Assembly: GCF_001292705.1 (NCBI RefSeq)
Contig: NZ_LGAK01000005.1
Coordinates: 1-64,000, forward strand
Reading direction: 5' to 3'
DNA length: 64,000 bases
Origin: Marinagarivorans algicola
GTDB lineage: Bacteria; Pseudomonadota; Gammaproteobacteria; Pseudomonadales; Cellvibrionaceae
Part shown: positions 1-64,000 of the stretch, piece after piece
Position numbering within the stretch: the first letter of the stretch is position 1
How the letters are laid out: each line of letters begins with the position of its first letter
Program-made: the position numbers and the translations under genes
Notes under the pieces: model-generated
Told to the model about the DNA's origin: nothing
The model's input: the letters and a program-made list of their open reading frames with translations, nothing else
The model's database searches: none

Positions 1-2
1 AC

Positions 3-914
3 ACCAAGCGCAACGACATGCTCAGTGCACAAAAAGCCATGGAGCGCGCCACTTATATCTCCCCAAAATCGGTCACCCGTCACCGCGAGCTCGCCGAGCT
101 CGCCGATATTAACCACGATGACGAAGTCTCACTCAAAGCCCATCAAAGCGCCATCAAGTGGGGCAGTAATTCTTGCCATGAATCGCCCCAAGACTATTTT
201 AATTACGTCCGCAAGGCTGCTGATAGTACCGCAGGCGACACCAGTGGTGAAGCCAAGCAAATCATTAAGCAGGCCAATACTTTTTTAGATCGCGCGCGCA
301 AGCGCTACGGAAGCACTCCCGAAATAGAAGCCCAAGCTTTAATGGTCGAATCACAATTAGGCATAAGCCAAGGCCAAACCGAAAAAGCCAAAGCATTAAT
401 GAGCAAAGCGACCAAACTGTACAACAATGTCCGCTCGCCCTCTGTCAATTCAAGTTTGGAGTTTGCTCGTACACTGTATGCGATGGATGATGAAGAGCAG
501 GCACGCGCCATTTTAACCTCGGTTGCAGCCACTCATCCTAACGATACTAAATTATTACGGATTATTGATGGGATTACCGGTGAGCCCATTAGCGACGAAG
601 GCAAAGGTTTTGCTGCCAAATTAACTAAAAGAGGCATTAGCGCTTACGATGATAAAGACTTTGACGCAGCAATTGACGTGTTTAAAAAAGCCCTTGCTAC
701 CTACCCTAAACATATTGGCTTGAATCTCAACTTAGTGCAGGCAATTGCCGCCAATGACGAACAAAACGGTGCCGATCACGATCACGAAAGAATTTGCCGT
801 CGCTGTCTACGAGCCATTGGCGATTTAAAGTCAGATCACAAGCAATTTAAACGCTTTGCTTTTATTCAAAAACAACTCAGCAAAATTTATCCCACACTTT
901 TGCAGTCTGTGTAG
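3..914 (+). CDS. TPR-repeat protein, C-terminal part (5' end outside window)
   Basis: The reading frame is already open at base 3, and the first Met (base 18) lies inside a helical segment, so the gene begins upstream of the window. The visible ~300 residues are almost all alpha-helical, with tetratricopeptide-like repeats. The clearest is near the C-terminus (Ala/Tyr-rich helix pairs around bases 620-760). No receiver, kinase or membrane segment is in the visible part. The overall sequence resembles the C-terminal half of gammaproteobacterial proteins that join a CheY-like receiver to TPR repeats; that assignment is from memory and cannot be confirmed without the N-terminus. It is probably a cytoplasmic scaffold. 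It ends with TAG at 912-914, and about 250 bases separate it from the next gene, so the two are probably not co-transcribed. Confidence 0.6.
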   Translation, partial: TKRNDMLSAQKAMERATYISPKSVTRHRELAELADINHDDEVSLKAHQSAIKWGSNSCHESPQDYFNYVRKAADSTAGDTSGEAKQIIKQANTFLDRARKRYGSTPEIEAQALMVESQLGISQGQTEKAKALMSKATKLYNNVRSPSVNSSLEFARTLYAMDDEEQARAILTSVAATHPNDTKLLRIIDGITGEPISDEGKGFAAKLTKRGISAYDDKDFDAAIDVFKKALATYPKHIGLNLNLVQAIAANDEQNGADHDHERICRRCLRAIGDLKSDHKQFKRFAFIQKQLSKIYPTLLQSV

Positions 915-1161
915 CACTTTAGATCGCACCGCCGAGATAACACACTGTAGTATTAAAGTTGCACCCATTTTATCACCAATCAAATCCTTGGCAGCTCGTC
1001 AATTCATCACTTGATATTTACGGTTGACTCATTTAAGTTCTTAACTCGTTAGAATCACGAGCTAATGCAAAAAAATGACGCCAAGAAAATGATTCAAGCG
1101 CACTAAATTACATAAATTATTGAACCCTACTTCATGTACATGCCAGAGCTCATTGCTTTTT

Positions 1162-3081
1162 ATGAGAAAAACTCACGCTCACGATGATGCCCAAAGCATC
1201 AATAATGTTTTAGAACGGCGTGCTTTCCAGTTAATCGCTATCTCCTGCCTTGCTGTTTTTTTATGTGCCGTACTCACCCTATTAGAGGGTGACATTCTTA
1301 TCTGCCAGCTTTTAATCAGTAGTGTACCGCCTTTGTCTTTTTGCCTTTATCTGGCGCATAAAAAACACACCAAGCTCTCTTCAGAGGGCTTTATCTGGAC
1401 CTTAACTTTCTTATTACTATCGATACTTTGGCTAAGCAATGGTTTTTTTAATGCTGGGCTTTTAGCTTTACCTTGTATTCTTATTTTTGCCGCCATGCTG
1501 GGCACCAGTTCCAGTTTTGGCGCCATATTAGCCCTTTTCTCGTTGAATATTGCTTTAATGGGCTACCTGCACAGTCGCGGCATTTTTGTCTTTAGCCATA
1601 TCACAAATGAAAAAACTCGCCCAATAATTTCTATTATCATAATTGGCGTTTCTGGCTTCTCAATGCGCTTATTAATTAAGGATTATACTCACGCCATACG
1701 CCGCCTAGGACGCGAAAATGCCAAAGTCAAAGAGTCCGAAAAGGCTATTGCCTTTTTAGCCAATCACGATAGTTTAACCGAGTTACCTAACCGTACTTTA
1801 GCCAATGAGCGCTTTCAAGAAGCCGTACAGCGTTTAACGCTTAGCCACTCCAACAAAAAAATTGCCCTCATGTTTATCGATCTTGATGATTTTAAAACCA
1901 TCAATGATTCACTAGGTCACGCAGCCGGCGATCGTTATTTAGTAGCTATCGCTGAACGCTTACGCGATGCTACGCGCCCACGCGATACAGTTTGTCGCTT
2001 AGGCGGCGATGAATTTTTATTAATTCTCGAAGGGCTCGACCATGAACGCGATGCCTCGCTGGTCGCTGGTGCGATTCAAAAGCGCATATCGCGGCCCGTA
2101 ATTACCGGTCAACATAAACTGGTATGCAGTGCATCGATAGGTATTTCCGTTTACCCTAATGATGGCGAGCGCTATAACGAACTGGTTAAAAAAGCCGACA
2201 TCGCCATGTATCGCTCTAAGGAGGTGGGCCGTAATACTTTTCATTATTATTGCGTATCCATGAACTCTGATGCCCTCGATCGCATGCAATTGTTAGACGA
2301 TCTACGTACAGCACTTAAAAACAATGAGCTGTATGTCGAATACCAACCCATTGTATTACTGGCCACCGGCAAAATGGTCGGTGCCGAAGCCTTGGTGCGC
2401 TGGCAACACCCTACGCGGGGCATCATTGGACCGGACATGTTTATTCCACTAGCCGAAAAATCTGGCTTAATTGTCGATATTGGTGCATGGGTACTCGAGC
2501 GTGCCTGTCATGATATTGCCGGCCTCCAACATCATCATGCCACCGATTTTTACGTTGCCGTTAACGTGTCAACTTTACAACTCAAGCGCGACGATTTCAA
2601 AAAACGCGTTGAGAACGTTTTGGCCTCAACCCCTATCAGTCCGCAATCGCTCGAGCTAGAAATTACAGAATCCGAACTCCTCTCGGATTCTGCTGAGTTT
2701 GATGAAGCGATTACTCAGCTTAAGGCGATGGGCATTAGTCTAGCGATTGATGACTTTGGAACCGGTTATTCCAATTTAGGCTATGTACAAAAAATTAAAG
2801 TCTCTAAGCTTAAAATAGACCGCTCTTTTGTACACGGCATACAAGGCAACTCAGACAACCAAGCGATTGTGCGAGCCGTACACAATATTGCCGATGGCCT
2901 AATCATGAGTACTGTCGCCGAAGGTGTCGAGCACGCTTGTGAACTCGACTTTTTAAAGCGGTTGGGCATTACGCACGGCCAAGGTTACTTTTGGTCACGC
3001 CCTGTTGCCATTGAATGTTTAATACACCTACTGCAAGAGCCGCACACAACATCGCTCAATAATGAGCTATTTTTATCGTAA
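1162..3081 (+). CDS. Membrane-bound GGDEF-EAL cyclic-di-GMP protein
   Basis: This is a cyclic-di-GMP turnover protein of 639 residues. About five or six hydrophobic segments in residues 20-175 form a membrane anchor without a recognised sensor domain. A short linker leads to a GGDEF domain with the motif RLGGDEF intact (base ~1996) and then a full EAL domain. The catalytic EAL signatures are all present: EALVRW, NVST, EITES, DDFGTGYS, KIDRSF, EGVE and GQGYFWSRP. Both synthase and phosphodiesterase activity are therefore possible; the complete metal-binding set makes phosphodiesterase activity likely. I chose the ATG at 1162. An in-frame TTG at 1120 would add 14 residues, and neither start has a strong Shine-Dalgarno sequence. 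It is monocistronic by spacing. Confidence 0.9.
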   Translation: MRKTHAHDDAQSINNVLERRAFQLIAISCLAVFLCAVLTLLEGDILICQLLISSVPPLSFCLYLAHKKHTKLSSEGFIWTLTFLLLSILWLSNGFFNAGLLALPCILIFAAMLGTSSSFGAILALFSLNIALMGYLHSRGIFVFSHITNEKTRPIISIIIIGVSGFSMRLLIKDYTHAIRRLGRENAKVKESEKAIAFLANHDSLTELPNRTLANERFQEAVQRLTLSHSNKKIALMFIDLDDFKTINDSLGHAAGDRYLVAIAERLRDATRPRDTVCRLGGDEFLLILEGLDHERDASLVAGAIQKRISRPVITGQHKLVCSASIGISVYPNDGERYNELVKKADIAMYRSKEVGRNTFHYYCVSMNSDALDRMQLLDDLRTALKNNELYVEYQPIVLLATGKMVGAEALVRWQHPTRGIIGPDMFIPLAEKSGLIVDIGAWVLERACHDIAGLQHHHATDFYVAVNVSTLQLKRDDFKKRVENVLASTPISPQSLELEITESELLSDSAEFDEAITQLKAMGISLAIDDFGTGYSNLGYVQKIKVSKLKIDRSFVHGIQGNSDNQAIVRAVHNIADGLIMSTVAEGVEHACELDFLKRLGITHGQGYFWSRPVAIECLIHLLQEPHTTSLNNELFLS

Positions 3082-3110
3082 GCTTTCAAACCAAGCTAAC
3101 ATATCTCACG

Positions 3111-3194
3111 CGATGAGCTGCTGGTAAGTGATTAGCTGGGCATTATAAGCACCGAGCCCTGTAAAAAAGTACAATCAGGCTCAGCAGCGCATCG
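3111..3194. repeat. Imperfect inverted repeat, 13-base arms
   Basis: The arm CGATGAGCTGCTG (3111-3123) is matched at 12 of 13 positions by the inverted arm CAGCAGCGCATCG (3182-3194), with 58 bases between. A small GGGC/GCCC pair lies inside. It sits just before the GATAAA repeat, in the 355-base gap between the GGDEF-EAL gene and the metalloprotease gene. The rest of that gap shows no gene. It could be an RNA stem-loop or a mobile-element relic. Confidence 0.45.
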
Positions 3195-3199
3195 TTATA

Positions 3200-3241
3200 G
3201 ATAAAGATAAAGATAAAGATAAAGATAAAGATAAAGATAAA
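3200..3241. repeat. Hexanucleotide tandem repeat (GATAAA)x7
   Basis: Seven perfect, uninterrupted copies of GATAAA make 42 bases of simple repeat. The array lies about 195 bases upstream of the metzincin lipoprotein start. Such arrays are prone to slipped-strand copy-number change. Because the unit is six bases, copy change would rotate or space promoter elements rather than shift a reading frame. No effect on expression can be shown from sequence alone. Confidence 0.9.
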
Positions 3242-3436
3242 ATTTTACGCAGCATCATGCCCAATCATTGCCAACACAGCTCGAATAATTTGCTCAATGA
3301 GCGGTTAAAGCGCGAAACAGTTGGCAACTATTTACAGTCAAAGCACGATCTTAAAGCGCTTTTTCAGAAAGCCGCGTAGAGTAAGATACTTGAAAAATCG
3401 CACTGAAGAAATGGCTGTAATAAGAGGTAGAAAGTT

Positions 3437-5131
3437 ATGCTGCGTACACTCCTCCAAGTATCGAGACTGGGATTACTATTAAGTTTGGCCAGTTTGCTAT
3501 GGGCATGTACAGGAACAAAGAGCACCGAGACTCCGACGACAGAGCCATCGACTATCGCACAATCATCAACTACATCGATCAGCCAGCAAGTCACCTCAAG
3601 CCAACCGCCCTCTGATGGGATAACATCCAGTGAACTAGCAGCCAGCAGTCTATCGAGCGCAGTATCGAGCAACACATCCAACGACAACACAGCATCTAGC
3701 TCACGTACACCCAGCTCAAGCCAATCAAGCTCAAGTACACCTACCACCTCACAAAGCACGATTGATATCGTAATTAATCGCAACTATTTTATGCAAAGCA
3801 TCACTCAGGGCGACTCTGCACAGCTCCTTAACCAACAGGTGGCATTGGTGGCCAATCGCGAAGCCATATTGCGTACCTTTGTGACGGGCCACGATCACGC
3901 TTCGACAAACACCGACTTAAACAGCACCGTCACTTTTTATTACAAATTAGCGACAGGCCGCACAGGGAGCTTTCGTCTCGAGGGTCCAGCATCCATTCCA
4001 CAAAGTATCAATGAAGCCGATTTAACTCAAACCTTTAACGCTAAAATTCCTGCGAATATTATTGTACCTGGCACCGAATATTACATAGAGGTCGACTCCA
4101 ATAATGCCATACCTGAAAGTAATGAATCGAATAACCGCTATCCACAGCAAGGCTACGCCCCCCTTAAAGTCGCTACTGTAAAGCCGCTGGATATTGTGCT
4201 TGTACCAGTCGTGGTCAGAGGTGTGAGCCCCAACACTAGTGCAGATGCACTGAAGAAAGCCTTCAATTTTAGCTTGGATATTTTACCGATCCCCAGCTAC
4301 ACTCTGGACATCATAGAACCTTATGTTTATGACGGCAGCGACTGGGACGAACTGCTGCAAGCAATATCTACACTACAAATTAGCAATGGCGAACGCGATC
4401 GCTATTACGTAGGCCTACTCGGCCACCCGCTCAGCCTCGACCCCAACGACAGTACTGCCGGCTATGGTTATGTTGGCTTCAAAACCATGGTGAGCCTGCC
4501 TTATCCCTCAACCATTGCCCATGAGCTCGGCCATAATTTTGGTCGTGAGCACGCGCCTTGCGGTAGACCTGCCAGCCCCGACCGCAACTACCCTTATCCC
4601 GATGGTCAGCTGGGTGTTTATGGTTTTTTTAACTCGGCCCGCAACAGTGGTATTGTCTTAAAAGAAGGCAACGAAGATGTGATGAGCTACTGTAATCCCG
4701 CATGGATTAGCGACTACACCTATGAAGGTATGCTAAGTGCGATTACCGTTAAAAATACAGCCAGCGCACACGTCACAGGCTCACAAAAAACCACACTCAC
4801 TAACTCGTCAAGTCAGAATGCTCCTGCACAAAAAATAACAGCATTAATCGGAAGCATTAATAACAGTAGCGCCACTATCAAGCACGTCGTCACCACCCCA
4901 AAAGCGCTAACATCACCCAGTACAAGCGCCTACAGCGCCGAAGCCTATAATGAAAATGGTGAGCTCTTAAGCCGCGCTTATTTCACGCCCTATTCACCCG
5001 ATCACAGCGACAATTTACACTTTTCAGTGAGCCTAAGTTACCCAAAACAAGCACTCGCTACGCGATACATTATTCGTCATAACAGCATTATAATCGGGGA
5101 ATTTGACGTCGCATCAAGCAATAAAAAGTAA
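3437..5131 (+). CDS. Metzincin-type zinc metalloprotease lipoprotein
   Basis: A predicted surface or periplasmic lipoprotein of 564 residues. It has a type II signal peptide with the lipobox ending at Cys24 (LLWAC), then a Ser/Thr-rich linker of about 85 residues typical of secreted enzymes in this bacterial group. Next comes an Ig-like/CARDB-like beta domain (~145-240). The protease domain has the extended zinc motif HELGHNFGREH (His362, Glu363, His366, His372) and, 44 residues later, a Met-turn candidate at Met416 in MSYC. HExxHxxGxxH plus Met-turn defines the metzincin clan. A Ser/Thr/Asn-rich C-terminal domain follows. The family within the clan is uncertain (M66-like or an unassigned group), and substrates are unknown. 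The start has a good ribosome site, AGAGGT, about 10 bases upstream. Confidence 0.8.
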   Translation: MLRTLLQVSRLGLLLSLASLLWACTGTKSTETPTTEPSTIAQSSTTSISQQVTSSQPPSDGITSSELAASSLSSAVSSNTSNDNTASSSRTPSSSQSSSSTPTTSQSTIDIVINRNYFMQSITQGDSAQLLNQQVALVANREAILRTFVTGHDHASTNTDLNSTVTFYYKLATGRTGSFRLEGPASIPQSINEADLTQTFNAKIPANIIVPGTEYYIEVDSNNAIPESNESNNRYPQQGYAPLKVATVKPLDIVLVPVVVRGVSPNTSADALKKAFNFSLDILPIPSYTLDIIEPYVYDGSDWDELLQAISTLQISNGERDRYYVGLLGHPLSLDPNDSTAGYGYVGFKTMVSLPYPSTIAHELGHNFGREHAPCGRPASPDRNYPYPDGQLGVYGFFNSARNSGIVLKEGNEDVMSYCNPAWISDYTYEGMLSAITVKNTASAHVTGSQKTTLTNSSSQNAPAQKITALIGSINNSSATIKHVVTTPKALTSPSTSAYSAEAYNENGELLSRAYFTPYSPDHSDNLHFSVSLSYPKQALATRYIIRHNSIIIGEFDVASSNKK

Positions 5132-5147
5132 AGCCATATAGCTACGC

Positions 5148-5172
5148 AGGAGTGCCAATATTGGGCACTCCT
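5148..5172. terminator. Probable terminator between convergent genes
   Basis: A perfect 9-base-pair stem AGGAGTGCC/GGCACTCCT with a 7-base loop lies 17 bases after the protease stop and 50 bases before the end of the convergent MbnP-like gene. The T-tract is weak on both strands, so termination efficiency is uncertain. Confidence 0.6.
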
Positions 5173-5221
5173 ATCGATTTACTCCTCGGCTGTAATCCTA
5201 AATTATTTTTATACCCGCGGC

Positions 5222-6154
5222 CTAATTCATATTCACAACCCTAAACACGGTTTGCTGCACGGGCACAAAACTGGTTGCGCCTTTTTCAGGTTCAATAAAT
5301 TCAAAGCTAATCCCCAACGCCGGCACAATCGTGGTGCATTCACTGTCATTTTTGGCCGAATAGCAACCTAGCTCAGCGTCTTTATTTTTAGACACGTCCA
5401 CGCCTGCCAACAAAGATTTCACATCAAACGCAATCGCCTGCTCTTGAGTGTCTATATCCACACATACCTGCGCAATATTGGGCGAGCCACAAGCCACCGA
5501 AGGGCGACGGTTTTTATCTTCCGAAAGGCAGCCGGTACTTTTCAGCTGGACATTAAATGTTTGTGGTTTGTCTTCAGGGTTAGCCGTACCATCTAAACGT
5601 AAAAACGTACGCCCATTTTGAACACTGTTAAACAGCGCTGTTGTATCCAGTGGCGGCAATGCGCCCTCAGCGCGCTGATGATTGCGGTCAAAAGGAATAC
5701 CCACATCAAAACACACCCCCGTCACTCTACGTGTACTATACAGACGCACATTGGCATCTACCGCCATATTCAACTCGCGCTCTTCACCGCGACTACAATC
5801 AGCACCAAAATTCAGCAATGCCACATTATCATGCTGCCACATGCCGTCTTCTGTAAGTGAAGCTGTAACAGCCGTACCATCATCGAGTAAAGCTTGAAGG
5901 CGACTGATATACATGCGCAGGCCCTCGACACGATAATCGTGCTTGCCTACGCCGACATCCTCGTACGTTTTACCGCACAAAAACTTTTCATTACCAATCA
6001 GTCCTTTAAAATTCAGGACAAGCGGCTGATCTACTTGTGTTTCTGGCGATGCATCATCTTCAACACAACCGCCTAGCAAGCCCACGCAACCTAGCAGCGC
6101 AAGTCTTTTTGCTAGGTGCCCAATTCCTTTCTTTTTTTGTTGATTACATAACAT
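5222..6154 (-). CDS. MbnP-like four-Cys lipoprotein, orphan
   Basis: It resembles the MbnP family (metallo-mystery pair system four-Cys motif protein), periplasmic copper-linked proteins normally encoded beside the di-haem enzyme MbnH. Visible family features are the N-terminal LNFKGLIGNEKFLCG segment, the GLRMYISRLQ strand, GVCFDVGIPFDRNH, the FLRLDG strand and paired Cys residues through the C-terminal half. With the start at 6154 the protein has a lipoprotein signal with Cys30 after LLGG. A longer form starting at 6214 (Met-Ala-Ser) has a better ribosome site (GAGGTG) but would bury the signal peptide. No MbnH-like gene is in the window. The region where family members usually carry aromatic Trp residues before the FLRLD strand reads ALFNSVQNG here, so the partner-dependent chemistry may be lost. 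Confidence 0.7.
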   Translation of the reverse strand: MLCNQQKKKGIGHLAKRLALLGCVGLLGGCVEDDASPETQVDQPLVLNFKGLIGNEKFLCGKTYEDVGVGKHDYRVEGLRMYISRLQALLDDGTAVTASLTEDGMWQHDNVALLNFGADCSRGEERELNMAVDANVRLYSTRRVTGVCFDVGIPFDRNHQRAEGALPPLDTTALFNSVQNGRTFLRLDGTANPEDKPQTFNVQLKSTGCLSEDKNRRPSVACGSPNIAQVCVDIDTQEQAIAFDVKSLLAGVDVSKNKDAELGCYSAKNDSECTTIVPALGISFEFIEPEKGATSFVPVQQTVFRVVNMN

Positions 6155-6969
6155 ATTTTCATATCCAAAAACAGTTGCCCTTATGTGGTTAACACCCCCA
6201 CCTCCTGAAGCCATAATCACCTCAAATAGCATGTACATTGGTACAGCCATCTGCACCAAGGATTCAGAGCATTCCCCACTGCAACCTTTAATATTAATTA
6301 AGATTTACGTGCCATTCTATATGGCTTCTTGCGCAGACAGCAAAGCTTAATCCTTCTTTAGGGCAGTAGGTCTAAAAGTGTGTGATCAAAACAATGTATT
6401 ATTTAGTGAACATGGCATTTAAAAGATGCGAAGCTTTTATATAGGGTACCTAGGGCGACGACAGTCAAATCATAATAATGCCATAAAAGGTATTTTTATC
6501 ACTTGGCTATTTCCTAGCACAAAGATCAACGCTACGCTCACGCATCAATACTAATGAATGCATTAATATAGGCCCTACCTCTCTTTTTGTCATGTAAAAG
6601 AACATCCCAGTTTCTAAGACATCCACTATTTTAGGCTTTTGCGCGTAAGCTTAAATAAATGCGTGTCTTATTTTAACTGATACATCGCTATTCAGCCGCA
6701 CTGACAAACTTCACCTAATAGGTGCTGATGAATTATCTTCTGAGCATAGAAAGGCCAGTCAATCATTCATGAAACCCACGTTAGGTATGCCTGGGTAATG
6801 ACGTTGAGACAACCACTGAGCGGTATACAGCCTAAACACCTTGTCACCGCTGCTTTGTCACCTTAAGTCAAGTACCTCAAAGGCAAGCGGTTGATTACCA
6901 CAATAAGCGCACATTCAACTTGCAGCACTCGCAAGGCTTACCTTGCTGATATTTATGAAAGGACTAATC
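6155..6969. other. Long intergenic region, divergent promoters
   Basis: About 815 bases between the MbnP-like gene (minus) and the giant oxidase gene (plus). It is AT-rich with no convincing gene. It must hold promoters for both genes, but none could be placed confidently. It carries one copy of a dispersed intergenic element at 6688-6747, described separately. Confidence 0.6.
6688..6747. repeat. Dispersed intergenic element, copy A
   Basis: This 60-base stretch aligns without gaps to 27967-28026 at 41 of 60 positions. The ends are best conserved: CTATTCAGCCG at one end, and TGCTGATG followed by a TTAT.TTCTG.GCAT pattern at the other. The 10-base core CTATTCAGCC occurs a third time at 14357-14366. 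All three are intergenic, which suggests remnants of a small mobile or regulatory element. Confidence 0.5.
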
Positions 6970-9900
6970 ATGAGAAAATGCATCAAGCAACAATTCATCA
7001 AGCAACTGCGCTTGGCGATTTTGGCACTGGCTGTTAATGCCGTTAACTTACCATTGACGAGCACACCAACCCAAGCCGGCCCACTGGACCCGCCTCATAT
7101 CGCAGGTCAATGGAGCCCTGTTTATGATGGCGACATTGTCGCTGTTCACATGATAGTCATGCCCGATGGCAAAGTTTTAAATTATGCCGAGGGCGGTCAA
7201 GGACGACCCATGATAGAAGAAATACGCATTTGGGACCCTGTAGAAGAAACGCTCACCACGCCGACACTACCACCTTATGACTTATTTTGTTCGGGGCACT
7301 CTGTACTGCCTGATGGCCGTGTATTTATTCAAGGTGGTCACGATGAAGCCGATGCCCACGGGCAATCACGCGCAACCATTTATGACCCCTTTAGCGATAC
7401 TTGGGATACCTCAGTACCCAATATGAATGCTGGGCGCTGGTATGCCACCAATACTATTTTGCCCAATGGTGATGTGTTGGTACTTAACGGAGCTATCGAC
7501 GGTTACAACAATAAAAACGACTTGCCTCAAGTGTGGCAACTTCAAACCAACACATGGCGCAATCTGATTACCGCTGAAGATTCCGAGCCGACTGGCCGCG
7601 ATTTTTACCCACGCATGTTTGTCGCCCCTGATGGCCGAGTATTTAAAGCCGGCCCCGATCGCGATACGTGGTTTTTAGATACCTCAGGCACCGGTCAATG
7701 GACGCGTGGACCTGACATGAAATTTGAAGGTTTTAGAGGCTACGGCAGTGCCGTTATGTTTGAAGAGGGTAAAATTTTGGTTATGGGCGGAGCCGATAAC
7801 CCACCCACGAATACCGCTGAAATTATCGATCTTAACGACGAAAACCCTCAATGGAAATTCGTGGCTCCGATGCATCACGCCCGCCGACACTTAAATGCAA
7901 CACTCATGGCCGACGGCAAAGTACTCGTCACCAGTGGCACCAGCGCCCAAGGCTTTAATAATGGCGATGGCCTTGTCACGATTGCCGAAATATACGACCC
8001 CGCCACCGACACATGGGAGGAAGTTGCCGCCCAAACTCACGGTCGCGCCTATCACTCCAATGCTGTCTTACTACCCGATGGTCGCGTTCAAATAGGCGGG
8101 GGAGGGCGCCCAGCCGCCGATGGTGGCATCGAAAACCCTAATCTCGAAATTTACTCACCGCCCTATTTATTTCAAGGTACCCGCCCTGTGATTGCACAGG
8201 CGCCGAGCGTCTTATCGTTTGGAGATCGCTTTGATGTCGCGCTCGATACCTCAGCGGTTAACCCAGAGGCTATTACTGCCGTACACTTTATACGCCTTGG
8301 CGCCACGACCCATGCGTTTAACCAAACCCAAAGTATTAATCGCTTAAGCTTTACGCCCAATACCACAGGTTTGACGATTAATGCGCCGAGTGACCCCAAT
8401 CGTGCTCAGCCCGGCCATTACATGCTATTTGTGCTAGCCGATGGCGTGCCTTCTGTGGCCACCATGGTGAAATTTGGCGATGCTGAGCCCCCGAGTCCGC
8501 CGACCGATATTGACGTAACCCCTATTAACCCCACAACACTCGCCTTAAGCTGGCCGGCGTCAACCGATAATATTCAAGTGGTTTCTTATAGCGTGTATCT
8601 CAACGGTGAATTTATAGAAACCGTCAATGCGCCGGCGAGCACACTGTACAACCTCGACTCATCGACCGATTACACTATTACCATCGTAGCGCGCGATTTA
8701 TATGGCAACGAAAGCACCAGTGACACGCTCCGCGTAACGACTGATGAGCCGGGCCTAAACCCACCGCAAGCCAACCCCGGCATCGACTTTTTCGCCGCGA
8801 TTAATCAATCATTTTTACTCGATGGCTCGGCCTCTAAAGATGTTGATGGACAGGAACTAACCTATACATGGTCACTCGATGGCAACATTATCGCGACCGT
8901 ACCCATCCTACACGTAAGCCAGCCAGTTGAAGGCGATTATCTCTACACCCTCACTGTTAGTGATGGCGAATTTACCGACAGCGCTAGTATCACAGTCACC
9001 GTGGTTACCGCCCTTAATGTGCTCGAGAACGGTACCTTTGAAGATGGCATTGGTGAAGCCGGCATATTGCATTGGGAGGGCGAGGCGCAGACAGGCACTG
9101 CCGCTTTTAGCAATACCGATGGACGTGCTCACATTCATGTAACACGAGACAGTCCAGCGCGTTGGATGGTGCAAGTTATGCAACGTATCAACCTCGTTGC
9201 TGGCACTACCTATACACTCGATTTTGATATGCAAAGTGATGCACCTAGTCGTGATTTTAGCGTTGTTGTGGAAGAAATAGGCACTTGGATACCTTACATG
9301 TCACGTGATTTACAACTCAATGCGCAAATCACGCCAGGGAAAATCAGCGGAGAAACTCAGCACTTCACCCTACAATGGACGCAACCTGTCACCACTAATA
9401 ACGCTAAAGTCGGCTTTCATGTTGGCGCAAGCGGCCTCGGCGATATTTGGTTAGATAACGTGTTTTTAAGCGGTGGTAATACCGGTAACCTTCCTCCTAT
9501 CGCCATTGCTGGGCCGGATAGTCAAGGTTATATGAACTTCCCCGCCAGCCTTGATGGCAGCCTAAGCTACGACCCTAACTATGCCTACCCCACCAACAGT
9601 GGGCTTCCCTTAGGCAACGGTACTGTCCCCACACTCACCTACTCCTGGGTGCAAGTCGCAGGCTTACCCGTTATTTTAAGTGATACCGACCAAGCCAAAG
9701 CCTCTTTTATTGCCAGTGAACCAGGTTTATACACCTTCGCACTCACCGTCAGCGATGGCGAGTTTAGTCATACCAATACCGTCAGCGTTACCATGAGCGA
9801 ACTATTTAACATACCGCCGCAAGCCGACGCAGGCGCCAGCTTTACCCAAGCCTTAGGGCGTAACGTCAAGCTCAATGGCTCCGCCTCCACAGACCCCGAT

Positions 9901-12900
9901 GCCGCACCCTTTGCGCTATCCTACCAATGGGTGCAACTGACGGGCCCCAGTGTTAGCCTTAACGACGTGACACTGGCCGAACCTTACTTTACACCGACGC
10001 AAGCGGGCAGCTATACCTTCGGCTTGGTAGTCAACGACGGTGATCTGAGCTCACCTCTTGCCGAAGTCACAGTAACCGTTGCCGACATCAAAACGCAAAA
10101 TTTACTCGCCAATGGGAGCTTTGCCAAAGGGCTAGAAAATTGGCAAAGTTTAGTGATCGATGATGCCGACGCGCTCTTTACCCCCACAGAGGGCAAAATC
10201 AACGTCAATGTGATTGATAGCGGCACCAATAATTGGTCACTACAACTGTACCAAACGTTAGCACTCGAGGCAGGTAAAAAATACACCCTCAAAATTGACG
10301 CCTCTGCCAAAGAGCTACCGCGCAGTATACGCTTTGTGGTTGAGCACTTTGGTCCACCTTGGAACGCCTACTTTAATGAAGTTTTTGAGTTAGATACAGA
10401 CAATACCGAGCAAACCATTTTTATTCAGTGGCCGCAAACCACAGATGATAGTAACGTTAAAATTGGCTTTTATTTTGGTAACAGCAGCAATACCGATATT
10501 TGGCTCGATAACGCTGTACTGATTGACAGTGCTAGCACTGAAAACTCAGCACCCGTCGCCAATGCTGGACTCGATAAAACGCGAATGGCCTTTGAGCCCA
10601 TTACTTTAAATGGTACTCGCTCACAAGATCCCGATACGCTGATTACCGGTAATGTTGCACTGAATTATGTATGGGAGCAAACCGCAGGGCCCGCTATCAC
10701 CTTGCAAAATGCCCATACAGCAACCCCTACATTCACCCCCACAAAAGCAGGTGTCTACACTTTTGCGCTCACAGTTGATGATGGCGAATTAAGCTCCAGT
10801 GTTGACACGGTAACGCTACTGATTACAACGCCAGACAATCAGGCACCCATCGCTAATGCCGGCCCTGACCAGCAATTTATTTTAGGCGGTAGCGTGACGC
10901 TTGATGGCAGTAAAGCTTTTGACCCTGACAACTTACCCACTCGTTTAAGTTATCAATGGCAACAAACCGGTGGCCTCAGTGTTAATTTGCTGGGCAGCCA
11001 AACCGCCACACCATCGTTTGCCCCCGTTATTGCTGGCAGTTATGTTTTTAGCTTGGTTGTAAACGATGGCGATAAAAGCTCACTCCCCAGCACAGTAGTA
11101 GTGACCGTCAAAGAGCCCAATATTGCCCCAGCCGCCGATGCCGGTCAAAACAGGCGCGTATACCTCGGCGATACTGTCACACTTGATGGTAGCAACTCTA
11201 TCGATCCAGACGGCGGCCCCAACACCATCACCTATCAATGGCAACAAATTAGCGGTAACCCTGTCACATTGAGTGATACCACGACTGCCACACCTCACTT
11301 TACAGCCGATACACTGGGTAAGGTGCGCTTTACGCTGCTTGTCTTTGATGGTGAGCTGACCTCGCTCGCCAGCACTGTCACACTCAAAGTTGTACCTGTA
11401 CCGAATACTGCACCCAAGGTAACAGCCCGTGCTGCCTCACGTGCACCAGCGAGCTTTAGCACGGCGTTGTACGGTAAAGGCTTTGATGCAGAAGGCGATG
11501 TACTGAGCTTTAGCTGGCAACAACTCAGTGGCCCAACCGCCACCATCGATAACGCTACACAAGCAAATACACACTTCACACCCGCATTACCGGGCACTTA
11601 TGTCTTTAAACTGACTGCCAGCGACGGTCAACTCAGCTCCAACAAGCGCAGTATTAACCCTGCACAATCGCTCATGATTACCGACAAGAGCATTTTGCAG
11701 CACTTTGACCTCAAGTCAGTACTCGAGCAAATGCTAAAGACCAGCGCCGACCACCAGCAATCACCCGCCGATATTATGCTAGCACTCGCCGACTTACGCC
11801 AAGATTGCGGCACTTTCAATGGCTTTCCAGAAGCCGACAACTCGGCAAGACCACGCTTTTGTAGCTCACCAGGGGCTAGTATGGATAGCTTTCTCGCCAG
11901 CCTCGATACCGAGCTCACCTACTACCGGCCTATTGCTTTGGTCAATCGCTACGATCTCGCCAATAATGACGGTAGCGATTGCGGCGAGTACCGTATTGCC
12001 TACGCGGGTAACGATTTAAGCCCACGTATTAACTTCTTTATTTTTGAAGCGCGCCTCCCCAACCCCAAGCCACAACTCGGCTTAGCCGGTTGTCGCCCCA
12101 TCGTCGAGTACTGGGCCAATCTTAGCCAAGAACGCGACCCGCAAACACGCGCCAACTTGCTACATACCTTCTTTTTTAAAGGCATCAAGCACTTTGCACC
12201 CGCTATTAGCGCTCATCACTTTGCCGGCGAAAACCGTGGCAGCGGTGCTATCCGCTTAAATGCACGCGTCGATCAACGCAATAACTGGGTCTTTATGCAG
12301 TTTCGCACGCAAATCGCTGACAATTGCGCTCCGAGTTGCACCTTGGGCGTGGCGCAAGAGGGCCTCAAAGATACGCCCTTCCCTGCCTTAGCTGGTATTG
12401 TCGAACCGGCATTACAAGCTAAGGCCGACGCCTTTCAACAAGCCGTATTAAAAGCCATTCATACCCCAGGGCAAGGACTACTCGCTAATACGGTCAGCAG
12501 GTTGGATACCACACTACCTTTTAGCAGTTACCTAGGTCGTCAGCATTCCGGCCTAGCGCAAACACCCGGTGTTATCGAGGCAATGTCACCCGCCTTTGAA
12601 GCGGCGATTGCCGCCAAACTAGCCCAGGCAGGCTCTACACTCACGCCCACCAATATTATCACGCGTGTTCATTCAATGACCTGCGCCGGCTGCCATAACC
12701 AGCACAGCGATCAGCTTGGCGCGCCACTAATATTAAAAACAGATAACCAAACCGTCGAGTTTTTAAGTACTCAACTAGAAGCGGGGCCTGACGGCCAGCG
12801 CTACACGGTCAAACCCGCCATGAAAAACCTCTTTTTACCCGAGCGTATTCACCTAATGCAGCAAGCGCTCGATCAAAGTATGGTCAGCATTCAAGTATTC

Positions 12901-13512
12901 GACGGCGACGAAGATAACGACGGTGTCATCGATAGACTCGATAGCTGCCTAGGCTCACCGAGCAACGCGCTGGTCAATGCACAAGGCTGCGCCTTGGTGG
13001 CCTACGCCAAAATTGAAGCCGAGCACTTTCAAAATTTCAAAGATAAAGACAAGCAAAGCGTCAAAAATAAAGACACGCAACAAGGTGCCAACTGTGGCCC
13101 TGGCGTTGACTTAATCCCTAGCAGTGACGCACAAGACATCATCGCGGGCCAAAGTCTAACCTGCATACAAGATGGTGAGTGGCTTGAATACACTGTTGCG
13201 CTATCGGAGGGGGTTTATGAGCTCAGCGCTCGTCTCAATACCATCAATGGCGGCGGTCGCTTCCAAATTAAGCTCGCCAGACAAGCCGTTACCGCTTATG
13301 TGAGTGGCTCAGGTGTTCCACCCGAGTGGCAAACCTATACACTCAACAAGCCCATAAATGTGAAAAAAGGCGTATACACGGTCAAAGTAAAAATGCTGCA
13401 AGGCGGCTTTGACTTAAACTGGATTGCCTTTGAGGCGTTGTGGCTAAAGGAGTATGGCAAGATCAAAGAACCTCATTACTCGATCAAAAAAGACACCACA
13501 CAAACTCCCTAA
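6970..13512 (+). CDS. Giant secreted copper-radical-oxidase-like protein with CBMs and a CxxCH haem motif
   Basis: A 2180-residue exported protein. Domains in order: signal peptide; kelch-propeller oxidase of the galactose/glyoxal oxidase type (AA5, ~42-500); FN3 (~506-593); PKD-like (~594-681); CBM4/9-like (~683-836); two PKD-like (~842-1038); second CBM4/9-like (~1043-1186); four PKD-like (~1194-1566); a Cys-rich unnamed region (~1568-1965) with CAGCH at 1905-1909; a thrombospondin-type-3-like Asp-rich stretch; and a C-terminal CBM6-like domain (~2012-2165). The oxidase keeps all copper-site residues: Cys107 (FCSGHS) and Tyr158 (GRWYAT) for the thioether pair, Tyr361-His362 (RAYHS) and His483 (PGHYM). 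The substrate is probably a sugar or aldehyde; this is inference. The ATG at 6970 was chosen because AAAGGA precedes it by 6 bases and a normal signal peptide follows. A TTG at 6943 is also in frame. Confidence 0.85.
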   Translation: MRKCIKQQFIKQLRLAILALAVNAVNLPLTSTPTQAGPLDPPHIAGQWSPVYDGDIVAVHMIVMPDGKVLNYAEGGQGRPMIEEIRIWDPVEETLTTPTLPPYDLFCSGHSVLPDGRVFIQGGHDEADAHGQSRATIYDPFSDTWDTSVPNMNAGRWYATNTILPNGDVLVLNGAIDGYNNKNDLPQVWQLQTNTWRNLITAEDSEPTGRDFYPRMFVAPDGRVFKAGPDRDTWFLDTSGTGQWTRGPDMKFEGFRGYGSAVMFEEGKILVMGGADNPPTNTAEIIDLNDENPQWKFVAPMHHARRHLNATLMADGKVLVTSGTSAQGFNNGDGLVTIAEIYDPATDTWEEVAAQTHGRAYHSNAVLLPDGRVQIGGGGRPAADGGIENPNLEIYSPPYLFQGTRPVIAQAPSVLSFGDRFDVALDTSAVNPEAITAVHFIRLGATTHAFNQTQSINRLSFTPNTTGLTINAPSDPNRAQPGHYMLFVLADGVPSVATMVKFGDAEPPSPPTDIDVTPINPTTLALSWPASTDNIQVVSYSVYLNGEFIETVNAPASTLYNLDSSTDYTITIVARDLYGNESTSDTLRVTTDEPGLNPPQANPGIDFFAAINQSFLLDGSASKDVDGQELTYTWSLDGNIIATVPILHVSQPVEGDYLYTLTVSDGEFTDSASITVTVVTALNVLENGTFEDGIGEAGILHWEGEAQTGTAAFSNTDGRAHIHVTRDSPARWMVQVMQRINLVAGTTYTLDFDMQSDAPSRDFSVVVEEIGTWIPYMSRDLQLNAQITPGKISGETQHFTLQWTQPVTTNNAKVGFHVGASGLGDIWLDNVFLSGGNTGNLPPIAIAGPDSQGYMNFPASLDGSLSYDPNYAYPTNSGLPLGNGTVPTLTYSWVQVAGLPVILSDTDQAKASFIASEPGLYTFALTVSDGEFSHTNTVSVTMSELFNIPPQADAGASFTQALGRNVKLNGSASTDPDAAPFALSYQWVQLTGPSVSLNDVTLAEPYFTPTQAGSYTFGLVVNDGDLSSPLAEVTVTVADIKTQNLLANGSFAKGLENWQSLVIDDADALFTPTEGKINVNVIDSGTNNWSLQLYQTLALEAGKKYTLKIDASAKELPRSIRFVVEHFGPPWNAYFNEVFELDTDNTEQTIFIQWPQTTDDSNVKIGFYFGNSSNTDIWLDNAVLIDSASTENSAPVANAGLDKTRMAFEPITLNGTRSQDPDTLITGNVALNYVWEQTAGPAITLQNAHTATPTFTPTKAGVYTFALTVDDGELSSSVDTVTLLITTPDNQAPIANAGPDQQFILGGSVTLDGSKAFDPDNLPTRLSYQWQQTGGLSVNLLGSQTATPSFAPVIAGSYVFSLVVNDGDKSSLPSTVVVTVKEPNIAPAADAGQNRRVYLGDTVTLDGSNSIDPDGGPNTITYQWQQISGNPVTLSDTTTATPHFTADTLGKVRFTLLVFDGELTSLASTVTLKVVPVPNTAPKVTARAASRAPASFSTALYGKGFDAEGDVLSFSWQQLSGPTATIDNATQANTHFTPALPGTYVFKLTASDGQLSSNKRSINPAQSLMITDKSILQHFDLKSVLEQMLKTSADHQQSPADIMLALADLRQDCGTFNGFPEADNSARPRFCSSPGASMDSFLASLDTELTYYRPIALVNRYDLANNDGSDCGEYRIAYAGNDLSPRINFFIFEARLPNPKPQLGLAGCRPIVEYWANLSQERDPQTRANLLHTFFFKGIKHFAPAISAHHFAGENRGSGAIRLNARVDQRNNWVFMQFRTQIADNCAPSCTLGVAQEGLKDTPFPALAGIVEPALQAKADAFQQAVLKAIHTPGQGLLANTVSRLDTTLPFSSYLGRQHSGLAQTPGVIEAMSPAFEAAIAAKLAQAGSTLTPTNIITRVHSMTCAGCHNQHSDQLGAPLILKTDNQTVEFLSTQLEAGPDGQRYTVKPAMKNLFLPERIHLMQQALDQSMVSIQVFDGDEDNDGVIDRLDSCLGSPSNALVNAQGCALVAYAKIEAEHFQNFKDKDKQSVKNKDTQQGANCGPGVDLIPSSDAQDIIAGQSLTCIQDGEWLEYTVALSEGVYELSARLNTINGGGRFQIKLARQAVTAYVSGSGVPPEWQTYTLNKPINVKKGVYTVKVKMLQGGFDLNWIAFEALWLKEYGKIKEPHYSIKKDTTQTP

Positions 13513-13549
13513 ACAGAACCTAGGCGCTCAGTAGGCCGTGAACCAAAAA

Positions 13550-13577
13550 GGGGTTGCGCAATGCAACCCCTTTTTTT
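13550..13577. terminator. Strong bidirectional rho-independent terminator
   Basis: The stem GGGGTTGC/GCAACCCC has a 5-base loop and is followed by seven T on the plus strand. Five A precede it, which read as T on the minus strand. It separates the convergent oxidase gene and the DsbA-family gene and can serve both. Confidence 0.95.
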
Positions 13578-13578
13578 A

Positions 13579-14238
13579 TTAAGAAGCTTCTTTGGCCTCT
13601 TCTTCGCTAATTTGCCTCAACGCCTGTATAAATGATTCACTCGGCTGGCCGCCGCTCAGTGCATATTTATCGTTAATAATAAAGGTCGGCACGGAGCTAA
13701 TACCCAGCTGCTTAAAGCGCGCTTGCGCTTGGCGCACCGCTTGTGCGTATTGATCTGACTGCAAAATGTTGCGCGCCTGCTCTTTATCAAGACCAACTTG
13801 CTCAACAACCTCAAGCAATACCTCTTCTTGATTTAGGTATTTTAAATCGGTGAAGTGCGCTTCAAAAAAAGCCAGTTTCAAAGCCGTTTGCTTGCCTTGC
13901 TCACCCGCCCACATAAGCAAGCGGTGCAAATCAAAACTATTAATCATGATGCGCGCGTCATCAAAATTAAACGTAAACCCCGCGCGCTGCCCAGCCTCTG
14001 CCATACGCTGCCGATTTTCATCGCCTTGCTCTTCGGTTAAACCATACTTTTGCATGAGGTGTTCATTTAAATTTTGCCCCTCAATAGGCATCTCAGGATT
14101 TAATTCAAAAGGGTGCCATGAGATATCTGCACTCATATCATCTTTTAGCTCCGCTAGCGCAGCTTCAAGGTTTTTATAACCGACAACACACCACGGACAC
14201 ATGACATCAGAAACAATATCAATTTTAAAATTTCTCAT
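13579..14238 (-). CDS. DsbA-family oxidoreductase, FrnE-like
   Basis: 219 residues with no signal peptide, so cytoplasmic. The N-terminal thioredoxin-fold active site is Cys-Pro-Trp-Cys (Cys14, Cys17) in DVMCPWC, typical of the FrnE/2-hydroxychromene isomerase-like branch of the DsbA family. The helical insert follows, and the cis-Pro region near the C-terminus (SSVPTFIIN) is intact. Members act as thiol-disulphide oxidoreductases in stress responses; some are called polyketide isomerases by homology. It is transcribed alone, towards the oxidase gene, and ends at the shared terminator. Nothing directly ties it to the neighbouring secreted enzymes, although those have many Cys residues. Confidence 0.9.
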   Translation of the reverse strand: MRNFKIDIVSDVMCPWCVVGYKNLEAALAELKDDMSADISWHPFELNPEMPIEGQNLNEHLMQKYGLTEEQGDENRQRMAEAGQRAGFTFNFDDARIMINSFDLHRLLMWAGEQGKQTALKLAFFEAHFTDLKYLNQEEVLLEVVEQVGLDKEQARNILQSDQYAQAVRQAQARFKQLGISSVPTFIINDKYALSGGQPSESFIQALRQISEEEAKEAS

Positions 14239-14990
14239 ATTTATCCCTTTTATAAAGGCTGTAATAAAATTAAAAATAGTATGAATAGTAGCCTATATAT
14301 AGGGGTTGCTTGGCGCTTATCAAGCTAAGCATTTAATGGATACATTAGGTGCTTAGCTATTCAGCCACTCACTCACGCAACCGGTTATGGCTTTTATGGA
14401 TAGAGTCATTGCATGGCGTAAAAACATAATTGAAAGTCGACACTGTCCAAAGCCTTGTCACCAAAAAAACGGTCGCCCAAGGTAACAAGACTTACACCCT
14501 ACTTTTTACATTCCACCACAACACCACACTTATTAAGTGTGCAGATACTGCCTCATAAATATTTAAGTATATTGATAATGCAATCATGCCACTTAAAAGC
14601 CCTCTTTATGACACCAACATTATTAGCGCAGCTAATCTTCCATGAATACGTATGCAAAGTATTGCTGCTGTTTGTATAAAGGCCTAACCTAAGCCTCTAT
14701 TAGCAAAACATTATAAAAATAATTAAATAATAGCTCAAAAATACCGCTTTACTTGTCAATATAGGCGATTTTTCGTCGCTACACTCTTGTTAAAAATTAT
14801 CACCCAAATTTGCCAAAAGCTCGTCAATATTTTTATTGAGCTAGGCGAGTAAACTGAGCGTAATAGAGTACCTCTTCTAAATCGCTTAATAATTTTGTCG
14901 TCTATTTTTTAACAATCATAATTTACGATTAAAAATAATTATCACTAAAAATAATAGCCAACCAATAATAATTAGGCACTGGAATATACA
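14239..14990. other. AT-rich intergenic region upstream of the amylase-pullulanase
   Basis: 752 bases without a convincing gene. It contains a long hairpin at 14323-14358 and, overlapping its end, the 10-base core CTATTCAGCC seen at two other intergenic places. The last 250 bases are very AT-rich and probably contain the promoter and control region of the large starch-degrading lipoprotein gene, but no operator was identifiable. Confidence 0.5.
14323..14358. repeat. 16-bp hairpin with GATA loop
   Basis: AGCTAAGCA-TT-TAATG, loop GATA, CATTA-GG-TGCTTAGCT. All Watson-Crick pairs match, and the two central T/G positions can form wobble pairs in RNA, giving a continuous 16-pair stem. No T-tract follows, so it is not a standard terminator. 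It may be a structured RNA element or a mobile-element remnant. Confidence 0.6.
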
Positions 14991-17900
14991 ATGAAAAAAG
15001 CCATATACATTTCCTGCATTATTATATTTGTTTTGGGGTTGTCCGCTTGTAGCAATAACACCAACAACACACATAATAACAACAGTACAACATCACAGTC
15101 TTCCAGTAGCGCACCGCCTGCCAACGAGCATAAAGCGTCTCTTATTTATCATTTAATGCCCGATCGCTTTGCCAATGGCAATACCGATAACGACGGCACC
15201 CCAACAACGGGGTTTAACCCAAAATCAAGCCGTCATTTTCATGGGGGTGATATTGCCGGTATCACACAAAAATTAGATTATTTATCGGGCCTTGGTATTA
15301 GCGATATATGGCTAACGCCTATTTTTAAAAATGAAATGATCAATGATCGAGCAGGCTATCATGGGTATTGGATTACCGATTTCACAGCACTAGACCCGAA
15401 CTTTGGTACCGAAGAAGAACTTCGCACACTCATTGAAAAAGCCAAAGAACATAATATTGGCATTATTTTAGATATTGTCACTAACCATACCGCCGATGTT
15501 ATTCAATACAGTGAGTGCACAAATTGTGATTTTTCAGCCATGCCCTATACGCCCGTTATTGCCGATACGTACAAAACCATTAAAAATCCTGCATGGCTAA
15601 ATGATAGCGCGCTCTACCACTTACAAGGTAATATTACCAATGATAGCCAAGCAATAACTGGGGATTTATCGGGACTTGATGATTTAAAAACCAGTGACCC
15701 CGCAGTACTCAAGGGATTTGTTGATATTTATAGCCAATGGGCTACGCAATTTGATATTGCAGGCTATCGAATAGATACCGCCAAACATGTAGAACCCGAA
15801 TTTTGGCAACAATGGCAAGCTGATATTTTAATGGCAAATCCTAATTTAGATATTTTTGCTGAAGTCTTTGATGGCAACCCTAAAAATATCGCCAATTATT
15901 TGCATGACTCACACTTAAAAAGTGGTTTAGATTTTGGTCTTTATTACGCAATTAATGATGTATTTGCCAAAGGCGAAAGCCCACAAAGAATTGCTAATAC
16001 ATTAAAAGCTGATTATAACTACAATACACAAAGCGAACCTAAAACCTTAAAAACTTTTATCAGTAACCATGATGTCGGCCGCTTAAGCTATTTTATTGAT
16101 AAGCACCAAACACAAGCAACCCCGCAAGAAAAACTCGATCGACTTATTCAGGCTTATGGCTTTTTATTTACCGTAAGAGGTACACCCATTATTTATTATG
16201 GTGATGAGCAAGGCTTTATCGGTACCGGTGAGTACGAAGGTGCGCGCGATGATATGTTTGCCAGCCAAGTAGAGTCACTTAATACAATAACTAATCTAGG
16301 CAGTAGCGCCACCACCGCCGATGATAACTTCGACAGCCAACATCCGGTCTACTCAGCTCTCAAAGAATTACAAACACTGCGCCAAGGGCATAGCGCCTTA
16401 GCACAAGGTCAAACATTAGTTAACGTTGCAAGCAGCGACACGGGCCTGCTCATTTACAGTCATTTTGGCCAAGATAATAATACATATAGCGAATATGTTG
16501 TGGCGTTTAACACCGGTTATAATACGCAAACTCACACATTAAGCGGCGCCGATTTTTATAACCGTACACCCGAAAACACACCAACTTACACCACACTCTA
16601 TTCATACAATGATGCTACTCATAGCGAAGGTATACTCACGCTCCCAGCTTATAGCTTTACCATTTTAAAAAGCCAAGCCACCGATACACAAACTTTTGAT
16701 AGCATTACTTTGACCGCCGAGCCTGCAGGCAACCAATTACTATTAACAGCAACAGCACAATACGCATCCGGCTTACCGATACTCGGGCAAGTCACCTTGC
16801 AACAAAGTACTAAAGAACAAAGCACCAAAGAAGGCTTTAAAACCTTACTACAAGATCAAACACTCCCCTATACTTTTACTATTGATGCTAACGCACTCGA
16901 TGAAACAACAGCCTTCAAAGCGATCATTAGCTATAGCACAGCAACAGGCCAAAGCGCGATCGAGCAAAGCGTTACGCTAAACCATACAACAACCCAAGTT
17001 GAGCCTATGCGTGTGCAATTTAAAAAACCAGACGACTGGAGCGATGCTGTTAATATTTATTTTTGGGACACACAGCTCAGTTCATTTGAGCCTGCTTGGC
17101 CCGGCATACTTATGACACCCACAGGCGATAACTGGTATAGCTTTGAATTCCCAGCCAGTATCAGCTCTGCCAATATTATTTTTAATGATGGTAATCAACA
17201 AACCGAAAATTTAGCGCAAAACCAAAGCGCCTGCTATATCGACGGTCAATGGCAAACTCAAGACTGTAATGCACCACCACCAGGCCAAACTATTTTTGTT
17301 AAAAAGCCTGCCAATTGGCAAGGGCCCTTGTATGTTCATTATTGGGATGCAGGTGATGCAACCAATACCGAATGGCCTGGCGTGAGCATGCTTGATTTAG
17401 GCGGCAACTGGTATCGCTTTACCTTACCGCTAGGCGCGACTCAAGCTAATATCGTGGTACATGATAACAACGGCTCGCAAACCGATAATTTAAATACCGC
17501 CTCAGGCCAATGCTTTGATATCGCCGACAACACTTGGAGCCCAGCGTGTGATCTCACCAACCTTGTCGGCATTGAAGGCGCGAGTGCCCACTGGATTGAT
17601 GAGACAACCCTTATTTTAATGCAGCCCAATGCCAAAGCCACACAATGGCAATTGCAAGCAAGTATGGCAGCCGGCATTACTATTAATGACAGCCAACTTG
17701 AGGGTGCGCAATCAATCGCTACGCTAACGCCCACCGAGCTCACCGAAGCACAGCGCGAGCGCCTAAAAGACACTCACAAAGCGCTAGCCACAGGTACAGC
17801 CTTTACTGTCAGTAATAGTACCAACAACAATACCAACAACAGTACAGCGCCATCACTTCGCTCACTCATTCAGTCACAATTAGTTGTTGCACAATTCAAT

Positions 17901-20900
17901 GATGACAATAAATTGCTAGCGGCAACGCATGTACAAACTGCCCTAGTGCTCGATGATCAGTTTAGCTATACCGGTCCACTCGGTGTACACAATGAAAGCA
18001 ATGCACCGACCATCTCTGTTTGGGCACCTAATGTACAAAGTTTAGAACTACAACGATTTGATAGCGACTTTACATTACTGCAAAGCCACACCGCTACACC
18101 CGATAACCAAGGTGTTTACCATTTTGTTGGCGATAGCACATGGTATGGGCAATACTATCAATTTGCGATCAAAGCTTATCACCCTGCCAGCGATCAGGTA
18201 GAGCAATACAGTGCCACCGATCCATACAGTATTAGCCTGTCTAGTAATAGCCAATACAGCCAAATCATTGATTTAAATGATGCCAGCTTGCAACCTGCCA
18301 ATTGGTCAGCGCTTAAAAAAGCATTACCGCCGTGGCAAAATATTAGTATCTATGAAGGCCATGTTCGCGATTTTAGCGCCCAAGAAGCGAATATTAAAAA
18401 ATCCGATCAAGGCCGCTATAACGCTCTAACCTATGACGGTATTACCGCGCCTTTATCCAACGGTATGCAGCATCTTAAAAATCTCGCCGATGCAGGCCTA
18501 ACTCATTTTCATTTGTTGCCGGTGAATGACATTGCCACCATCAATGAAGAAACATTAACCACAGCGCCGTTAACACTTGAGCATACCGTCAAAGAAGTCT
18601 GTGATCGCAATATTGTTGAGAAATTAACACCCTATTGCGACGATTACAGTGAGATGACGTTGCAGCAGTTAATGACAACACTCACCGAGCAAGACCCTAG
18701 CAATACCCACGTACAAGATATTATTAGTTTTGCACGCACCGAGCAATTCCCAAGTATCGACGCTTTTAACTGGGGCTATGACCCCTATCACTTTTTAGTC
18801 CCCGAAGGTAGCTATGCCACAAATAGCCAAGGCCCTCAACGTATTTTAGAGCTCAGAAATGCCGTCAGTAGTTTGCACACTATTGGTTTAAAAACCGTTG
18901 TCGATGTTGTTTTTAATCATACTTACGCGTCGGGTTTAAATACCCAATCTGTACTCGATAAAGTAGTGCCTGGCTACTACCATCGTCGCCATCCCATAAC
19001 CGGTGTCATTGCCAACTCCACATGCTGCGACAATACCGCCGCCGAGCACACCATGATGGAAAAACTCATGCGCGATGCGGTGGTGTTGTGGGCAAAACAA
19101 TACAAAATTGATGGCTTTCGCTTTGACCTGATGGGCCACCACCCCAAGCGCGTTATGTTATCGATTCGCGAAGCGCTTAACGCATTAACACTCGAGCGTG
19201 ATGGTGTTGATGGCGCCAACATTTATCTCTATGGCGAAGGTTGGGACTTTGGCGAAGTATCTGCCAATCAACGATTTGCACAAGCCAGTCAAACAGGCTT
19301 AACTGGCACCTTAATAGGTACCTTTAATGACCGCCTACGCGATGGCGTACGCGGTGGTAATTTTACCGATACCGGTTTGGCCGCCGGTTTTGCCAGCGGC
19401 AATGCGGTATATAGTGAGCCGCAAAGCACCACAACAACCGCTCAAGCACAAGCCGATGCGATTCGTATTGGACTTGCTGGTAATTTGGTTAATTACACCT
19501 TTATAGACCATACCGGTCAACAAAACACGGGCAAAGGGTTAAACAATATTGCTTACAACACCTCTCCGCTCGAAAACGTGTTATATGTTGATAAGCACGA
19601 TAACGAAACACTTTGGGACAATACCCAGCCTAAATTGCCCGCCAATTTTAGCGCACAAGAACGTGTTGCCGTTCATTTATTAAGCCAAGCGTTTGTTAAC
19701 TATGGACAAGGTATTCCCTTTCACCAGATGGGTACCGACCTACTCCGCTCAAAGTCTATGGATCGCAATAGTTTTGATTCTGGCGACTGGTTTAACCGCA
19801 TTGACTTTAGTGAAAATAACGACTCAGGTATCACTAATAACTGGGCGCAAGGTTTACCGCCAGCCGAAAGTAATAGCAGTCGCTGGGAGATTATAAAAAC
19901 ACTTTTTGACAACAATAATATCCAAGTCGATGCAGCTTTAATGCGCCAAGCCCATCAAGGTTTTACAGAGCAGCTAAAAATACGCTATAGCACTGAACTG
20001 CTACGCCTAAATAATGCAGACGACGTTAACAAGCGTCTTAAATTTTGGAATACTGGCGCCGATCAAAAAAGTGGGTTAATTGTGATGTCCATTAGCGGTA
20101 GCGATTGCAATACCAGCCAAGACCGCACATTTGAATATGACGGCATTTTAATTGCTTTTAATGCCGATGCAACAGCCATTGAATGGCAAGATGATACGCT
20201 CAGTACACTTCCCTTTGAAGTCCACCCATTACAAAATATCAATCCCGGCAGCTTTGATATACAAACAGGCATTTTTACACTGCCTGCCATTAGCCCCAGT
20301 GTTTTTGTCTTGCCTAAAGGTAGCGCCGCTGCATTGCCATGCAACACACTGCAAACTCCTATCCAAACGCCAGGCATCACTATTTATGCCAAAGCACCAA
20401 CCGAATGGAGCCTACCGCTTAATATTCATTTTTGGGACACCTTACCAAAACAAACCGAAACACAATGGCCGGGTAATACAATGCAAAGCATTGGTGAGAA
20501 TTGGTTTTCTTACACCTTGCCCGCTGACGTTAATGAGGCAAACCTCATATTAAATGATGGCAATGGAAATCAAACAGCAGATCTTTATCGCCAAGGCGAT
20601 GGCTGCTTTGATATTTCAGATGATGCTTGGCAAGCTAACTGTGACTTACCCGGTATCACCCTATCATTTAAAAAGCCCGAGCACTGGTCTAATAATATTA
20701 GAGCTTACAGCTGGGAAAATGGCAGCGATCAAAACCTTGAGTGGCCCGGTCAATTAATGACTGAAGCTGATGGTGTTTTTCGTGTAACCATGCCACGAGG
20801 TGTGCGATCCACTAAAATTATTTTTAACGATTTAGGCACACCCGAAGCCAGCGGCGAGCAAACACCTGACTTATTTATCGATCAAGATAGTTGTTACAGT

Positions 20901-20927
20901 ATTGAAGACAACTGGCATTCTTGTTAA
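14991..20927 (+). CDS. Bifunctional alpha-amylase/pullulanase lipoprotein with four starch-binding modules
   Basis: 1978 residues with a lipoprotein signal (Cys20 in LSAC) and an Asn/Ser-rich linker, so probably cell-surface or periplasmic and membrane-anchored. The first GH13 domain (~40-560) has nucleophile Asp262 (YRIDTAKH), acid/base Glu291 (FAEVFD) and Asp361 (SNHD), and is alpha-amylase-like. Two CBM26-like starch modules follow (~673-760, ~766-855), then a pullulanase-type part with a beta-sandwich N-domain (~980-1080) and a second GH13 domain carrying WGYDPYHF, VVDVVFNHT, Asp1379 (FRFDLMGH), Glu1416 (YGEGWD) and Asp1537 (DKHDNE). Two more CBM26-like modules close the protein (~1794-1885, ~1887-1978). 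It should cut both alpha-1,4 and alpha-1,6 bonds in starch, glycogen or pullulan. The secreted alpha-amylase gene follows in the same direction. Confidence 0.9.
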   Translation: MKKAIYISCIIIFVLGLSACSNNTNNTHNNNSTTSQSSSSAPPANEHKASLIYHLMPDRFANGNTDNDGTPTTGFNPKSSRHFHGGDIAGITQKLDYLSGLGISDIWLTPIFKNEMINDRAGYHGYWITDFTALDPNFGTEEELRTLIEKAKEHNIGIILDIVTNHTADVIQYSECTNCDFSAMPYTPVIADTYKTIKNPAWLNDSALYHLQGNITNDSQAITGDLSGLDDLKTSDPAVLKGFVDIYSQWATQFDIAGYRIDTAKHVEPEFWQQWQADILMANPNLDIFAEVFDGNPKNIANYLHDSHLKSGLDFGLYYAINDVFAKGESPQRIANTLKADYNYNTQSEPKTLKTFISNHDVGRLSYFIDKHQTQATPQEKLDRLIQAYGFLFTVRGTPIIYYGDEQGFIGTGEYEGARDDMFASQVESLNTITNLGSSATTADDNFDSQHPVYSALKELQTLRQGHSALAQGQTLVNVASSDTGLLIYSHFGQDNNTYSEYVVAFNTGYNTQTHTLSGADFYNRTPENTPTYTTLYSYNDATHSEGILTLPAYSFTILKSQATDTQTFDSITLTAEPAGNQLLLTATAQYASGLPILGQVTLQQSTKEQSTKEGFKTLLQDQTLPYTFTIDANALDETTAFKAIISYSTATGQSAIEQSVTLNHTTTQVEPMRVQFKKPDDWSDAVNIYFWDTQLSSFEPAWPGILMTPTGDNWYSFEFPASISSANIIFNDGNQQTENLAQNQSACYIDGQWQTQDCNAPPPGQTIFVKKPANWQGPLYVHYWDAGDATNTEWPGVSMLDLGGNWYRFTLPLGATQANIVVHDNNGSQTDNLNTASGQCFDIADNTWSPACDLTNLVGIEGASAHWIDETTLILMQPNAKATQWQLQASMAAGITINDSQLEGAQSIATLTPTELTEAQRERLKDTHKALATGTAFTVSNSTNNNTNNSTAPSLRSLIQSQLVVAQFNDDNKLLAATHVQTALVLDDQFSYTGPLGVHNESNAPTISVWAPNVQSLELQRFDSDFTLLQSHTATPDNQGVYHFVGDSTWYGQYYQFAIKAYHPASDQVEQYSATDPYSISLSSNSQYSQIIDLNDASLQPANWSALKKALPPWQNISIYEGHVRDFSAQEANIKKSDQGRYNALTYDGITAPLSNGMQHLKNLADAGLTHFHLLPVNDIATINEETLTTAPLTLEHTVKEVCDRNIVEKLTPYCDDYSEMTLQQLMTTLTEQDPSNTHVQDIISFARTEQFPSIDAFNWGYDPYHFLVPEGSYATNSQGPQRILELRNAVSSLHTIGLKTVVDVVFNHTYASGLNTQSVLDKVVPGYYHRRHPITGVIANSTCCDNTAAEHTMMEKLMRDAVVLWAKQYKIDGFRFDLMGHHPKRVMLSIREALNALTLERDGVDGANIYLYGEGWDFGEVSANQRFAQASQTGLTGTLIGTFNDRLRDGVRGGNFTDTGLAAGFASGNAVYSEPQSTTTTAQAQADAIRIGLAGNLVNYTFIDHTGQQNTGKGLNNIAYNTSPLENVLYVDKHDNETLWDNTQPKLPANFSAQERVAVHLLSQAFVNYGQGIPFHQMGTDLLRSKSMDRNSFDSGDWFNRIDFSENNDSGITNNWAQGLPPAESNSSRWEIIKTLFDNNNIQVDAALMRQAHQGFTEQLKIRYSTELLRLNNADDVNKRLKFWNTGADQKSGLIVMSISGSDCNTSQDRTFEYDGILIAFNADATAIEWQDDTLSTLPFEVHPLQNINPGSFDIQTGIFTLPAISPSVFVLPKGSAAALPCNTLQTPIQTPGITIYAKAPTEWSLPLNIHFWDTLPKQTETQWPGNTMQSIGENWFSYTLPADVNEANLILNDGNGNQTADLYRQGDGCFDISDDAWQANCDLPGITLSFKKPEHWSNNIRAYSWENGSDQNLEWPGQLMTEADGVFRVTMPRGVRSTKIIFNDLGTPEASGEQTPDLFIDQDSCYSIEDNWHSC

Positions 20928-21134
20928 ACAATACAGTCATATAAATTAAAATATTAAATGCATAGCCATTCATAGTTATCACTACTAAGGCTATGCATAC
21001 CATGAAAATATAACTACAGGAAAAGCATGACCCATACCACAAGGGGTGGCATCGTCGCAGGCTAAAACTGCGCACATTCGTTTAATAAACTACAAACTAC
21101 AACATAGATAATAACCTGAAAACCGGAGTGATTT

Positions 21135-22796
21135 ATGAATCATACGATCCCCAAAAAAATAACAACGTGGATGCTTGCAGCATTGGCCAGTGGTGCCGGT
21201 GTTACACATGCCCAAATACCTGAGCCACCAGCGAGAACTGCTTTTGTTCATTTATTTGAATGGTCATGGAATGATATTGCCGAAGAGTGTGAAACGGTTT
21301 TAGGGCCAAAGGGCTTTGCTGCCGTACAAGTATCGCCACCGCAAGGTGCACCAGAGGGTGATGAATGGTGGCGCCGCTACCAACCGACCGATTACGAATT
21401 AAATAGCCGAAGTGGTAACGAAGCTGAATTTAAAAGTATGGTTAGCCGCTGCGCAGATGTAGGGGTCGGGATTTATGTTGATGCTGTCATTAACCATATG
21501 CAAAATAAAGGCTTCTCCCACCCAGAGGTGCCTTATGGCTATAATGACTTCCACCATTGCTTAGACCCTATTGATTATCAAGACCGCTGGAAGATTCAAA
21601 ACTGTGATTTATTAGGGTTAAGTGATTTAAAAACAGAATCCGCCTACGTACAGCAAAAAATTGCAGATTATATGAACAAAATGGTTGATATGGGTGTTGC
21701 AGGTTTCCGTATTGATGGTGCCAAACATATTCCTGCGGCTGATATTGGTGCTATTTTGCGGCGCGTGCGCGGTAATCCATATATTTTCCAAGAAGTGATT
21801 CGCGCCAATGAGCCAGTACAACCTGAAGAATATAGTGCTAACGGAGACATCACGGAGTTTACGTTTGAACGTGCCATAGGCAGTCACTTTAAAGGGCAAG
21901 TACCAATTAAAAATTTGCGCTACCTCAGTCAGTGGGATAACGTTTTACCTAGTGATCAATCAGTGGTTTTTGTTTCTAATCACGATGATCAGCGCGAACA
22001 CCCCGAAAGGACACTCACCTATAAAGATACCTCTGGGCTTTATTATATTGGCGAAATTTTTATGCTCGCTTACCCTTATGGCTACCCCAAAGTTATGTCT
22101 AGTTACTTCTTTGATAGCTATAACCAAGGTCGACCTGATAATGGCGTTCACTCTGGCGACGGCTGTGGACAGGGCTGGGTCTGCGAACATCGCTGGCGTG
22201 GTATCGCCAACATGGTGAACTTCCGCAACTATACCGTGAGTGATTGGTCAGTCAATAACTGGTGGGACAATGGCAACAACCAAATTGCGTTTAGTCGTGG
22301 TGATAAAGGCTTTGTTGCCATTAACCGAGAAGACAGGAGTAATCTTAATCGTACCTTGCAAACCGGCATGCCCAGTGGTGAATATTGCGATATTATCAAT
22401 GGTAACTTTGATGCACAGACCAAAACCTGTGAAGGCGAAACTATTACAGTAAATAGTGATGGTACTGCTCGCTTTAACGTCAGCTCTCTCAATGCTAGTG
22501 CGATCCATGTGGGTGCGAAAGTCGGTGATTGCACCACAAACTGTAATGGCTGGAAAAACGCCTACCTGCGTGGTACCCCTAATAACTGGCAAACAACACC
22601 CATGACACGCGATAACGGCCTTTGGACAACAACAGTAAGCTTTAGCGGTGATAATCCACGCTTTAAAATTTCTCGCTTTGATGATTGGTCAGAAGCCTAC
22701 CCTGCAGAAGACTTTTTAATTACTCAAGGCGCCGGGACCTATCGATTAACATTTGACGATAACCAAAAAAACATTAGTGCCGTAAAATTAAATTAA
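21135..22796 (+). CDS. Secreted alpha-amylase (GH13) with C-terminal binding domain
   Basis: 553 residues with a Sec signal peptide ending near THAQ. The GH13 barrel starts at AFVHLFEWSW, a sequence shared with animal-type and actinobacterial alpha-amylases. The catalytic residues are Asp194 (FRIDGAKH), Glu220 (FQEVIR) and Asp284 (SNHDDQ). Domain C runs to about residue 455. A Cys-containing linker joins a C-terminal domain of about 75 residues starting near YLRGTPNNW, a beta-sandwich seen on other bacterial amylases and probably starch-binding; its CBM family was not assigned. GGAG precedes the start by about 7 bases. It lies 207 bases after the amylase-pullulanase gene, so co-expression is likely but an own promoter is possible. 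It endo-hydrolyses alpha-1,4 glucan. Confidence 0.93.
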   Translation: MNHTIPKKITTWMLAALASGAGVTHAQIPEPPARTAFVHLFEWSWNDIAEECETVLGPKGFAAVQVSPPQGAPEGDEWWRRYQPTDYELNSRSGNEAEFKSMVSRCADVGVGIYVDAVINHMQNKGFSHPEVPYGYNDFHHCLDPIDYQDRWKIQNCDLLGLSDLKTESAYVQQKIADYMNKMVDMGVAGFRIDGAKHIPAADIGAILRRVRGNPYIFQEVIRANEPVQPEEYSANGDITEFTFERAIGSHFKGQVPIKNLRYLSQWDNVLPSDQSVVFVSNHDDQREHPERTLTYKDTSGLYYIGEIFMLAYPYGYPKVMSSYFFDSYNQGRPDNGVHSGDGCGQGWVCEHRWRGIANMVNFRNYTVSDWSVNNWWDNGNNQIAFSRGDKGFVAINREDRSNLNRTLQTGMPSGEYCDIINGNFDAQTKTCEGETITVNSDGTARFNVSSLNASAIHVGAKVGDCTTNCNGWKNAYLRGTPNNWQTTPMTRDNGLWTTTVSFSGDNPRFKISRFDDWSEAYPAEDFLITQGAGTYRLTFDDNQKNISAVKLN

Positions 22797-22877
22797 TACG
22801 TCACTCTGTATACTCGTTTTTTCATATAGCATATATATTTTAGTGCATAGACTGTAACGCTTTAGCGGTATCAAAGT

Positions 22878-22912
22878 AAGGCTAATCAATTATTATTGAT
22901 TAGCCTTTTTAT
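22878..22912 (+). terminator. Rho-independent terminator after the alpha-amylase gene
   Basis: A 13-base-pair perfect stem AAGGCTAATCAAT/ATTGATTAGCCTT with a TATT loop, ending in TTTTT and further T-rich sequence. It lies 81 bases after the amylase stop. Confidence 0.93.
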
Positions 22913-23035
22913 TTTGAAATTTTAGCACATTCATCAAAACTCACACTCGTTGCCGCATTAAACGCTCAAATGTTATTTTTTAGCCACTCGACTTTAGCAG
23001 CCTATCAAGACCAAAATTAAGCATGCACTGACTTT

Positions 23036-23072
23036 AGGCTTTGTGTGTTATGGTACAAAGCCTATCTTTTTT
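23036..23072 (+). terminator. Orphan intrinsic terminator or attenuator
   Basis: The stem AGGCTTTGT/ACAAAGCCT has a 10-base loop and is followed by six T after ATC. It lies 124 bases after the amylase terminator and 132 bases before the ATP-grasp gene, with no gene between. It could end a small RNA of up to about 120 bases or act as a leader attenuator for the ATP-grasp gene. Confidence 0.7.
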
Positions 23073-23203
23073 GCCTCCCTTCTACACCGATAAGCAAACG
23101 CCCCGTCTGTCAAGTGTGTGCTCTAAACACTTACCCATTGAATTAATTTCATAATACCGACGCTTCGGTCCAATATGGGACCTCATCTATATGGTAATTT
23201 GAA

Positions 23204-24250
23204 ATGAAAATCGAAATAATCACGCCTATCAATGCGACACTAAAAGAAACAGGTTTTGGCTCGTTATTGGCGTGTAACGATGTATTGGCTGCAGTGCAAG
23301 CTTTGGGGCACACTGTACAGGTCAGCGAATGCAGCTCTATGAATGATTTGAGCGATGTAGTTAAACGTAGTCCCGATTTGGTGATTCTAGCCGCGAAATA
23401 CATGCCTCTTGTCGGTGAAAAAGATGTCTGGTTTTCTGATTATTTCGCCAAAAATCACATTGTTTTTTCTGGCTCTAGCCGTGAAACGTTAAAATATGAC
23501 TCCGATAAAGTCCTCGCCAAAATTCATCTTGCAAGCTTAGGTATAAAAACGGCTAAATATTTTACAACCACGCCGGGCGAACACAAAAACGAAAATGCGC
23601 TACCTTTTTCATTCCCTTTATTTATCAAGCCAACCGATGCCGCCAACGGCAATGGTATTGATGATCAATCGTTTGTTGAAAACTTTCAAGACTTTGAAAC
23701 TAAAGTTGCAGCCTTACATGGTATTTATCACCAACCCGTACTCGTTGAAGAGTACCTCGGCGGCAGAGAATTTACCGTCGCTGTCATAAAAAGTGATGAT
23801 GGGAACATGAGTATTTCAGCTATTGAATTAGTACCTCCAGTATCATCAGGTACCTTAAGAATACTGGGCGCCGCCGTCAAAGCGCACGATACCGAGACAC
23901 TCAAAGCCATCACAATTACAGATATTAATGCAGTTAAAGATATCGCCGCTTTATCTTTTAATGGCCTTGGCGCCAGAGGGTTTGCGCGTATTGATATCAA
24001 AATGGATAGCGATGGAACCTGTTATTTTATGGAGGCCAATCTTATCCCCGGCATGAACCGCAGCAGCAGCTACTTCCCGCGGGCGTGTAATATTGCCAAC
24101 GAAATACCTTACAATAACGTTATTCAGCTCATGCTAAATGAATCTTTAGGCCGTGCACAACCTGATCTAAAGCTTGCGCCGCGCATTAAAAAAAATACCG
24201 CCACTACAACACCGCGTAGAGCCACCATTACGCTTTCAGATCTCCAATAA
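23204..24250 (+). CDS. ATP-grasp ligase, D-Ala-D-Ala ligase-like, substrate unknown
   Basis: 348 residues, cytoplasmic. The fold elements of the D-alanine-D-alanine ligase branch of ATP-grasp enzymes are visible: an N-terminal Rossmann-like part ending in FSGSSRETLKYDSDK, the ATP-binding FPLFIKPTDAANGNGI, VEEYLGGREFTV, GFARIDIKM, and the metal site EANLIPGMN. Real Ddl enzymes have different N-terminal and substrate loops and normally sit in cell-wall clusters. This gene sits beside a polyamine cluster, so an amide-forming ligase on an amino acid, peptide or polyamine is a reasonable guess. No good Shine-Dalgarno sequence precedes the start. It converges with the EamA gene across a 58-base gap. 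Confidence 0.8.
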   Translation: MKIEIITPINATLKETGFGSLLACNDVLAAVQALGHTVQVSECSSMNDLSDVVKRSPDLVILAAKYMPLVGEKDVWFSDYFAKNHIVFSGSSRETLKYDSDKVLAKIHLASLGIKTAKYFTTTPGEHKNENALPFSFPLFIKPTDAANGNGIDDQSFVENFQDFETKVAALHGIYHQPVLVEEYLGGREFTVAVIKSDDGNMSISAIELVPPVSSGTLRILGAAVKAHDTETLKAITITDINAVKDIAALSFNGLGARGFARIDIKMDSDGTCYFMEANLIPGMNRSSSYFPRACNIANEIPYNNVIQLMLNESLGRAQPDLKLAPRIKKNTATTTPRRATITLSDLQ

Positions 24251-24308
24251 AAACGTCGCACCTCTAAAGTATCGAGGTAAATTGCCTGTCGCTTGCACTG
24301 TAATCGCA

Positions 24309-25220
24309 TTATTGGCGGCCGGCATTGAATACAGTAGCGGCCAGTGAGGCAAGCACAATAATGACACCACCTATAGCTTGTATTACTGTAAAAGTGTCGC
24401 CCAACCAATACATAGCAAAGAGAGCGCCAAAGGCAGGCTCGGTACCCATCAGTAGTGAGGCCCTTGAGGGCGAGGTATGGCGTACACCATAGTTTTGTGC
24501 AAAAAATGCAAATATAGTGCAAAACACAACAAGATATAGCGTGGTAAACCAAAACGATGGTGAATCCGGTAGTGTGAAGTTTGCAAAGTCTGGGGTTAAG
24601 CACAACAACGTAATAGCCCCAACAGCAACAACACCGGATTGCAGTGTTGTCAGGCATATTGATGAAAGCACCTTGTCTTTCATCAGCACTTTAGTACACA
24701 CTACCATACAAGCACGCAGCAAGGCTGCTAACAAAATATACAAGTCGCCTTTGTTTAGGCTAATACGCGTATAATTTTGCTCAGTTAAAAGGAATACGCC
24801 ACACAAACACATGCAGGCCAGCAGCACAAGCGCGCGCCCCGGAAAAACCTTAAACACGCACCATTCGATAAAGGGCGTAATAATAATACAAAGGCTAATT
24901 AAAAAAGCCGCGTTTGATGCCGTGGTATAAACGATGCCATAGCTCTCGGCTAAAAATATACACAACAAAATAATGCCGGTAGGCAATGCAAAAAGCCAAT
25001 CCTTTGCTAGCCCTTTACGATAATCATTGAGATACAAAGGGACTAAAAAGCAAACTGTTATAAAAAATCGAATCGCTAAAAAGGCTGCTACCGAAACAGA
25101 TAAAAGCACCTCTTTGGCTAGTCCATAGCTTGTCCCCCAAAATATAGCCGTCAATAACAACATCAACTGCGCAGTTGGTAATGTATTCATTTTAATGGAG
25201 TTTACACAAAGACTAGTCAC
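24309..25220 (-). CDS. EamA/DMT-family membrane transporter
   Basis: About 303 residues with ten predicted hydrophobic helices in two EamA repeats, the drug/metabolite transporter layout. Typical family sequence is visible: AIFWGTSYGL near the N-terminus, and a C-terminal repeat with LLMGTEPAFGALFAMYWLGD. It is probably an inner-membrane exporter of a small metabolite. It is the last gene of the minus-strand run that starts with speD, 57 bases after the aminopropyltransferase gene, so polyamine or derivative export is a context-based guess. The start is uncertain: GTG at 25220 has AGAAGG very close, and ATG at 25187 has no clear site. Both give a complete first helix. Confidence 0.88.
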   Translation of the reverse strand: MTSLCVNSIKMNTLPTAQLMLLLTAIFWGTSYGLAKEVLLSVSVAAFLAIRFFITVCFLVPLYLNDYRKGLAKDWLFALPTGIILLCIFLAESYGIVYTTASNAAFLISLCIIITPFIEWCVFKVFPGRALVLLACMCLCGVFLLTEQNYTRISLNKGDLYILLAALLRACMVVCTKVLMKDKVLSSICLTTLQSGVVAVGAITLLCLTPDFANFTLPDSPSFWFTTLYLVVFCTIFAFFAQNYGVRHTSPSRASLLMGTEPAFGALFAMYWLGDTFTVIQAIGGVIIVLASLAATVFNAGRQ

Positions 25221-25277
25221 TGCCTTCTCTTAAGTTCACGAGTTTTTAAATTCACAGGAGTTTAAATTTTTTCCTTT

Positions 25278-26990
25278 TTATTTGGCAAAATAAATACCGT
25301 CGTGCTTGCGCCAACCTTCCGCATGATAATTGTATAACGTAGGCGCACTCAAGCGATTAATATCTATGCTATTAATTTCATCAAAAAAAGACTTAGAAAA
25401 ATGAAACGCGGCTAATATTTGTGGATAGGTAATAAAGTCGTGATCAAAGCCACTGTCAGCATGGTTAGTAATACGCTGCTGCGCACCGATACCACGTTTG
25501 GTACCAAGCGACCAGCCCCACTCGCCAAATGAGGGAACATTAGCATGGTACTGATCAACCGTTAACCCCGTTGCCGCTAGCGTTTTACCAATCGATAAAA
25601 ATGCTTTTTTAGAATGATAAGGCGACGTAGACTGCACCACCATAGCACCATCACCTGCGAGTAAACTGGCAATTTTAGAATAAAAGTAAGCACTATAGAG
25701 TTTATTAAGATCAGGATGGCTAGGGTCAGGTAAATCAACAATAATTGTATCGTAAATAGCCTCACTTACCACTAAAGCTTCGATCTCTGTAAAAGCATCA
25801 CCATAAATAAACTGCAGACGCGGATCATTCAGCGCATTGGCATTAAGCATCGTTAAACGCTGACTCAACCACGGCGGTACATCGCCTTGCTCACCTTTAA
25901 AAGTACTAATCATAGTCGCATCTAAATCAATCAAGGTGATCGTTTTAGGGTTCCATTTTAAAACTTCTTTAGCCGCTAATCCATCACCACCACCAATAAT
26001 TAAAATATTGTTTTGCCTAGCAGAGGCAAGCATCACAGGTGCCACTAAAAAACTATGGTAGATCGCTTCATCCGCCGAAGAAAACTGTAATTGACCGTTA
26101 ATATATAAATCAATAATAGTGGGTTTATGAGGCGAGGCGATACGCTCGGTAATCACTAAATTTTGATATTTAGTATTGTTACTATAAACCACCTGATCGC
26201 TATAAAGCATATTACTCATAGCATTCATCCAGCCGGTACCATTCATCAAAATAGCCAGCAATACTATGGCCGTTAGCCCTTTAGCAGCCACTAGAAATCG
26301 CGCACCTTTAATATTTTTATAAAAATGACTTAAAAATATTGCACCCAGTATTAAATTCAATAAGGCCGTTAGTGCCGCTGCAATAATAATCGGCTTAGTC
26401 AGTAATACCCAAATCCATATCGCAGCCCCAAGACCCCCGCCAATATAATCAGCGCCATACACTGTGCCAGCATTGTGCTCTAATTTATGCTTGTATAAAT
26501 CTTCACGTATACGGGCAATAAATGGGATCTCCATACCAATTAAAATACCGAGTAACAACCCTAAAAGGTAAGGGAAGCCTTCGGCTATTTGCTTAAGCGC
26601 AAAAACAGGCCCACCAGACAGGCTAATCGTTTGGTGCAAGCCAAAAGCATGTTGCAATTGTGCAGGTAAAACATACGCTAGCGAAAACAATCCAGCCATG
26701 GCTAAAACAGCCGCACCACCGACCAATGCAATAGCCGCTTCAAGCCAAGCAAAGCCCGTATAAGCACAACGAAAGGTACGCGCATAAAAAGCACCAATAC
26801 CCATAGCCATAATCATTAAGCCAATCATCGCATACACAGCGGTATCGACCGAACCTAAAATGCGACCGGCATAATGCGCAATTAAATACTCATACACCAT
26901 CCCACAACCCGCACCTGTCGCCATCAGCCCCAATAAGAGTGAATCTTTGTAACGTAAAATGGCTGCGGGATTTTTGAACAATAACTTCAT
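25278..26990 (-). CDS. Membrane-fused polyamine aminopropyltransferase (SpeE-like)
   Basis: 570 residues. The first ~250 residues contain about seven hydrophobic helices. The C-terminal ~300 residues are a spermidine-synthase-type methyltransferase fold with the decarboxylated-AdoMet-binding motif IIGGGDGLAAKEVLKW, the acidic LIDLD strand, FIYGDAF, and the catalytic-loop region VDLPDPSHPDLNKLY. Known enzymes of this fusion type transfer aminopropyl groups to a diamine; the membrane half is uncharacterised. speD in the same run would supply decarboxylated AdoMet. A 23-base gap separates it from the DUF350 gene upstream, consistent with one transcript. The acceptor diamine is not predictable from sequence. 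The start at 26990 has a weak ribosome site. Confidence 0.9.
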   Translation of the reverse strand: MKLLFKNPAAILRYKDSLLLGLMATGAGCGMVYEYLIAHYAGRILGSVDTAVYAMIGLMIMAMGIGAFYARTFRCAYTGFAWLEAAIALVGGAAVLAMAGLFSLAYVLPAQLQHAFGLHQTISLSGGPVFALKQIAEGFPYLLGLLLGILIGMEIPFIARIREDLYKHKLEHNAGTVYGADYIGGGLGAAIWIWVLLTKPIIIAAALTALLNLILGAIFLSHFYKNIKGARFLVAAKGLTAIVLLAILMNGTGWMNAMSNMLYSDQVVYSNNTKYQNLVITERIASPHKPTIIDLYINGQLQFSSADEAIYHSFLVAPVMLASARQNNILIIGGGDGLAAKEVLKWNPKTITLIDLDATMISTFKGEQGDVPPWLSQRLTMLNANALNDPRLQFIYGDAFTEIEALVVSEAIYDTIIVDLPDPSHPDLNKLYSAYFYSKIASLLAGDGAMVVQSTSPYHSKKAFLSIGKTLAATGLTVDQYHANVPSFGEWGWSLGTKRGIGAQQRITNHADSGFDHDFITYPQILAAFHFSKSFFDEINSIDINRLSAPTLYNYHAEGWRKHDGIYFAK

Positions 26991-27013
26991 AAAACAGGTG
27001 CTTTTGAGAAAAA

Positions 27014-27892
27014 TTAATGAGCCATAAAGCCCATAAATAGTGTAGCAATCCCTAAAAATAGCGCAGCTTCTATAGCTGCAACCCCTATATTACGTTGCTG
27101 GTCAACCTCTTCGACTACATTAATTTTGCTTAAAACAATAGGGCATGCCAGTGTATATAGCAGCCACACAACAAGCATAACCGCTAGCCCTAAGCCCAAC
27201 CAGGTATAGACAATTTCAAATAATAATATTGATGCGTAATTTACCAGATACGCAACACTAGAAAGCGCAAAAGCCGTAGCAAGCATTTGCGCGGAAAAAC
27301 GAATAGCTAAGGCAATATTATTGCTCTGAATGGCGCTTTGCCAAGTATTATCTGGGTTGCGCTTAGAAAATATAACGGTACGCAATAAAGTGACCGCCGC
27401 TAATATGATTTGTAAGGCAATAAATACCAATGCTACAGGCAATAAACCATTAACACTGTCATCTTCTACCCAGGTAATCGAGGTGCGGATTACAACACCT
27501 ACTGCAATAAGATTGGCGGCAGCAGCAATAGCAACGGCGCTATTGCCTTTTTTGATTTCATCGCGTATGCAAATTTTTCGCAGGAGCAGTTTATCTTGTA
27601 CTAAAAAACCGACTTTAAGTAATACGATACCCAGCACACCATACATTGAAACATTAAGTGCCTCTTGCATGAGTGACGCATGAGCATCACCGGACATTGC
27701 ACCCGACATAATCAACATTAAAGCCAGTACAGCCCCAGCAATAATAATTCCAAAGGCTATGTTGTCTTTTTTATCGAGCTCATCTTTTACGTGCACGCCA
27801 ATTAAAGCGCTCATACCATAGCGCAAGCCAATCAGTGCCGCTAACGCCAATACAACATTAATGCATACTACCGCTATTTGCCAAATTAACAT
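27014..27892 (-). CDS. DUF350 membrane protein (YjfL-like, duplicated)
   Basis: About 292 residues with eight hydrophobic helices arranged as two DUF350 units, each with a charged turn near DKKDN or DQQRN. E. coli YjfL is a single DUF350 protein in the yjfIJKL cluster; the doubled form here is common in other proteobacteria. Function is unknown; a channel or membrane-stress role has been suggested for the family. I chose the second Met (27892) because AGAGGA sits 6 bases before it and would be too close to the ATG at 27898. It lies between the lipoprotein and SpeE-like genes. Its DUF2170, PspA-like and DUF2491 relatives are about 15 kb away at 42.9-44.9 kb. Confidence 0.88.
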   Translation of the reverse strand: MLIWQIAVVCINVVLALAALIGLRYGMSALIGVHVKDELDKKDNIAFGIIIAGAVLALMLIMSGAMSGDAHASLMQEALNVSMYGVLGIVLLKVGFLVQDKLLLRKICIRDEIKKGNSAVAIAAAANLIAVGVVIRTSITWVEDDSVNGLLPVALVFIALQIILAAVTLLRTVIFSKRNPDNTWQSAIQSNNIALAIRFSAQMLATAFALSSVAYLVNYASILLFEIVYTWLGLGLAVMLVVWLLYTLACPIVLSKINVVEEVDQQRNIGVAAIEAALFLGIATLFMGFMAH

Positions 27893-27966
27893 TTCCATTC
27901 CTCTTGTATCGTAAGTAAACCTGCTATTTTTGTGGGCAGATTTGAACAGTTTAAATTTTTTCGTAA

Positions 27967-28026
27967 CTATTCAGCCGAACCCAAAAAATCTCTTAACAGG
28001 ATGCTGATGGGTTATTTTCTGGGCAT
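27967..28026. repeat. Dispersed intergenic element, copy B
   Basis: The ungapped partner of 6688-6747 (41 of 60 identical), starting CTATTCAGCCG. It interrupts the polyamine gene run, filling most of the 150-base gap between the lipoprotein gene and the DUF350 gene, and so may affect expression of the downstream half. Confidence 0.5.
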
Positions 28027-28042
28027 TTAAGCGTCGGGAGCG

Positions 28043-29047
28043 CTATTTACCACCAGAGCCATAACTGCGCGAGCCGCTGGTATTTTTGGTGCGTGATGTA
28101 TAGGTCTGGTTATTCGCTTTAGCAAAAGAGCTTTGGTAGGGTTTATTGTTTGAGCCACTTTGATGTGTAGGTTTTGACGCATAGGCACTTTTAAATTTAC
28201 CCGGCGCACTCACTTTTGGTGTATTAGAAAAGTCTATATTAGTGGTTGTTTTTTTAGCATACGGGCTTTGAAATTTTTTGCCTTCACTCGCAAATTTTTT
28301 GCGTACTTTTTGTTCGGTCGCTTGATACTGCTGTTTTTGCTTAGGCGATGAATACGCATTGTAACCGTAATCATTATAATAAGAAGGACGCCTATTGCGC
28401 GACCAATCGGCATAGCGTACTGGTTGTGAAAACAAACTAGAAAAAAACGCATACTGGCCGTACCAAGCCCAAAAACTTGTACCAGAATTATCAGTTTGCC
28501 ACTGCCCGTAATTAGGATTACCCACTAGTTGATTACCTGATGCTTGCGTATGACTACTGACCTGCCCAGCACCACTATTAACCGACGCCAACTTACCCTC
28601 TGACATATCGGCGAGTACATTAATCGGGTCGCTCAAGGCCATATTAAAATAATCACTTTTAGCCGCTGTATTAATCGCATTAAATTCATCAATTAAAGCT
28701 CTCGCGGTAGCGGGTGATTTAGCTGCTACCGGTATTTGCACTTTGGCATCGTGTAAACGGCTCACCAATGATGTAAATATGGGGCCTTCTAAAGTCGCAT
28801 CTTTGGCGAGCGCCTTAATAATCGGTTTAAGCTCGGGCTTTTGCACACTTAAAACATCGGCATAGCTTTTTAATAAAGCAATATTACGCACACGACCGGC
28901 ATTAATATGCGTTTTAAGTTGCTGAATTTGACTAGCAACATGGCCATGAAATGACTCGAGCTCTTTGGCTAGCCTCTGCTCATCAGATGTACAACCGAGC
29001 AGCATCACCGATAACATAGCGAAAATGACAAGACGTGTTAACTGCAT
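28043..29047 (-). CDS. Lipoprotein of unknown function in the polyamine cluster
   Basis: 334 residues. The lipoprotein signal ends at Cys19 (MLLGC). A charged, helical N-terminal half (~20-150) looks like an elongated coiled domain. A Gly/Asn/Trp/Tyr-rich middle follows (NPNYGQWQ, FWAWYGQY, RRPSYYNDYGYNAY), and the tail of about 110 residues is Lys/Ser/Tyr-rich low complexity ending in SRSYGSGGK. The function is not recognised. It starts 9 bases after speD and has a good AGGA site, so it is translated from the same message. E. coli's yjf cluster also carries a small Tyr/Ser-rich envelope protein (YjfM); similarity beyond composition is not evident. Confidence 0.75.
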   Translation of the reverse strand: MQLTRLVIFAMLSVMLLGCTSDEQRLAKELESFHGHVASQIQQLKTHINAGRVRNIALLKSYADVLSVQKPELKPIIKALAKDATLEGPIFTSLVSRLHDAKVQIPVAAKSPATARALIDEFNAINTAAKSDYFNMALSDPINVLADMSEGKLASVNSGAGQVSSHTQASGNQLVGNPNYGQWQTDNSGTSFWAWYGQYAFFSSLFSQPVRYADWSRNRRPSYYNDYGYNAYSSPKQKQQYQATEQKVRKKFASEGKKFQSPYAKKTTTNIDFSNTPKVSAPGKFKSAYASKPTHQSGSNNKPYQSSFAKANNQTYTSRTKNTSGSRSYGSGGK

Positions 29048-29056
29048 AATTATCCT

Positions 29057-29704
29057 TTATGAGTGGCTTATTAAGGTGGTAAGTGGCGTATTAGAATAGT
29101 GTACGAAGTGTGATAGATATTGCGAACAAAAACTCTCGTAGATTTGCGTACACAGTACAAATTCACGCCACAATGCTTTAACGCGCGGTGGCGGCTCAAG
29201 TGTTTTTTTGGCTTGCGAGCAGCGTACCAAAAATCTAACCAGCTCGGTGACCGCAGGCTCTAGCTCGTATTCTTGTATTGATGTGTGTGCCAACCATACC
29301 TGCCTCAGCATGCGATTGCGCAACAATATACGCGCCAACACTACAGGCGCTTGCTGGGGTAGGCGGGTGGGTATGTGGCCACGGAGCAATATTTGAGTCT
29401 GCAATAAGCTATTTGGGCAGGCGGCACGCAGAGTATTCATGGCATGGTCAAGGCTCACTTGGCCACACATAAAAATATCAAAGGCGGCATAATCGGTTTC
29501 GGGCCAGGTATGCACACTAATATGGCTTTCGGCCAGTAGTACCACACCGGTATGACCAAAGCTCGGGCCAAACTCATGGACATAATGCTGTAACACCGTC
29601 GCCCCAGCAGCCTGCGCCGCCTTGCACATCAGAGTAACAAGCTCAGTCGCGCTTAAATGAGCAATAGGCCCATGCGCCTCAATAATGGCATGCAATCCGT
29701 TCAT
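29057..29704 (-). CDS. speD: S-adenosylmethionine decarboxylase proenzyme (SpeH-type SpeD)
   Basis: A pyruvoyl enzyme that decarboxylates AdoMet to supply aminopropyl groups. The self-cleavage site is Glu59-Ser60 in ESHISVHTWPE, with catalytic His65 and Cys80 (IFMCG). The spacing Ser-His 5 and Ser-Cys 20 matches short bacterial enzymes such as Thermotoga SpeD. Short enzymes are about 120-130 residues. This one has a helical C-terminal extension of about 90 residues after RGHIP with no recognised domain. It is the first gene of the minus-strand polyamine run; the lipoprotein follows after 9 bases and the aminopropyltransferase is two genes further. Confidence 0.93.
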   Translation of the reverse strand: MNGLHAIIEAHGPIAHLSATELVTLMCKAAQAAGATVLQHYVHEFGPSFGHTGVVLLAESHISVHTWPETDYAAFDIFMCGQVSLDHAMNTLRAACPNSLLQTQILLRGHIPTRLPQQAPVVLARILLRNRMLRQVWLAHTSIQEYELEPAVTELVRFLVRCSQAKKTLEPPPRVKALWREFVLCTQIYESFCSQYLSHFVHYSNTPLTTLISHS

Positions 29705-29918
29705 GTATGTATTACCTAAAAAGGGCTAATCCGCCGTCATAAAGGAATCATACACTATAAATAACATAAGCATTTATTGCTACGCTAGATGTCGCGTAGG
29801 TCGCTATGCGGGCAATTATTTTTAATTAAAACAAGCTAAACTTACTCAGCCTCATGTGAGTGATGGTGCAGATGCAAAACGGCATCTCAATACTCTCAAA
29901 TAAAACCTAAAAGATGTA

Positions 29919-30524
29919 CTACAGCGCCAATCCCAGCCCTTCAATAGCATGGTCGACAACAGGCATCAGTGCCTTTTGAGATTTGCCAGCACGCGCCATA
30001 GCGGCTGTACCATGTATGGTGGCCATTAAAAAACAGGCGTGGTGCTGGGCTTGAGTATCGAGCTTGTAGTGTTGGGCCTCGACATCTTCTTTAAATAATG
30101 TAACCAGCGCCTTGTATGTTAGCTCGCTCACTTCCAGTATTTTTTGCTGTGCCGCTTGCGGAATATCTTCACTTTCAGTTTCGGCGGCGCACAATGAAAT
30201 ATAACACCCTTTGGGGTTATTTTTATCGCACTGGCCTTTAATAATAGACGTTAAAAAAAGCTTAAGACGCATACTTAGCGGTGTATCTTTTTGCGTTAAA
30301 AAAGCATTGTGCTTTGCGCCTATTACCTCTGCATAGTAGTCGGTCGCCTGTACAAACAAAGCCTCTTTATTTCCAAACGTCGCATAAAGGCTAGGCTTAT
30401 TAATACCCATTCTATGAGTAAGCTCAGCTAATGATGCCCCACCGTAGCCTTTTTTCCAAAACACATACATCGCTGCTTCTAGAGCTTGGTGCTTATCAAA
30501 CGTTAATTTTCTGCCGCTTGCCAT
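29919..30524 (-). CDS. TetR/AcrR-family repressor
   Basis: About 201 residues. The N-terminal helix-turn-helix is typical: LTFDKHQALEAAMYVFWKKG, then SLAELTHRMGINKPSLYATFGNK. The C-terminal ligand domain is of the type often regulating SDR or efflux genes in response to electrophiles. I chose the Met at 30524, which has GAGG 6 bases upstream; the ATG at 30572 adds 16 residues and lacks a site. It is divergent from the SDR gene. The shared intergenic region holds two perfect copies of a palindrome placed over both promoters, so it very likely represses itself and the SDR/GST genes. Confidence 0.93.
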   Translation of the reverse strand: MASGRKLTFDKHQALEAAMYVFWKKGYGGASLAELTHRMGINKPSLYATFGNKEALFVQATDYYAEVIGAKHNAFLTQKDTPLSMRLKLFLTSIIKGQCDKNNPKGCYISLCAAETESEDIPQAAQQKILEVSELTYKALVTLFKEDVEAQHYKLDTQAQHHACFLMATIHGTAAMARAGKSQKALMPVVDHAIEGLGLAL

Positions 30525-30603
30525 ATTGGCCTCGTGCCCTGCTATTTGTGGGCGGTTAAAAAGGTACTGCATACGTAGCGCTAAAAAATGCTACAACAAA
30601 TTG

Positions 30604-30633
30604 TTGACACAATCATACCGATCGGTACACAAT
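30604..30633 (+). promoter_or_regulatory. Promoter for the SDR gene
   Basis: A -35 TTGACA (30604-30609, perfect) and -10 CACAAT (30628-30633) with an 18-base spacer. Operator copy 1 fills the spacer, so repressor binding would block polymerase. Confidence 0.65.
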
Positions 30634-30640
30634 AGGTCAA
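30612..30640 (-). promoter_or_regulatory. Promoter for the TetR gene
   Basis: Read on the minus strand, -35 TTGACC (30640-30635) and -10 TATGAT (30617-30612) have a 17-base spacer. The -10 box abuts operator copy 1 and the -35 box lies next to copy 2. Transcription would start about 80 bases before the regulator's ATG. Confidence 0.65.
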
Positions 30641-30655
30641 ATTTACCGATCGGTA
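30616..30655. promoter_or_regulatory. Two TetR-type operators
   Basis: The perfect 12-base palindrome TACCGATCGGTA occurs at 30616-30627 and again at 30644-30655, 28 bases apart. Both lie between a TetR-family gene and its divergent target, over both predicted promoters. Confidence 0.9.
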
Positions 30656-30763
30656 CATAATTAATAGGCAAAGGCGGCCTCGTAAAGTATTGACGCCAGC
30701 GCTGTTTATTATTTTATGGCTAAGTGATCGGGCACATTCATATTTAAAATTTTAGGGGCTCTC

Positions 30764-31504
30764 ATGAGTTTTTCAGTTGAAGGGAAAGTGGCATTAATCA
30801 CCGGCGCAAACCGCGGTATTGGCAAAGCGATTGTAGAATCTTTTATTAGCCACGGCGCCAGTAAAGTCTATTTAGCCGTACGCAATCCAGGCAGCGCTCA
30901 AGCCTTGAGCCAAACCTATGGCGATAAGGTTGTTGTTTTACCCTTTGATGCTGCTGATCCCGCGTCGATTAAAGCATTAGCTACAGCAGCACCCGATGTA
31001 CAAGTGGTGGTCAATAATGCCGGTATACTTGAGGTGGCTGACCCGTTAGCCAGCAATGCCATTACCGCGCTAGAGCATGAAATGAATATTAATGTCTATG
31101 GTCTGATGCGCATGGCCCAAGCTTTTGCACCGGTATTGGCAAAGCATAATGGCGCAGCGTTTGTGCAATTAAACTCGGTCGCCTCAATAAAAACTTTTAC
31201 ACCCTTTACCACTTACTCTGCCTCTAAGGCGGCGTCATACTCGGTGACACAAGGCTTAAAAGATGTATTTGCCCCCATGAACATTCAAGTACTGAGCGTG
31301 CACCCTGGTCCTATTAAAACCGATATGGCCGCTAAAGCCGGTTTTGACGAAGCCGATACGGTAACGAGTGTTTCTGAAGGCATAGTCACGGCACTCAAGG
31401 CCGGCGACTTTCATTTGTTCCCCGATGCCATGGCAAAACTTTTTGAAGGCGAATACCAAAGCTATGCAACTAATATCATTAGTGCTGATCTAGGTGGTGA
31501 ATAA
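30764..31504 (+). CDS. Short-chain dehydrogenase/reductase (SDR)
   Basis: 246 residues, a classical SDR. The NAD(P) motif TGANRGIG is at residues ~14-21, and NNAG is near 85. The catalytic Ser lies in the LNSVAS strand and the YxxxK pair in YSASK. The cofactor and substrate are not determinable with confidence. A good AGGGG site is 6 bases before the ATG. It is the first gene after the divergent TetR operators and is followed by a YghU-type GST, so the pair looks like an inducible response to reactive aldehydes, quinones or disulphides. Confidence 0.93.
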   Translation: MSFSVEGKVALITGANRGIGKAIVESFISHGASKVYLAVRNPGSAQALSQTYGDKVVVLPFDAADPASIKALATAAPDVQVVVNNAGILEVADPLASNAITALEHEMNINVYGLMRMAQAFAPVLAKHNGAAFVQLNSVASIKTFTPFTTYSASKAASYSVTQGLKDVFAPMNIQVLSVHPGPIKTDMAAKAGFDEADTVTSVSEGIVTALKAGDFHLFPDAMAKLFEGEYQSYATNIISADLGGE

Positions 31505-31533
31505 ATGACCGGTTCGCGTACTGGTTATTTATC

Positions 31534-31564
31534 ACATGCAGCGTCAGTCTTAAAAGCTGCATGT
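31534..31564. other. Stem-loop between SDR and GST genes
   Basis: A 9-base-pair stem ACATGCAGC/GCTGCATGT with a 13-base loop lies in the 97-base gap. No T-tract follows. It may modulate the ratio of the two gene products, or be incidental. Confidence 0.35.
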
Positions 31565-31601
31565 CACATCAAATACTAATCCTTTCAGGTAAGAGTCTGT
31601 T

Positions 31602-32468
31602 ATGTCGAGCGATCAAAAAAGCGAATCAGTAAGCAACGAATATCAGCCCCCTAAAGTATGGCAATGGGAGCAAAAAAACGGCGGTAATTGGGCCAGTATT
31701 AACCGCCCCATTGCCGGCGCAACCCGCGAGCAAGCCCTACCAAAAGGCAAGCACCCTTTGCAGTTACACTCGCTAGCGACACCCAATGGCCAAAAAGTGG
31801 GCATTATGCTAGAGGAGCTTTTGGCGCTAGGCGAGCAAGGCGCCGAGTATGACGCTTACACGATTAATATTGGCGAGGGCGATCAATTCACCAGTGGCTT
31901 TGTTGCGATCAACCCCAACTCCAAAATACCCGCATTAGTAGACCACTCAACAACTGAGCCTACGCGCGTATTTGAGTCGGGTGCTATTTTGTTGTATCTC
32001 GCCGAAAAATTTGGCCAGCTATTACCCCAAATGCCAGCCAAGCGCACCGAAGCATTAAACTGGCTATTTTGGCAAATGGGCTCGGCACCTTATTTAGGCG
32101 GCGGCTTTGGCCATTTTTACAGCTATGCGCCCAGCAAAATGCAATACCCTATTGACCGCTTTACAATGGAAGTTAAGCGCCAGCTCGATGTATTAGACCA
32201 ACACCTAGCGCACAACGAGTTTATGGCTGGCGATGAATATTCGATTGCCGATATTGCTATTTGGCCTTGGTATGGCTGCTTAGTATTGGGGGATTTATAC
32301 GATGCCGCTGAATTTTTAGAGGTTAAAAGCTATACCCATGTACTACGCTGGGCCAATACCATTGCCCAGCGCCCAGCGGTAAAACGCGGCCGCCGCGTTA
32401 ACTTAACTTGGGGCGATGAAGCCAAGCAATTACGCGAGCGCCACAGCGCCGTTGACTTTGATCAGTAA
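31602..32468 (+). CDS. yghU: YghU-type glutathione transferase / disulphide-bond oxidoreductase
   Basis: 288 residues, the same length as E. coli YghU and alike along its whole length. Conserved segments include PKVWQWEQ near the start, LPKGKHPLQLHSLATPNGQK, NPNSKIPALVDH, RVFESGAILLYLAEKFG, GGGFGHFYSYAP, FMAGDEYSIADIAIWPW and RPAVKRGR. YghU-type enzymes bind two glutathiones and reduce disulphides and organic hydroperoxides with little classical transferase activity. Cytoplasmic. It is 97 bases after the SDR gene and probably under the same TetR control. Confidence 0.96.
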   Translation: MSSDQKSESVSNEYQPPKVWQWEQKNGGNWASINRPIAGATREQALPKGKHPLQLHSLATPNGQKVGIMLEELLALGEQGAEYDAYTINIGEGDQFTSGFVAINPNSKIPALVDHSTTEPTRVFESGAILLYLAEKFGQLLPQMPAKRTEALNWLFWQMGSAPYLGGGFGHFYSYAPSKMQYPIDRFTMEVKRQLDVLDQHLAHNEFMAGDEYSIADIAIWPWYGCLVLGDLYDAAEFLEVKSYTHVLRWANTIAQRPAVKRGRRVNLTWGDEAKQLRERHSAVDFDQ

Positions 32469-32476
32469 CCATCACC

Positions 32477-32513
32477 CCTCTATTCAATAAACGTTGAAAT
32501 TATTGAATAGAGG
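32477..32513. terminator. Inverted repeat at convergent gene ends
   Basis: A perfect 14-base-pair stem CCTCTATTCAATAA/TTATTGAATAGAGG with a 9-base loop lies between the GST gene and the convergent acyltransferase gene. The right arm contains the acyltransferase stop codon and last codons. No T-tract is present, so it may work as a transcript-end stabiliser rather than an intrinsic terminator. Confidence 0.5.
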
Positions 32514-34434
32514 AGGTAATAAAGTCTTTTAATTGGTGATTACCATAAACCGATAAATGATCGTCATCAAAATAATAAGAACCCGCCTCATCACCAACAG
32601 CGCATATATTGCTATCGCACAATGATGACGTCGGGTCTACAACCGTTATATTGTCATAGCGCTTGGCTTCATCCCTAATCATTTTATTCGTTGCTTGTTG
32701 AAACGCCATATGCTTTTGTAGGCTGATCGCTTTTTTATTGAGTAACACTTGCTGTACTTGATTAGATACCAGCGCATTGTAGTAGATTTTTTTTGAATCG
32801 ATCTCTTGCTGGGGAACTTGCAGCATGACAATCACTTTTATTTTACTATCGGAATAACGCTTAAAAGTTTCCGCTAAACCTTTTTTAAACGCGGCTATAG
32901 AGTTTAATTGGCTAGCAGGCTCATCTTTTTTAGTCACGATGTATTGCATCGCCCCATCGGTATAATCGCCTTGCGTATAATATGTCCAGCGGGCAGCCAA
33001 AAAAACAAAGTCGTAGCGATTATCAATCACAAAATTAATGACTTTATCATTTAATAATTGGCAATTTTTGTCAATTGTATTCGCATGTTTTGGAAACACT
33101 CCTATTAAAGGTGGGCATGCGCTATAACTGGCATACGTTAGTGCAAAATTATTTCCTTTGGCAAATAACTCAAGTGCAGGCAAGGAGGAATATGAATGGC
33201 TATCACCAAAGGCAAATACTTTCTTTTGCCCTTCAGTGATGGTGCAAAAATTATCTACTTTAGCGTGTAGATTATCTTTATTAAAACACTCATAATCACC
33301 GCGCTTAAAAGAGCTTAAAACACTTTTCGGTATTTGATAGCGATACCCATTTAAAGTAAAGTGATATACTGCCAAGCTGATTGCACCAATCACTAATACC
33401 ATATAGAGAGGCTGACATTTTAAATAACTGAGCAGCCCGCTAAAGTGGTTGTTAAATCTGTATTTTTCAATGTATTGATAACTAATAAAGCCGAGTAATA
33501 CACATAGCCCTAGCCCCAAATAAATAAACGATTCACTAAGCGAAAAATAATAAATAGCAACAACCACTGGCCAGTGCCAAAGGTATATTGAGTAAGACCA
33601 TGTGCCTAATTTCTGAAAGACAACATTACCTGTTAGCAAGCTATCGTTACGCTGCACTTGAATAATCAAAAAAGTTCCAGCAATAGGTAACAATGCCAAA
33701 TAACCCGGCCATGGGTTATTTTTAGAAATAAAAAAATAAGCGCCAACAATCAAGGCAAAGCCCAACCATTCCAGCCTCTTTTTATAGTCTTCTTTTATTG
33801 CCATAGGGTACAAATATGCCACGCCACCTATCAACATTTCCCATGCACGTGCAGGCAGTAAGTAATAAGCTGCATTAGGCCATTGGTAGCTCACAACAAC
33901 ACATAATATAAAGCCCAAAACAGTGCCTATAAGCACTGTCATTTTCATCGAATTAAGGGTCATAAACTTGCTCATCGCCATCAAGATGAGTGGGTACACG
34001 ATATAAAATTGCCACTCTACCGATAACGACCAAGTATGGAGTAACCATTTTTGGTTAGAGGCTGCATCAAAGTAACCCGCCTCTTTGAAATAAACCATAT
34101 TCGACACAAAGGTCAGGCTACCGGCTATATGCTTACCTAGAGTGTTGTAATCTGAGGGAATAAGATACAGCCAACCAAATAACAGTAATATCACGCACAA
34201 TGCCGCCAGCGCAGGAATTATTCTGTTAGCGCGCGCAATATAGAACTTCGCTATCGAAAATTGCTCTTGCTCTATGGCTTTAAATATTATGCCTGTCATC
34301 AAAAAGCCAGAAATAACAAAGAAAACATCTACCCCGGCAAAGCCACCCGGCATCCACACTGCTGAAAAATGGAATAGCACAACGGCTATAACAGCGATAG
34401 CTCTAAGCCCATTAATATCTTTTCTAAATTGCAA
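32500..34434 (-). CDS. OafA-type acyltransferase 3 with SGNH domain
   Basis: 644 residues. The N-terminal acyltransferase-3 domain (~1-340) has about ten membrane helices, the family start RKDINGLRAIAVI and the catalytic-type VVLFHF motif, plus GVDVFFVISGF. The C-terminal periplasmic SGNH hydrolase-like domain (~400-644) has block I FAFGDSHSYS and a final DDDHLSVYG Asp/His. Such proteins O-acylate surface polysaccharides such as O-antigen or capsule. The start must be TTG at 34434, because an in-frame TGA lies four codons upstream and no ATG precedes the conserved N-terminus. It stands alone, so its glycan substrate is unknown. Confidence 0.93.
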   Translation of the reverse strand: MQFRKDINGLRAIAVIAVVLFHFSAVWMPGGFAGVDVFFVISGFLMTGIIFKAIEQEQFSIAKFYIARANRIIPALAALCVILLLFGWLYLIPSDYNTLGKHIAGSLTFVSNMVYFKEAGYFDAASNQKWLLHTWSLSVEWQFYIVYPLILMAMSKFMTLNSMKMTVLIGTVLGFILCVVVSYQWPNAAYYLLPARAWEMLIGGVAYLYPMAIKEDYKKRLEWLGFALIVGAYFFISKNNPWPGYLALLPIAGTFLIIQVQRNDSLLTGNVVFQKLGTWSYSIYLWHWPVVVAIYYFSLSESFIYLGLGLCVLLGFISYQYIEKYRFNNHFSGLLSYLKCQPLYMVLVIGAISLAVYHFTLNGYRYQIPKSVLSSFKRGDYECFNKDNLHAKVDNFCTITEGQKKVFAFGDSHSYSSLPALELFAKGNNFALTYASYSACPPLIGVFPKHANTIDKNCQLLNDKVINFVIDNRYDFVFLAARWTYYTQGDYTDGAMQYIVTKKDEPASQLNSIAAFKKGLAETFKRYSDSKIKVIVMLQVPQQEIDSKKIYYNALVSNQVQQVLLNKKAISLQKHMAFQQATNKMIRDEAKRYDNITVVDPTSSLCDSNICAVGDEAGSYYFDDDHLSVYGNHQLKDFITSSIQ

Positions 34435-34899
34435 AGTACATACTCAATCAATTAAAAACTATCAGGATTCTATACGAATTAAGGGCAGAATAATAATGAT
34501 GTACCAATAAACGACTTACCAAATGAAATATTTAAATGATACGGCTATTAAAACCTTACATATACCTAAAGCTGTTATTTTTTGGCTCGTAAGTACAAAA
34601 CACACGTGGCATAACTTATAGCGCAATCCCTAACTATCTTAAGATTGCACACTACTAATAATATCGCCTCACAGACCCTATAATTTTGTTTAGAGTATCG
34701 TTGAGAGCACACCCGTACAAGATACACAACATAACACAACTTTATTACAGTAAGTCATAAACGCACCTTAGTGACTACAATAAAAGTCTATATCCGCGCA
34801 GGCGTTATCGAGATCGTTGGTATTGAACTACCTGTTATCTAAACAGGTATTACCGAATCAATAGACCATGAGTAGGCACATTTTTGCGCTGTATAAGTA
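34435..34899. other. Intergenic region between two minus-strand genes
   Basis: 465 AT-rich bases with no recognisable gene. One short hairpin (TACCTGTT/AACAGGTA, 34829-34849, 5-base loop) lies about 50 bases after the end of the LysR gene (minus strand) without a T-tract. The acyltransferase promoter should be near 34440-34520 but was not clear. Confidence 0.5.
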
Positions 34900-35778
34900 T
34901 TACAGGGTATTGAGACATTTTTTGGCTTCGGCGATGATTGTTTTAACTCTATTTTGTTTAAATTTATGCGCATGAACACCCACATATATAGTCTCATTCA
35001 CTGGGTGAGCTAGCCGATGAACTGCCACTTTTTCACGCTCTTTAAAAGCACCTACGGCGTGACTCGGTAGTACGGTAAAACCTAGCCCCATACTCACAGG
35101 CTCTAAAATTAAATTGATTTGATTTGAAAAGCCCGACCTTTTAAATTGATGGCTATTTTGGAACTCTGGAAAATTAGCGCGCAATAACTGACCTGCATAA
35201 TAAGCCGCATCAGGGTGACCAATAAACCCTAGCTTAATTAACTGCTCCCACGTAGGTTCTAAAATACCAGAGGGCGTAACCAGTACTAGCTCCTCTTGCG
35301 CAATAGGTTTAAGGCTCACTTCACTCATCGTTGACAAGCGCGTCATAAGGCCAATATCTACCTTATGCTCGGCTATCAACCTCTCAACGTCCTCATTAGG
35401 TGCAAATCGATATTCAACAACCAGCGCAGGGTACTGCCTTTGTAACGCTAAAAAATGAGCATACAGTTTAAGCCCTACACTCCCCGGTGATGCAATCTTT
35501 ACAATACCCTCGTACGCGGGGTCTAAACCGACTCGCAGCTCTAGGTCAGTCAAGGAAAGAATTAACTTCTGGCCCTCTTGGTATAAGCGGTCACCGGTAC
35601 TCGTCAAAGTAAAGCGCTTACCCTGCCGAATAAGAAGCGGCTGACCCAAGTACTCCTCGAGCTTGCGCACATGCTGACTAACACCTGACTGCGTCATATG
35701 AAGATGCTCGGCAGTGCGTGTGAAATGGCCAATCTCGACAAGTGTACAAAAACTGCGTAACCAAACAGGATTAATCAT
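34900..35778 (-). CDS. LysR-family transcriptional regulator
   Basis: 292 residues. The N-terminal winged HTH is typical (SFCTLVEIGHFTRTAEHLHM, then TQSGVSQHVRKLEEYLG), followed by the substrate-binding fold with the usual RLIAEHKVDIGLMTR and PSHAV segments. LysR regulators usually control a divergent gene and need a co-inducer. Here the divergent neighbour is a VOC-family gene 95 bases away. The intergenic DNA is AT-rich with partial dyads but no unambiguous T-N11-A site. Confidence 0.95.
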   Translation of the reverse strand: MINPVWLRSFCTLVEIGHFTRTAEHLHMTQSGVSQHVRKLEEYLGQPLLIRQGKRFTLTSTGDRLYQEGQKLILSLTDLELRVGLDPAYEGIVKIASPGSVGLKLYAHFLALQRQYPALVVEYRFAPNEDVERLIAEHKVDIGLMTRLSTMSEVSLKPIAQEELVLVTPSGILEPTWEQLIKLGFIGHPDAAYYAGQLLRANFPEFQNSHQFKRSGFSNQINLILEPVSMGLGFTVLPSHAVGAFKEREKVAVHRLAHPVNETIYVGVHAHKFKQNRVKTIIAEAKKCLNTL

Positions 35779-35873
35779 TACATTTTGTACTCATATACAT
35801 TCCAAATGATAATTTCACTTAATACTGCCTGTTTTGTAATCTGTTTACAACATCAATGACAGAGCAATAAGTT

Positions 35874-36374
35874 ATGAGCAAATCATATCCACGTAGTTTT
35901 TCACACATAGGCATATCAGTGCCTGACTTAGAGGCTGCCGTAAAATTTTATACAAACGTCATGGGCTGGTATTTAATTATGCAACCCACTGAAATTGTTG
36001 AAGATGACAGCCCAATTGGTGAAATGTGTACAGACGTATTTGGCAATAACTGGGATAAATTTCGCATTGCACATCTTTCAACGGGGGATCGTATAGGTGT
36101 TGAGCTTTTTGAATTTAAAGGGCAGGTTAACCCCGATAATAATTTCGAGTATTGGAAAACAGGCGTTTTTCACTTTTGCGTTCAAGACCCCAATGTTGAA
36201 GAGTTAGCCGAAAAGATTGTAGCCGCAGGAGGTAAAAAACGCATGGCAAAACCGCGTTATTACTACCCAGGCCGCAAACCGTACCGCATGATCTACATGG
36301 AAGACCCTTTTGGAAATATCTTAGAAATTTATAGCCATAGCTATGAACTCGTTTATAGCGAAGGTGCGTACTAA
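35874..36374 (+). CDS. VOC-superfamily (glyoxalase/dioxygenase-like) protein
   Basis: 166 residues forming the two beta-alpha-beta-beta-beta repeats of the vicinal-oxygen-chelate fold. Candidate metal ligands are at the expected places: His in FSHIGISVPD, Glu in GVELFEF, His in VFHFCVQD and Glu in NILEIYSHSYE. The family includes glyoxalase I, extradiol dioxygenases and fosfomycin enzymes; the reaction cannot be told here. The divergent LysR gene suggests induction by its substrate. Confidence 0.9.
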   Translation: MSKSYPRSFSHIGISVPDLEAAVKFYTNVMGWYLIMQPTEIVEDDSPIGEMCTDVFGNNWDKFRIAHLSTGDRIGVELFEFKGQVNPDNNFEYWKTGVFHFCVQDPNVEELAEKIVAAGGKKRMAKPRYYYPGRKPYRMIYMEDPFGNILEIYSHSYELVYSEGAY

Positions 36375-36867
36375 AAAATATTAGGAAAAGACAATAACAT
36401 CCACATCAAGCCACTCAAAAAAATAGCCCGCAATGCCCTTCATCACCCAATCTAGGCAACAACGCGGCCTTCAATCGCAAGTCAGCATCATATCGAGGTG
36501 GCACTGACTCATAGCGCATCTTTTTAGCAGTGAAGCGATGTTAATGTCTTTTAATGGGTGGCCAGATTGAGCTTGCCACAACAGTTGACTAAAGCATTGA
36601 GAGTCAGACAAGCTATGAATAACTGGCTACCGAGATAGATCGCAACCTATTCACAAAAACCACCCTGCATTTACCAGCATAATGCGCACCAGCCCAAACT
36701 CATCAACACAGCCCGTCAAGCCGCACACCCATAGCACTCAGCCTACAACCATCGCCACCCAATCCCATTTCTGCTACCATCCGCCCCCCTATTTACAAGC
36801 CACCGTTCGACTAAACACCCTTTTTGCGTCGCTGTTGTGTGGCGCGCCAAATATTCGCTGAGCAGCC
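36375..36867. other. Intergenic region with a possible decayed gene fragment
   Basis: 493 bases between the VOC gene and the Mks operon. On the minus strand, 36626 down to 36415, two overlapping open frames join at a run of five A (complement near 36522-36526). Together they read like protein sequence: about 35 residues ending GHPLKDINIASLLK, then MRYESVPPRYDADLRLKAAL and on to a stop. No intact start exists. It may be a frameshifted remnant of an unidentified gene. The rest is C-rich on the plus strand and shows nothing. Confidence 0.3.
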
Positions 36868-38334
36868 ATGTTTTTTACTGACGATCGCCTTCATTTTTTT
36901 AAGCCCTTAACGAGCAAGTACCGCGAGCAAATTGCGCAGTGCTTGGGGCTGCTATACCAGCGCCAGTACAGCGCCAATGCCGATTATGGGCAGTCTTTGC
37001 GGCGTGAGCAGGTAGTGGAGCTGTTTGAGGAGGCCTTGGCTCGCACCAAAGATGCCGTTTTTGATGATGCCACCGAGGGCAGTGACGAACCGCGCTTTAA
37101 AAACCACCGCGAGCATGCCAATGCCGTGCTAAAAGCCGTGATTGAAGCAGGCTGGGTCGAGCGGCAGGTTGATACGGCCACCTTCCAATCTACTTATCCG
37201 TTTTCGCGGATGGGGCGCATTTTTGCGCAGGCGCTGCTTGATGCCGATCATAGTCATATTCGCACTCGCCACCGCAACACCCGCAATACCCTTAATGCAC
37301 TGGAGGCCTTTGCTGGGCGTGGTGATGCGTACGACCTGCTCGATGCCTTTGAGTACTCCGAGCGCATTATTACCGACTTTACCGACATTATCACCGAGCT
37401 TGAAGAGCGCAAGCGCGAGCTAGTAAAAGAGGTCGAATCGCAGCAGCTCATCAGCAAAGCCACTGACCAGTTTTTTGACTATATGGAAAAGCGCTTTCAG
37501 CCAGATATTTCGGTGAGGTTATCGGCCGATAGTGTCGAGAAGTATCGCGATGATATTAGCCGCGTTATTTACGGGCTAAGACGTAAATCGACCGAATTTA
37601 AACGCACCGCCGAAATGCGTTTGCGCGCCAGTATTCCAAGCTTGTGTGACGAGAGCCAAAGCTACCTGTGGTATGTACTCGATACCATTGAGCTACGCAT
37701 GAAAAATGCCGCCGACATCATGCTGCCGGCCTTGCGCCGCGCTTTGCATGGCTTTACCAAACGCGCCGATATTGTGATACGCCAACTGAGTTATCTTAAC
37801 TCCCATCAAAACGATAACTTTTTAGATATTTGCCAAACGCTGGCCGCCCTGCCGCCTGCACAATATCAAGAGCGACTCAATAATGCCTCTAATGCGATGG
37901 CGGTGATGAAGCTGGGGCTGATCGACCCAAAACAAGTGCGTTTAATTGAGCGCAAACGCAAAAGCCCTGTGGACACCAGTATTAATGAAGAGCGCGATAT
38001 TGATTTAGGTGCCCGCACCGAGTTGATGGTACAGCAGCTACTCGACCGCGCTTTTGTCTTTAACCGCCAGCAATTACAAACCTATATTTGCGATGCCTTT
38101 AAAGACAAGCGCAAAGTATCAACGCGCGAGCTACCCATTACCAATGCGTTAGATTTATTAGCGCTAGCGCACGTGATTGAAGTGGGCAGCGTCAATAATT
38201 TAGATTCTGACTTGCGCTTCCATGTGGAGTGGCAAGGTAAAAAAGACAATTTTAATGAATATTACAGTAGCTCTGATGAGTTCACCATTGAACTGGTAGA
38301 GGCAACTAATTTAGTTGAGACGATGAATGATTGA
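36868..38334 (+). CDS. mksF: MksF-like kleisin subunit of an Mks/Wadjet-type condensin (JetA family)
   Basis: 488 residues, an all-helical protein of the JetA/MksF family: kleisin subunit linking the SMC heads. The characteristic start FFTDDRLHFFKPLTSKYREQ and a central coiled-coil (ERKRELVKEVESQQ, ~185-205) are visible. It is the first gene of a tight three-gene operon; its stop overlaps the next gene by 8 bases. The gene order kleisin-KITE-SMC matches Pseudomonas mksFEB. In the plasmid-restricting Wadjet systems a fourth gene (JetD/MksG nuclease) follows, and it is absent here. This favours a chromosome-organising role. Confidence 0.88.
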   Translation: MFFTDDRLHFFKPLTSKYREQIAQCLGLLYQRQYSANADYGQSLRREQVVELFEEALARTKDAVFDDATEGSDEPRFKNHREHANAVLKAVIEAGWVERQVDTATFQSTYPFSRMGRIFAQALLDADHSHIRTRHRNTRNTLNALEAFAGRGDAYDLLDAFEYSERIITDFTDIITELEERKRELVKEVESQQLISKATDQFFDYMEKRFQPDISVRLSADSVEKYRDDISRVIYGLRRKSTEFKRTAEMRLRASIPSLCDESQSYLWYVLDTIELRMKNAADIMLPALRRALHGFTKRADIVIRQLSYLNSHQNDNFLDICQTLAALPPAQYQERLNNASNAMAVMKLGLIDPKQVRLIERKRKSPVDTSINEERDIDLGARTELMVQQLLDRAFVFNRQQLQTYICDAFKDKRKVSTRELPITNALDLLALAHVIEVGSVNNLDSDLRFHVEWQGKKDNFNEYYSSSDEFTIELVEATNLVETMND

Positions 38335-39025
38335 TGACGTTTTAAAAGCCAAATTAAGCACTTTAAATATTCCGCTAGAAGAGTTTTCGGCATTGCTTAT
38401 TCGCTTACTCGACTACGGTGTCATTAGCCGCGAAGAAAGCCAAGTAGAAGCCCAATTGTACGACCGCTACATGATATGCGCCGAACTGGTCGAGGACTAT
38501 TTGAGTATTTTAAATATTCGCTTATTACACGACAGGCAATTTTGTTTTGTTAGAGTCTTCCCCCCGAGTGCTCAAGTGCCAGGTTTACCCGATGACGACA
38601 ACAGCGCCTTTAACCAAGGGATGCGCTACCGCCCGACTCAGCAAGAGGTATCGTTGATTTTAGTCTTGCGCGTAGAATACGAAAAATCATTACGCGAAGG
38701 TTTATTGGATGATTCGGGGTGCGTATTGGTGTCTTTTGAAAGCATTGCCTTTGCCATGAAAAATCTACTCAAACGCTCGCTGCCCGAGCAAAGCTCCGAG
38801 CGCAGCACCTTATTTAAGCGAATTCGCCAATTGCGTTTAATTCAGTTTAATAGCGACAATGATTTAAACCTTGATGAAGGCTGGATGAGTATTCAACCCT
38901 CAATTACAAGCTTTGTCACCGATGAAGTATTGCAAAGCCTGCATCCGCAAGATGATGAGCAGGACCAAGACACTCAGCAAGCAAGCACAAACGCGCTAAC
39001 GCAAGACCAAGCAGAGGATCAATAA
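38327..39025 (+). CDS. mksE: MksE-like KITE subunit (JetB family, DUF4194)
   Basis: 232 residues with tandem winged-helix-like segments, as expected for a KITE protein that binds the kleisin. The start RLLDYGVISREESQ and FVRVFPPSAQVPG match the DUF4194 family. It overlaps mksF by 8 bases and ends 2 bases before mksB, which indicates translational coupling. The tail is acidic and Gln/Asp-rich (DDEQDQDTQQ) and probably disordered. Confidence 0.88.
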   Translation: MIDDVLKAKLSTLNIPLEEFSALLIRLLDYGVISREESQVEAQLYDRYMICAELVEDYLSILNIRLLHDRQFCFVRVFPPSAQVPGLPDDDNSAFNQGMRYRPTQQEVSLILVLRVEYEKSLREGLLDDSGCVLVSFESIAFAMKNLLKRSLPEQSSERSTLFKRIRQLRLIQFNSDNDLNLDEGWMSIQPSITSFVTDEVLQSLHPQDDEQDQDTQQASTNALTQDQAEDQ

Positions 39026-39027
39026 AT

Positions 39028-42000
39028 ATGTTTTGTAAACGCTTAGTATTGGTCAACTGGGGTAATATTCCATCACAAGAAATTGACTTTGGTCCTATTA
39101 ATTTGCTGTCTGGGGGGAATGGCTCGGGTAAAACAACCGCCGCCGATGCCTTGCAGTCATTAATGACCGCCGCCCACGAAAATTTATTTAACTATAACCC
39201 AGGCCAAGACGAAACCACTCAGCGTGGCCGTGGCGGCAAGCAAGTGCGCACACTCGCCTCTTATGTCTTAGGTTGTGATGATGGCAGCTATGCCCGTTTG
39301 CGCACAACCGATGGTTATATTGCTGGTATATTCCACCCTACCAGTGGCGAAACAGCCGATCCCTTTACGGCGGTAATGTGCATTCGCGCCTCGCTCGATA
39401 CTGCCGGTAGCAACCGCCAAGCACGGCAAGAAGATCTTCAGTTTTTGATTATTCCTAACGAAACGTTAGCGTTAGATGATTTTGTGCGCGAAGATACCGC
39501 CGGTAAATATATTGTACCAATGAACGATTTGCCGAATTTGCTGAAAAAGAAATTTAGCACCCACAGTAGTGTCGAAGTTTATGACAAAAAAGGCCCGTAT
39601 TTGCGCCGCTTGTATGGCATATTCCGCAACGATAAAGATGCCGTACCCGATCGCGAAGCCAAACACGCCGCACGTACTTTTTCTAATTTTATGGCCTATA
39701 AACCGGTAAAGAGTATTACCGATTTTGTAGCACGCGAAATTTTAGAACCTAAAGATTTAACCGATGATATTCGCCAAGTAAGCGAATTAATGAAAACCAT
39801 TCACTCAATGGAAGAAGACACACGCCATGTGAATGAAGCGGTCGAAAATTTATCGGAGGGTAATCAGCAAGCGCAAATTTACATTGACAACTGGATTGAA
39901 GGCTGTGTGGCACAATATGCCGAGCAAGCTCGTTTATTTAACGCTAAACAAAATGACTATTTAGCGGCTAAAAAAGAGCAAGGTACTATTGCCCAAACCA
40001 TTAAAGACAACCAGCTACACCGCTTATTAGTCGCCGACAAAAAAACTGATTTGCAACAAGAGCACATTGAACTATTAGCACAACGCCAGGGCATTAGTGC
40101 GCTAAAAGATAAAGACCAATTGCAAAGCGATATTAGCAAGCTTAATACTCAGCTTGCCGATTATATTCCTGATTTGATGCTACAAGATGCGCAGTTTACT
40201 AAAAACGTGCACGCCGCAGAGCGATTAAGCCGCAACCTCAGCCAGCAAGCCTCGGAGCTTGATATACCTGCACTAGCATCCAAAAAAATTAACCCTATTT
40301 TAGCGCCAGTGTTAAAAATAGGCAGTAATACAGGTATTGATGCCAATAATCTACAAACCAAAGATTGGGTCAACAACGCAGCATTAGAGGAGAAGCTCGG
40401 CCGTATTGTAGAGTTAGAGGCGCACCACAATAAAACAGCCGACTGGCTGCACACTGGCGAAAACAGCCCCGCCAATCAAATCTATTTAATGCAGCATCGC
40501 AAAGCCGAACAACTTGAAAAAATAAAGCAGCAAACCAATCAAAAAAATCTAGAAGTACAAAGGCTGCAACATCAAAAAGTCAGCTACCCAGCACAAGTCG
40601 AACAAGCCATTAAAGCTATTACCGATCAATGCCCGCAGGCAGAACCTGCGGTATTGTGTGATTTTATTGAAGTGACCGACCCCAAATGGCAAATGGCTAT
40701 TGAAGGCTACCTAGGCGGCGCTCGGTTTAGTATTGTCGTTAGCCCCGACTGGGAAGCCGAAGCCATTAATATTGTGCGCGCGCTACCGGGGCGAAGAAGC
40801 AACGCACGTGTATTGCAAGGCGCTAAAGCACAACACGATGCCAACAAATTAACGCTGCCTAAAAACAGCATTGTCGATGTGATGCGCTTTGACCACAAAA
40901 TTGTTGAATATTATATTCGCGCCAGCTACGGTGCGGTAATTAGAGTTAAAGATAATGCGGCACTCAAAAATACAGCGCGCGGCTTAACTGCCGAAGGCGT
41001 TGGCTCGGGCAACTATAGTTTGTTTCGCTGTGATATTGATGAGGCCGATTTAGTGTTTGGCCAAGGCGCACGCGAGCGCGCTTTAATTGCCAAAGAAACT
41101 CAGCTGCAAAATTTGCAAAAGCAAGCCAACACACTAGCACTGCAATACCAGCAACTACTCGAGCTGCATCAATGCATTAGTGACATTCAATTAGTCAATT
41201 GCTCGACCACCATCAAAAACATGCTCAATATTTACCGGCAATTACAAAAAGTAGAGTCGCAATTAGCGAGCTTAGATTTAAAAGATTTTACCGCACTAGA
41301 AGAGCGCCTAGAGGACTTAAAAAACACACTGCAAGAGCTAGAAGACGAAGCTAAAACCTGCAGCGAAGAGTTTGGTAGCCTGCGTACACGCGAAGAGCAA
41401 AACGCCCGTCTGATCAAGCGCCTTGCCAGCGAAAAAGACGCACTGCATGCCGAGCAAGAAACCTGCGAAGCGCAAGTACATGCTATTGCCAAAATCTATG
41501 CTGACTTTAATGCCGAAGCCGCGCTAAAGCATGCCGACGACGAAGCCAAAGGCAAAAATAGTTTTGCAGTGACCATTGCACAGTGCGCTCAACGTTCAGA
41601 AACTTGCGAGCGTAAACTGTACGAGCATATCGTAGAGCATAACCGTACCAGTGCCGAGTTTAACGCGATTAGCTACTCGCCTATTTCGCAATATAAACAC
41701 GATGCACAGTTTTTTGCTTTTATTGTAAAAATACAAGAAGAGCTAGGACGCATTTACAGTGTCTTAAAAAATAATGTGTTAGTCAGCCGCTATGAAAAAC
41801 TCGTCAGCCTAAAAGACAGCTTTAATACTACGTTTGTAACAAGTTTATGCCACTCTATTTATCAGTCAATCAACGATGGTAAGCGCACACTCGATGATTT
41901 GAATAAAGAGCTCAAGCACCATCGCTTTGGTGCCGATAGAGAAAGCTTTTATTTTGATTACGCATGGGTGCCCGAATTTAAAGAGTACTGGGGCTTTTTT

Positions 42001-42648
42001 AAAGAAATTATTAACTCGCCAGAACTTGGCGAAGGTGCCAATTTATTTAACTCTAAACTCAGTGACAAATCGGCCGTGGTACGCGACAAGCTATTAAGTA
42101 TGCTATTAGATAAAGGCGAGCATAACGCACTGACCGAGCTACGCCGCATTAGTGATTATCGCAATTATCGGCATTATGAAATTTTTAAAGAACCCGAGGG
42201 CAAGCAGCCTATTGCACTCAGCACTTACGGCACAGGCTCGGGCGGGCAATTAGAAACACCAGCTTATATTATTCGCTCGGCCGCGATTACCTCTGCTTTT
42301 AAATTTAACGAAGGCAAAAGCCATTGTCGCATGGTGCTAGTGGATGAGGCCTTTTCTAAAATGGATGAAACCCGCTCGCGCGAGGTAATTAACTACCTAA
42401 CCGAGACACTGGGCTTGCAGTTGATTTTTATTATGCCCTCAAGCAAATCGGGCCCTTTTATGGACCTAATTAGCCATCAAGTGGTGTTTAGTAAATGCCC
42501 TACCACCGAGCCTGTAGGCGAGCTGAACACCCGTGTATTGGTTGATCGCAAAGTCTGTAACCCCGACAAAATTAAAGACCTGTGGGCCAAACACCGGCGT
42601 ACAATCAGGCATCAAGCAACACTAGACTTTATGGATGGCATTGCCTAA
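39028..42648 (+). CDS. mksB: MksB-like SMC ATPase (JetC family)
   Basis: 1206 residues. Walker A GNGSGKTT is at ~31-38, and the long coiled-coil arms are interrupted by a hinge-like globular part (~530-680, around VTDPKWQMAIEGYLGGARF). The C-terminal ABC signature region is GTGSGGQLE (~1068-1076) and Walker B is MVLVDEAFSKMDE (1102-1114). All ATPase motifs look intact, so it should form a loop-extruding complex with the two preceding gene products. A 32-base perfect palindrome follows the stop. Nothing like the JetD/MksG toprim subunit follows. Confidence 0.92.
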   Translation: MFCKRLVLVNWGNIPSQEIDFGPINLLSGGNGSGKTTAADALQSLMTAAHENLFNYNPGQDETTQRGRGGKQVRTLASYVLGCDDGSYARLRTTDGYIAGIFHPTSGETADPFTAVMCIRASLDTAGSNRQARQEDLQFLIIPNETLALDDFVREDTAGKYIVPMNDLPNLLKKKFSTHSSVEVYDKKGPYLRRLYGIFRNDKDAVPDREAKHAARTFSNFMAYKPVKSITDFVAREILEPKDLTDDIRQVSELMKTIHSMEEDTRHVNEAVENLSEGNQQAQIYIDNWIEGCVAQYAEQARLFNAKQNDYLAAKKEQGTIAQTIKDNQLHRLLVADKKTDLQQEHIELLAQRQGISALKDKDQLQSDISKLNTQLADYIPDLMLQDAQFTKNVHAAERLSRNLSQQASELDIPALASKKINPILAPVLKIGSNTGIDANNLQTKDWVNNAALEEKLGRIVELEAHHNKTADWLHTGENSPANQIYLMQHRKAEQLEKIKQQTNQKNLEVQRLQHQKVSYPAQVEQAIKAITDQCPQAEPAVLCDFIEVTDPKWQMAIEGYLGGARFSIVVSPDWEAEAINIVRALPGRRSNARVLQGAKAQHDANKLTLPKNSIVDVMRFDHKIVEYYIRASYGAVIRVKDNAALKNTARGLTAEGVGSGNYSLFRCDIDEADLVFGQGARERALIAKETQLQNLQKQANTLALQYQQLLELHQCISDIQLVNCSTTIKNMLNIYRQLQKVESQLASLDLKDFTALEERLEDLKNTLQELEDEAKTCSEEFGSLRTREEQNARLIKRLASEKDALHAEQETCEAQVHAIAKIYADFNAEAALKHADDEAKGKNSFAVTIAQCAQRSETCERKLYEHIVEHNRTSAEFNAISYSPISQYKHDAQFFAFIVKIQEELGRIYSVLKNNVLVSRYEKLVSLKDSFNTTFVTSLCHSIYQSINDGKRTLDDLNKELKHHRFGADRESFYFDYAWVPEFKEYWGFFKEIINSPELGEGANLFNSKLSDKSAVVRDKLLSMLLDKGEHNALTELRRISDYRNYRHYEIFKEPEGKQPIALSTYGTGSGGQLETPAYIIRSAAITSAFKFNEGKSHCRMVLVDEAFSKMDETRSREVINYLTETLGLQLIFIMPSSKSGPFMDLISHQVVFSKCPTTEPVGELNTRVLVDRKVCNPDKIKDLWAKHRRTIRHQATLDFMDGIA

Positions 42649-42656
42649 CCCAAACC

Positions 42657-42688
42657 GTTAACGTTAAGCGATATCGCTTAACGTTAAC
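42657..42688. repeat. 32-base perfect palindrome after mksB
   Basis: GTTAACGTTAAGCGAT and its exact reverse complement meet with no spacer. As RNA it folds to a stem of about 14 pairs with a 4-base loop. It starts 8 bases after the mksB stop. No T-tract follows, so it is not a classic terminator. The arm also contains TAACGTTAACCTT-type sequence found again at 46208-46220. Confidence 0.85.
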
Positions 42689-42885
42689 CTTATTACCCTC
42701 CAACCTCCTCCCTCACGCGCTCTGGTGCTGACTCGGCCGTTTTACCCCTAATCTGCTCGCCGGGCGTAGTGTTATGCGCCGAATATTGTATTGCGCGCCA
42801 AAGCTTGCCTTACGCCCCAGGTTTACCCCTCTGTCCCCCCTTTTAAAGCGCATACCCGCCCGCATAAAGTTTTTATAAAATACGC

Positions 42886-42914
42886 TTGCCATTCGACATA
42901 ATATGGCATACAGT
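42886..42914 (+). promoter_or_regulatory. Promoter of the DUF2170-PspA operon
   Basis: A -35 TTGCCA (42886-42891, 5 of 6) and -10 TACAGT (42909-42914, 4 of 6) with an exact 17-base spacer. Operator-like copy 1 (42893-42907) fills the spacer. Transcription would start near 42921, at the edge of operator copy 2. Confidence 0.6.
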
Positions 42915-42938
42915 GAATTTACTCGACATAATATGTCG
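42893..42938. promoter_or_regulatory. Paired operator-like palindromes
   Basis: TCGACATAATATGGC (42893-42907) and TCGACATAATATGTCG (42923-42938) are 30 bases apart, about three helical turns. The second copy contains a perfect 15-base palindrome, CGACATAATATGTCG. Their placement, in the promoter spacer and at the start site, fits repression. Confidence 0.75.
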
Positions 42939-42964
42939 CACACCACTCCATACGAGGATATGTA

Positions 42965-43393
42965 ATGTACTTAGAAGACTTGGCCTTTAAGCTAAATACT
43001 ATTGAGTCTCCAGCAGGCACGCGCTTTACCGTTGAGTACTCGGCGGATACCGAAATTTTACAAGTGAGTTGCGACATAAACCCTGAGGCCATGATTTTTA
43101 TCGTGAAGTCGGATGAGCAAATTTTATCGGTGACGCCTTTATTTAAACTCAACGAAGTGCAAGCCCAAAACAAAGCCGAGCTCTACGAAACGCTATTGCG
43201 CATTTCACCGGTTATCCCCTTGTCGAGCATCGGTTTACAAGACGATAGCTGCGTGTTGTTTGGCGCCATGCCGGTCGATAGCACATTTGATAATATTGTT
43301 CACGAGCTCGAATGCCAAGCCGACAATTACAACGATGTATTAGTGGCTTTAACCGACTACTTTGAAACAACTCAAGAAACCGTGGAGGTTTAA
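42965..43393 (+). CDS. DUF2170-family protein (YjfI-like)
   Basis: 142 residues, cytoplasmic, acidic, alpha/beta. The pattern DINPEAMIFIVKSDEQILSV and the C-terminal ALTDYFE tail fit the DUF2170 family, whose E. coli member YjfI precedes the PspA paralogue YjfJ. Its role is unknown, probably as a partner of the PspA-like protein. ACGAGG precedes the start. The PspA-like gene starts 3 bases after its stop. Expression probably depends on the promoter and paired palindromes just upstream. Confidence 0.82.
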   Translation: MYLEDLAFKLNTIESPAGTRFTVEYSADTEILQVSCDINPEAMIFIVKSDEQILSVTPLFKLNEVQAQNKAELYETLLRISPVIPLSSIGLQDDSCVLFGAMPVDSTFDNIVHELECQADNYNDVLVALTDYFETTQETVEV

Positions 43394-43396
43394 GCA

Positions 43397-44080
43397 ATGG
43401 GATTTTTAAGAGATATCGTCACTGCCGTTCGCGGTGGCCTCAGTGAAGCCGGCGAAGCCGTTGTTGATAGCCAAGCACTACGCATTCTAGAGCAAGAAAT
43501 TCGCGATGCCGATGCCGCTATTAACACAGCTAAAATAAGCTTATCGCAATTAAAAGCTAAAGAGATTGGTCTCGCTAAGCAAATTCACGAAATCGACGTC
43601 GATATAGAAGATTACACCGCAAAAGCGCGCGCTGCATTAGCCGCTGACAAACGCGATTTGGCACGTACTATTGCCGAGAAAATTGCCGAACTGACCGGCT
43701 CTAAAACTGACCTTAAAGAGCAACATGACGCACTCGAAGCACAGGTTAATAAAATTTACCAAGTCATTAAAGTGCGCGAAAAACAAAAAGACAAAAATCG
43801 CATAGAGCTGCAAAAAGCCAAAACTTACGAAGATTTACAAAAAACCCAAGTGGCCGTTGCCGCCGCCATGCCCACTAATGACTCTAGCGCTAAACGCGTA
43901 CAGCGTGCATTAGACCGTGTTAAACAAAAGCAAGCCGATACCGAAAATCAAATGTCGGCCGACCAATGGCTTAACGACTTAGAACAAGGTAATGATTTGG
44001 ACGCTCAAATTGCTGCCGCAGGCCTAGACAGCAGTAAAACCAGTGCCGATGACATTTTAGCGCAGCTAGAAGCGAAATAA
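43397..44080 (+). CDS. PspA/IM30-family protein (YjfJ-like)
   Basis: 227 residues, almost entirely helical coiled-coil, with the PspA start MGFLRDIVTAVRGG acting as an amphipathic membrane-binding helix. PspA/Vipp1/IM30 proteins are the bacterial members of the ESCRT-III superfamily and assemble into membrane-remodelling rods or rings. This sequence belongs to the YjfJ side branch, judged by its DUF2170 and DUF2491 neighbours. No PspF, PspB or PspC is nearby, so it is not the classic phage-shock operon. The C-terminus ends ADDILAQLEAK. Confidence 0.92.
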   Translation: MGFLRDIVTAVRGGLSEAGEAVVDSQALRILEQEIRDADAAINTAKISLSQLKAKEIGLAKQIHEIDVDIEDYTAKARAALAADKRDLARTIAEKIAELTGSKTDLKEQHDALEAQVNKIYQVIKVREKQKDKNRIELQKAKTYEDLQKTQVAVAAAMPTNDSSAKRVQRALDRVKQKQADTENQMSADQWLNDLEQGNDLDAQIAAAGLDSSKTSADDILAQLEAK

Positions 44081-44220
44081 TCATCCATACTTGTGCACAA
44101 GCTGTTCGAACCCACCTAAAAACTTTGTGCAACACCATAAATCAGCACAATGCTATGCGATAAAAGCCGCCTAGCGTTGTGCGCTTTATGCTCTATCCAC
44201 TTTCACTTTTTGGCATCATT

Positions 44221-44859
44221 ATGTTTGGTCTTTTTAAAGGTAAAAAAACACCTCCGCGTGAGCTCACTCACCCTAAGCAATTATTACCGGGCGATTTACT
44301 TTCTTTTAAGCCACGCAGTATTTTACCGCCAGAGCTTCAAGGCCAAACCGTCACCATTAAAAACGTACAAAGCTATCAATACTCTGAAGGCTTAGCCCCT
44401 GAGTTTGAGGCACGCCTACCCAGCGGCGACACTTTTCATTTTATGCTAGAAGAAGAAGGCGATGAATATTTAGTTTTATCAAAAGAAATTAGCCGTGAAC
44501 AAGTTGAGCAACTGTTTGATATGGACCAATTTGCTGAGCTGTTTGGTGATAACTTCGCACAGCTAAATACTCATACAGGCAATATAGATGAAGCCTTATG
44601 CGCTTGGGTTGCGCCGCACTATACACAAGCGATTAAAAACGCTACCGCTTACTTTTACAAAGCCGATAAAAGAGCAAGCGGTGTCAGCGATTATGTAGAA
44701 ACCGACGATAACAGCGAAGAGCTACGCTACCACGAATGCGAAGGCGCACCCGATGACTTTAGCCTGAATATTGAGATTTGGGAAGATGGCACCACCAATG
44801 TTTTTTTACAAAAATCGGTACCGCTAAATGTGATTGAGGAGATTTGGCCCAATGGTTGA
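44221..44859 (+). CDS. DUF2491-family protein (YjfK-like)
   Basis: 212 residues, soluble, alpha/beta, acidic. It fits the DUF2491/YjfK family by its start MFGLFKGKKTPP, the RELTHPKQLLPGDLLSF segment and its place after the PspA-like gene. A GTG at 44179 would add 14 hydrophobic residues; I prefer the ATG at 44221 because the family begins this way, though neither start has a clear ribosome site. The 140-base gap before it holds nothing obvious. The next gene overlaps its end by 8 bases. Confidence 0.82.
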   Translation: MFGLFKGKKTPPRELTHPKQLLPGDLLSFKPRSILPPELQGQTVTIKNVQSYQYSEGLAPEFEARLPSGDTFHFMLEEEGDEYLVLSKEISREQVEQLFDMDQFAELFGDNFAQLNTHTGNIDEALCAWVAPHYTQAIKNATAYFYKADKRASGVSDYVETDDNSEELRYHECEGAPDDFSLNIEIWEDGTTNVFLQKSVPLNVIEEIWPNG

Positions 44860-45184
44860 TCAAGGCACCAGCACACACACCAACCCCAAATGGGAAAAAC
44901 AAAAAGCAGCCCTTAAAAAAGTGCAGATTTCTTTTGAATTAGCGCAAAATGTAGATCAGCAAATACGCATAGAAGCCGCCAAAAGCGGCGAAAGCCCCAG
45001 TAATATTATTCGGCGTGTATTGGGCTTATCTGTATCACCGCCAGTACGCCCGCGTTTAGGGGTATCGCTCAGCCAAGAAGAAATAGAAAAGCTCGCTGCC
45101 CACTACAATGCCGACCCAAAAGACAGAAAAGCCTGGATGCGCAACGCAGCACAAACAATTCACGAATATTATCAAAATGAATAA
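44852..45184 (+). CDS. Probable ribbon-helix-helix DNA-binding protein
   Basis: 110 residues. Residues ~15-55 have the ribbon-helix-helix pattern: a beta strand KKVQISFEL, then a helix VDQQIRIEAAKSG, a turn ESPSN and a helix IIRRVLGLSV. A second helical part (SLSQEEIEKLAAHY, then RKAWMRNAAQTIHEYY) may be for oligomerisation. The ATG at 44852 overlaps the DUF2491 stop and has GAGGAG 10 bases upstream; an ATG at 44834 is also open. As the last gene of the operon it is a good candidate for the regulator that binds the paired palindromes upstream of the first gene. This link is inference. Confidence 0.7.
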   Translation: MVDQGTSTHTNPKWEKQKAALKKVQISFELAQNVDQQIRIEAAKSGESPSNIIRRVLGLSVSPPVRPRLGVSLSQEEIEKLAAHYNADPKDRKAWMRNAAQTIHEYYQNE

Positions 45185-45245
45185 TACTTAAAGCCTCCGT
45201 TATGCACATAGCTAATACACAACAGAATCTGCATACTCTAAATAA

Positions 45246-46043
45246 TTATTGCAAAACCGCTGCAAACCACTCCAGCATAACGGCCCAATTTTCCACAACA
45301 TATTGCCCTAGCATAGCCAAGCAAATGATCACTATAATAGGCCGTATCACACGATGCCCGCCTTTGATGGCGGTATGTGCGCCTAAATAACCCCCAAATA
45401 TTTGCCCCACGGCCATAGCGCCACCCACAATCCAAACGACTTTGCCACTAAAGATAAAGACAATGAGTGAGGCAATATTGCTGGTAAAGTTAAGTACCTT
45501 GGCGCCGCCTGTAGCCATTAGCAAGTTTTTGCCTTGTAAGGTTACTTGGCACAAGGTATAAAACATGCCTGCTCCAGGGCCTAGGTAACCATCATAAAAC
45601 CCCAGCCCAGGAACACAAAAAAAATGCCAAGTTGATGACGATACCCGCGGTTTTTGCTCGGCGCTGCTTTGTGCTGGTGCCAATAAAAAATACACGCAAA
45701 TTATCGCAATCACACAAGGAATAATCACCGTTAAAAACTGTGGCGGTGAAATAAGTACAGCTACCGTACCCACTACCGACCCCACAAAACACATAACAAT
45801 ACTCACTTTCATATCACTTAAGTTTGCTTTGCCTTTGCGTACCATCGTGGTGGCCGCAGCAAAACCGCCAAACGAAGCCTGAAACTTATTTGTAGCCAAA
45901 GCCAACACCGGCGGCATTTGTGCCAGCAGTAAAGCGGGAATAGTGATTAAACCACCGCCGCCGGCAATGGCATCGATAAACCCTGCCATAAAAGCAATGC
46001 CCGCGAGCATGATGATCGTTTCAATTGAAAACACTAATTCCAT
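45246..46043 (-). CDS. TSUP (TauE/SafE) family membrane permease
   Basis: About 265 residues with eight predicted helices in two repeats. The N-terminal signature GFIDAIAGGGGLITIPALL and the second-repeat GFYDGYLGPGAGMFYT are the TSUP pattern. Members export or import sulphite, sulphonates or other organic anions; the substrate here is unknown. I chose the Met at 46043 because the conserved first helix begins there; a longer frame to 46181 adds 46 non-family residues. It converges with the ribbon-helix-helix gene. Confidence 0.92.
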   Translation of the reverse strand: MELVFSIETIIMLAGIAFMAGFIDAIAGGGGLITIPALLLAQMPPVLALATNKFQASFGGFAAATTMVRKGKANLSDMKVSIVMCFVGSVVGTVAVLISPPQFLTVIIPCVIAIICVYFLLAPAQSSAEQKPRVSSSTWHFFCVPGLGFYDGYLGPGAGMFYTLCQVTLQGKNLLMATGGAKVLNFTSNIASLIVFIFSGKVVWIVGGAMAVGQIFGGYLGAHTAIKGGHRVIRPIIVIICLAMLGQYVVENWAVMLEWFAAVLQ

Positions 46044-46184
46044 GGATTGTCTCTTATCGTGAAATATATTAATCGACAGCACTGAAGGTACATAGAAACC
46101 TATACACCGTACAAAAATGCCGTAGTTTTTTGCACTAGGCAAGCGAATACCCAAAACCCGCACAGGGTCGCACATCTGCACTTT

Positions 46185-46216
46185 AATAGCAGTAAAGTTA
46201 AATAGCAGTAACGTTA
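46185..46216. repeat. Tandem 16-base repeat upstream of rnr
   Basis: AATAGCAGTAAAGTTA is followed directly by AATAGCAGTAACGTTA, one mismatch. It lies in the 360-base gap between the TSUP permease gene and rnr, about 140 bases before the rnr promoter candidate. The gap otherwise holds no gene. Confidence 0.7.
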
Positions 46217-46334
46217 ACCTTGCTAGAAGCGGTAAAGATAAAACGCAATAGCTGGCTACTCAATTTTACCGGTGCATCAACGCAATGCCATTACCGTTAC
46301 ATTTTGATCACAACCGAGTAAAGTAACACCGCCA

Positions 46335-46363
46335 TTAAACTTTAACGCTATTAGAGGTATACT
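46335..46363 (+). promoter_or_regulatory. Candidate promoter of rnr
   Basis: A -10 TATACT (5 of 6) at 46358-46363 and a weak -35 TTAAAC at 46335-46340 with a 17-base spacer, 40 bases before the rnr start. Confidence 0.4.
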
Positions 46364-46403
46364 CTTTAGCTAATTAATCAAGACGTCTCAAAGGACACCT
46401 CTT

Positions 46404-49001
46404 TTGTCGCAAAAACCCCCTATGAAAGACCCAGCCGCCGAGCGCGAAGCTCGCACTTATGACAACCCCATTGCCAGCCGCGAGCTTATTCTTGCCGTAC
46501 TGGAAAAAGCCAAAGGGCCTCTGTCTAAGCATGCACTCACCGAACAACTCCACATTGAAGGCGAAGATCAAGCCGAAGGCTTGCGCCGACGCCTAATCGC
46601 AATGGAGCGTGACGGACAAATTATGCGCAACCGTCGCGGTGCATATGGTCCTATCAGCAAAATGGACTTAGTCAGAGGGCGCGTCAGTGGCCACCGCGAT
46701 GGCTATGGCTTTGTAATAGTGCCCGGTGATACCGATGATGTTTACCTCGCTAACCGCCAAATGCGCAAAGTCTTTGATGGTGACGAAGTCTTAGTCCGCG
46801 TGACAGGTACCGACGTCAAGGGTCGCCGCGAAGGTAGCATTGCCGAGGTAGTGAGCCACAATACCACACATGTTGTTGGGCGCTATGTCACAGGCCCTGG
46901 TAGCCCGCGTATTCGCCCCGATAACCCTCGCATAGCGGCCGATATTTACATCAGCAAAGACAATACCTTAGTGGCCAAAGAAGGCCAGTTTGTGAGTGTA
47001 GAAATTACCCGCCAGCCCGATAAGTTTGGCGCCGCTGAAGGCATTATCAAAGAAGTGCTCGGTGACCATATGGCGCCCGGTATGGAAATCGATGTAGCCA
47101 TTCGCGCGCACGATATTCCCCATGTGTGGCCCGCAGCGGTTGAGCAGCTTGCCAGTCAACTCAGTACCGACGTTGACGAAGCCGATAAGGTTGGCCGTAT
47201 TGATCTGCGCCAATTGCCCTTAGTGACCATTGATGGCGAAGACGCCCGCGATTTTGATGACGCCGTATACTGCGAGAAAAAACGCAGTGGCGGCTGGCGT
47301 CTATATGTTGCTATTGCCGATGTTTCGCACTACGTGACCCCTAACGATGCACTCGATCAAGAAGCGCAAGTCCGAGGTAACTCGGTGTACTTCCCTGATC
47401 ATGTCATCCCGATGCTACCGCGTGGCCTTTCAAATGGCTTATGCTCGCTAAACCCTGAAGTCGATCGCTTGTGTATGGTGTGTGAAATGACCATTAGCGC
47501 CAACGGCCGTATCAGCGGTTATCAATTTTATGAAGCCGTCATGCATAGCCACGCACGCCTAACCTATACCAAGGTAGGCCAAATGCTCGCCGAAAAGACA
47601 CTCAGCGACTCACCATTACGCACGCAATACGCGCATGTCGTCAAGCATGTTGATGAGCTACACAACCTTTACCATGCGTTACGCAGTATTCGTACTGAGC
47701 GTGGCGCCATTGACTTTGAAACCGTCGAAACCCGTATTGTGTTTGACGAAAACCGTAAAATTGAGCGCATTGTACCGGTACACCGCAATGACGCTCACAA
47801 ACTGATCGAAGAATGCATGTTAGCGGCTAACGTGTGTGCCGCTCGGTTTTTAGATAGCCATAAAATCCCCACACTGTACCGCGTACACGAAGGCCCTAAA
47901 GAGCAAAAACTCAATAACTTAATGGAGTTTTTGGGCGCTCAAGGCATTCAAATAGCGGCCGGCAAAGGTGGTAAAATTGGCCCGCAACAGTACCAGCAAG
48001 TGATGGAGCTCATCAAAGAGCGCCCCGATGCGCAGATTATTCAGACGGTAATGTTGCGCAGTATGAACCAAGCGGTGTATCAGCCCGAAAACAAAGGCCA
48101 CTTTGGTTTAGCCTACCCTGCATATGCACACTTTACCTCGCCTATTCGTCGCTATCCCGATTTACTCGTTCACCGCGCTATTCGCAGTGTGATACGCAGC
48201 GGTGCAGAGTCAAAACGCGTTAAGCGCCATGATCAAACCCGCCAGCAAAACGCGAGCGAATCTTATCCGTATGATGTTAATGCGATGCTTGCGTTTGGCC
48301 AGCAAAGCTCGCTCACTGAGCGCCGCGCCGACGAAGCTACCCGCGACGTCATGAACTGGCTCAAGTGCGAATTTTTACACGACCGTATTGGCGATGTGTT
48401 TGAGGGGGTTATTTCTGCGGTGACAGGCTTTGGGCTGTTTGTAGAGCTTAAAGACCTATACGTCGAAGGCTTAGTGCACATTACCAATTTGCCACAAGAT
48501 TACTACCACTTTGAACCGGCGCATCATCGCTTAGTCGGTGAAAATAGCCGTAAAATGTATCGACTTGGTGACACCATCACAGTGCGTGTTGCCAACGTAA
48601 ACCTCGATGAACGCAAAGTCGACTTTGAACTAGAAGCCAAGCAGCCACGAAAACGCAAAGCCAAAAGTACCAGCAAAACGAGCGTAGCCAGCCATAACCA
48701 TTCAAATACTCCGCCAGCAAGTCGTCATAAAAAAACTTTTTCGTTTAAAGCGGGTGACACGCAGGTACCAATCAACCCCGACGATGTACTACTCGACCCC
48801 GAGAAGCCAAAGCGCCTGCAAAAAACCAAAAGCACCAAGCAATTTGCCAAAGACAAGCTGGCCGTTAAGCAAAGTAAAAGCAAAAAGGTAACGCCCAAAC
48901 CCAAGCATGCTAAAAAACTTAAAAATTCAGATAAATCGTCTGTCGGTAAAAAAAAGGGCGCTAAAAAAGTCATTAAAAAGAAAGTCGGCAAGAAGCGCTA
49001 A
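46404..49001 (+). CDS. rnr: Ribonuclease R
   Basis: 865 residues, a 3'-5' exoribonuclease that degrades structured RNA. Domains: N-terminal winged helix (~25-90), two cold-shock OB folds (~95-260), the RNB catalytic domain with the metal-binding DGEDARDFDDAVYC (~276), LTYTKVGQML and FTSPIRRYPDLLVHRAI, an S1 domain (GDVFEGVISAVTGFGLFVEL, ~660-740), and a long Lys/Ser-rich basic tail (~750-865). The TTG start at 46404 has AAGGA 8 bases upstream; an ATG six codons later is the alternative. rlmB follows in the same direction, a pairing common in gammaproteobacteria. Confidence 0.97.
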   Translation: MSQKPPMKDPAAEREARTYDNPIASRELILAVLEKAKGPLSKHALTEQLHIEGEDQAEGLRRRLIAMERDGQIMRNRRGAYGPISKMDLVRGRVSGHRDGYGFVIVPGDTDDVYLANRQMRKVFDGDEVLVRVTGTDVKGRREGSIAEVVSHNTTHVVGRYVTGPGSPRIRPDNPRIAADIYISKDNTLVAKEGQFVSVEITRQPDKFGAAEGIIKEVLGDHMAPGMEIDVAIRAHDIPHVWPAAVEQLASQLSTDVDEADKVGRIDLRQLPLVTIDGEDARDFDDAVYCEKKRSGGWRLYVAIADVSHYVTPNDALDQEAQVRGNSVYFPDHVIPMLPRGLSNGLCSLNPEVDRLCMVCEMTISANGRISGYQFYEAVMHSHARLTYTKVGQMLAEKTLSDSPLRTQYAHVVKHVDELHNLYHALRSIRTERGAIDFETVETRIVFDENRKIERIVPVHRNDAHKLIEECMLAANVCAARFLDSHKIPTLYRVHEGPKEQKLNNLMEFLGAQGIQIAAGKGGKIGPQQYQQVMELIKERPDAQIIQTVMLRSMNQAVYQPENKGHFGLAYPAYAHFTSPIRRYPDLLVHRAIRSVIRSGAESKRVKRHDQTRQQNASESYPYDVNAMLAFGQQSSLTERRADEATRDVMNWLKCEFLHDRIGDVFEGVISAVTGFGLFVELKDLYVEGLVHITNLPQDYYHFEPAHHRLVGENSRKMYRLGDTITVRVANVNLDERKVDFELEAKQPRKRKAKSTSKTSVASHNHSNTPPASRHKKTFSFKAGDTQVPINPDDVLLDPEKPKRLQKTKSTKQFAKDKLAVKQSKSKKVTPKPKHAKKLKNSDKSSVGKKKGAKKVIKKKVGKKR

Positions 49002-49229
49002 GCCGCCTTTATCCATTTTTACTGAGACTAAAAACAGCGACTCCCTTTACCCTTTTTGGGTAAGCGCTCGCAATGCGATAGGCCTATGAATAATGAACAC
49101 CATGGGCCTACTCTCACTGTTTTATTGTGACAATTTTAGGTTTGCTGCCAGTCATTTTTAGCGCGTATTTTTACAATCACCCAGCAATTGTTTTGAAGTC
49201 ATTCACTATTATTTTTGAAGTCATCCACT

Positions 49230-49967
49230 ATGAAGAAGCAAGTACTCTTTGGTTTACACGCGGTACAATCGGTCTTGGACAACACGCCCGAGCGCATATT
49301 AGAGCTTATTATTTTACAAGGCCGCCAAGACCAGCGCATGCAAAGCATCTTAGCCATTGCCGACATGCACGATATTAGCGTGAGTGAAAAACCCCGTAAA
49401 ACACTCGACACCATGGCTGATGGTAACCATCAAGGCATTATTGCATTAGCCAAGCCCGCCAAAGCGCTACAAGAAGATGACCTTTACACCATGGTCGAAG
49501 ACGATAAAAACGTCCCTTTTTTACTGGTTTTAGATGGCGTGACCGACCCGCATAATCTAGGGGCTTGCCTGCGCTCGGCCGACGCTGCCGGCGTGCAAGC
49601 GGTGGTCGTCCCCAAAGATAACTCTGTAGGCTTAACCGAGGTTGTACGTAAAGTGGCCTGCGGCGCCGCCGAGAGTGTGCCGCTAATTACTGTAACCAAC
49701 TTAGCGCGCACCCTGCAAAAGCTGCAAGAGCTTGGGGTATGGATTGTAGGCACCGCTGGTGAAGTGGATATGAATATTTACCAAGCCCCACTCACCGGAC
49801 CGCTCGCTATTGTGATGGGCGCAGAAGGTACCGGCATGCGCCGCCTAACCCGTGAGCACTGTGATCATTTAGCGTATATCCCTATGGCTGGCTCAGTGAG
49901 TAGCCTCAATGTCTCTGTTGCTACCGGTATTTGCTTATTTGAAGCTATTAGACAACGTAGCAGCTAA
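49230..49967 (+). CDS. rlmB: 23S rRNA (guanosine-2'-O-)-methyltransferase RlmB
   Basis: 245 residues, SPOUT-class. An N-terminal substrate-binding domain starts [12 protein letters not shown]. The knotted catalytic domain has motif 1 [16 protein letters not shown], motif 2 [12 protein letters not shown] and motif 3 [15 protein letters not shown], matching RlmB, which methylates G2251 of 23S rRNA (E. coli numbering). I chose the ATG at 49230; the frame is open slightly further upstream. It follows rnr after about 230 bases, where only a weak 6-pair hairpin is seen. Confidence 0.96.
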
Positions 49968-50092
49968 ACTATTTTTAGCCTATCACGTATCCAGAGCGCT
50001 GTTATCATCAGTAGCTGTGTATAGTTACAAAATAATAAGATAGTCAGTAACGGCCTCTTATGCGTATTATATGCATGAATAAGGAGGCCATT

Positions 50093-51376
50093 ATGTCGTA
50101 TGAATTTATTACCCGTATTGCTCAGGTATCTGCTCAAGAGTGGGCGGATTTATGGCAATCTGATTACCCTTTTATTCAACATGGCTTTTTAAGCGCCCTT
50201 GAAGACAGCCATGCCACCTGCACCGCATCGGGCTGGCAGCCCTATCATTTATTAATACGCAATACCCAGCAACAGCTCACCGCCGCTATGGTATTATTTA
50301 TTAAAAGCCACTCTTACGGTGAATATGTCTTTGATTGGAGTTGGGCCGATGCCTATCAGCAGCATGGGATAGACTATTACCCTAAGCTCGTCAACGCAAT
50401 TCCTTTTACACCCGCCACTGGCCCTCGCTTTGCAGCAATCGATACACGCGCACAGGCCGAGTTATTAACAGTACTCCAAGCGCATCTTAAAGAATCTACA
50501 TTTTCTGGCTTTCATAGCTTGTTCCCAAACAGCCAGCACAACACAGCGCTCATCAACGCCAGTTATACATCATCATCGCAGCGCGCGTTGCTACAAACGA
50601 GTAGCCAGAAAGAGACCCTTGAACAGGGCTTGCAAGATCTTGTACGACAGCGTCTAGGCTGTCAGTTTCACTGGTTTAATAATGACTACAACCACTTTGA
50701 TGACTTTTTAGCCAGTTTTTCTTCACGTAAGCGTAAAAATATCAAGAAAGAGCGCGCTAAAGTACTTGAGCATAATGTGCGTATCACCACAACTCAAGGC
50801 AGCGCATTGCAACCCAAAGACTGGGCCGAATTTTATGAGCTCTATAAACGCACCTACCTTAAACGCAGCGGTCATACCGGTTATTTAAGTGCTGAATGTT
50901 TTGCCTTAATGGGCCAAGCACTGCCCGAGCAAACATTGCTTATACGCGCCTACGCACAAGACACCGACGAAAACTCGCAGCCCCAAAGCCCCACTCAACA
51001 CCCCATTGCAGCAGCGCTATACTTTTATGATAGCCATACGCTTTATGGGCGCTACTGGGGGGCCATCGCTGAACTCGACGGCTTGCATTTTGAATGCTGT
51101 TATTATCGCGGTATTGAATTTGCTATTGAGCAAGGTTTACAACGCTTTGACCCTGGCGCACAGGGCGAACATAAAATTGCACGAGGCTTTACACCAGTAC
51201 TCACACAATCCTATCACTATCTTCGCCACCGCGAATTTAGCCATGCAATGACCCACTTTTTAAAAGAAGAGGCACAGCATATTGAAAACTACTGCCAAGA
51301 CGCACGCAAAAACCTGCCCTTTAAAGAAGATTCTGTATTACAAAAACCCGATTGCCTCATTAATTTGCATGCCTAA
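50093..51376 (+). CDS. DUF482 / FemAB-like acyltransferase-fold protein
   Basis: 427 residues, cytoplasmic. Fits the DUF482 (peptidogalycan biosynthesis/recognition) family of the GNAT-like superfamily: FLSALEDSHATCTASGWQPYHL, DAYQQHGIDYYPKLV, IPFTPATGPRF, FHWFNNDYNHFDDFLASFSSRKRKNIKKER, and the C-terminal ALYFYDSHTLYGRYWGA and FDPGAQGEHKIARGF. The substrate is unknown; by relation to FemAB it may transfer an acyl or aminoacyl group. AAGGAGG 5 bases before 50093 fixes this start over the ATG at 50060. The YceI gene follows 37 bases later. Confidence 0.88.
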   Translation: MSYEFITRIAQVSAQEWADLWQSDYPFIQHGFLSALEDSHATCTASGWQPYHLLIRNTQQQLTAAMVLFIKSHSYGEYVFDWSWADAYQQHGIDYYPKLVNAIPFTPATGPRFAAIDTRAQAELLTVLQAHLKESTFSGFHSLFPNSQHNTALINASYTSSSQRALLQTSSQKETLEQGLQDLVRQRLGCQFHWFNNDYNHFDDFLASFSSRKRKNIKKERAKVLEHNVRITTTQGSALQPKDWAEFYELYKRTYLKRSGHTGYLSAECFALMGQALPEQTLLIRAYAQDTDENSQPQSPTQHPIAAALYFYDSHTLYGRYWGAIAELDGLHFECCYYRGIEFAIEQGLQRFDPGAQGEHKIARGFTPVLTQSYHYLRHREFSHAMTHFLKEEAQHIENYCQDARKNLPFKEDSVLQKPDCLINLHA

Positions 51377-51413
51377 AATATTAACCATCACAAAAGCTCA
51401 TCGAGGACATTTT

Positions 51414-52049
51414 ATGATATTTAAAACCTTTAAGCCTGCAAGCGCAGCCTCAGCACTCGTACTCGCTAGTACACTGGCTTTACCTGCCCTAGCTCACGGT
51501 AAGGCAGATTGGTCAGTCAATCCCGATAATTCCAGTGTTAATTTTGTTAGCATTAAAAATAGTAGCGTTGGTGAAGTACATCATTTTAAAACGCTTCAAG
51601 GTAGCCTAAAAGACGGGCAGCTATTGGTGGATATTGACTTAGCCAGTGTTGAAACTGGTATTGAAATTCGCAATACACGGATGAAAGATTACTTGTTTGA
51701 AACCGGTCAATTTGCCACTGCAACGATTACCGCCAACGTCCGCCACATTGATTATAACCATCTTAAGGTAGGCCAAAGCTTGAGATCTAATGTTTCTTTT
51801 GCCATAACGTTACATGGCAAAAAAGTCATACTCAATACTGACGTTGCCATTACACAACAAGCCGACAATACGCTAAACGTCATTACTGAGAAGCCCATTA
51901 TGCTTCATGCTAAAGATTTTGGCCTAGAAGGCGGTATTGCAAAATTAATAGAGCTCGCTGGCCTTAAAGCAATTGCTAGCAGCGTACCTGTAACGGCCAT
52001 CTTAAATCTTAAAAAAATACCCTCTAACAACAATAAGAAGGCACTATGA
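51414..52049 (+). CDS. YceI-family periplasmic lipocalin-like protein
   Basis: 211 residues. The Sec signal peptide ends near LPALAHG, followed by a YceI beta-barrel with the family pattern WSVNPDNSSVNFVSIKN, the IDLASVETGIEIRNTRM strand and the MKDYLFET segment. YceI proteins bind isoprenoid or amphiphilic lipids in the periplasm. GAGGAC precedes the ATG at 51414; a longer open frame overlapping the previous gene lacks a site. The next gene overlaps its stop by four bases (ATGA). Confidence 0.93.
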   Translation: MIFKTFKPASAASALVLASTLALPALAHGKADWSVNPDNSSVNFVSIKNSSVGEVHHFKTLQGSLKDGQLLVDIDLASVETGIEIRNTRMKDYLFETGQFATATITANVRHIDYNHLKVGQSLRSNVSFAITLHGKKVILNTDVAITQQADNTLNVITEKPIMLHAKDFGLEGGIAKLIELAGLKAIASSVPVTAILNLKKIPSNNNKKAL

Positions 52050-52378
52050 GTCATTCATCGACCGGCTTACCCGAAAATATTGCGAATGTCGCTTGCTATG
52101 TATTTGGGTGGCTAAGTGGTTTAGTTATGTTATTTTCTGAGAAGAGTAGTGGCGCTGTAAAATTTCATGCCGCTCAATCGGTTGTTTTTTTTGGTACGTG
52201 TAGCCTACTTGGTATGCTCTTGCAAATATTGCCCATCATTGGGCCCCTAGCCCTAAGGCTCGTAGCCTTCTTAATGATTGCGGTATGGGTTATACAGATT
52301 GTCACTGCTTTTATAGGTAAACCACTCAGACTACCTGTTGTTAGTGGTATTGCGGTGTTACTGATTGGCTATATGTAA
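52046..52378 (+). CDS. Small membrane protein (DUF4870/Tic20-like)
   Basis: 110 residues with three to four hydrophobic helices. The N-terminal segment PENIANVACYVFGWLSGLVMLF and KFHAAQSVVFFG fit small DUF4870-type membrane proteins. Its function is unknown. It overlaps the YceI stop by four bases, so it is translationally coupled. A hairpin with a 19-base-pair stem follows. Confidence 0.82.
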   Translation: MSHSSTGLPENIANVACYVFGWLSGLVMLFSEKSSGAVKFHAAQSVVFFGTCSLLGMLLQILPIIGPLALRLVAFLMIAVWVIQIVTAFIGKPLRLPVVSGIAVLLIGYM

Positions 52379-52385
52379 AAATATA

Positions 52386-52429
52386 GAGCATAAGAATTTC
52401 TATGGTTCGTCATAGAAATTCTTATGCTC
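52386..52429. terminator. 19-bp hairpin between convergent genes
   Basis: A perfect 19-base-pair stem, starting GAGCATAAGAATTTC, with a GTTCGT loop, at 52386-52404/52411-52429. On the minus strand it is followed by ATATTTTT, so it best serves the phosphorelay operon coming from the right. On the plus strand the T-tract is missing. Confidence 0.85.
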
Positions 52430-52440
52430 AAGATATTCAC

Positions 52441-52893
52441 TTAGGTATGTCGCTTGCGCAAAAAAAGCTTTGATTCTTCCTTGCCGGTAGCAAGCAAAGA
52501 TGTTTCTTTTTCTGGGATATATTCGTCTAAAATAGTGGCAAGTAATGCCTGTGTCATTGGCTTTTGTACATAGCCATCGACATCAGATTCTACGCATTGC
52601 TCTTTAATTTCCTCTGTATAAGGCTCGGAAGATACTAAGATGATAGGTGCGCACGTTGGAGATGAACTTGATTTTTTTAAATTATTAGCAATATAAAAAC
52701 CACTAATTCCCGGCATATTAATATCTAAAAAAATTAGATCATAGGGGGTATCAAGTTTATCCACAATATCGAGTCCGCGCGCTTTAAAGACCTCGCAACC
52801 AAAGTCCTCTAGCATGTTTTCAATTAAGGCAGCCTCTACACGATTATCTTCCGCGATCAGTATTTTTGCCATATAATGTTTGTGAACCGTCAT
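52441..52893 (-). CDS. Single-domain response regulator
   Basis: 150 residues, a lone CheY-like receiver. The acidic pocket is in IAEDN, the phospho-acceptor is Asp57 in IFLDINMPG, the switch Ser is in ILVSSEP, and the conserved Lys is in YVQKPM. A basic tail of ~20 residues (KLFLRKRH) follows. No output domain is present, so it probably acts by protein interaction or as a phosphate shuttle. The first Met (52893) has AGGTG six bases upstream. It follows the hybrid kinase gene after 184 bases and is the last gene of the AT-rich minus-strand block. Confidence 0.93.
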   Translation of the reverse strand: MTVHKHYMAKILIAEDNRVEAALIENMLEDFGCEVFKARGLDIVDKLDTPYDLIFLDINMPGISGFYIANNLKKSSSSPTCAPIILVSSEPYTEEIKEQCVESDVDGYVQKPMTQALLATILDEYIPEKETSLLATGKEESKLFLRKRHT

Positions 52894-53077
52894 AAAAGCA
52901 CCTTGTATACTATTCTCACAATAATTATTTCAATTAAATAAAATTTAGCTATTAAAAACATCAATGAATAACATTATTGACTAATGACACTATCAAACAA
53001 TAAAATAAATTGGCAATGAAAGGTATCTAAATCACTTATATTTAGTTTAGCTAGGCTATAAAATAAATACCAAGCAA

Positions 53078-56065
53078 CTACACCACTTCCGATAAAAGGT
53101 TATTAAAATCGATACGAGATAAATCAAATTGCTCTTGCAGTTTATCAAGTAACGCTGAAATATCTGCTAAATGAATATCTTCGGTGCGAGCGAGCATTTC
53201 TATCTCTTTTGCCAAATCAGATACTTCCAATGCGCCCATTTGTCGTGCTGATGATTTAATCGTATGAGAAGGTACCACCAACAAATTAGTATCTTTCTGG
53301 CTTAACCCTACCCTAATTTGATCAATGTAGTCTTGCGTATCTTCTAAAAAATATTCAATCATTGTAGGAAAACGGCGCTTCATCATTTTACGCGCCTTAG
53401 CAACAACGTCTTTATCTAAAAACTGTAATGCATTTAGATTATCTAAAGACTTTTTCTCGTCAATTTCTACTGCGACCTGATGACTATCATTGATATAATT
53501 TCTATCAATAGAAGCTTGGGAGGATTTTTTTGAGTCTATTTGGTGTTGTGTATTGACACCATCGATACTAGGTTCATTAGCGCCATTATTGCTCTTAATA
53601 TTATCTGTGAGAAACTTATGGCCTTTTTTATGAGAGTGAGTATCTAACGGTTTATTTAGCTCTGATTTCAGACTTTTAGACTTTATAAGATTATGCTCTA
53701 ATGTGCCTATATTAGAGGTTTCTTGATTGTATAATTCGCGATGATTTAACCATTTTCCCAGCATGATTTTTAAATCTTTTTTTCGTACAGGCTTAGATAG
53801 GTAAGCACTCATACCCGCCTCTAAACAACGCTCTTTATCTCCTACCATTGCGTTTGCCGTTAGCGCTACAATAGGCAGTGTTTTTCCTACTGTTTGTGAT
53901 AATTTTCTAATCTCTTGTGTCGCTTTAAATCCGTCCATAATAGGCATCATACAATCCATCAGTACTAAATCAAATGGCATGCCGCTCTTAATATAATCTA
54001 CGGCTATTTTACCGTTTTCAGCATGAGTAACTAATGCACCAAGATCTTTTAGCATATCCTCAGCTAAAGTCGCATTAATACGGTTATCTTCAACAAGCAA
54101 GATAGATGAACCCTCTAAATAATTAATATTATTTTTATTATTTACGTATGATTTATGGTTAGCATTATTAATGTTAAAACTATCTTCAGAAGATTTATTA
54201 AATATTGATAATGCAAAATCTTTAAATTGTGAAGAATTTTTAGGAAAATGAAAAAACTCTAAAAAACCATGAGTCATTAATTCCTGAGTCAGCACTAAAT
54301 CTTTTTTTCGAGAAATACATACTAAAGGTATATCTAAAAAACTGTCACTAGATTTCACATACTGGCTAATTTTTATTGGCGAGCCATTTTTCACGAAATA
54401 ATCTACTGCAATTAAAACAATATTATTATATTTTATTGAGCGACCCATAAATTCAATTGAATTTACACAGATAATTTGCATACCACTCATACCAAGCTCT
54501 GCTAGTACCACAGATTTTAATTCATCATCATCACAAATAAATAAAATTGATCCTGGTAAGTCGATAGATTTTAAAATTTTACTATGCTGAGTATCATCTG
54601 CAAAAGTTAACGGCAATATAAATGAAAATGTAGAACCTTCACCTAATACACTACCAACTCGTAAAGTGCCTCCCATTAAAGCCACCATTTTTTTGCATAT
54701 AGAAAGACCTAAACCTGTACCGCTAAATATTCTTGTTGTACCACCATTACCTTGTACAAATTGCTCAAAAATTAACGATAAGTTTTTTTCTGATATACCT
54801 ATACCTGTATCTTCAATAGAGAACTTCAAAGAAAAATCAGAGCCATCGATTGCATCACATGAATCCACCGTAACAACGATATAGCCTGCTTCAGTGAACT
54901 TTATAGCATTACTGATAAGATGATAAAATACCTGTCTAATTAGCGAGGAGTCGCCACCGACCTCATGAGGTACGCCATCTTCATAGCGCAAAATAAGATC
55001 CACACTCTTAAGTTGAGCTCGCTCCTCCATCATTTGAACTAAATCACCAATTAATTCATAAAGATTAAAACGTGAAATTTCAACAATTGTATCGCCAGAC
55101 TCGAGTGAAGAATAACCTAGAATATCGTTAATAACATCAAGTAAAGATTCGGCAGAAGAGAGTACTGTTTTGACATAACTAGATTGTTTTTCATTTAATA
55201 CCGTTGTACTTAAATTCTCACTAGCGCTAATAATGCCATGCATAGGTGTACGTATTTCATGACTAACACTGGTTAAAAATTCTGTTTTGATACGATTTGC
55301 TAAAGCAGCCTCTTCATAAGCTATTTTAAGACTATTCTGAACCGGATTAATAACAAATAAAACCAAACTCACAACAAAAAAAAGAAGAATAAAAAAAACA
55401 TACACCCAGTGATTATCTGTTTTATCTTGCACTGAATCAACTAAATACTGATAATAAAGTGTCACTGAATTATCGAGAGAAATAGACAATTCTCGTACTA
55501 TTGATTCAATATAACCTGCATTATAAGAAATTCTTTTATTTTCATCTTGTGACAATTGCGATAACTTATTAGCCGAATCAATATATTTTCTTATTTTATA
55601 ATGAACAGAATCTTGAGAAAATTTATAGCCTTTAACTTTAAAGCTTTTGATATCGTCGGAAAATTCAAATCCGAAATATAATTTATTAAAAGATTTTGGT
55701 AAAAAATCTATATTATCTATTAAATTTTTATTTAATAGATCTAAATGACTCACCAAATCCCTAATTTCACTTCGCGTGTGCGATATTTCAAAAATTTTAT
55801 TTTTATGATTATTTAATGATTCGTCATTTGAATCTTTAATTTCTTTTTTATTATTTACGGTAAAAAATTTAGACAATACAGCTACATGTTCAATAATAGA
55901 TTTTTGCTGACTTATCTTATAAATAAAATCAGCACTCCTTTTACTTTCAATATCATCAAAAGCTGAAGACAAAAAAACACATGCGATAGAAACTGCAGTC
56001 AAAACTAATAATATTATCACATTTGACCAAATATTTTTACTATCAGTAGTTTTCAAAAATAACAT
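53078..56065 (-). CDS. Hybrid sensor histidine kinase with receiver and HPt domains
   Basis: 995 residues. TM1 (~15-36), a helical extracytoplasmic sensor (~37-215) of unknown ligand, TM2 (~219-240), a HisKA domain with His269 (SHEIRTPMHG), and a HATPase with NAIKFTEAG, DTGIGIS and GTGLGLSICKKM. A receiver-like domain (~505-615) is degenerate. A second receiver is complete with Asp704 (LMDCMMPIMDG). A Lys/Ser/Asn-rich linker leads to a C-terminal HPt with His934 (PSHTIKSSARQMG). All modules for an internal His-Asp-His relay are present. The sequence is rich in Ile, Lys and Asn, in line with the low GC of the block. The next gene upstream ends 37 bases before its start. Confidence 0.94.
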   Translation of the reverse strand: MLFLKTTDSKNIWSNVIILLVLTAVSIACVFLSSAFDDIESKRSADFIYKISQQKSIIEHVAVLSKFFTVNNKKEIKDSNDESLNNHKNKIFEISHTRSEIRDLVSHLDLLNKNLIDNIDFLPKSFNKLYFGFEFSDDIKSFKVKGYKFSQDSVHYKIRKYIDSANKLSQLSQDENKRISYNAGYIESIVRELSISLDNSVTLYYQYLVDSVQDKTDNHWVYVFFILLFFVVSLVLFVINPVQNSLKIAYEEAALANRIKTEFLTSVSHEIRTPMHGIISASENLSTTVLNEKQSSYVKTVLSSAESLLDVINDILGYSSLESGDTIVEISRFNLYELIGDLVQMMEERAQLKSVDLILRYEDGVPHEVGGDSSLIRQVFYHLISNAIKFTEAGYIVVTVDSCDAIDGSDFSLKFSIEDTGIGISEKNLSLIFEQFVQGNGGTTRIFSGTGLGLSICKKMVALMGGTLRVGSVLGEGSTFSFILPLTFADDTQHSKILKSIDLPGSILFICDDDELKSVVLAELGMSGMQIICVNSIEFMGRSIKYNNIVLIAVDYFVKNGSPIKISQYVKSSDSFLDIPLVCISRKKDLVLTQELMTHGFLEFFHFPKNSSQFKDFALSIFNKSSEDSFNINNANHKSYVNNKNNINYLEGSSILLVEDNRINATLAEDMLKDLGALVTHAENGKIAVDYIKSGMPFDLVLMDCMMPIMDGFKATQEIRKLSQTVGKTLPIVALTANAMVGDKERCLEAGMSAYLSKPVRKKDLKIMLGKWLNHRELYNQETSNIGTLEHNLIKSKSLKSELNKPLDTHSHKKGHKFLTDNIKSNNGANEPSIDGVNTQHQIDSKKSSQASIDRNYINDSHQVAVEIDEKKSLDNLNALQFLDKDVVAKARKMMKRRFPTMIEYFLEDTQDYIDQIRVGLSQKDTNLLVVPSHTIKSSARQMGALEVSDLAKEIEMLARTEDIHLADISALLDKLQEQFDLSRIDFNNLLSEVV

Positions 56066-56102
56066 CTATTGTTACCAAAAATTATATTTGGATATCTAAG
56101 TT

Positions 56103-59100
56103 TCATTTTGAAGAATTAACCGATAAAAAATCATTTAAAAAATTTGATACTTCATTGTGATAATTTATAAGCTCTTCCTGCTCTTTGATAATTTCTTTTA
56201 TTGATCCTTTAGCTTTAGATAAAATTTCAATTTTTTTTGATATTATAGCAAGACCTGTAAATCCTAATGTATTAGATGATGACTTCAATGGATGCGCACT
56301 TTCTCTTATCATCTCATAATTAATATCTTCTATACCTTTGTTTATCTTATCAATATACTCTAGACAATCTTCGAGATAATCGGTTATGACATCATTAAAT
56401 TTATTTTTAAATATTGACCTAATTTCATTAAAAATCATAAAATCAACGACACCTTTATTTGACTCGATGCAACTACCATTTTCTCTAATATTGTTATTTA
56501 AACTTTCTTCTTTCTTATTAATAAATTTATTATGATCTCCATCATCAAAATGATTTGGTAAATCCAAAATAACTTCTTCTGTAAAATTATTTTTTTTGCT
56601 AACTGAAGATTCTACAATATTATTATCAATAAGATAGTGTCTTGTTTTTTCAATACTTAAAAGGGCATCATGCAATATAGATTTTGATATATACGTAGGA
56701 TTAATCATTTCATTATGCAAGCCCAATAATTTCCTGTGTAACCTAGTGACAAAAAATAATATTTTATTAAAATGAAAAATTTCGCATAAAGAAATAATAA
56801 ACTTAATTCTATCTTCTATATCCTCTAGACAATCAAAATCATCTTCACCAATTAAACATATGATATTTTTTTCAATATCATCTAAATAATCATGGGGGTT
56901 AACGCCACTAATTTTAATTATATTTTTATCAAAAGTTGAAATATTGAAATCATTCGTATCATATTTTTTTATTTTAATTTTTTCAGTACTAATATATTTT
57001 TTTAATAGCGAATATAAATTTTCACGCTTTATAGGCTTGGTAGCATAATCTGTCATACCCGCTTTATAGCATTCTTCTCTATCCTCTCTTGAGGCATTGG
57101 CTGTTAATGCTATTACGGGAATATTTTTAATATTATGTGATTTTTCATACTGGCGAATACTAGATGAGCTATCAAAACCGTTCATGATTGGCATTTGGCA
57201 ATCCATGAAAATAATATCAAATTTATCTGTTTTATATTTTTCTAAAGCAGATTTACCATCATTACATACCGATACCTCACACCCAATTTTCTGCAATATT
57301 TCTTTGGCAATTTTAATATTAACTCTATTATCTTCTACTAAGAGAACGTTAACGCTATCAAATAAGATTGAATCATTATAATTCGTGATTAATAAATGAT
57401 CAGGCGTTAAAGCCGCTATTTTTTGTAATAACACCGATTCAACTGATAAACGAGTGATTATTGAATCAACTTTTACTTTAAGATTTTTTAATTTAATATC
57501 GATAGCATCATCACATATAGCAATAACACCTATTAGATGATTAAGATAATTACAGCTATATGCACCTCTGACAGATTCTATAAAAATATTGATACTATTA
57601 GCTTCGATCAATGATGATTCAATATGTAATAAAACAACATTAACATTATTTTTTTTGCATAATGTTATAGCTTCTTCAAAATTAAACGCTCTTAAAATTT
57701 TACAGCCAGAGTCTGGTAATAATTTTTTTACCTTATCGTAACAGTCATTATCATCGCCTAAAAATAATATACTAACATCTAGAAATTTAATTTCTTCCTT
57801 AAAAATTCGACTGTATTCAAGATCATCAAGATTTAAGGGGTATTTATTTTTATTATCTTTTTTGTGTAACACTAATTCAATTATTTCAATTAACTGTCTA
57901 TTTTTTACAGGCTTATGCATGTATCCGCTTACGCCTAAATTTTTATATTTTTTAATATCAATTATATTATTATTGAAATCATTAATATAAATAACATTAG
58001 GTATTTTAACATTATTTATTAATTTTATTTTTTTAAAGATATCAAATTCATTCAATAATGATTTTTTATCATTTATTATAATAACATCTAAGTTATTATT
58101 TTTTACCTCTATATTATCGATCAATACTAATAAATCATTGACCGTGCTTATACAATATGTCAACGCACCATAGAATCTTAAAACCGATTTAATATGCTCT
58201 AAAAAATAAGGGTTATCATCTAATACTGCAATAGATATTCCCTCTAAATAATCCGTTATATCTAAAGGCTGTTTTGAAATATCAATTTCAAAGTCAATAG
58301 AAAAATTAAAATTAGACCCTTTATTAATGGTGCTTTTTAATTTTATTTCACCATTTTGTAGTTCAATCAATTGCTTGCATATTGCCAATCCTAAGCCTGT
58401 TCCACCATATTTTCTCGTAATACTTTTTTCAGCCTGAGTAAATCGATCAAAAATATGAGCCTGTGCTTCATCAGGAATTCCAATTCCAGTATCAATAATT
58501 GAAAAGCGTATTTTTTCATATTTTCTACCCAATTTATCTATCTGACAATCTAATGATTCTACCTCAATTAAAACATGACCCTCTTGGGTAAATTTAATAG
58601 CATTACTCATCAAATTTACGATAATTTGCCGTAATCTATTAGGGTCACCAATCACATACTCTGGCACATAAGGTGATATCGCAACAATGACTTCCAGGTC
58701 ATTTTCCATAGCTTTAATAGCCATTAAATCAGCGACTTCTTCGATAACTATATGAAGATTAAAGGGTATTGATTCTATATCTAACTTACCAGATTCTATT
58801 TTTGAAAAATCTAAAATATCATTAATAATTGCCAGTAAACTTTCAGAAGAGTGTAAAATTGTTTTTATATAATTTTTATGGCCCTGACTTTCTATAGATT
58901 TTAAAAGCAACTCTGATGTGCCAATAATACCATTTATTGGGGTACGTATTTCATGACTAACCGATGCTAAAAAATCACCTTTTAATTCATTTGCTTTATC
59001 CGCTATATTTTTTGCTTTAATAAGTTCATGCTCTTTAAATCGCATTTCTTGCAATAGTCGATTAAAATTAGATGCCAACTGTCCTATTTCATCACTGCTG

Positions 59101-59714
59101 AATAGTGGCACCCTGATATGAAAATCATTCGTTTTTGAAAATTCAGAAACCGATGAGCTTAACTCAATCAAAGGTATTATTATTGTTTTTTTAACTCTTA
59201 ACATTATAAAAAATGAAACCAAGAAAAATAATAATACTAAGCTAATAGCCACACATAACTGTATTAGAGTTATTCTATTATCAATATTGTTGACTTCTAT
59301 GTAAAAGTATCCCGATATATTTTTATCGGCGCTTAGTATGGGCTCTAAATGAATCAAATTTTTACAATTATGATTCTCTGATTTGACAGTCACTTTCTGT
59401 TTGTTAAGCAAGCAAAATGATTTTAGATTAATAGCACTGGATATATTTAATAATGTTTTATTGATGCCTTCTATGTCTATATTTTTTAATTGATGGGATA
59501 ATTCATTTTCAACCATACGGACAATTGTTGCTGTTATTTTTTTATTAACAGCTTGACTAAGAGAGATAGAATTTAAATAAACAATAGGAATAGATGCGAA
59601 AAAGCATGAAAAAAATGCAACAAAAAATAACCATTTTATTTTTGCGCCAATACTTAACGGTTTAAATTTTTTAACCGATAAAATAAAATATTCTATTTTT
59701 AATTTTATCGACAT
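56103..59714 (-). CDS. Hybrid sensor histidine kinase with three receiver-like domains and HPt
   Basis: 1203 residues. TM1 (~25-48), a small periplasmic domain (~50-150), TM2, HAMP (~175-230), HisKA with His254 ([10 protein letters not shown]), and an intact HATPase ([31 protein letters not shown]). Two divergent receiver-like domains follow (~500-625, ~645-755); in the second the acceptor position reads LLHIES instead of LxD. The third receiver is complete with Asp838 ([11 protein letters not shown]). The C-terminal HPt has His1141 ([10 protein letters not shown]). It starts only 4 bases after the REC-HATPase gene. Extremely AT-rich and Lys/Asn/Ile-rich. The role is probably to feed the lone receiver or the REC-HATPase protein. 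Confidence 0.94.
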
Positions 59715-59718
59715 TTCA

Positions 59719-60666
59719 TCACCAGTCTATATCAGACTCGTGACTAAGAAACGTAGTGACTTCGTTACCCGATTCGTTATATGTGAGCTTATCAAAACTC
59801 ATAGAATATGCTTGGGCAATTCCACGACCATGATTTTCTTGTGCTCTAGATGGATCAACTTTAATAAATTTACGCCAATCAAAGCCATTACCACAATCTT
59901 TAATTTTTAAATAATATCCGTTTTCTTCTCGTTTATAACTTGCTTCTACCGACTTTAATTTATTTTCAGGATAATTTGATCGACGCATAACTTCATCGCG
60001 CCATGTACCGTTTTTAAGTAAAAATGTTTTTTCATCATAGCCAACATTTAAATTACCATGCTCAACACCATTAATTAGTAATTCAGCAATACCTATAACC
60101 ACCTTCTCTGGATTGGGATAGCAGTTTGCCAAAAAGCATGCTAAATCTTCTGCTTCTGCTACTGTACGTAGTGAAAATTTACACTGTGTAATTAAGTTAA
60201 AACTAGATTTATGTTGACTTAGCTCTTTATTCAATAATTTTTGTTGATTTATATTACGAACAGCAGCTGAAATAACTGATGCCAATACATCTTCATTAAT
60301 AGGCTTTGTTAAATAATAATACACGCCTGCATCAATACCTTCTCGTATTTGCTCAGCTTTATCTGATCCTGTTTGCATAATTACTGGTATATTTTTAAGC
60401 ATAGGATCGCTTTTCATTAACGAGACAACTTCCAAACCATTCATGCCTGGCATTTCACGATCAAGAACAACAATATCGATATCTGATCCGTGTTTACAGA
60501 GCGCATCCCATGCACTTTTACCATCTTCTGCAGTACTCACATTATGTCCCAAATCTTCTAACTGAGTTTGCAACATCATTCGCATTGAGCGATCATCATC
60601 TACGGCGAGTGTATTAATAATTGGATTATTGACAGATATTAATGATTCTTGATTATTATCTTCCAT
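59719..60666 (-). CDS. Response regulator fused to an RsbW-like HATPase
   Basis: 315 residues. An N-terminal receiver (~15-140) has Asp69 ([12 protein letters not shown]), Thr in MQTGS and Lys in LTKPIN. The C-terminal domain (~165-315) is a GHKL ATPase of the anti-sigma/serine-kinase type: the N-box is [11 protein letters not shown], then [10 protein letters not shown] and [10 protein letters not shown]. It lacks a HisKA domain, so it is not a histidine kinase. Similar fusions phosphorylate or sequester STAS-domain or sigma-factor partners. No such partner gene is visible in the window. The AAGGG site is 8 bases before the start. It lies between the HlyD gene (24-base gap) and the hybrid kinase (4-base gap). 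Confidence 0.9.
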
Positions 60667-60690
60667 ATTTTTACCCTTAAAAAATAGTAC

Positions 60691-62049
60691 TTATCTTTCA
60701 GAAAAAGCCGTTTTTAACGATAAATGAATAGGCTTAAAGAGATATGATAGAATTGTTTTTTCACCTGTAATAATATCGCCCACGACTGTCATACCAGGCA
60801 AGATATTATTCATATTAGAATTATTACCTACATACATTTTTTCAAGGCCAATACGCACTTTATAATAAGGCTCTCTTTTTTCATTCAAGAAAGTAGTTGC
60901 CGAGACATAATCTAATGTTCCCGAGACAGTGCCATAACGTGAAAAGTCAAATGAGCTAACCTTAACACGAATAGCCTGACCAACTTCAATATGACCAACA
61001 TCTTTAGGAGATACTTGAGCTTCTACAATAAGCTTCGCACTTAAAGGGACAACTTCTAATAATGCTTTTCCAGGCTCTACTACCCCACCAATAGTATTCA
61101 GCTGTAAACCTTTAACGATCCCATGCACAGGAGAACGTATGGTTAAACGATTAACGCGATCTTCTAAGCGAATAATTACTTCTTTAACTTGATCCGCTTG
61201 TGATTGTAAATCAGCAAGTTCACTATAAACTTGCTCACGTCGTGTCAGTGATAATGATGATAAACGCATTCTATACTCACTGAGACTGCTGACTGCTTGC
61301 GCATAGAGCTCTTCTGTTTCTTCTAGTTCTGAGGAAGTTTTATGATACTCTTGCTCATATTTTATATAAGCAATTCTTGAGGCATAACCTTTATCTAATA
61401 ATTTTTTTTGTATTTCCCTCGCTTCATCAGTTAACTTTAATCCTTTGATGAGATGATTCAAGCGATGTTTTAATTTTTTAATTTCTATTTCTTTTTGTGA
61501 TACTTGATTATTTAAAACGTCATACTCTTTATTAACAGAGCTTAACATTTCGTCATAAACTTTTTTCTGAAAATCTATATCCTTAGAAGTAATATCATCA
61601 ATTCTAGAAAAATCTAATTCTCGTTTTTCTAAAAATGCATTATTGCGCTCTGTTTGAGTTAAGATAGATTTATATTTTTGTCGCGCTTCGGCCAATGACT
61701 GTGTTGCCGAAGAATCCTCTAATTTTATGAGTATTTGATCTTTATCAACAACATCGCCATCTCGAATGAGTATTTCTTTTACCAGTGCACCTTCGAAATG
61801 TTGAACTATTTGCGTATACCCGCGCGGTATCACTTCACCAACTGCACTCGTCACCTCACTTATTTTTGTAAGTGCTGCCCATAAGAAAAAAATAAGTATA
61901 GCCATACTAATAACAATCATTGTTATTCGTACCATATGGGGGTTAACAGCCTCTTCTAATTTAACTGATTGAGGCATGTATACGAGTTGCTCTTGCTCGC
62001 TTTGAGAAAGCTTATGTTGCTTTAAAAATTCATTAACGGTCAGTTTCAT
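60691..62049 (-). CDS. HlyD-family type I secretion adaptor
   Basis: 452 residues. A cytoplasmic N-terminus, one TM helix (~45-65, MIVISMAILIFFLWAAL), lipoyl-like halves on both sides of a long coiled-coil (~120-290), and the typical SPVHGIVKGLQLNTIGGVV return strand. The terminal beta-barrel ends at LPGMTVVGDIITGEKTILSY, the HlyD/LapC signature. It bridges an ABC exporter and an outer-membrane TolC-like channel for a large unfolded substrate, often an RTX adhesin or toxin. It is preceded by the ABC gene with an inverted repeat between. Confidence 0.95.
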   Translation of the reverse strand: MKLTVNEFLKQHKLSQSEQEQLVYMPQSVKLEEAVNPHMVRITMIVISMAILIFFLWAALTKISEVTSAVGEVIPRGYTQIVQHFEGALVKEILIRDGDVVDKDQILIKLEDSSATQSLAEARQKYKSILTQTERNNAFLEKRELDFSRIDDITSKDIDFQKKVYDEMLSSVNKEYDVLNNQVSQKEIEIKKLKHRLNHLIKGLKLTDEAREIQKKLLDKGYASRIAYIKYEQEYHKTSSELEETEELYAQAVSSLSEYRMRLSSLSLTRREQVYSELADLQSQADQVKEVIIRLEDRVNRLTIRSPVHGIVKGLQLNTIGGVVEPGKALLEVVPLSAKLIVEAQVSPKDVGHIEVGQAIRVKVSSFDFSRYGTVSGTLDYVSATTFLNEKREPYYKVRIGLEKMYVGNNSNMNNILPGMTVVGDIITGEKTILSYLFKPIHLSLKTAFSER

Positions 62050-62075
62050 AAGTATGTATTACTCCAGACATTAGC

Positions 62076-62125
62076 TGTATCAATGTTGATATTTGACTGA
62101 ACAATGAAATAGCAACATTGATACA
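62076..62125. repeat. 13-bp inverted repeat between ABC and HlyD genes
   Basis: TGTATCAATGTTG (62076-62088) and CAACATTGATACA (62113-62125) are perfect inverse copies with 24 bases between, in the 82-base gap. There is no T-tract on either strand. It may be an mRNA stem-loop that tunes the ratio of the two proteins, or a protein-binding dyad. Confidence 0.7.
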
Positions 62126-62131
62126 AATGCT

Positions 62132-64000
62132 CTACTCGTTATTACTCTTATTAATCGCTTCAATAATAAGCTCTGGGGAGCCAACAATAGGGAAATCACC
62201 TGTAGTAAGCAGTATCACTGTATCGGCCATTTTGAGATAATCTTCGCGATGACTCACTAAAATAACAGTTCTATGGCCTTTCCAGCGATCTATAGTTTGC
62301 CTAAAAGCTTCACCCGCGGTACTGTTGAGTAGCGCATAAGGTAATTCATCAAATAGCATTAAAGGTGTATTTTTAATATAGGCTCTCGCTAAATTTAATT
62401 TATAAGAAAGACCCGAGGGCAACTGATAGCCTTCTACCCCTATTCGTGTTTCTACTCCTTGAGGTAAGGCGCAAATATCTTCCCATGCATCAACTTGATT
62501 TAAAGCAACTTTAATCATTTGATTATTGACCAAAGGGTCGGCCATTCGTAAATTTTCAGCAATACTACCATTAAAAAAATGCGGGACTTGAGGTACATAA
62601 GCAATATTTTTTCTTAAATCTATTAAGTCTAATTGTCGAATATCGACACCATCAATGCGGATATTGCCTGCCTGCGGTTTATAAAAGCCATTAATGAGTT
62701 GTAAAATAGTTGATTTACCTGAGCCATTACCGCCAGTAATCGCAATAAGATTACCGGGCTTAGCTGAAAATGTTAACCCGGTAAATACTGGGTCACTTTT
62801 TTGGCTATATCTTATGCCAACTTTGCTAAAGCTTATATCTCCTTTAAGATCATTAATGCGTGTATGTGATTGTGAGTCTTGCTGTTCGGTATTAATTGCC
62901 ATTAGTCGGTTAACTTGATCAACAGAATTTCTGACTTGTTCAAAACGCCCAATTGAATTACATAATATTTTAAAAGGCGTTAAAGTTCGCCAAACAAGTA
63001 ATGTTGTTGCAATCAGTGCACCTGCCGTTATTTCACCTGCTAAAACACCTAATACGCCTAAATAAATAATCATTAACCCGGCAGCAACAAATATTGCATG
63101 AGATACAACTTCTATTTGCGAAGAAATAAATGCTGCTTTAAAAGAAGATAACGAAGCTCTACCTGAGACCTTTCGATATTCGGACATCCATTGATCGGCA
63201 ATACCACTTGCACGAATACCGTGCATTTTTTGAAATGTCTCAAATGTCATTTGTTGGCATATAGAATGATTTTTAGCTGATAAGCGTGTTGCCGTACGTA
63301 AGCTATTACCAGTAAAAAATAGCAATATTAAATACAGTCCTGCTATAACAAGCGGAACTATAGCTAATTTACCGGCAATAATAGCAATAGCAACCAGAAT
63401 AAGTAACGTAAAAGGAAGCTCAATGAGTGCTAAGAATAATGGTCCATTAAAAAAATCTCTTATACTTTCGAAAGCTTTAATTCTTGCAATTTGTGCAGAT
63501 ACTGAAGCTCGCTCTGTAAAGGTAATCGGCATAAATATAAGCTGAGAAAATATATGATTACCAACAATCGTATCAACACGTGAGCTAAACCATGATAGAT
63601 TTCTTAAACGTACAAAACGTAAAACCGCCTCACAAGATAAGGCTAAAAAAGCACCTACAATTAACGGCATTAAAGTTTCTGGGGAGTGGGCACCAATCAC
63701 TCGATCATACACCAACATCACAAACAATGGTGCCGCTATTGCGACCATATTAATCATGATACTAACAGAAAAAACCTGCCAAAAAATGCCTTTAAACCGC
63801 TCAAGTAAGGCTCTAAACCATGTGAAACCTGATGCGCTCATATATTCTGCGCTTAATGGCTGAGGCGAATCTGACTCTTTTGTGAAAACAAATGCAATGC
63901 CTGCATTAATATCTTGTGCTGCAACAGTCATAACCCGTTCTTTTAAGCAGTCATACAGCGTTAGCATTTTTTTGTCTTTAACGTGCTCTGCACTTAAAAT
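62132..64000 (-). CDS. Type I secretion ABC transporter (LapB/RtxB-like), N-terminus outside window
   Basis: The frame remains open to the window edge above the Met at 63967, reading LSAEHVKDKK, so the gene probably starts outside. The visible part has the end of an N-terminal peptidase-like accessory domain, six membrane helices (~70-360 from 63967; IAAPLFVMLVYDRVIG is typical of LapB/RtxB), and a nucleotide-binding domain with Walker A GGNGSGKST and an intact H-loop VSHRED. The signature motif is unusual: LPSGLSYK in place of LSGGQ, and the Walker B/D-loop region reads LMLFDELPYALLNS instead of DEPTSALD. It pairs with the HlyD adaptor downstream. No TolC-type gene is in view. Confidence 0.9.
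   Translation of the reverse strand: MLSAEHVKDKKMLTLYDCLKERVMTVAAQDINAGIAFVFTKESDSPQPLSAEYMSASGFTWFRALLERFKGIFWQVFSVSIMINMVAIAAPLFVMLVYDRVIGAHSPETLMPLIVGAFLALSCEAVLRFVRLRNLSWFSSRVDTIVGNHIFSQLIFMPITFTERASVSAQIARIKAFESIRDFFNGPLFLALIELPFTLLILVAIAIIAGKLAIVPLVIAGLYLILLFFTGNSLRTATRLSAKNHSICQQMTFETFQKMHGIRASGIADQWMSEYRKVSGRASLSSFKAAFISSQIEVVSHAIFVAAGLMIIYLGVLGVLAGEITAGALIATTLLVWRTLTPFKILCNSIGRFEQVRNSVDQVNRLMAINTEQQDSQSHTRINDLKGDISFSKVGIRYSQKSDPVFTGLTFSAKPGNLIAITGGNGSGKSTILQLINGFYKPQAGNIRIDGVDIRQLDLIDLRKNIAYVPQVPHFFNGSIAENLRMADPLVNNQMIKVALNQVDAWEDICALPQGVETRIGVEGYQLPSGLSYKLNLARAYIKNTPLMLFDELPYALLNSTAGEAFRQTIDRWKGHRTVILVSHREDYLKMADTVILLTTGDFPIVGSPELIIEAINKSNNE

Follow-up and report, generated by a model that had tools for sequence, protein, structure and literature searches.

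The genome of Marinagarivorans algicola encodes, within the window analysed here (the whole stretch of 64,000 nucleotides, contig NZ_LGAK01000005.1, positions 1 to 64,000), a single polypeptide of 2,180 amino acids in which a copper-radical oxidase of family AA5 with an intact copper site is fused to a module carrying an intact haem c motif (CxxCH). The motif region is under purifying selection, the fusion is spread through the genus, and AA5 domains are joined to a second, different haem domain in related bacteria. We tentatively read the protein as a secreted, polysaccharide-directed oxidase of the GlxA/aldehyde-oxidase type, in which a built-in haem partner may activate the radical and use peroxide.

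The preliminary description of this DNA had proposed one open reading frame uniting an AA5 domain, a CAGCH motif and several carbohydrate-binding modules, a CBM6-like one following the motif. This layout holds: the frame starts with ATG at 6970 (an additional in-frame TTG lies at 6943) and is intact in sister species, and the binding modules are two CBM4/9 domains and one CBM6/35. The following features were assigned:

6970..13512, + strand: whole gene for a multidomain protein of 2,180 aa, predicted to be secreted (single ORF; homologues of ~2,200 aa in sister genomes)
6970..7077, + strand: signal-peptide-like N terminus, residues 1-36 (by eye from the sequence)
7078..8481, + strand: AA5 copper-radical oxidase, kelch propeller and E-set, residues 37-504 (family and structure-profile matches)
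8311..8313, + strand: codon of His448, third copper ligand (five structure alignments; His in 32/32 AA5 proteins)
8494..9003, + strand: fn3 (509-587) and PKD (598-678) (domain match)
9016..9426, + strand: CBM4/9 copy 1 (683-819) (domain match)
10093..10527, + strand: CBM4/9 copy 2 (about 1042-1186) (two stretches matched; limits by eye from likeness to copy 1)
10540..11650 (approximate), + strand: PKD-type repeats preceding the putative haem module (seven K319L-like_PKD stretches in the whole protein)
11662..12894, + strand: module without described family, residues 1565-1975, bearing the haem motif (module alignments A1 and A3)
12682..12696, + strand: CAGCH, residues 1905-1909, candidate covalent haem c site (sequence motif)
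12895..13014, + strand: TSP3-like acidic linker, residues 1976-2015 by eye (sequence; NCBIfam NF053612 match at 1976-2019)
13102..13434, + strand: CBM6/35 (2045-2155) (domain match)

Copper site and oxidase type

Kelch propeller and E-set match solved galactose and glyoxal oxidases (best 2.8e-50; GO-like_E_set 1.1e-20). The architecture expected of AA5, a kelch propeller with a C-terminal early-set domain, is present, and so are the Cys-Tyr pair, the axial Tyr and two His, in the form of C107, Y158, Y361, H362 and H448. This site is complete in all 32 aligned AA5 proteins, the 2,180-aa protein included; profile matches scoring under 40 bits over the full sequence did not enter the alignment. 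The preliminary description had named the first four residues correctly and His483 as the third ligand, an assignment that has to be replaced. In five alignments with solved oxidases, residue 483 stands opposite A, W or Y, and across the 32 AA5 proteins this position varies among H, Y, F, M, N, A, K, E, W and Q; the His common to the five alignments is His448, situated within TH..N/D..Q. Spacing supports H448 over H483 as well, since the 86 residues between H362 and H448 agree with the 87 given for the pair H739-H826 of Fusarium AldOx (PMC13094651), whereas the 121 between 362 and 483 do not.

Just ahead of the cross-link Tyr resides W157, which is Trp in 30 of the 32 AA5 proteins and aligns with Trp W288 of GlxA. 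AA5_2 galactose 6-oxidases carry a second-shell aromatic residue at the W290 position. Here this position is probably occupied by Ile176, with Trp at 157 instead; in the alignments, Ile176 pairs with the Trp of 9g8h/9g43, which we take from its motif to be the W290 equivalent. Both the second-shell role of W290 and the second-shell Trp arrangement of GlxA and AldOx, with W509 in FgrAldOx, have been described (PMC13094651). In sharing the copper site and in having W157 where GlxA has W288 and FgrAldOx has W509, the protein resembles Streptomyces lividans GlxA and the fungal AA5_1 glyoxal/aldehyde oxidases. It differs from these enzymes, as they are described in PMC13094651, by the haem motif and the CBM/PKD array, and is about three times as long as the 645-position GlxA model. 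With 198.8 bits (E 1.2e-58), it stays below the cut-off of 800 for the GlxA equivalog NF052501.

The CxxCH module and its distribution

The Cys-Ala-Gly-Cys-His noted at residues 1905-1909 was found as described and is the sole CxxCH of the protein. It belongs to a module of roughly 410 residues for which scans with Pfam, NCBIfam and PDB profiles matched no family and recognised no cytochrome fold. Of the 25 module copies examined whose C terminus is intact, each has one CxxCH. This set excludes L022, which is interrupted by an in-frame TAG, G003/L021, where the contig stops ahead of the motif, fragments that are short or weak, and a distant group, whose nine members, counted apart, all contain CxxCH too. 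Together with the frame being intact in sister species, this constancy places the observation beyond chance. A CxxCH in a predicted exported protein, with the signal peptide judged by eye, is one mark of a c-type cytochrome, and the gene for CcmF is present in the genome with a score above the cut-off. The single CxxCH does not fit the CCP/MauG di-haem type, and CCP_MauG was matched in 1 of 11 module copies and only with E 0.13. The X183 cytochrome of Cbp2D did not appear among the PDB profile matches either, in a copy of the database that may lack it.

The number of Cys residues upstream of CxxCH in the module is even (2, 4 or 6) in 22 of the 25 copies and 5 in three close relatives; in most copies, these Cys can therefore form disulphides among themselves, and the CxxC stays free. 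A candidate distal His pattern, F-x-H, occurs in 19/25 copies and in 9/9 distant relatives, and a W-P pair in 21/25. Both are lost in the AA5-fused clade, so that a haem in this clade may differ from that of the relatives. Methionine at 'KPAM' was considered as an axial ligand for the family and rejected, because Met is found in four of the nine alignment rows reaching this position and Leu in the other five.

Between sister species, dN/dS (dS near saturation) amounts to 0.030 around CxxCH compared to 0.024 for AA5 and 0.09-0.12 for the PKD linkers, and to 0.055 for the whole module compared to 0.049 for the CBM4/9 domains. Selection on the CxxCH region is purifying. Residues 1-36 show the lowest protein identity among the stretches compared.

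When the architecture was searched for elsewhere, as the preliminary description had proposed, the AA5-module fusion turned up in all four genomes of the genus that were searched, one copy being cut before the motif. Other Pseudomonadales and two rhizobial plasmids have the module without AA5; no relatives were detected in two scans of viral contigs. At the level of the bacterial family, 22 genomes are module-positive, although in six of them the distant group alone is matched, weakly and over part of its length. An AA5 match was obtained in 16 genomes, which in nine is a short partial match to other or broken kelch proteins.

Comparison by hhalign, from which L025 with its inserted CBM6 was left out, detected no likeness of the module to haem domains beyond CxxCH, in a test that is weak as its control also fails. 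Against two di-haem domains, the probability fell from 65.9% and 26.6% to 0.3% and 0.2% once the motif was masked, and the control, in which the two AA5-linked haem domains were aligned with each other, likewise collapsed from 85.0% to 4.3%. The comparison can thus neither show nor exclude kinship between module and di-haem domains. Structure predictions reached a mean pLDDT of 40 for the whole module and 53 for its last 109 residues, too poor for a fold search. In the model of the last 109 residues, CxxCH lies at the end of a helix in a cytochrome-like manner, with a pLDDT below 50 there that is too weak to count.

AA5 proteins with two CxxCH motifs

Two CxxCH motifs are present in 9 of the 28 other AA5 proteins. 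CCP_MauG was matched by all five of these nine that were scanned, above the cut-off in four cases; in the AA5 tree, these proteins branch apart from the module fusion. One AA5-di-haem protein, that of L137, has 1,269 aa. MauG/CCP and RoxA-like di-haem domains are the haem partners of other AA5 proteins in the order (5/9 scanned); they have two CxxCH compared to one in the module, to which likeness was detected in the motif alone. No CxxCH occurs in the chain of the remaining 19 of the 28, of which one is truncated by the end of its contig, nor in the covered part of the frame at any of four further AA5 loci found outside the order at the phylum level (three of the four frames cut by the flank). 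The recurrence of AA5 fusion with a different haem domain in related bacteria suggests that the pairing is useful. Among the titles and abstract beginnings listed in searches of the open-licence PMC literature, none reports a fusion of AA5 with haem c; it may be in print elsewhere.

The proposal of an oxidase and a probable c-type haem site in one chain is to be upheld in part. It agrees with CxxCH in 25/25 module copies whose C terminus is intact, the signal-peptide-like N terminus, CcmF and the AA5 fusions with another haem domain, but had been put forward with a wrong third copper ligand, and the motif sits in a large module that also exists without AA5.

Possible roles of the haem

To our knowledge, how bacteria activate copper-radical oxidases is an open question; in laboratory practice, peroxidase is added for activation. 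In the mechanism we tentatively favour, the AA5 domain would oxidize an alcohol or aldehyde group with formation of H2O2, and the CBMs would keep it on its presumed glycan substrate. The C-terminal module would receive one covalent haem in the periplasm, prior to export; the haem of class II haem peroxidases is non-covalent. Most likely, the ferric or peroxide-oxidized haem would oxidize the inactive Cu(II)-tyrosine form by one electron, which would switch the oxidase on and keep it on, and part of the peroxide would be consumed by the haem. The protein would then be a one-chain counterpart of the fungal oxidase-peroxidase pair. A need for peroxidase activation in vitro is described for copper-radical oxidases, and in fungi a co-secreted haem peroxidase provides it (PMC9770985). 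Three roles had been suggested earlier for a built-in haem: accepting electrons, removing peroxide, or linking the enzyme to an electron path in the outer membrane. Of these, the use of peroxide, if coupled to activation of the radical, has a biochemical precedent in this fungal pair (PMC9770985). None of the features analysed here points specifically to the outer-membrane path. Among the points against activation, the long PKD linkers would not guarantee that the two centres meet, and many AA5 proteins lack CxxCH in the same chain (19/28; 0/4 at phylum level).

It is also conceivable, if rather unlikely, that the reduced Cu(I) site is reoxidized by the haem and not by O2. The enzyme would then be a dehydrogenase, its electrons going to the cell or to some external acceptor. 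In favour of this, a related bacterium has a CBM-linked c-type cytochrome that works with a copper enzyme: the isolated X183 domain of Cellvibrio Cbp2D could start LPMO copper reduction (PMC12542752). Against such electron export, the genus offers no shared neighbour fit for an electron path, and a single haem on long linkers appears ill suited to form a wire. A gene for MbnP adjoins the AA5 gene in genomes G000 and G001, with other genes in this place in G002 and no MbnP match in either G002 or the 72% complete G003; MbnP was accordingly dropped as part of the system. We give a similarly low chance to a haem module that acts on its own, as a peroxidase, in gas or redox sensing or in glycan-side chemistry, its fusion with the oxidase serving only to keep both on the same surface. 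AA5 is absent from 22 of the 25 module proteins, some of which are fused to TSP3 repeats, laminin-G, Ig-like domains or CBM6, and in genome G871 AA5 and module are encoded by separate genes, all of which is compatible with independent action; what this would leave unexplained is the fusion of AA5 to another, two-CxxCH domain in nine other proteins.

That CAGCH binds no haem at all and instead forms a zinc site with a downstream His or a CxxC disulphide seems improbable. The module has no recognized cytochrome fold, and CxxCH together with F-x-H could constitute a metal site in the 19 copies and nine distant relatives that have both. However, the AA5-fused clade lost F-x-H yet kept CxxCH, although a new His is present there in CHNQH, and exported CxxCH proteins in a cell containing CcmF normally receive haem.

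Returning to activation by the haem, its most far-reaching version would be that single-chain copper-radical/haem c oxidases arose in Pseudomonadales two or more times, in one case with the mono-haem module without described family and on other branches with MauG/RoxA-like di-haem domains, that in bacteria the Cu-tyrosyl radical owes its so far missing activator to the tethered haem and that the module represents a new c-type haem fold; we regard this combination as doubtful. With a haem carried in the same chain, and with a further example that uses a different haem domain, the question of activation becomes directly testable in a single protein, and the module reveals a family of CxxCH proteins unmatched by the Pfam and NCBIfam models scanned.

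Among known systems, the tandem of peroxidase and alcohol oxidase from Colletotrichum, as described in PMC9770985, is similar in that a copper-radical oxidase has an activating haem partner, here a candidate one; it differs in consisting of two separate proteins, a class II haem peroxidase and an AA5_2-type oxidase. Going by their description, Cellvibrio japonicus Cbp2D and Cbp2E (X183 cytochrome, PMC12542752), whose host probably belongs to the same bacterial family as that of the 2,180-aa protein, likewise combine CBMs with a c-type haem, a possible helper of a copper enzyme. Unlike here, the LPMO is a separate chain and the copper enzyme is served by reduction rather than by the oxidation we propose.

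Domain order and copper site of the oxidase fusion

The AA5 copper-radical oxidase gene and the gene upstream of it are arranged as follows.

5222-6259, - strand: MbnP-family copper-binding protein (family match)
6970-13512, + strand: AA5 fusion protein, whole open reading frame of 2,180 residues (translated sequence)

The preliminary description placed AA5, CBMs and CAGCH in a single reading frame, and this is borne out by sequence and domain matches. A signal-peptide-like start is followed by AA5 (residues 37-504), fn3, PKD, CBM4/9 and PKD-type repeats, and then by a second CBM4/9, further PKD-type repeats, a module of some 410 residues (1565-1975), a TSP3-like linker and CBM6/35, some of these limits having been set by eye. 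CAGCH is present at 1905-1909 as claimed and is the sole CxxCH in the protein. All parts are of known kinds, the module excepted, and no report of an AA5-haem c fusion was found in the literature searched at the level of titles and abstract openings.

C107, Y158, Y361 and H362, already named as copper-site residues, stand and are invariant together with H448 in all 32 aligned AA5 proteins, with five PDB alignments in agreement. His483, initially taken as the remaining ligand, is rejected since this residue varies among the same 32 proteins. W157, directly preceding the cross-link tyrosine, is Trp in 30 of the 32 and aligns with the GlxA Trp in a PDB alignment; this second-shell residue is W288 in GlxA and W509 in Fusarium AldOx (PMC13094651, in excerpt). 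Ile176 occupies the galactose-oxidase Trp290 position in PDB alignments. Judged from W157 and Ile176, an oxidase of the aldehyde/glyoxal type, or one acting on glycans, would be a likelier assignment for the enzyme than a galactose 6-oxidase.

The module and its candidate haem site

The module is a real protein family despite having no family name. It gave zero Pfam matches at an E-value limit of 10, and 11 aligned members yielded only weak matches, an inserted CBM6 aside, against Pfam and NCBIfam (best 0.1 and 0.011). Its profile found nothing significant in the PDB (copper ATPase, 0.1; cytochrome c551 peroxidase, 0.62), and no recognisable cytochrome fold emerged from any of these searches. 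The module occurs in 22 of 144 genomes of the taxonomic family (16 strong, six weak partial matches only), in eight of 390 of the order (seven strong, the window's own genome counted), in no genome but the window's own among 398 of a sparser phylum sample, and on two plasmids, each from rhizobia, out of 72,556 records. Of the 25 members whose C terminus is intact, 20 lack AA5 and measure 476-900 residues, two longer ones also lack it, and three are AA5 fusions.

Exactly one CxxCH is found in each of these 25 proteins, with AG, GG or QG in the middle, and CxxCH plus F-x-H are kept in nine of nine distant relatives. Downstream, a W-P pair is present in 21 and F-x-H in 19 of the 25; the AA5-fused clade has lost both. 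CHNQH occurs in all three AA5-fused members that reach the motif, with a similar nearby His in protein L025; one may speculate that the distal ligand is shifted by it, or that it makes the haem accessible to peroxide. Ahead of CxxCH, 22 of 25 copies have two, four or six Cys and three close relatives have five, so these Cys could for the most part form pairs with one another. Between sister species, dN/dS is 0.030 for the CxxCH stretch, 0.024 for AA5, 0.09-0.12 for the PKD linkers and 0.055 for the whole module, with dS near saturation; the CxxCH stretch is thus constrained about as much as AA5 and more than the linkers. The window's genome has a CcmF match over cut-off, and the N terminus of the fusion protein looks exported. 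The haem reading is favoured by the strictly conserved C, C and H of the motif together with this N terminus, CcmF, pairable Cys and constraint, and the module probably binds haem at this candidate site. Speaking against it, the searches brought up no recognisable cytochrome fold, and comparison with the di-haem domains of other AA5 proteins by hhalign revealed likeness at the motif only, where the control likewise fails once the motif is masked.

Some members show further peculiarities. In L025 (genome G023, 2158-4245, - strand) a CBM6 domain interrupts the module between CxxCH and a terminal LP-x-R-like stretch, and L022, a fourth module copy of genome G002, is broken by an in-frame TAG. Ten of the 25 proteins end in RSG or RAG (L006, L026, L076, L079, L080, L104-L108), seven of them in KRSG, and five others in RVH or RTH (L031, L032, L033, L038, L039). 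The three AA5 fusions carry no such C-terminal tag.

AA5 and its haem-motif partners

AA5 and module share one frame in all four genomes searched of the genus, the contig of G003 ending before the motif; in the family and order genomes searched outside the genus, no AA5 locus coincides with a module locus. Of the 28 AA5 proteins taken from family and order, nine have a pair of CxxCH motifs on the C-terminal side (L101, L102, L137, L143, L144, L146, L147, L148, L153), and the other 19 have none, including L142, which is ended by a contig edge. CCP_MauG (Pfam) matched all five scanned di-haem proteins (L101, L102, L137, L144, L147), four over cut-off, and RoxA-like cytochrome c (Pfam) matched four, one over cut-off. 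Malectin, lectin, PA14, PKD, laminin-G or F5/8 domains were also seen in these five. In the AA5 tree the module-fused genus forms a single clade (support 100/100) and the di-haem proteins sit elsewhere, united with six proteins without CxxCH on a branch supported at 87/84. The haem-motif partners fused to AA5 are therefore of at least two different kinds. To account for the di-haem proteins the tree requires three state changes, possibly a single gain plus two losses, and one partner may have been exchanged for the other.

Possible role of the candidate haem, and neighbouring genes

The resting form of copper-radical oxidases, Cu(II)-tyrosine, is inactive. Full in vitro activity requires peroxidase, and in plant-pathogenic fungi the activating one-electron oxidation of the oxidase is carried out by a haem peroxidase secreted along with it (both PMC9770985, in part). 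A tethered haem would provide a bacterium with the same activation, driven by its own H2O2. Haem activation of the oxidase is the reading that we tentatively prefer. Electrons flowing the opposite way, from Cu(I) via haem to an outside acceptor, seem rather unlikely; this direction has a partial precedent in the X183 of Cbp2D and the LPMO (PMC12542752, as excerpted).

The MbnP gene adjoins the AA5 gene in G000 and in the sister genome G001; in G002 MbnP has no match, and a MauG-like gene lies downstream in its stead. MbnP is not counted in the system because no neighbour is common to all genomes of the fusion compared. No MbnH match in the window's genome exceeds the cut-off of that family, and the MbnP there looks like an orphan; G001 contains a separate MbnP-MbnH pair in addition. 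Further along, 14991-20927 (+ strand) encodes an amylopullulanase-like protein that is very long, at 1,978 aa, and contains four CBM26 stretches; another alpha-amylase gene comes after it.
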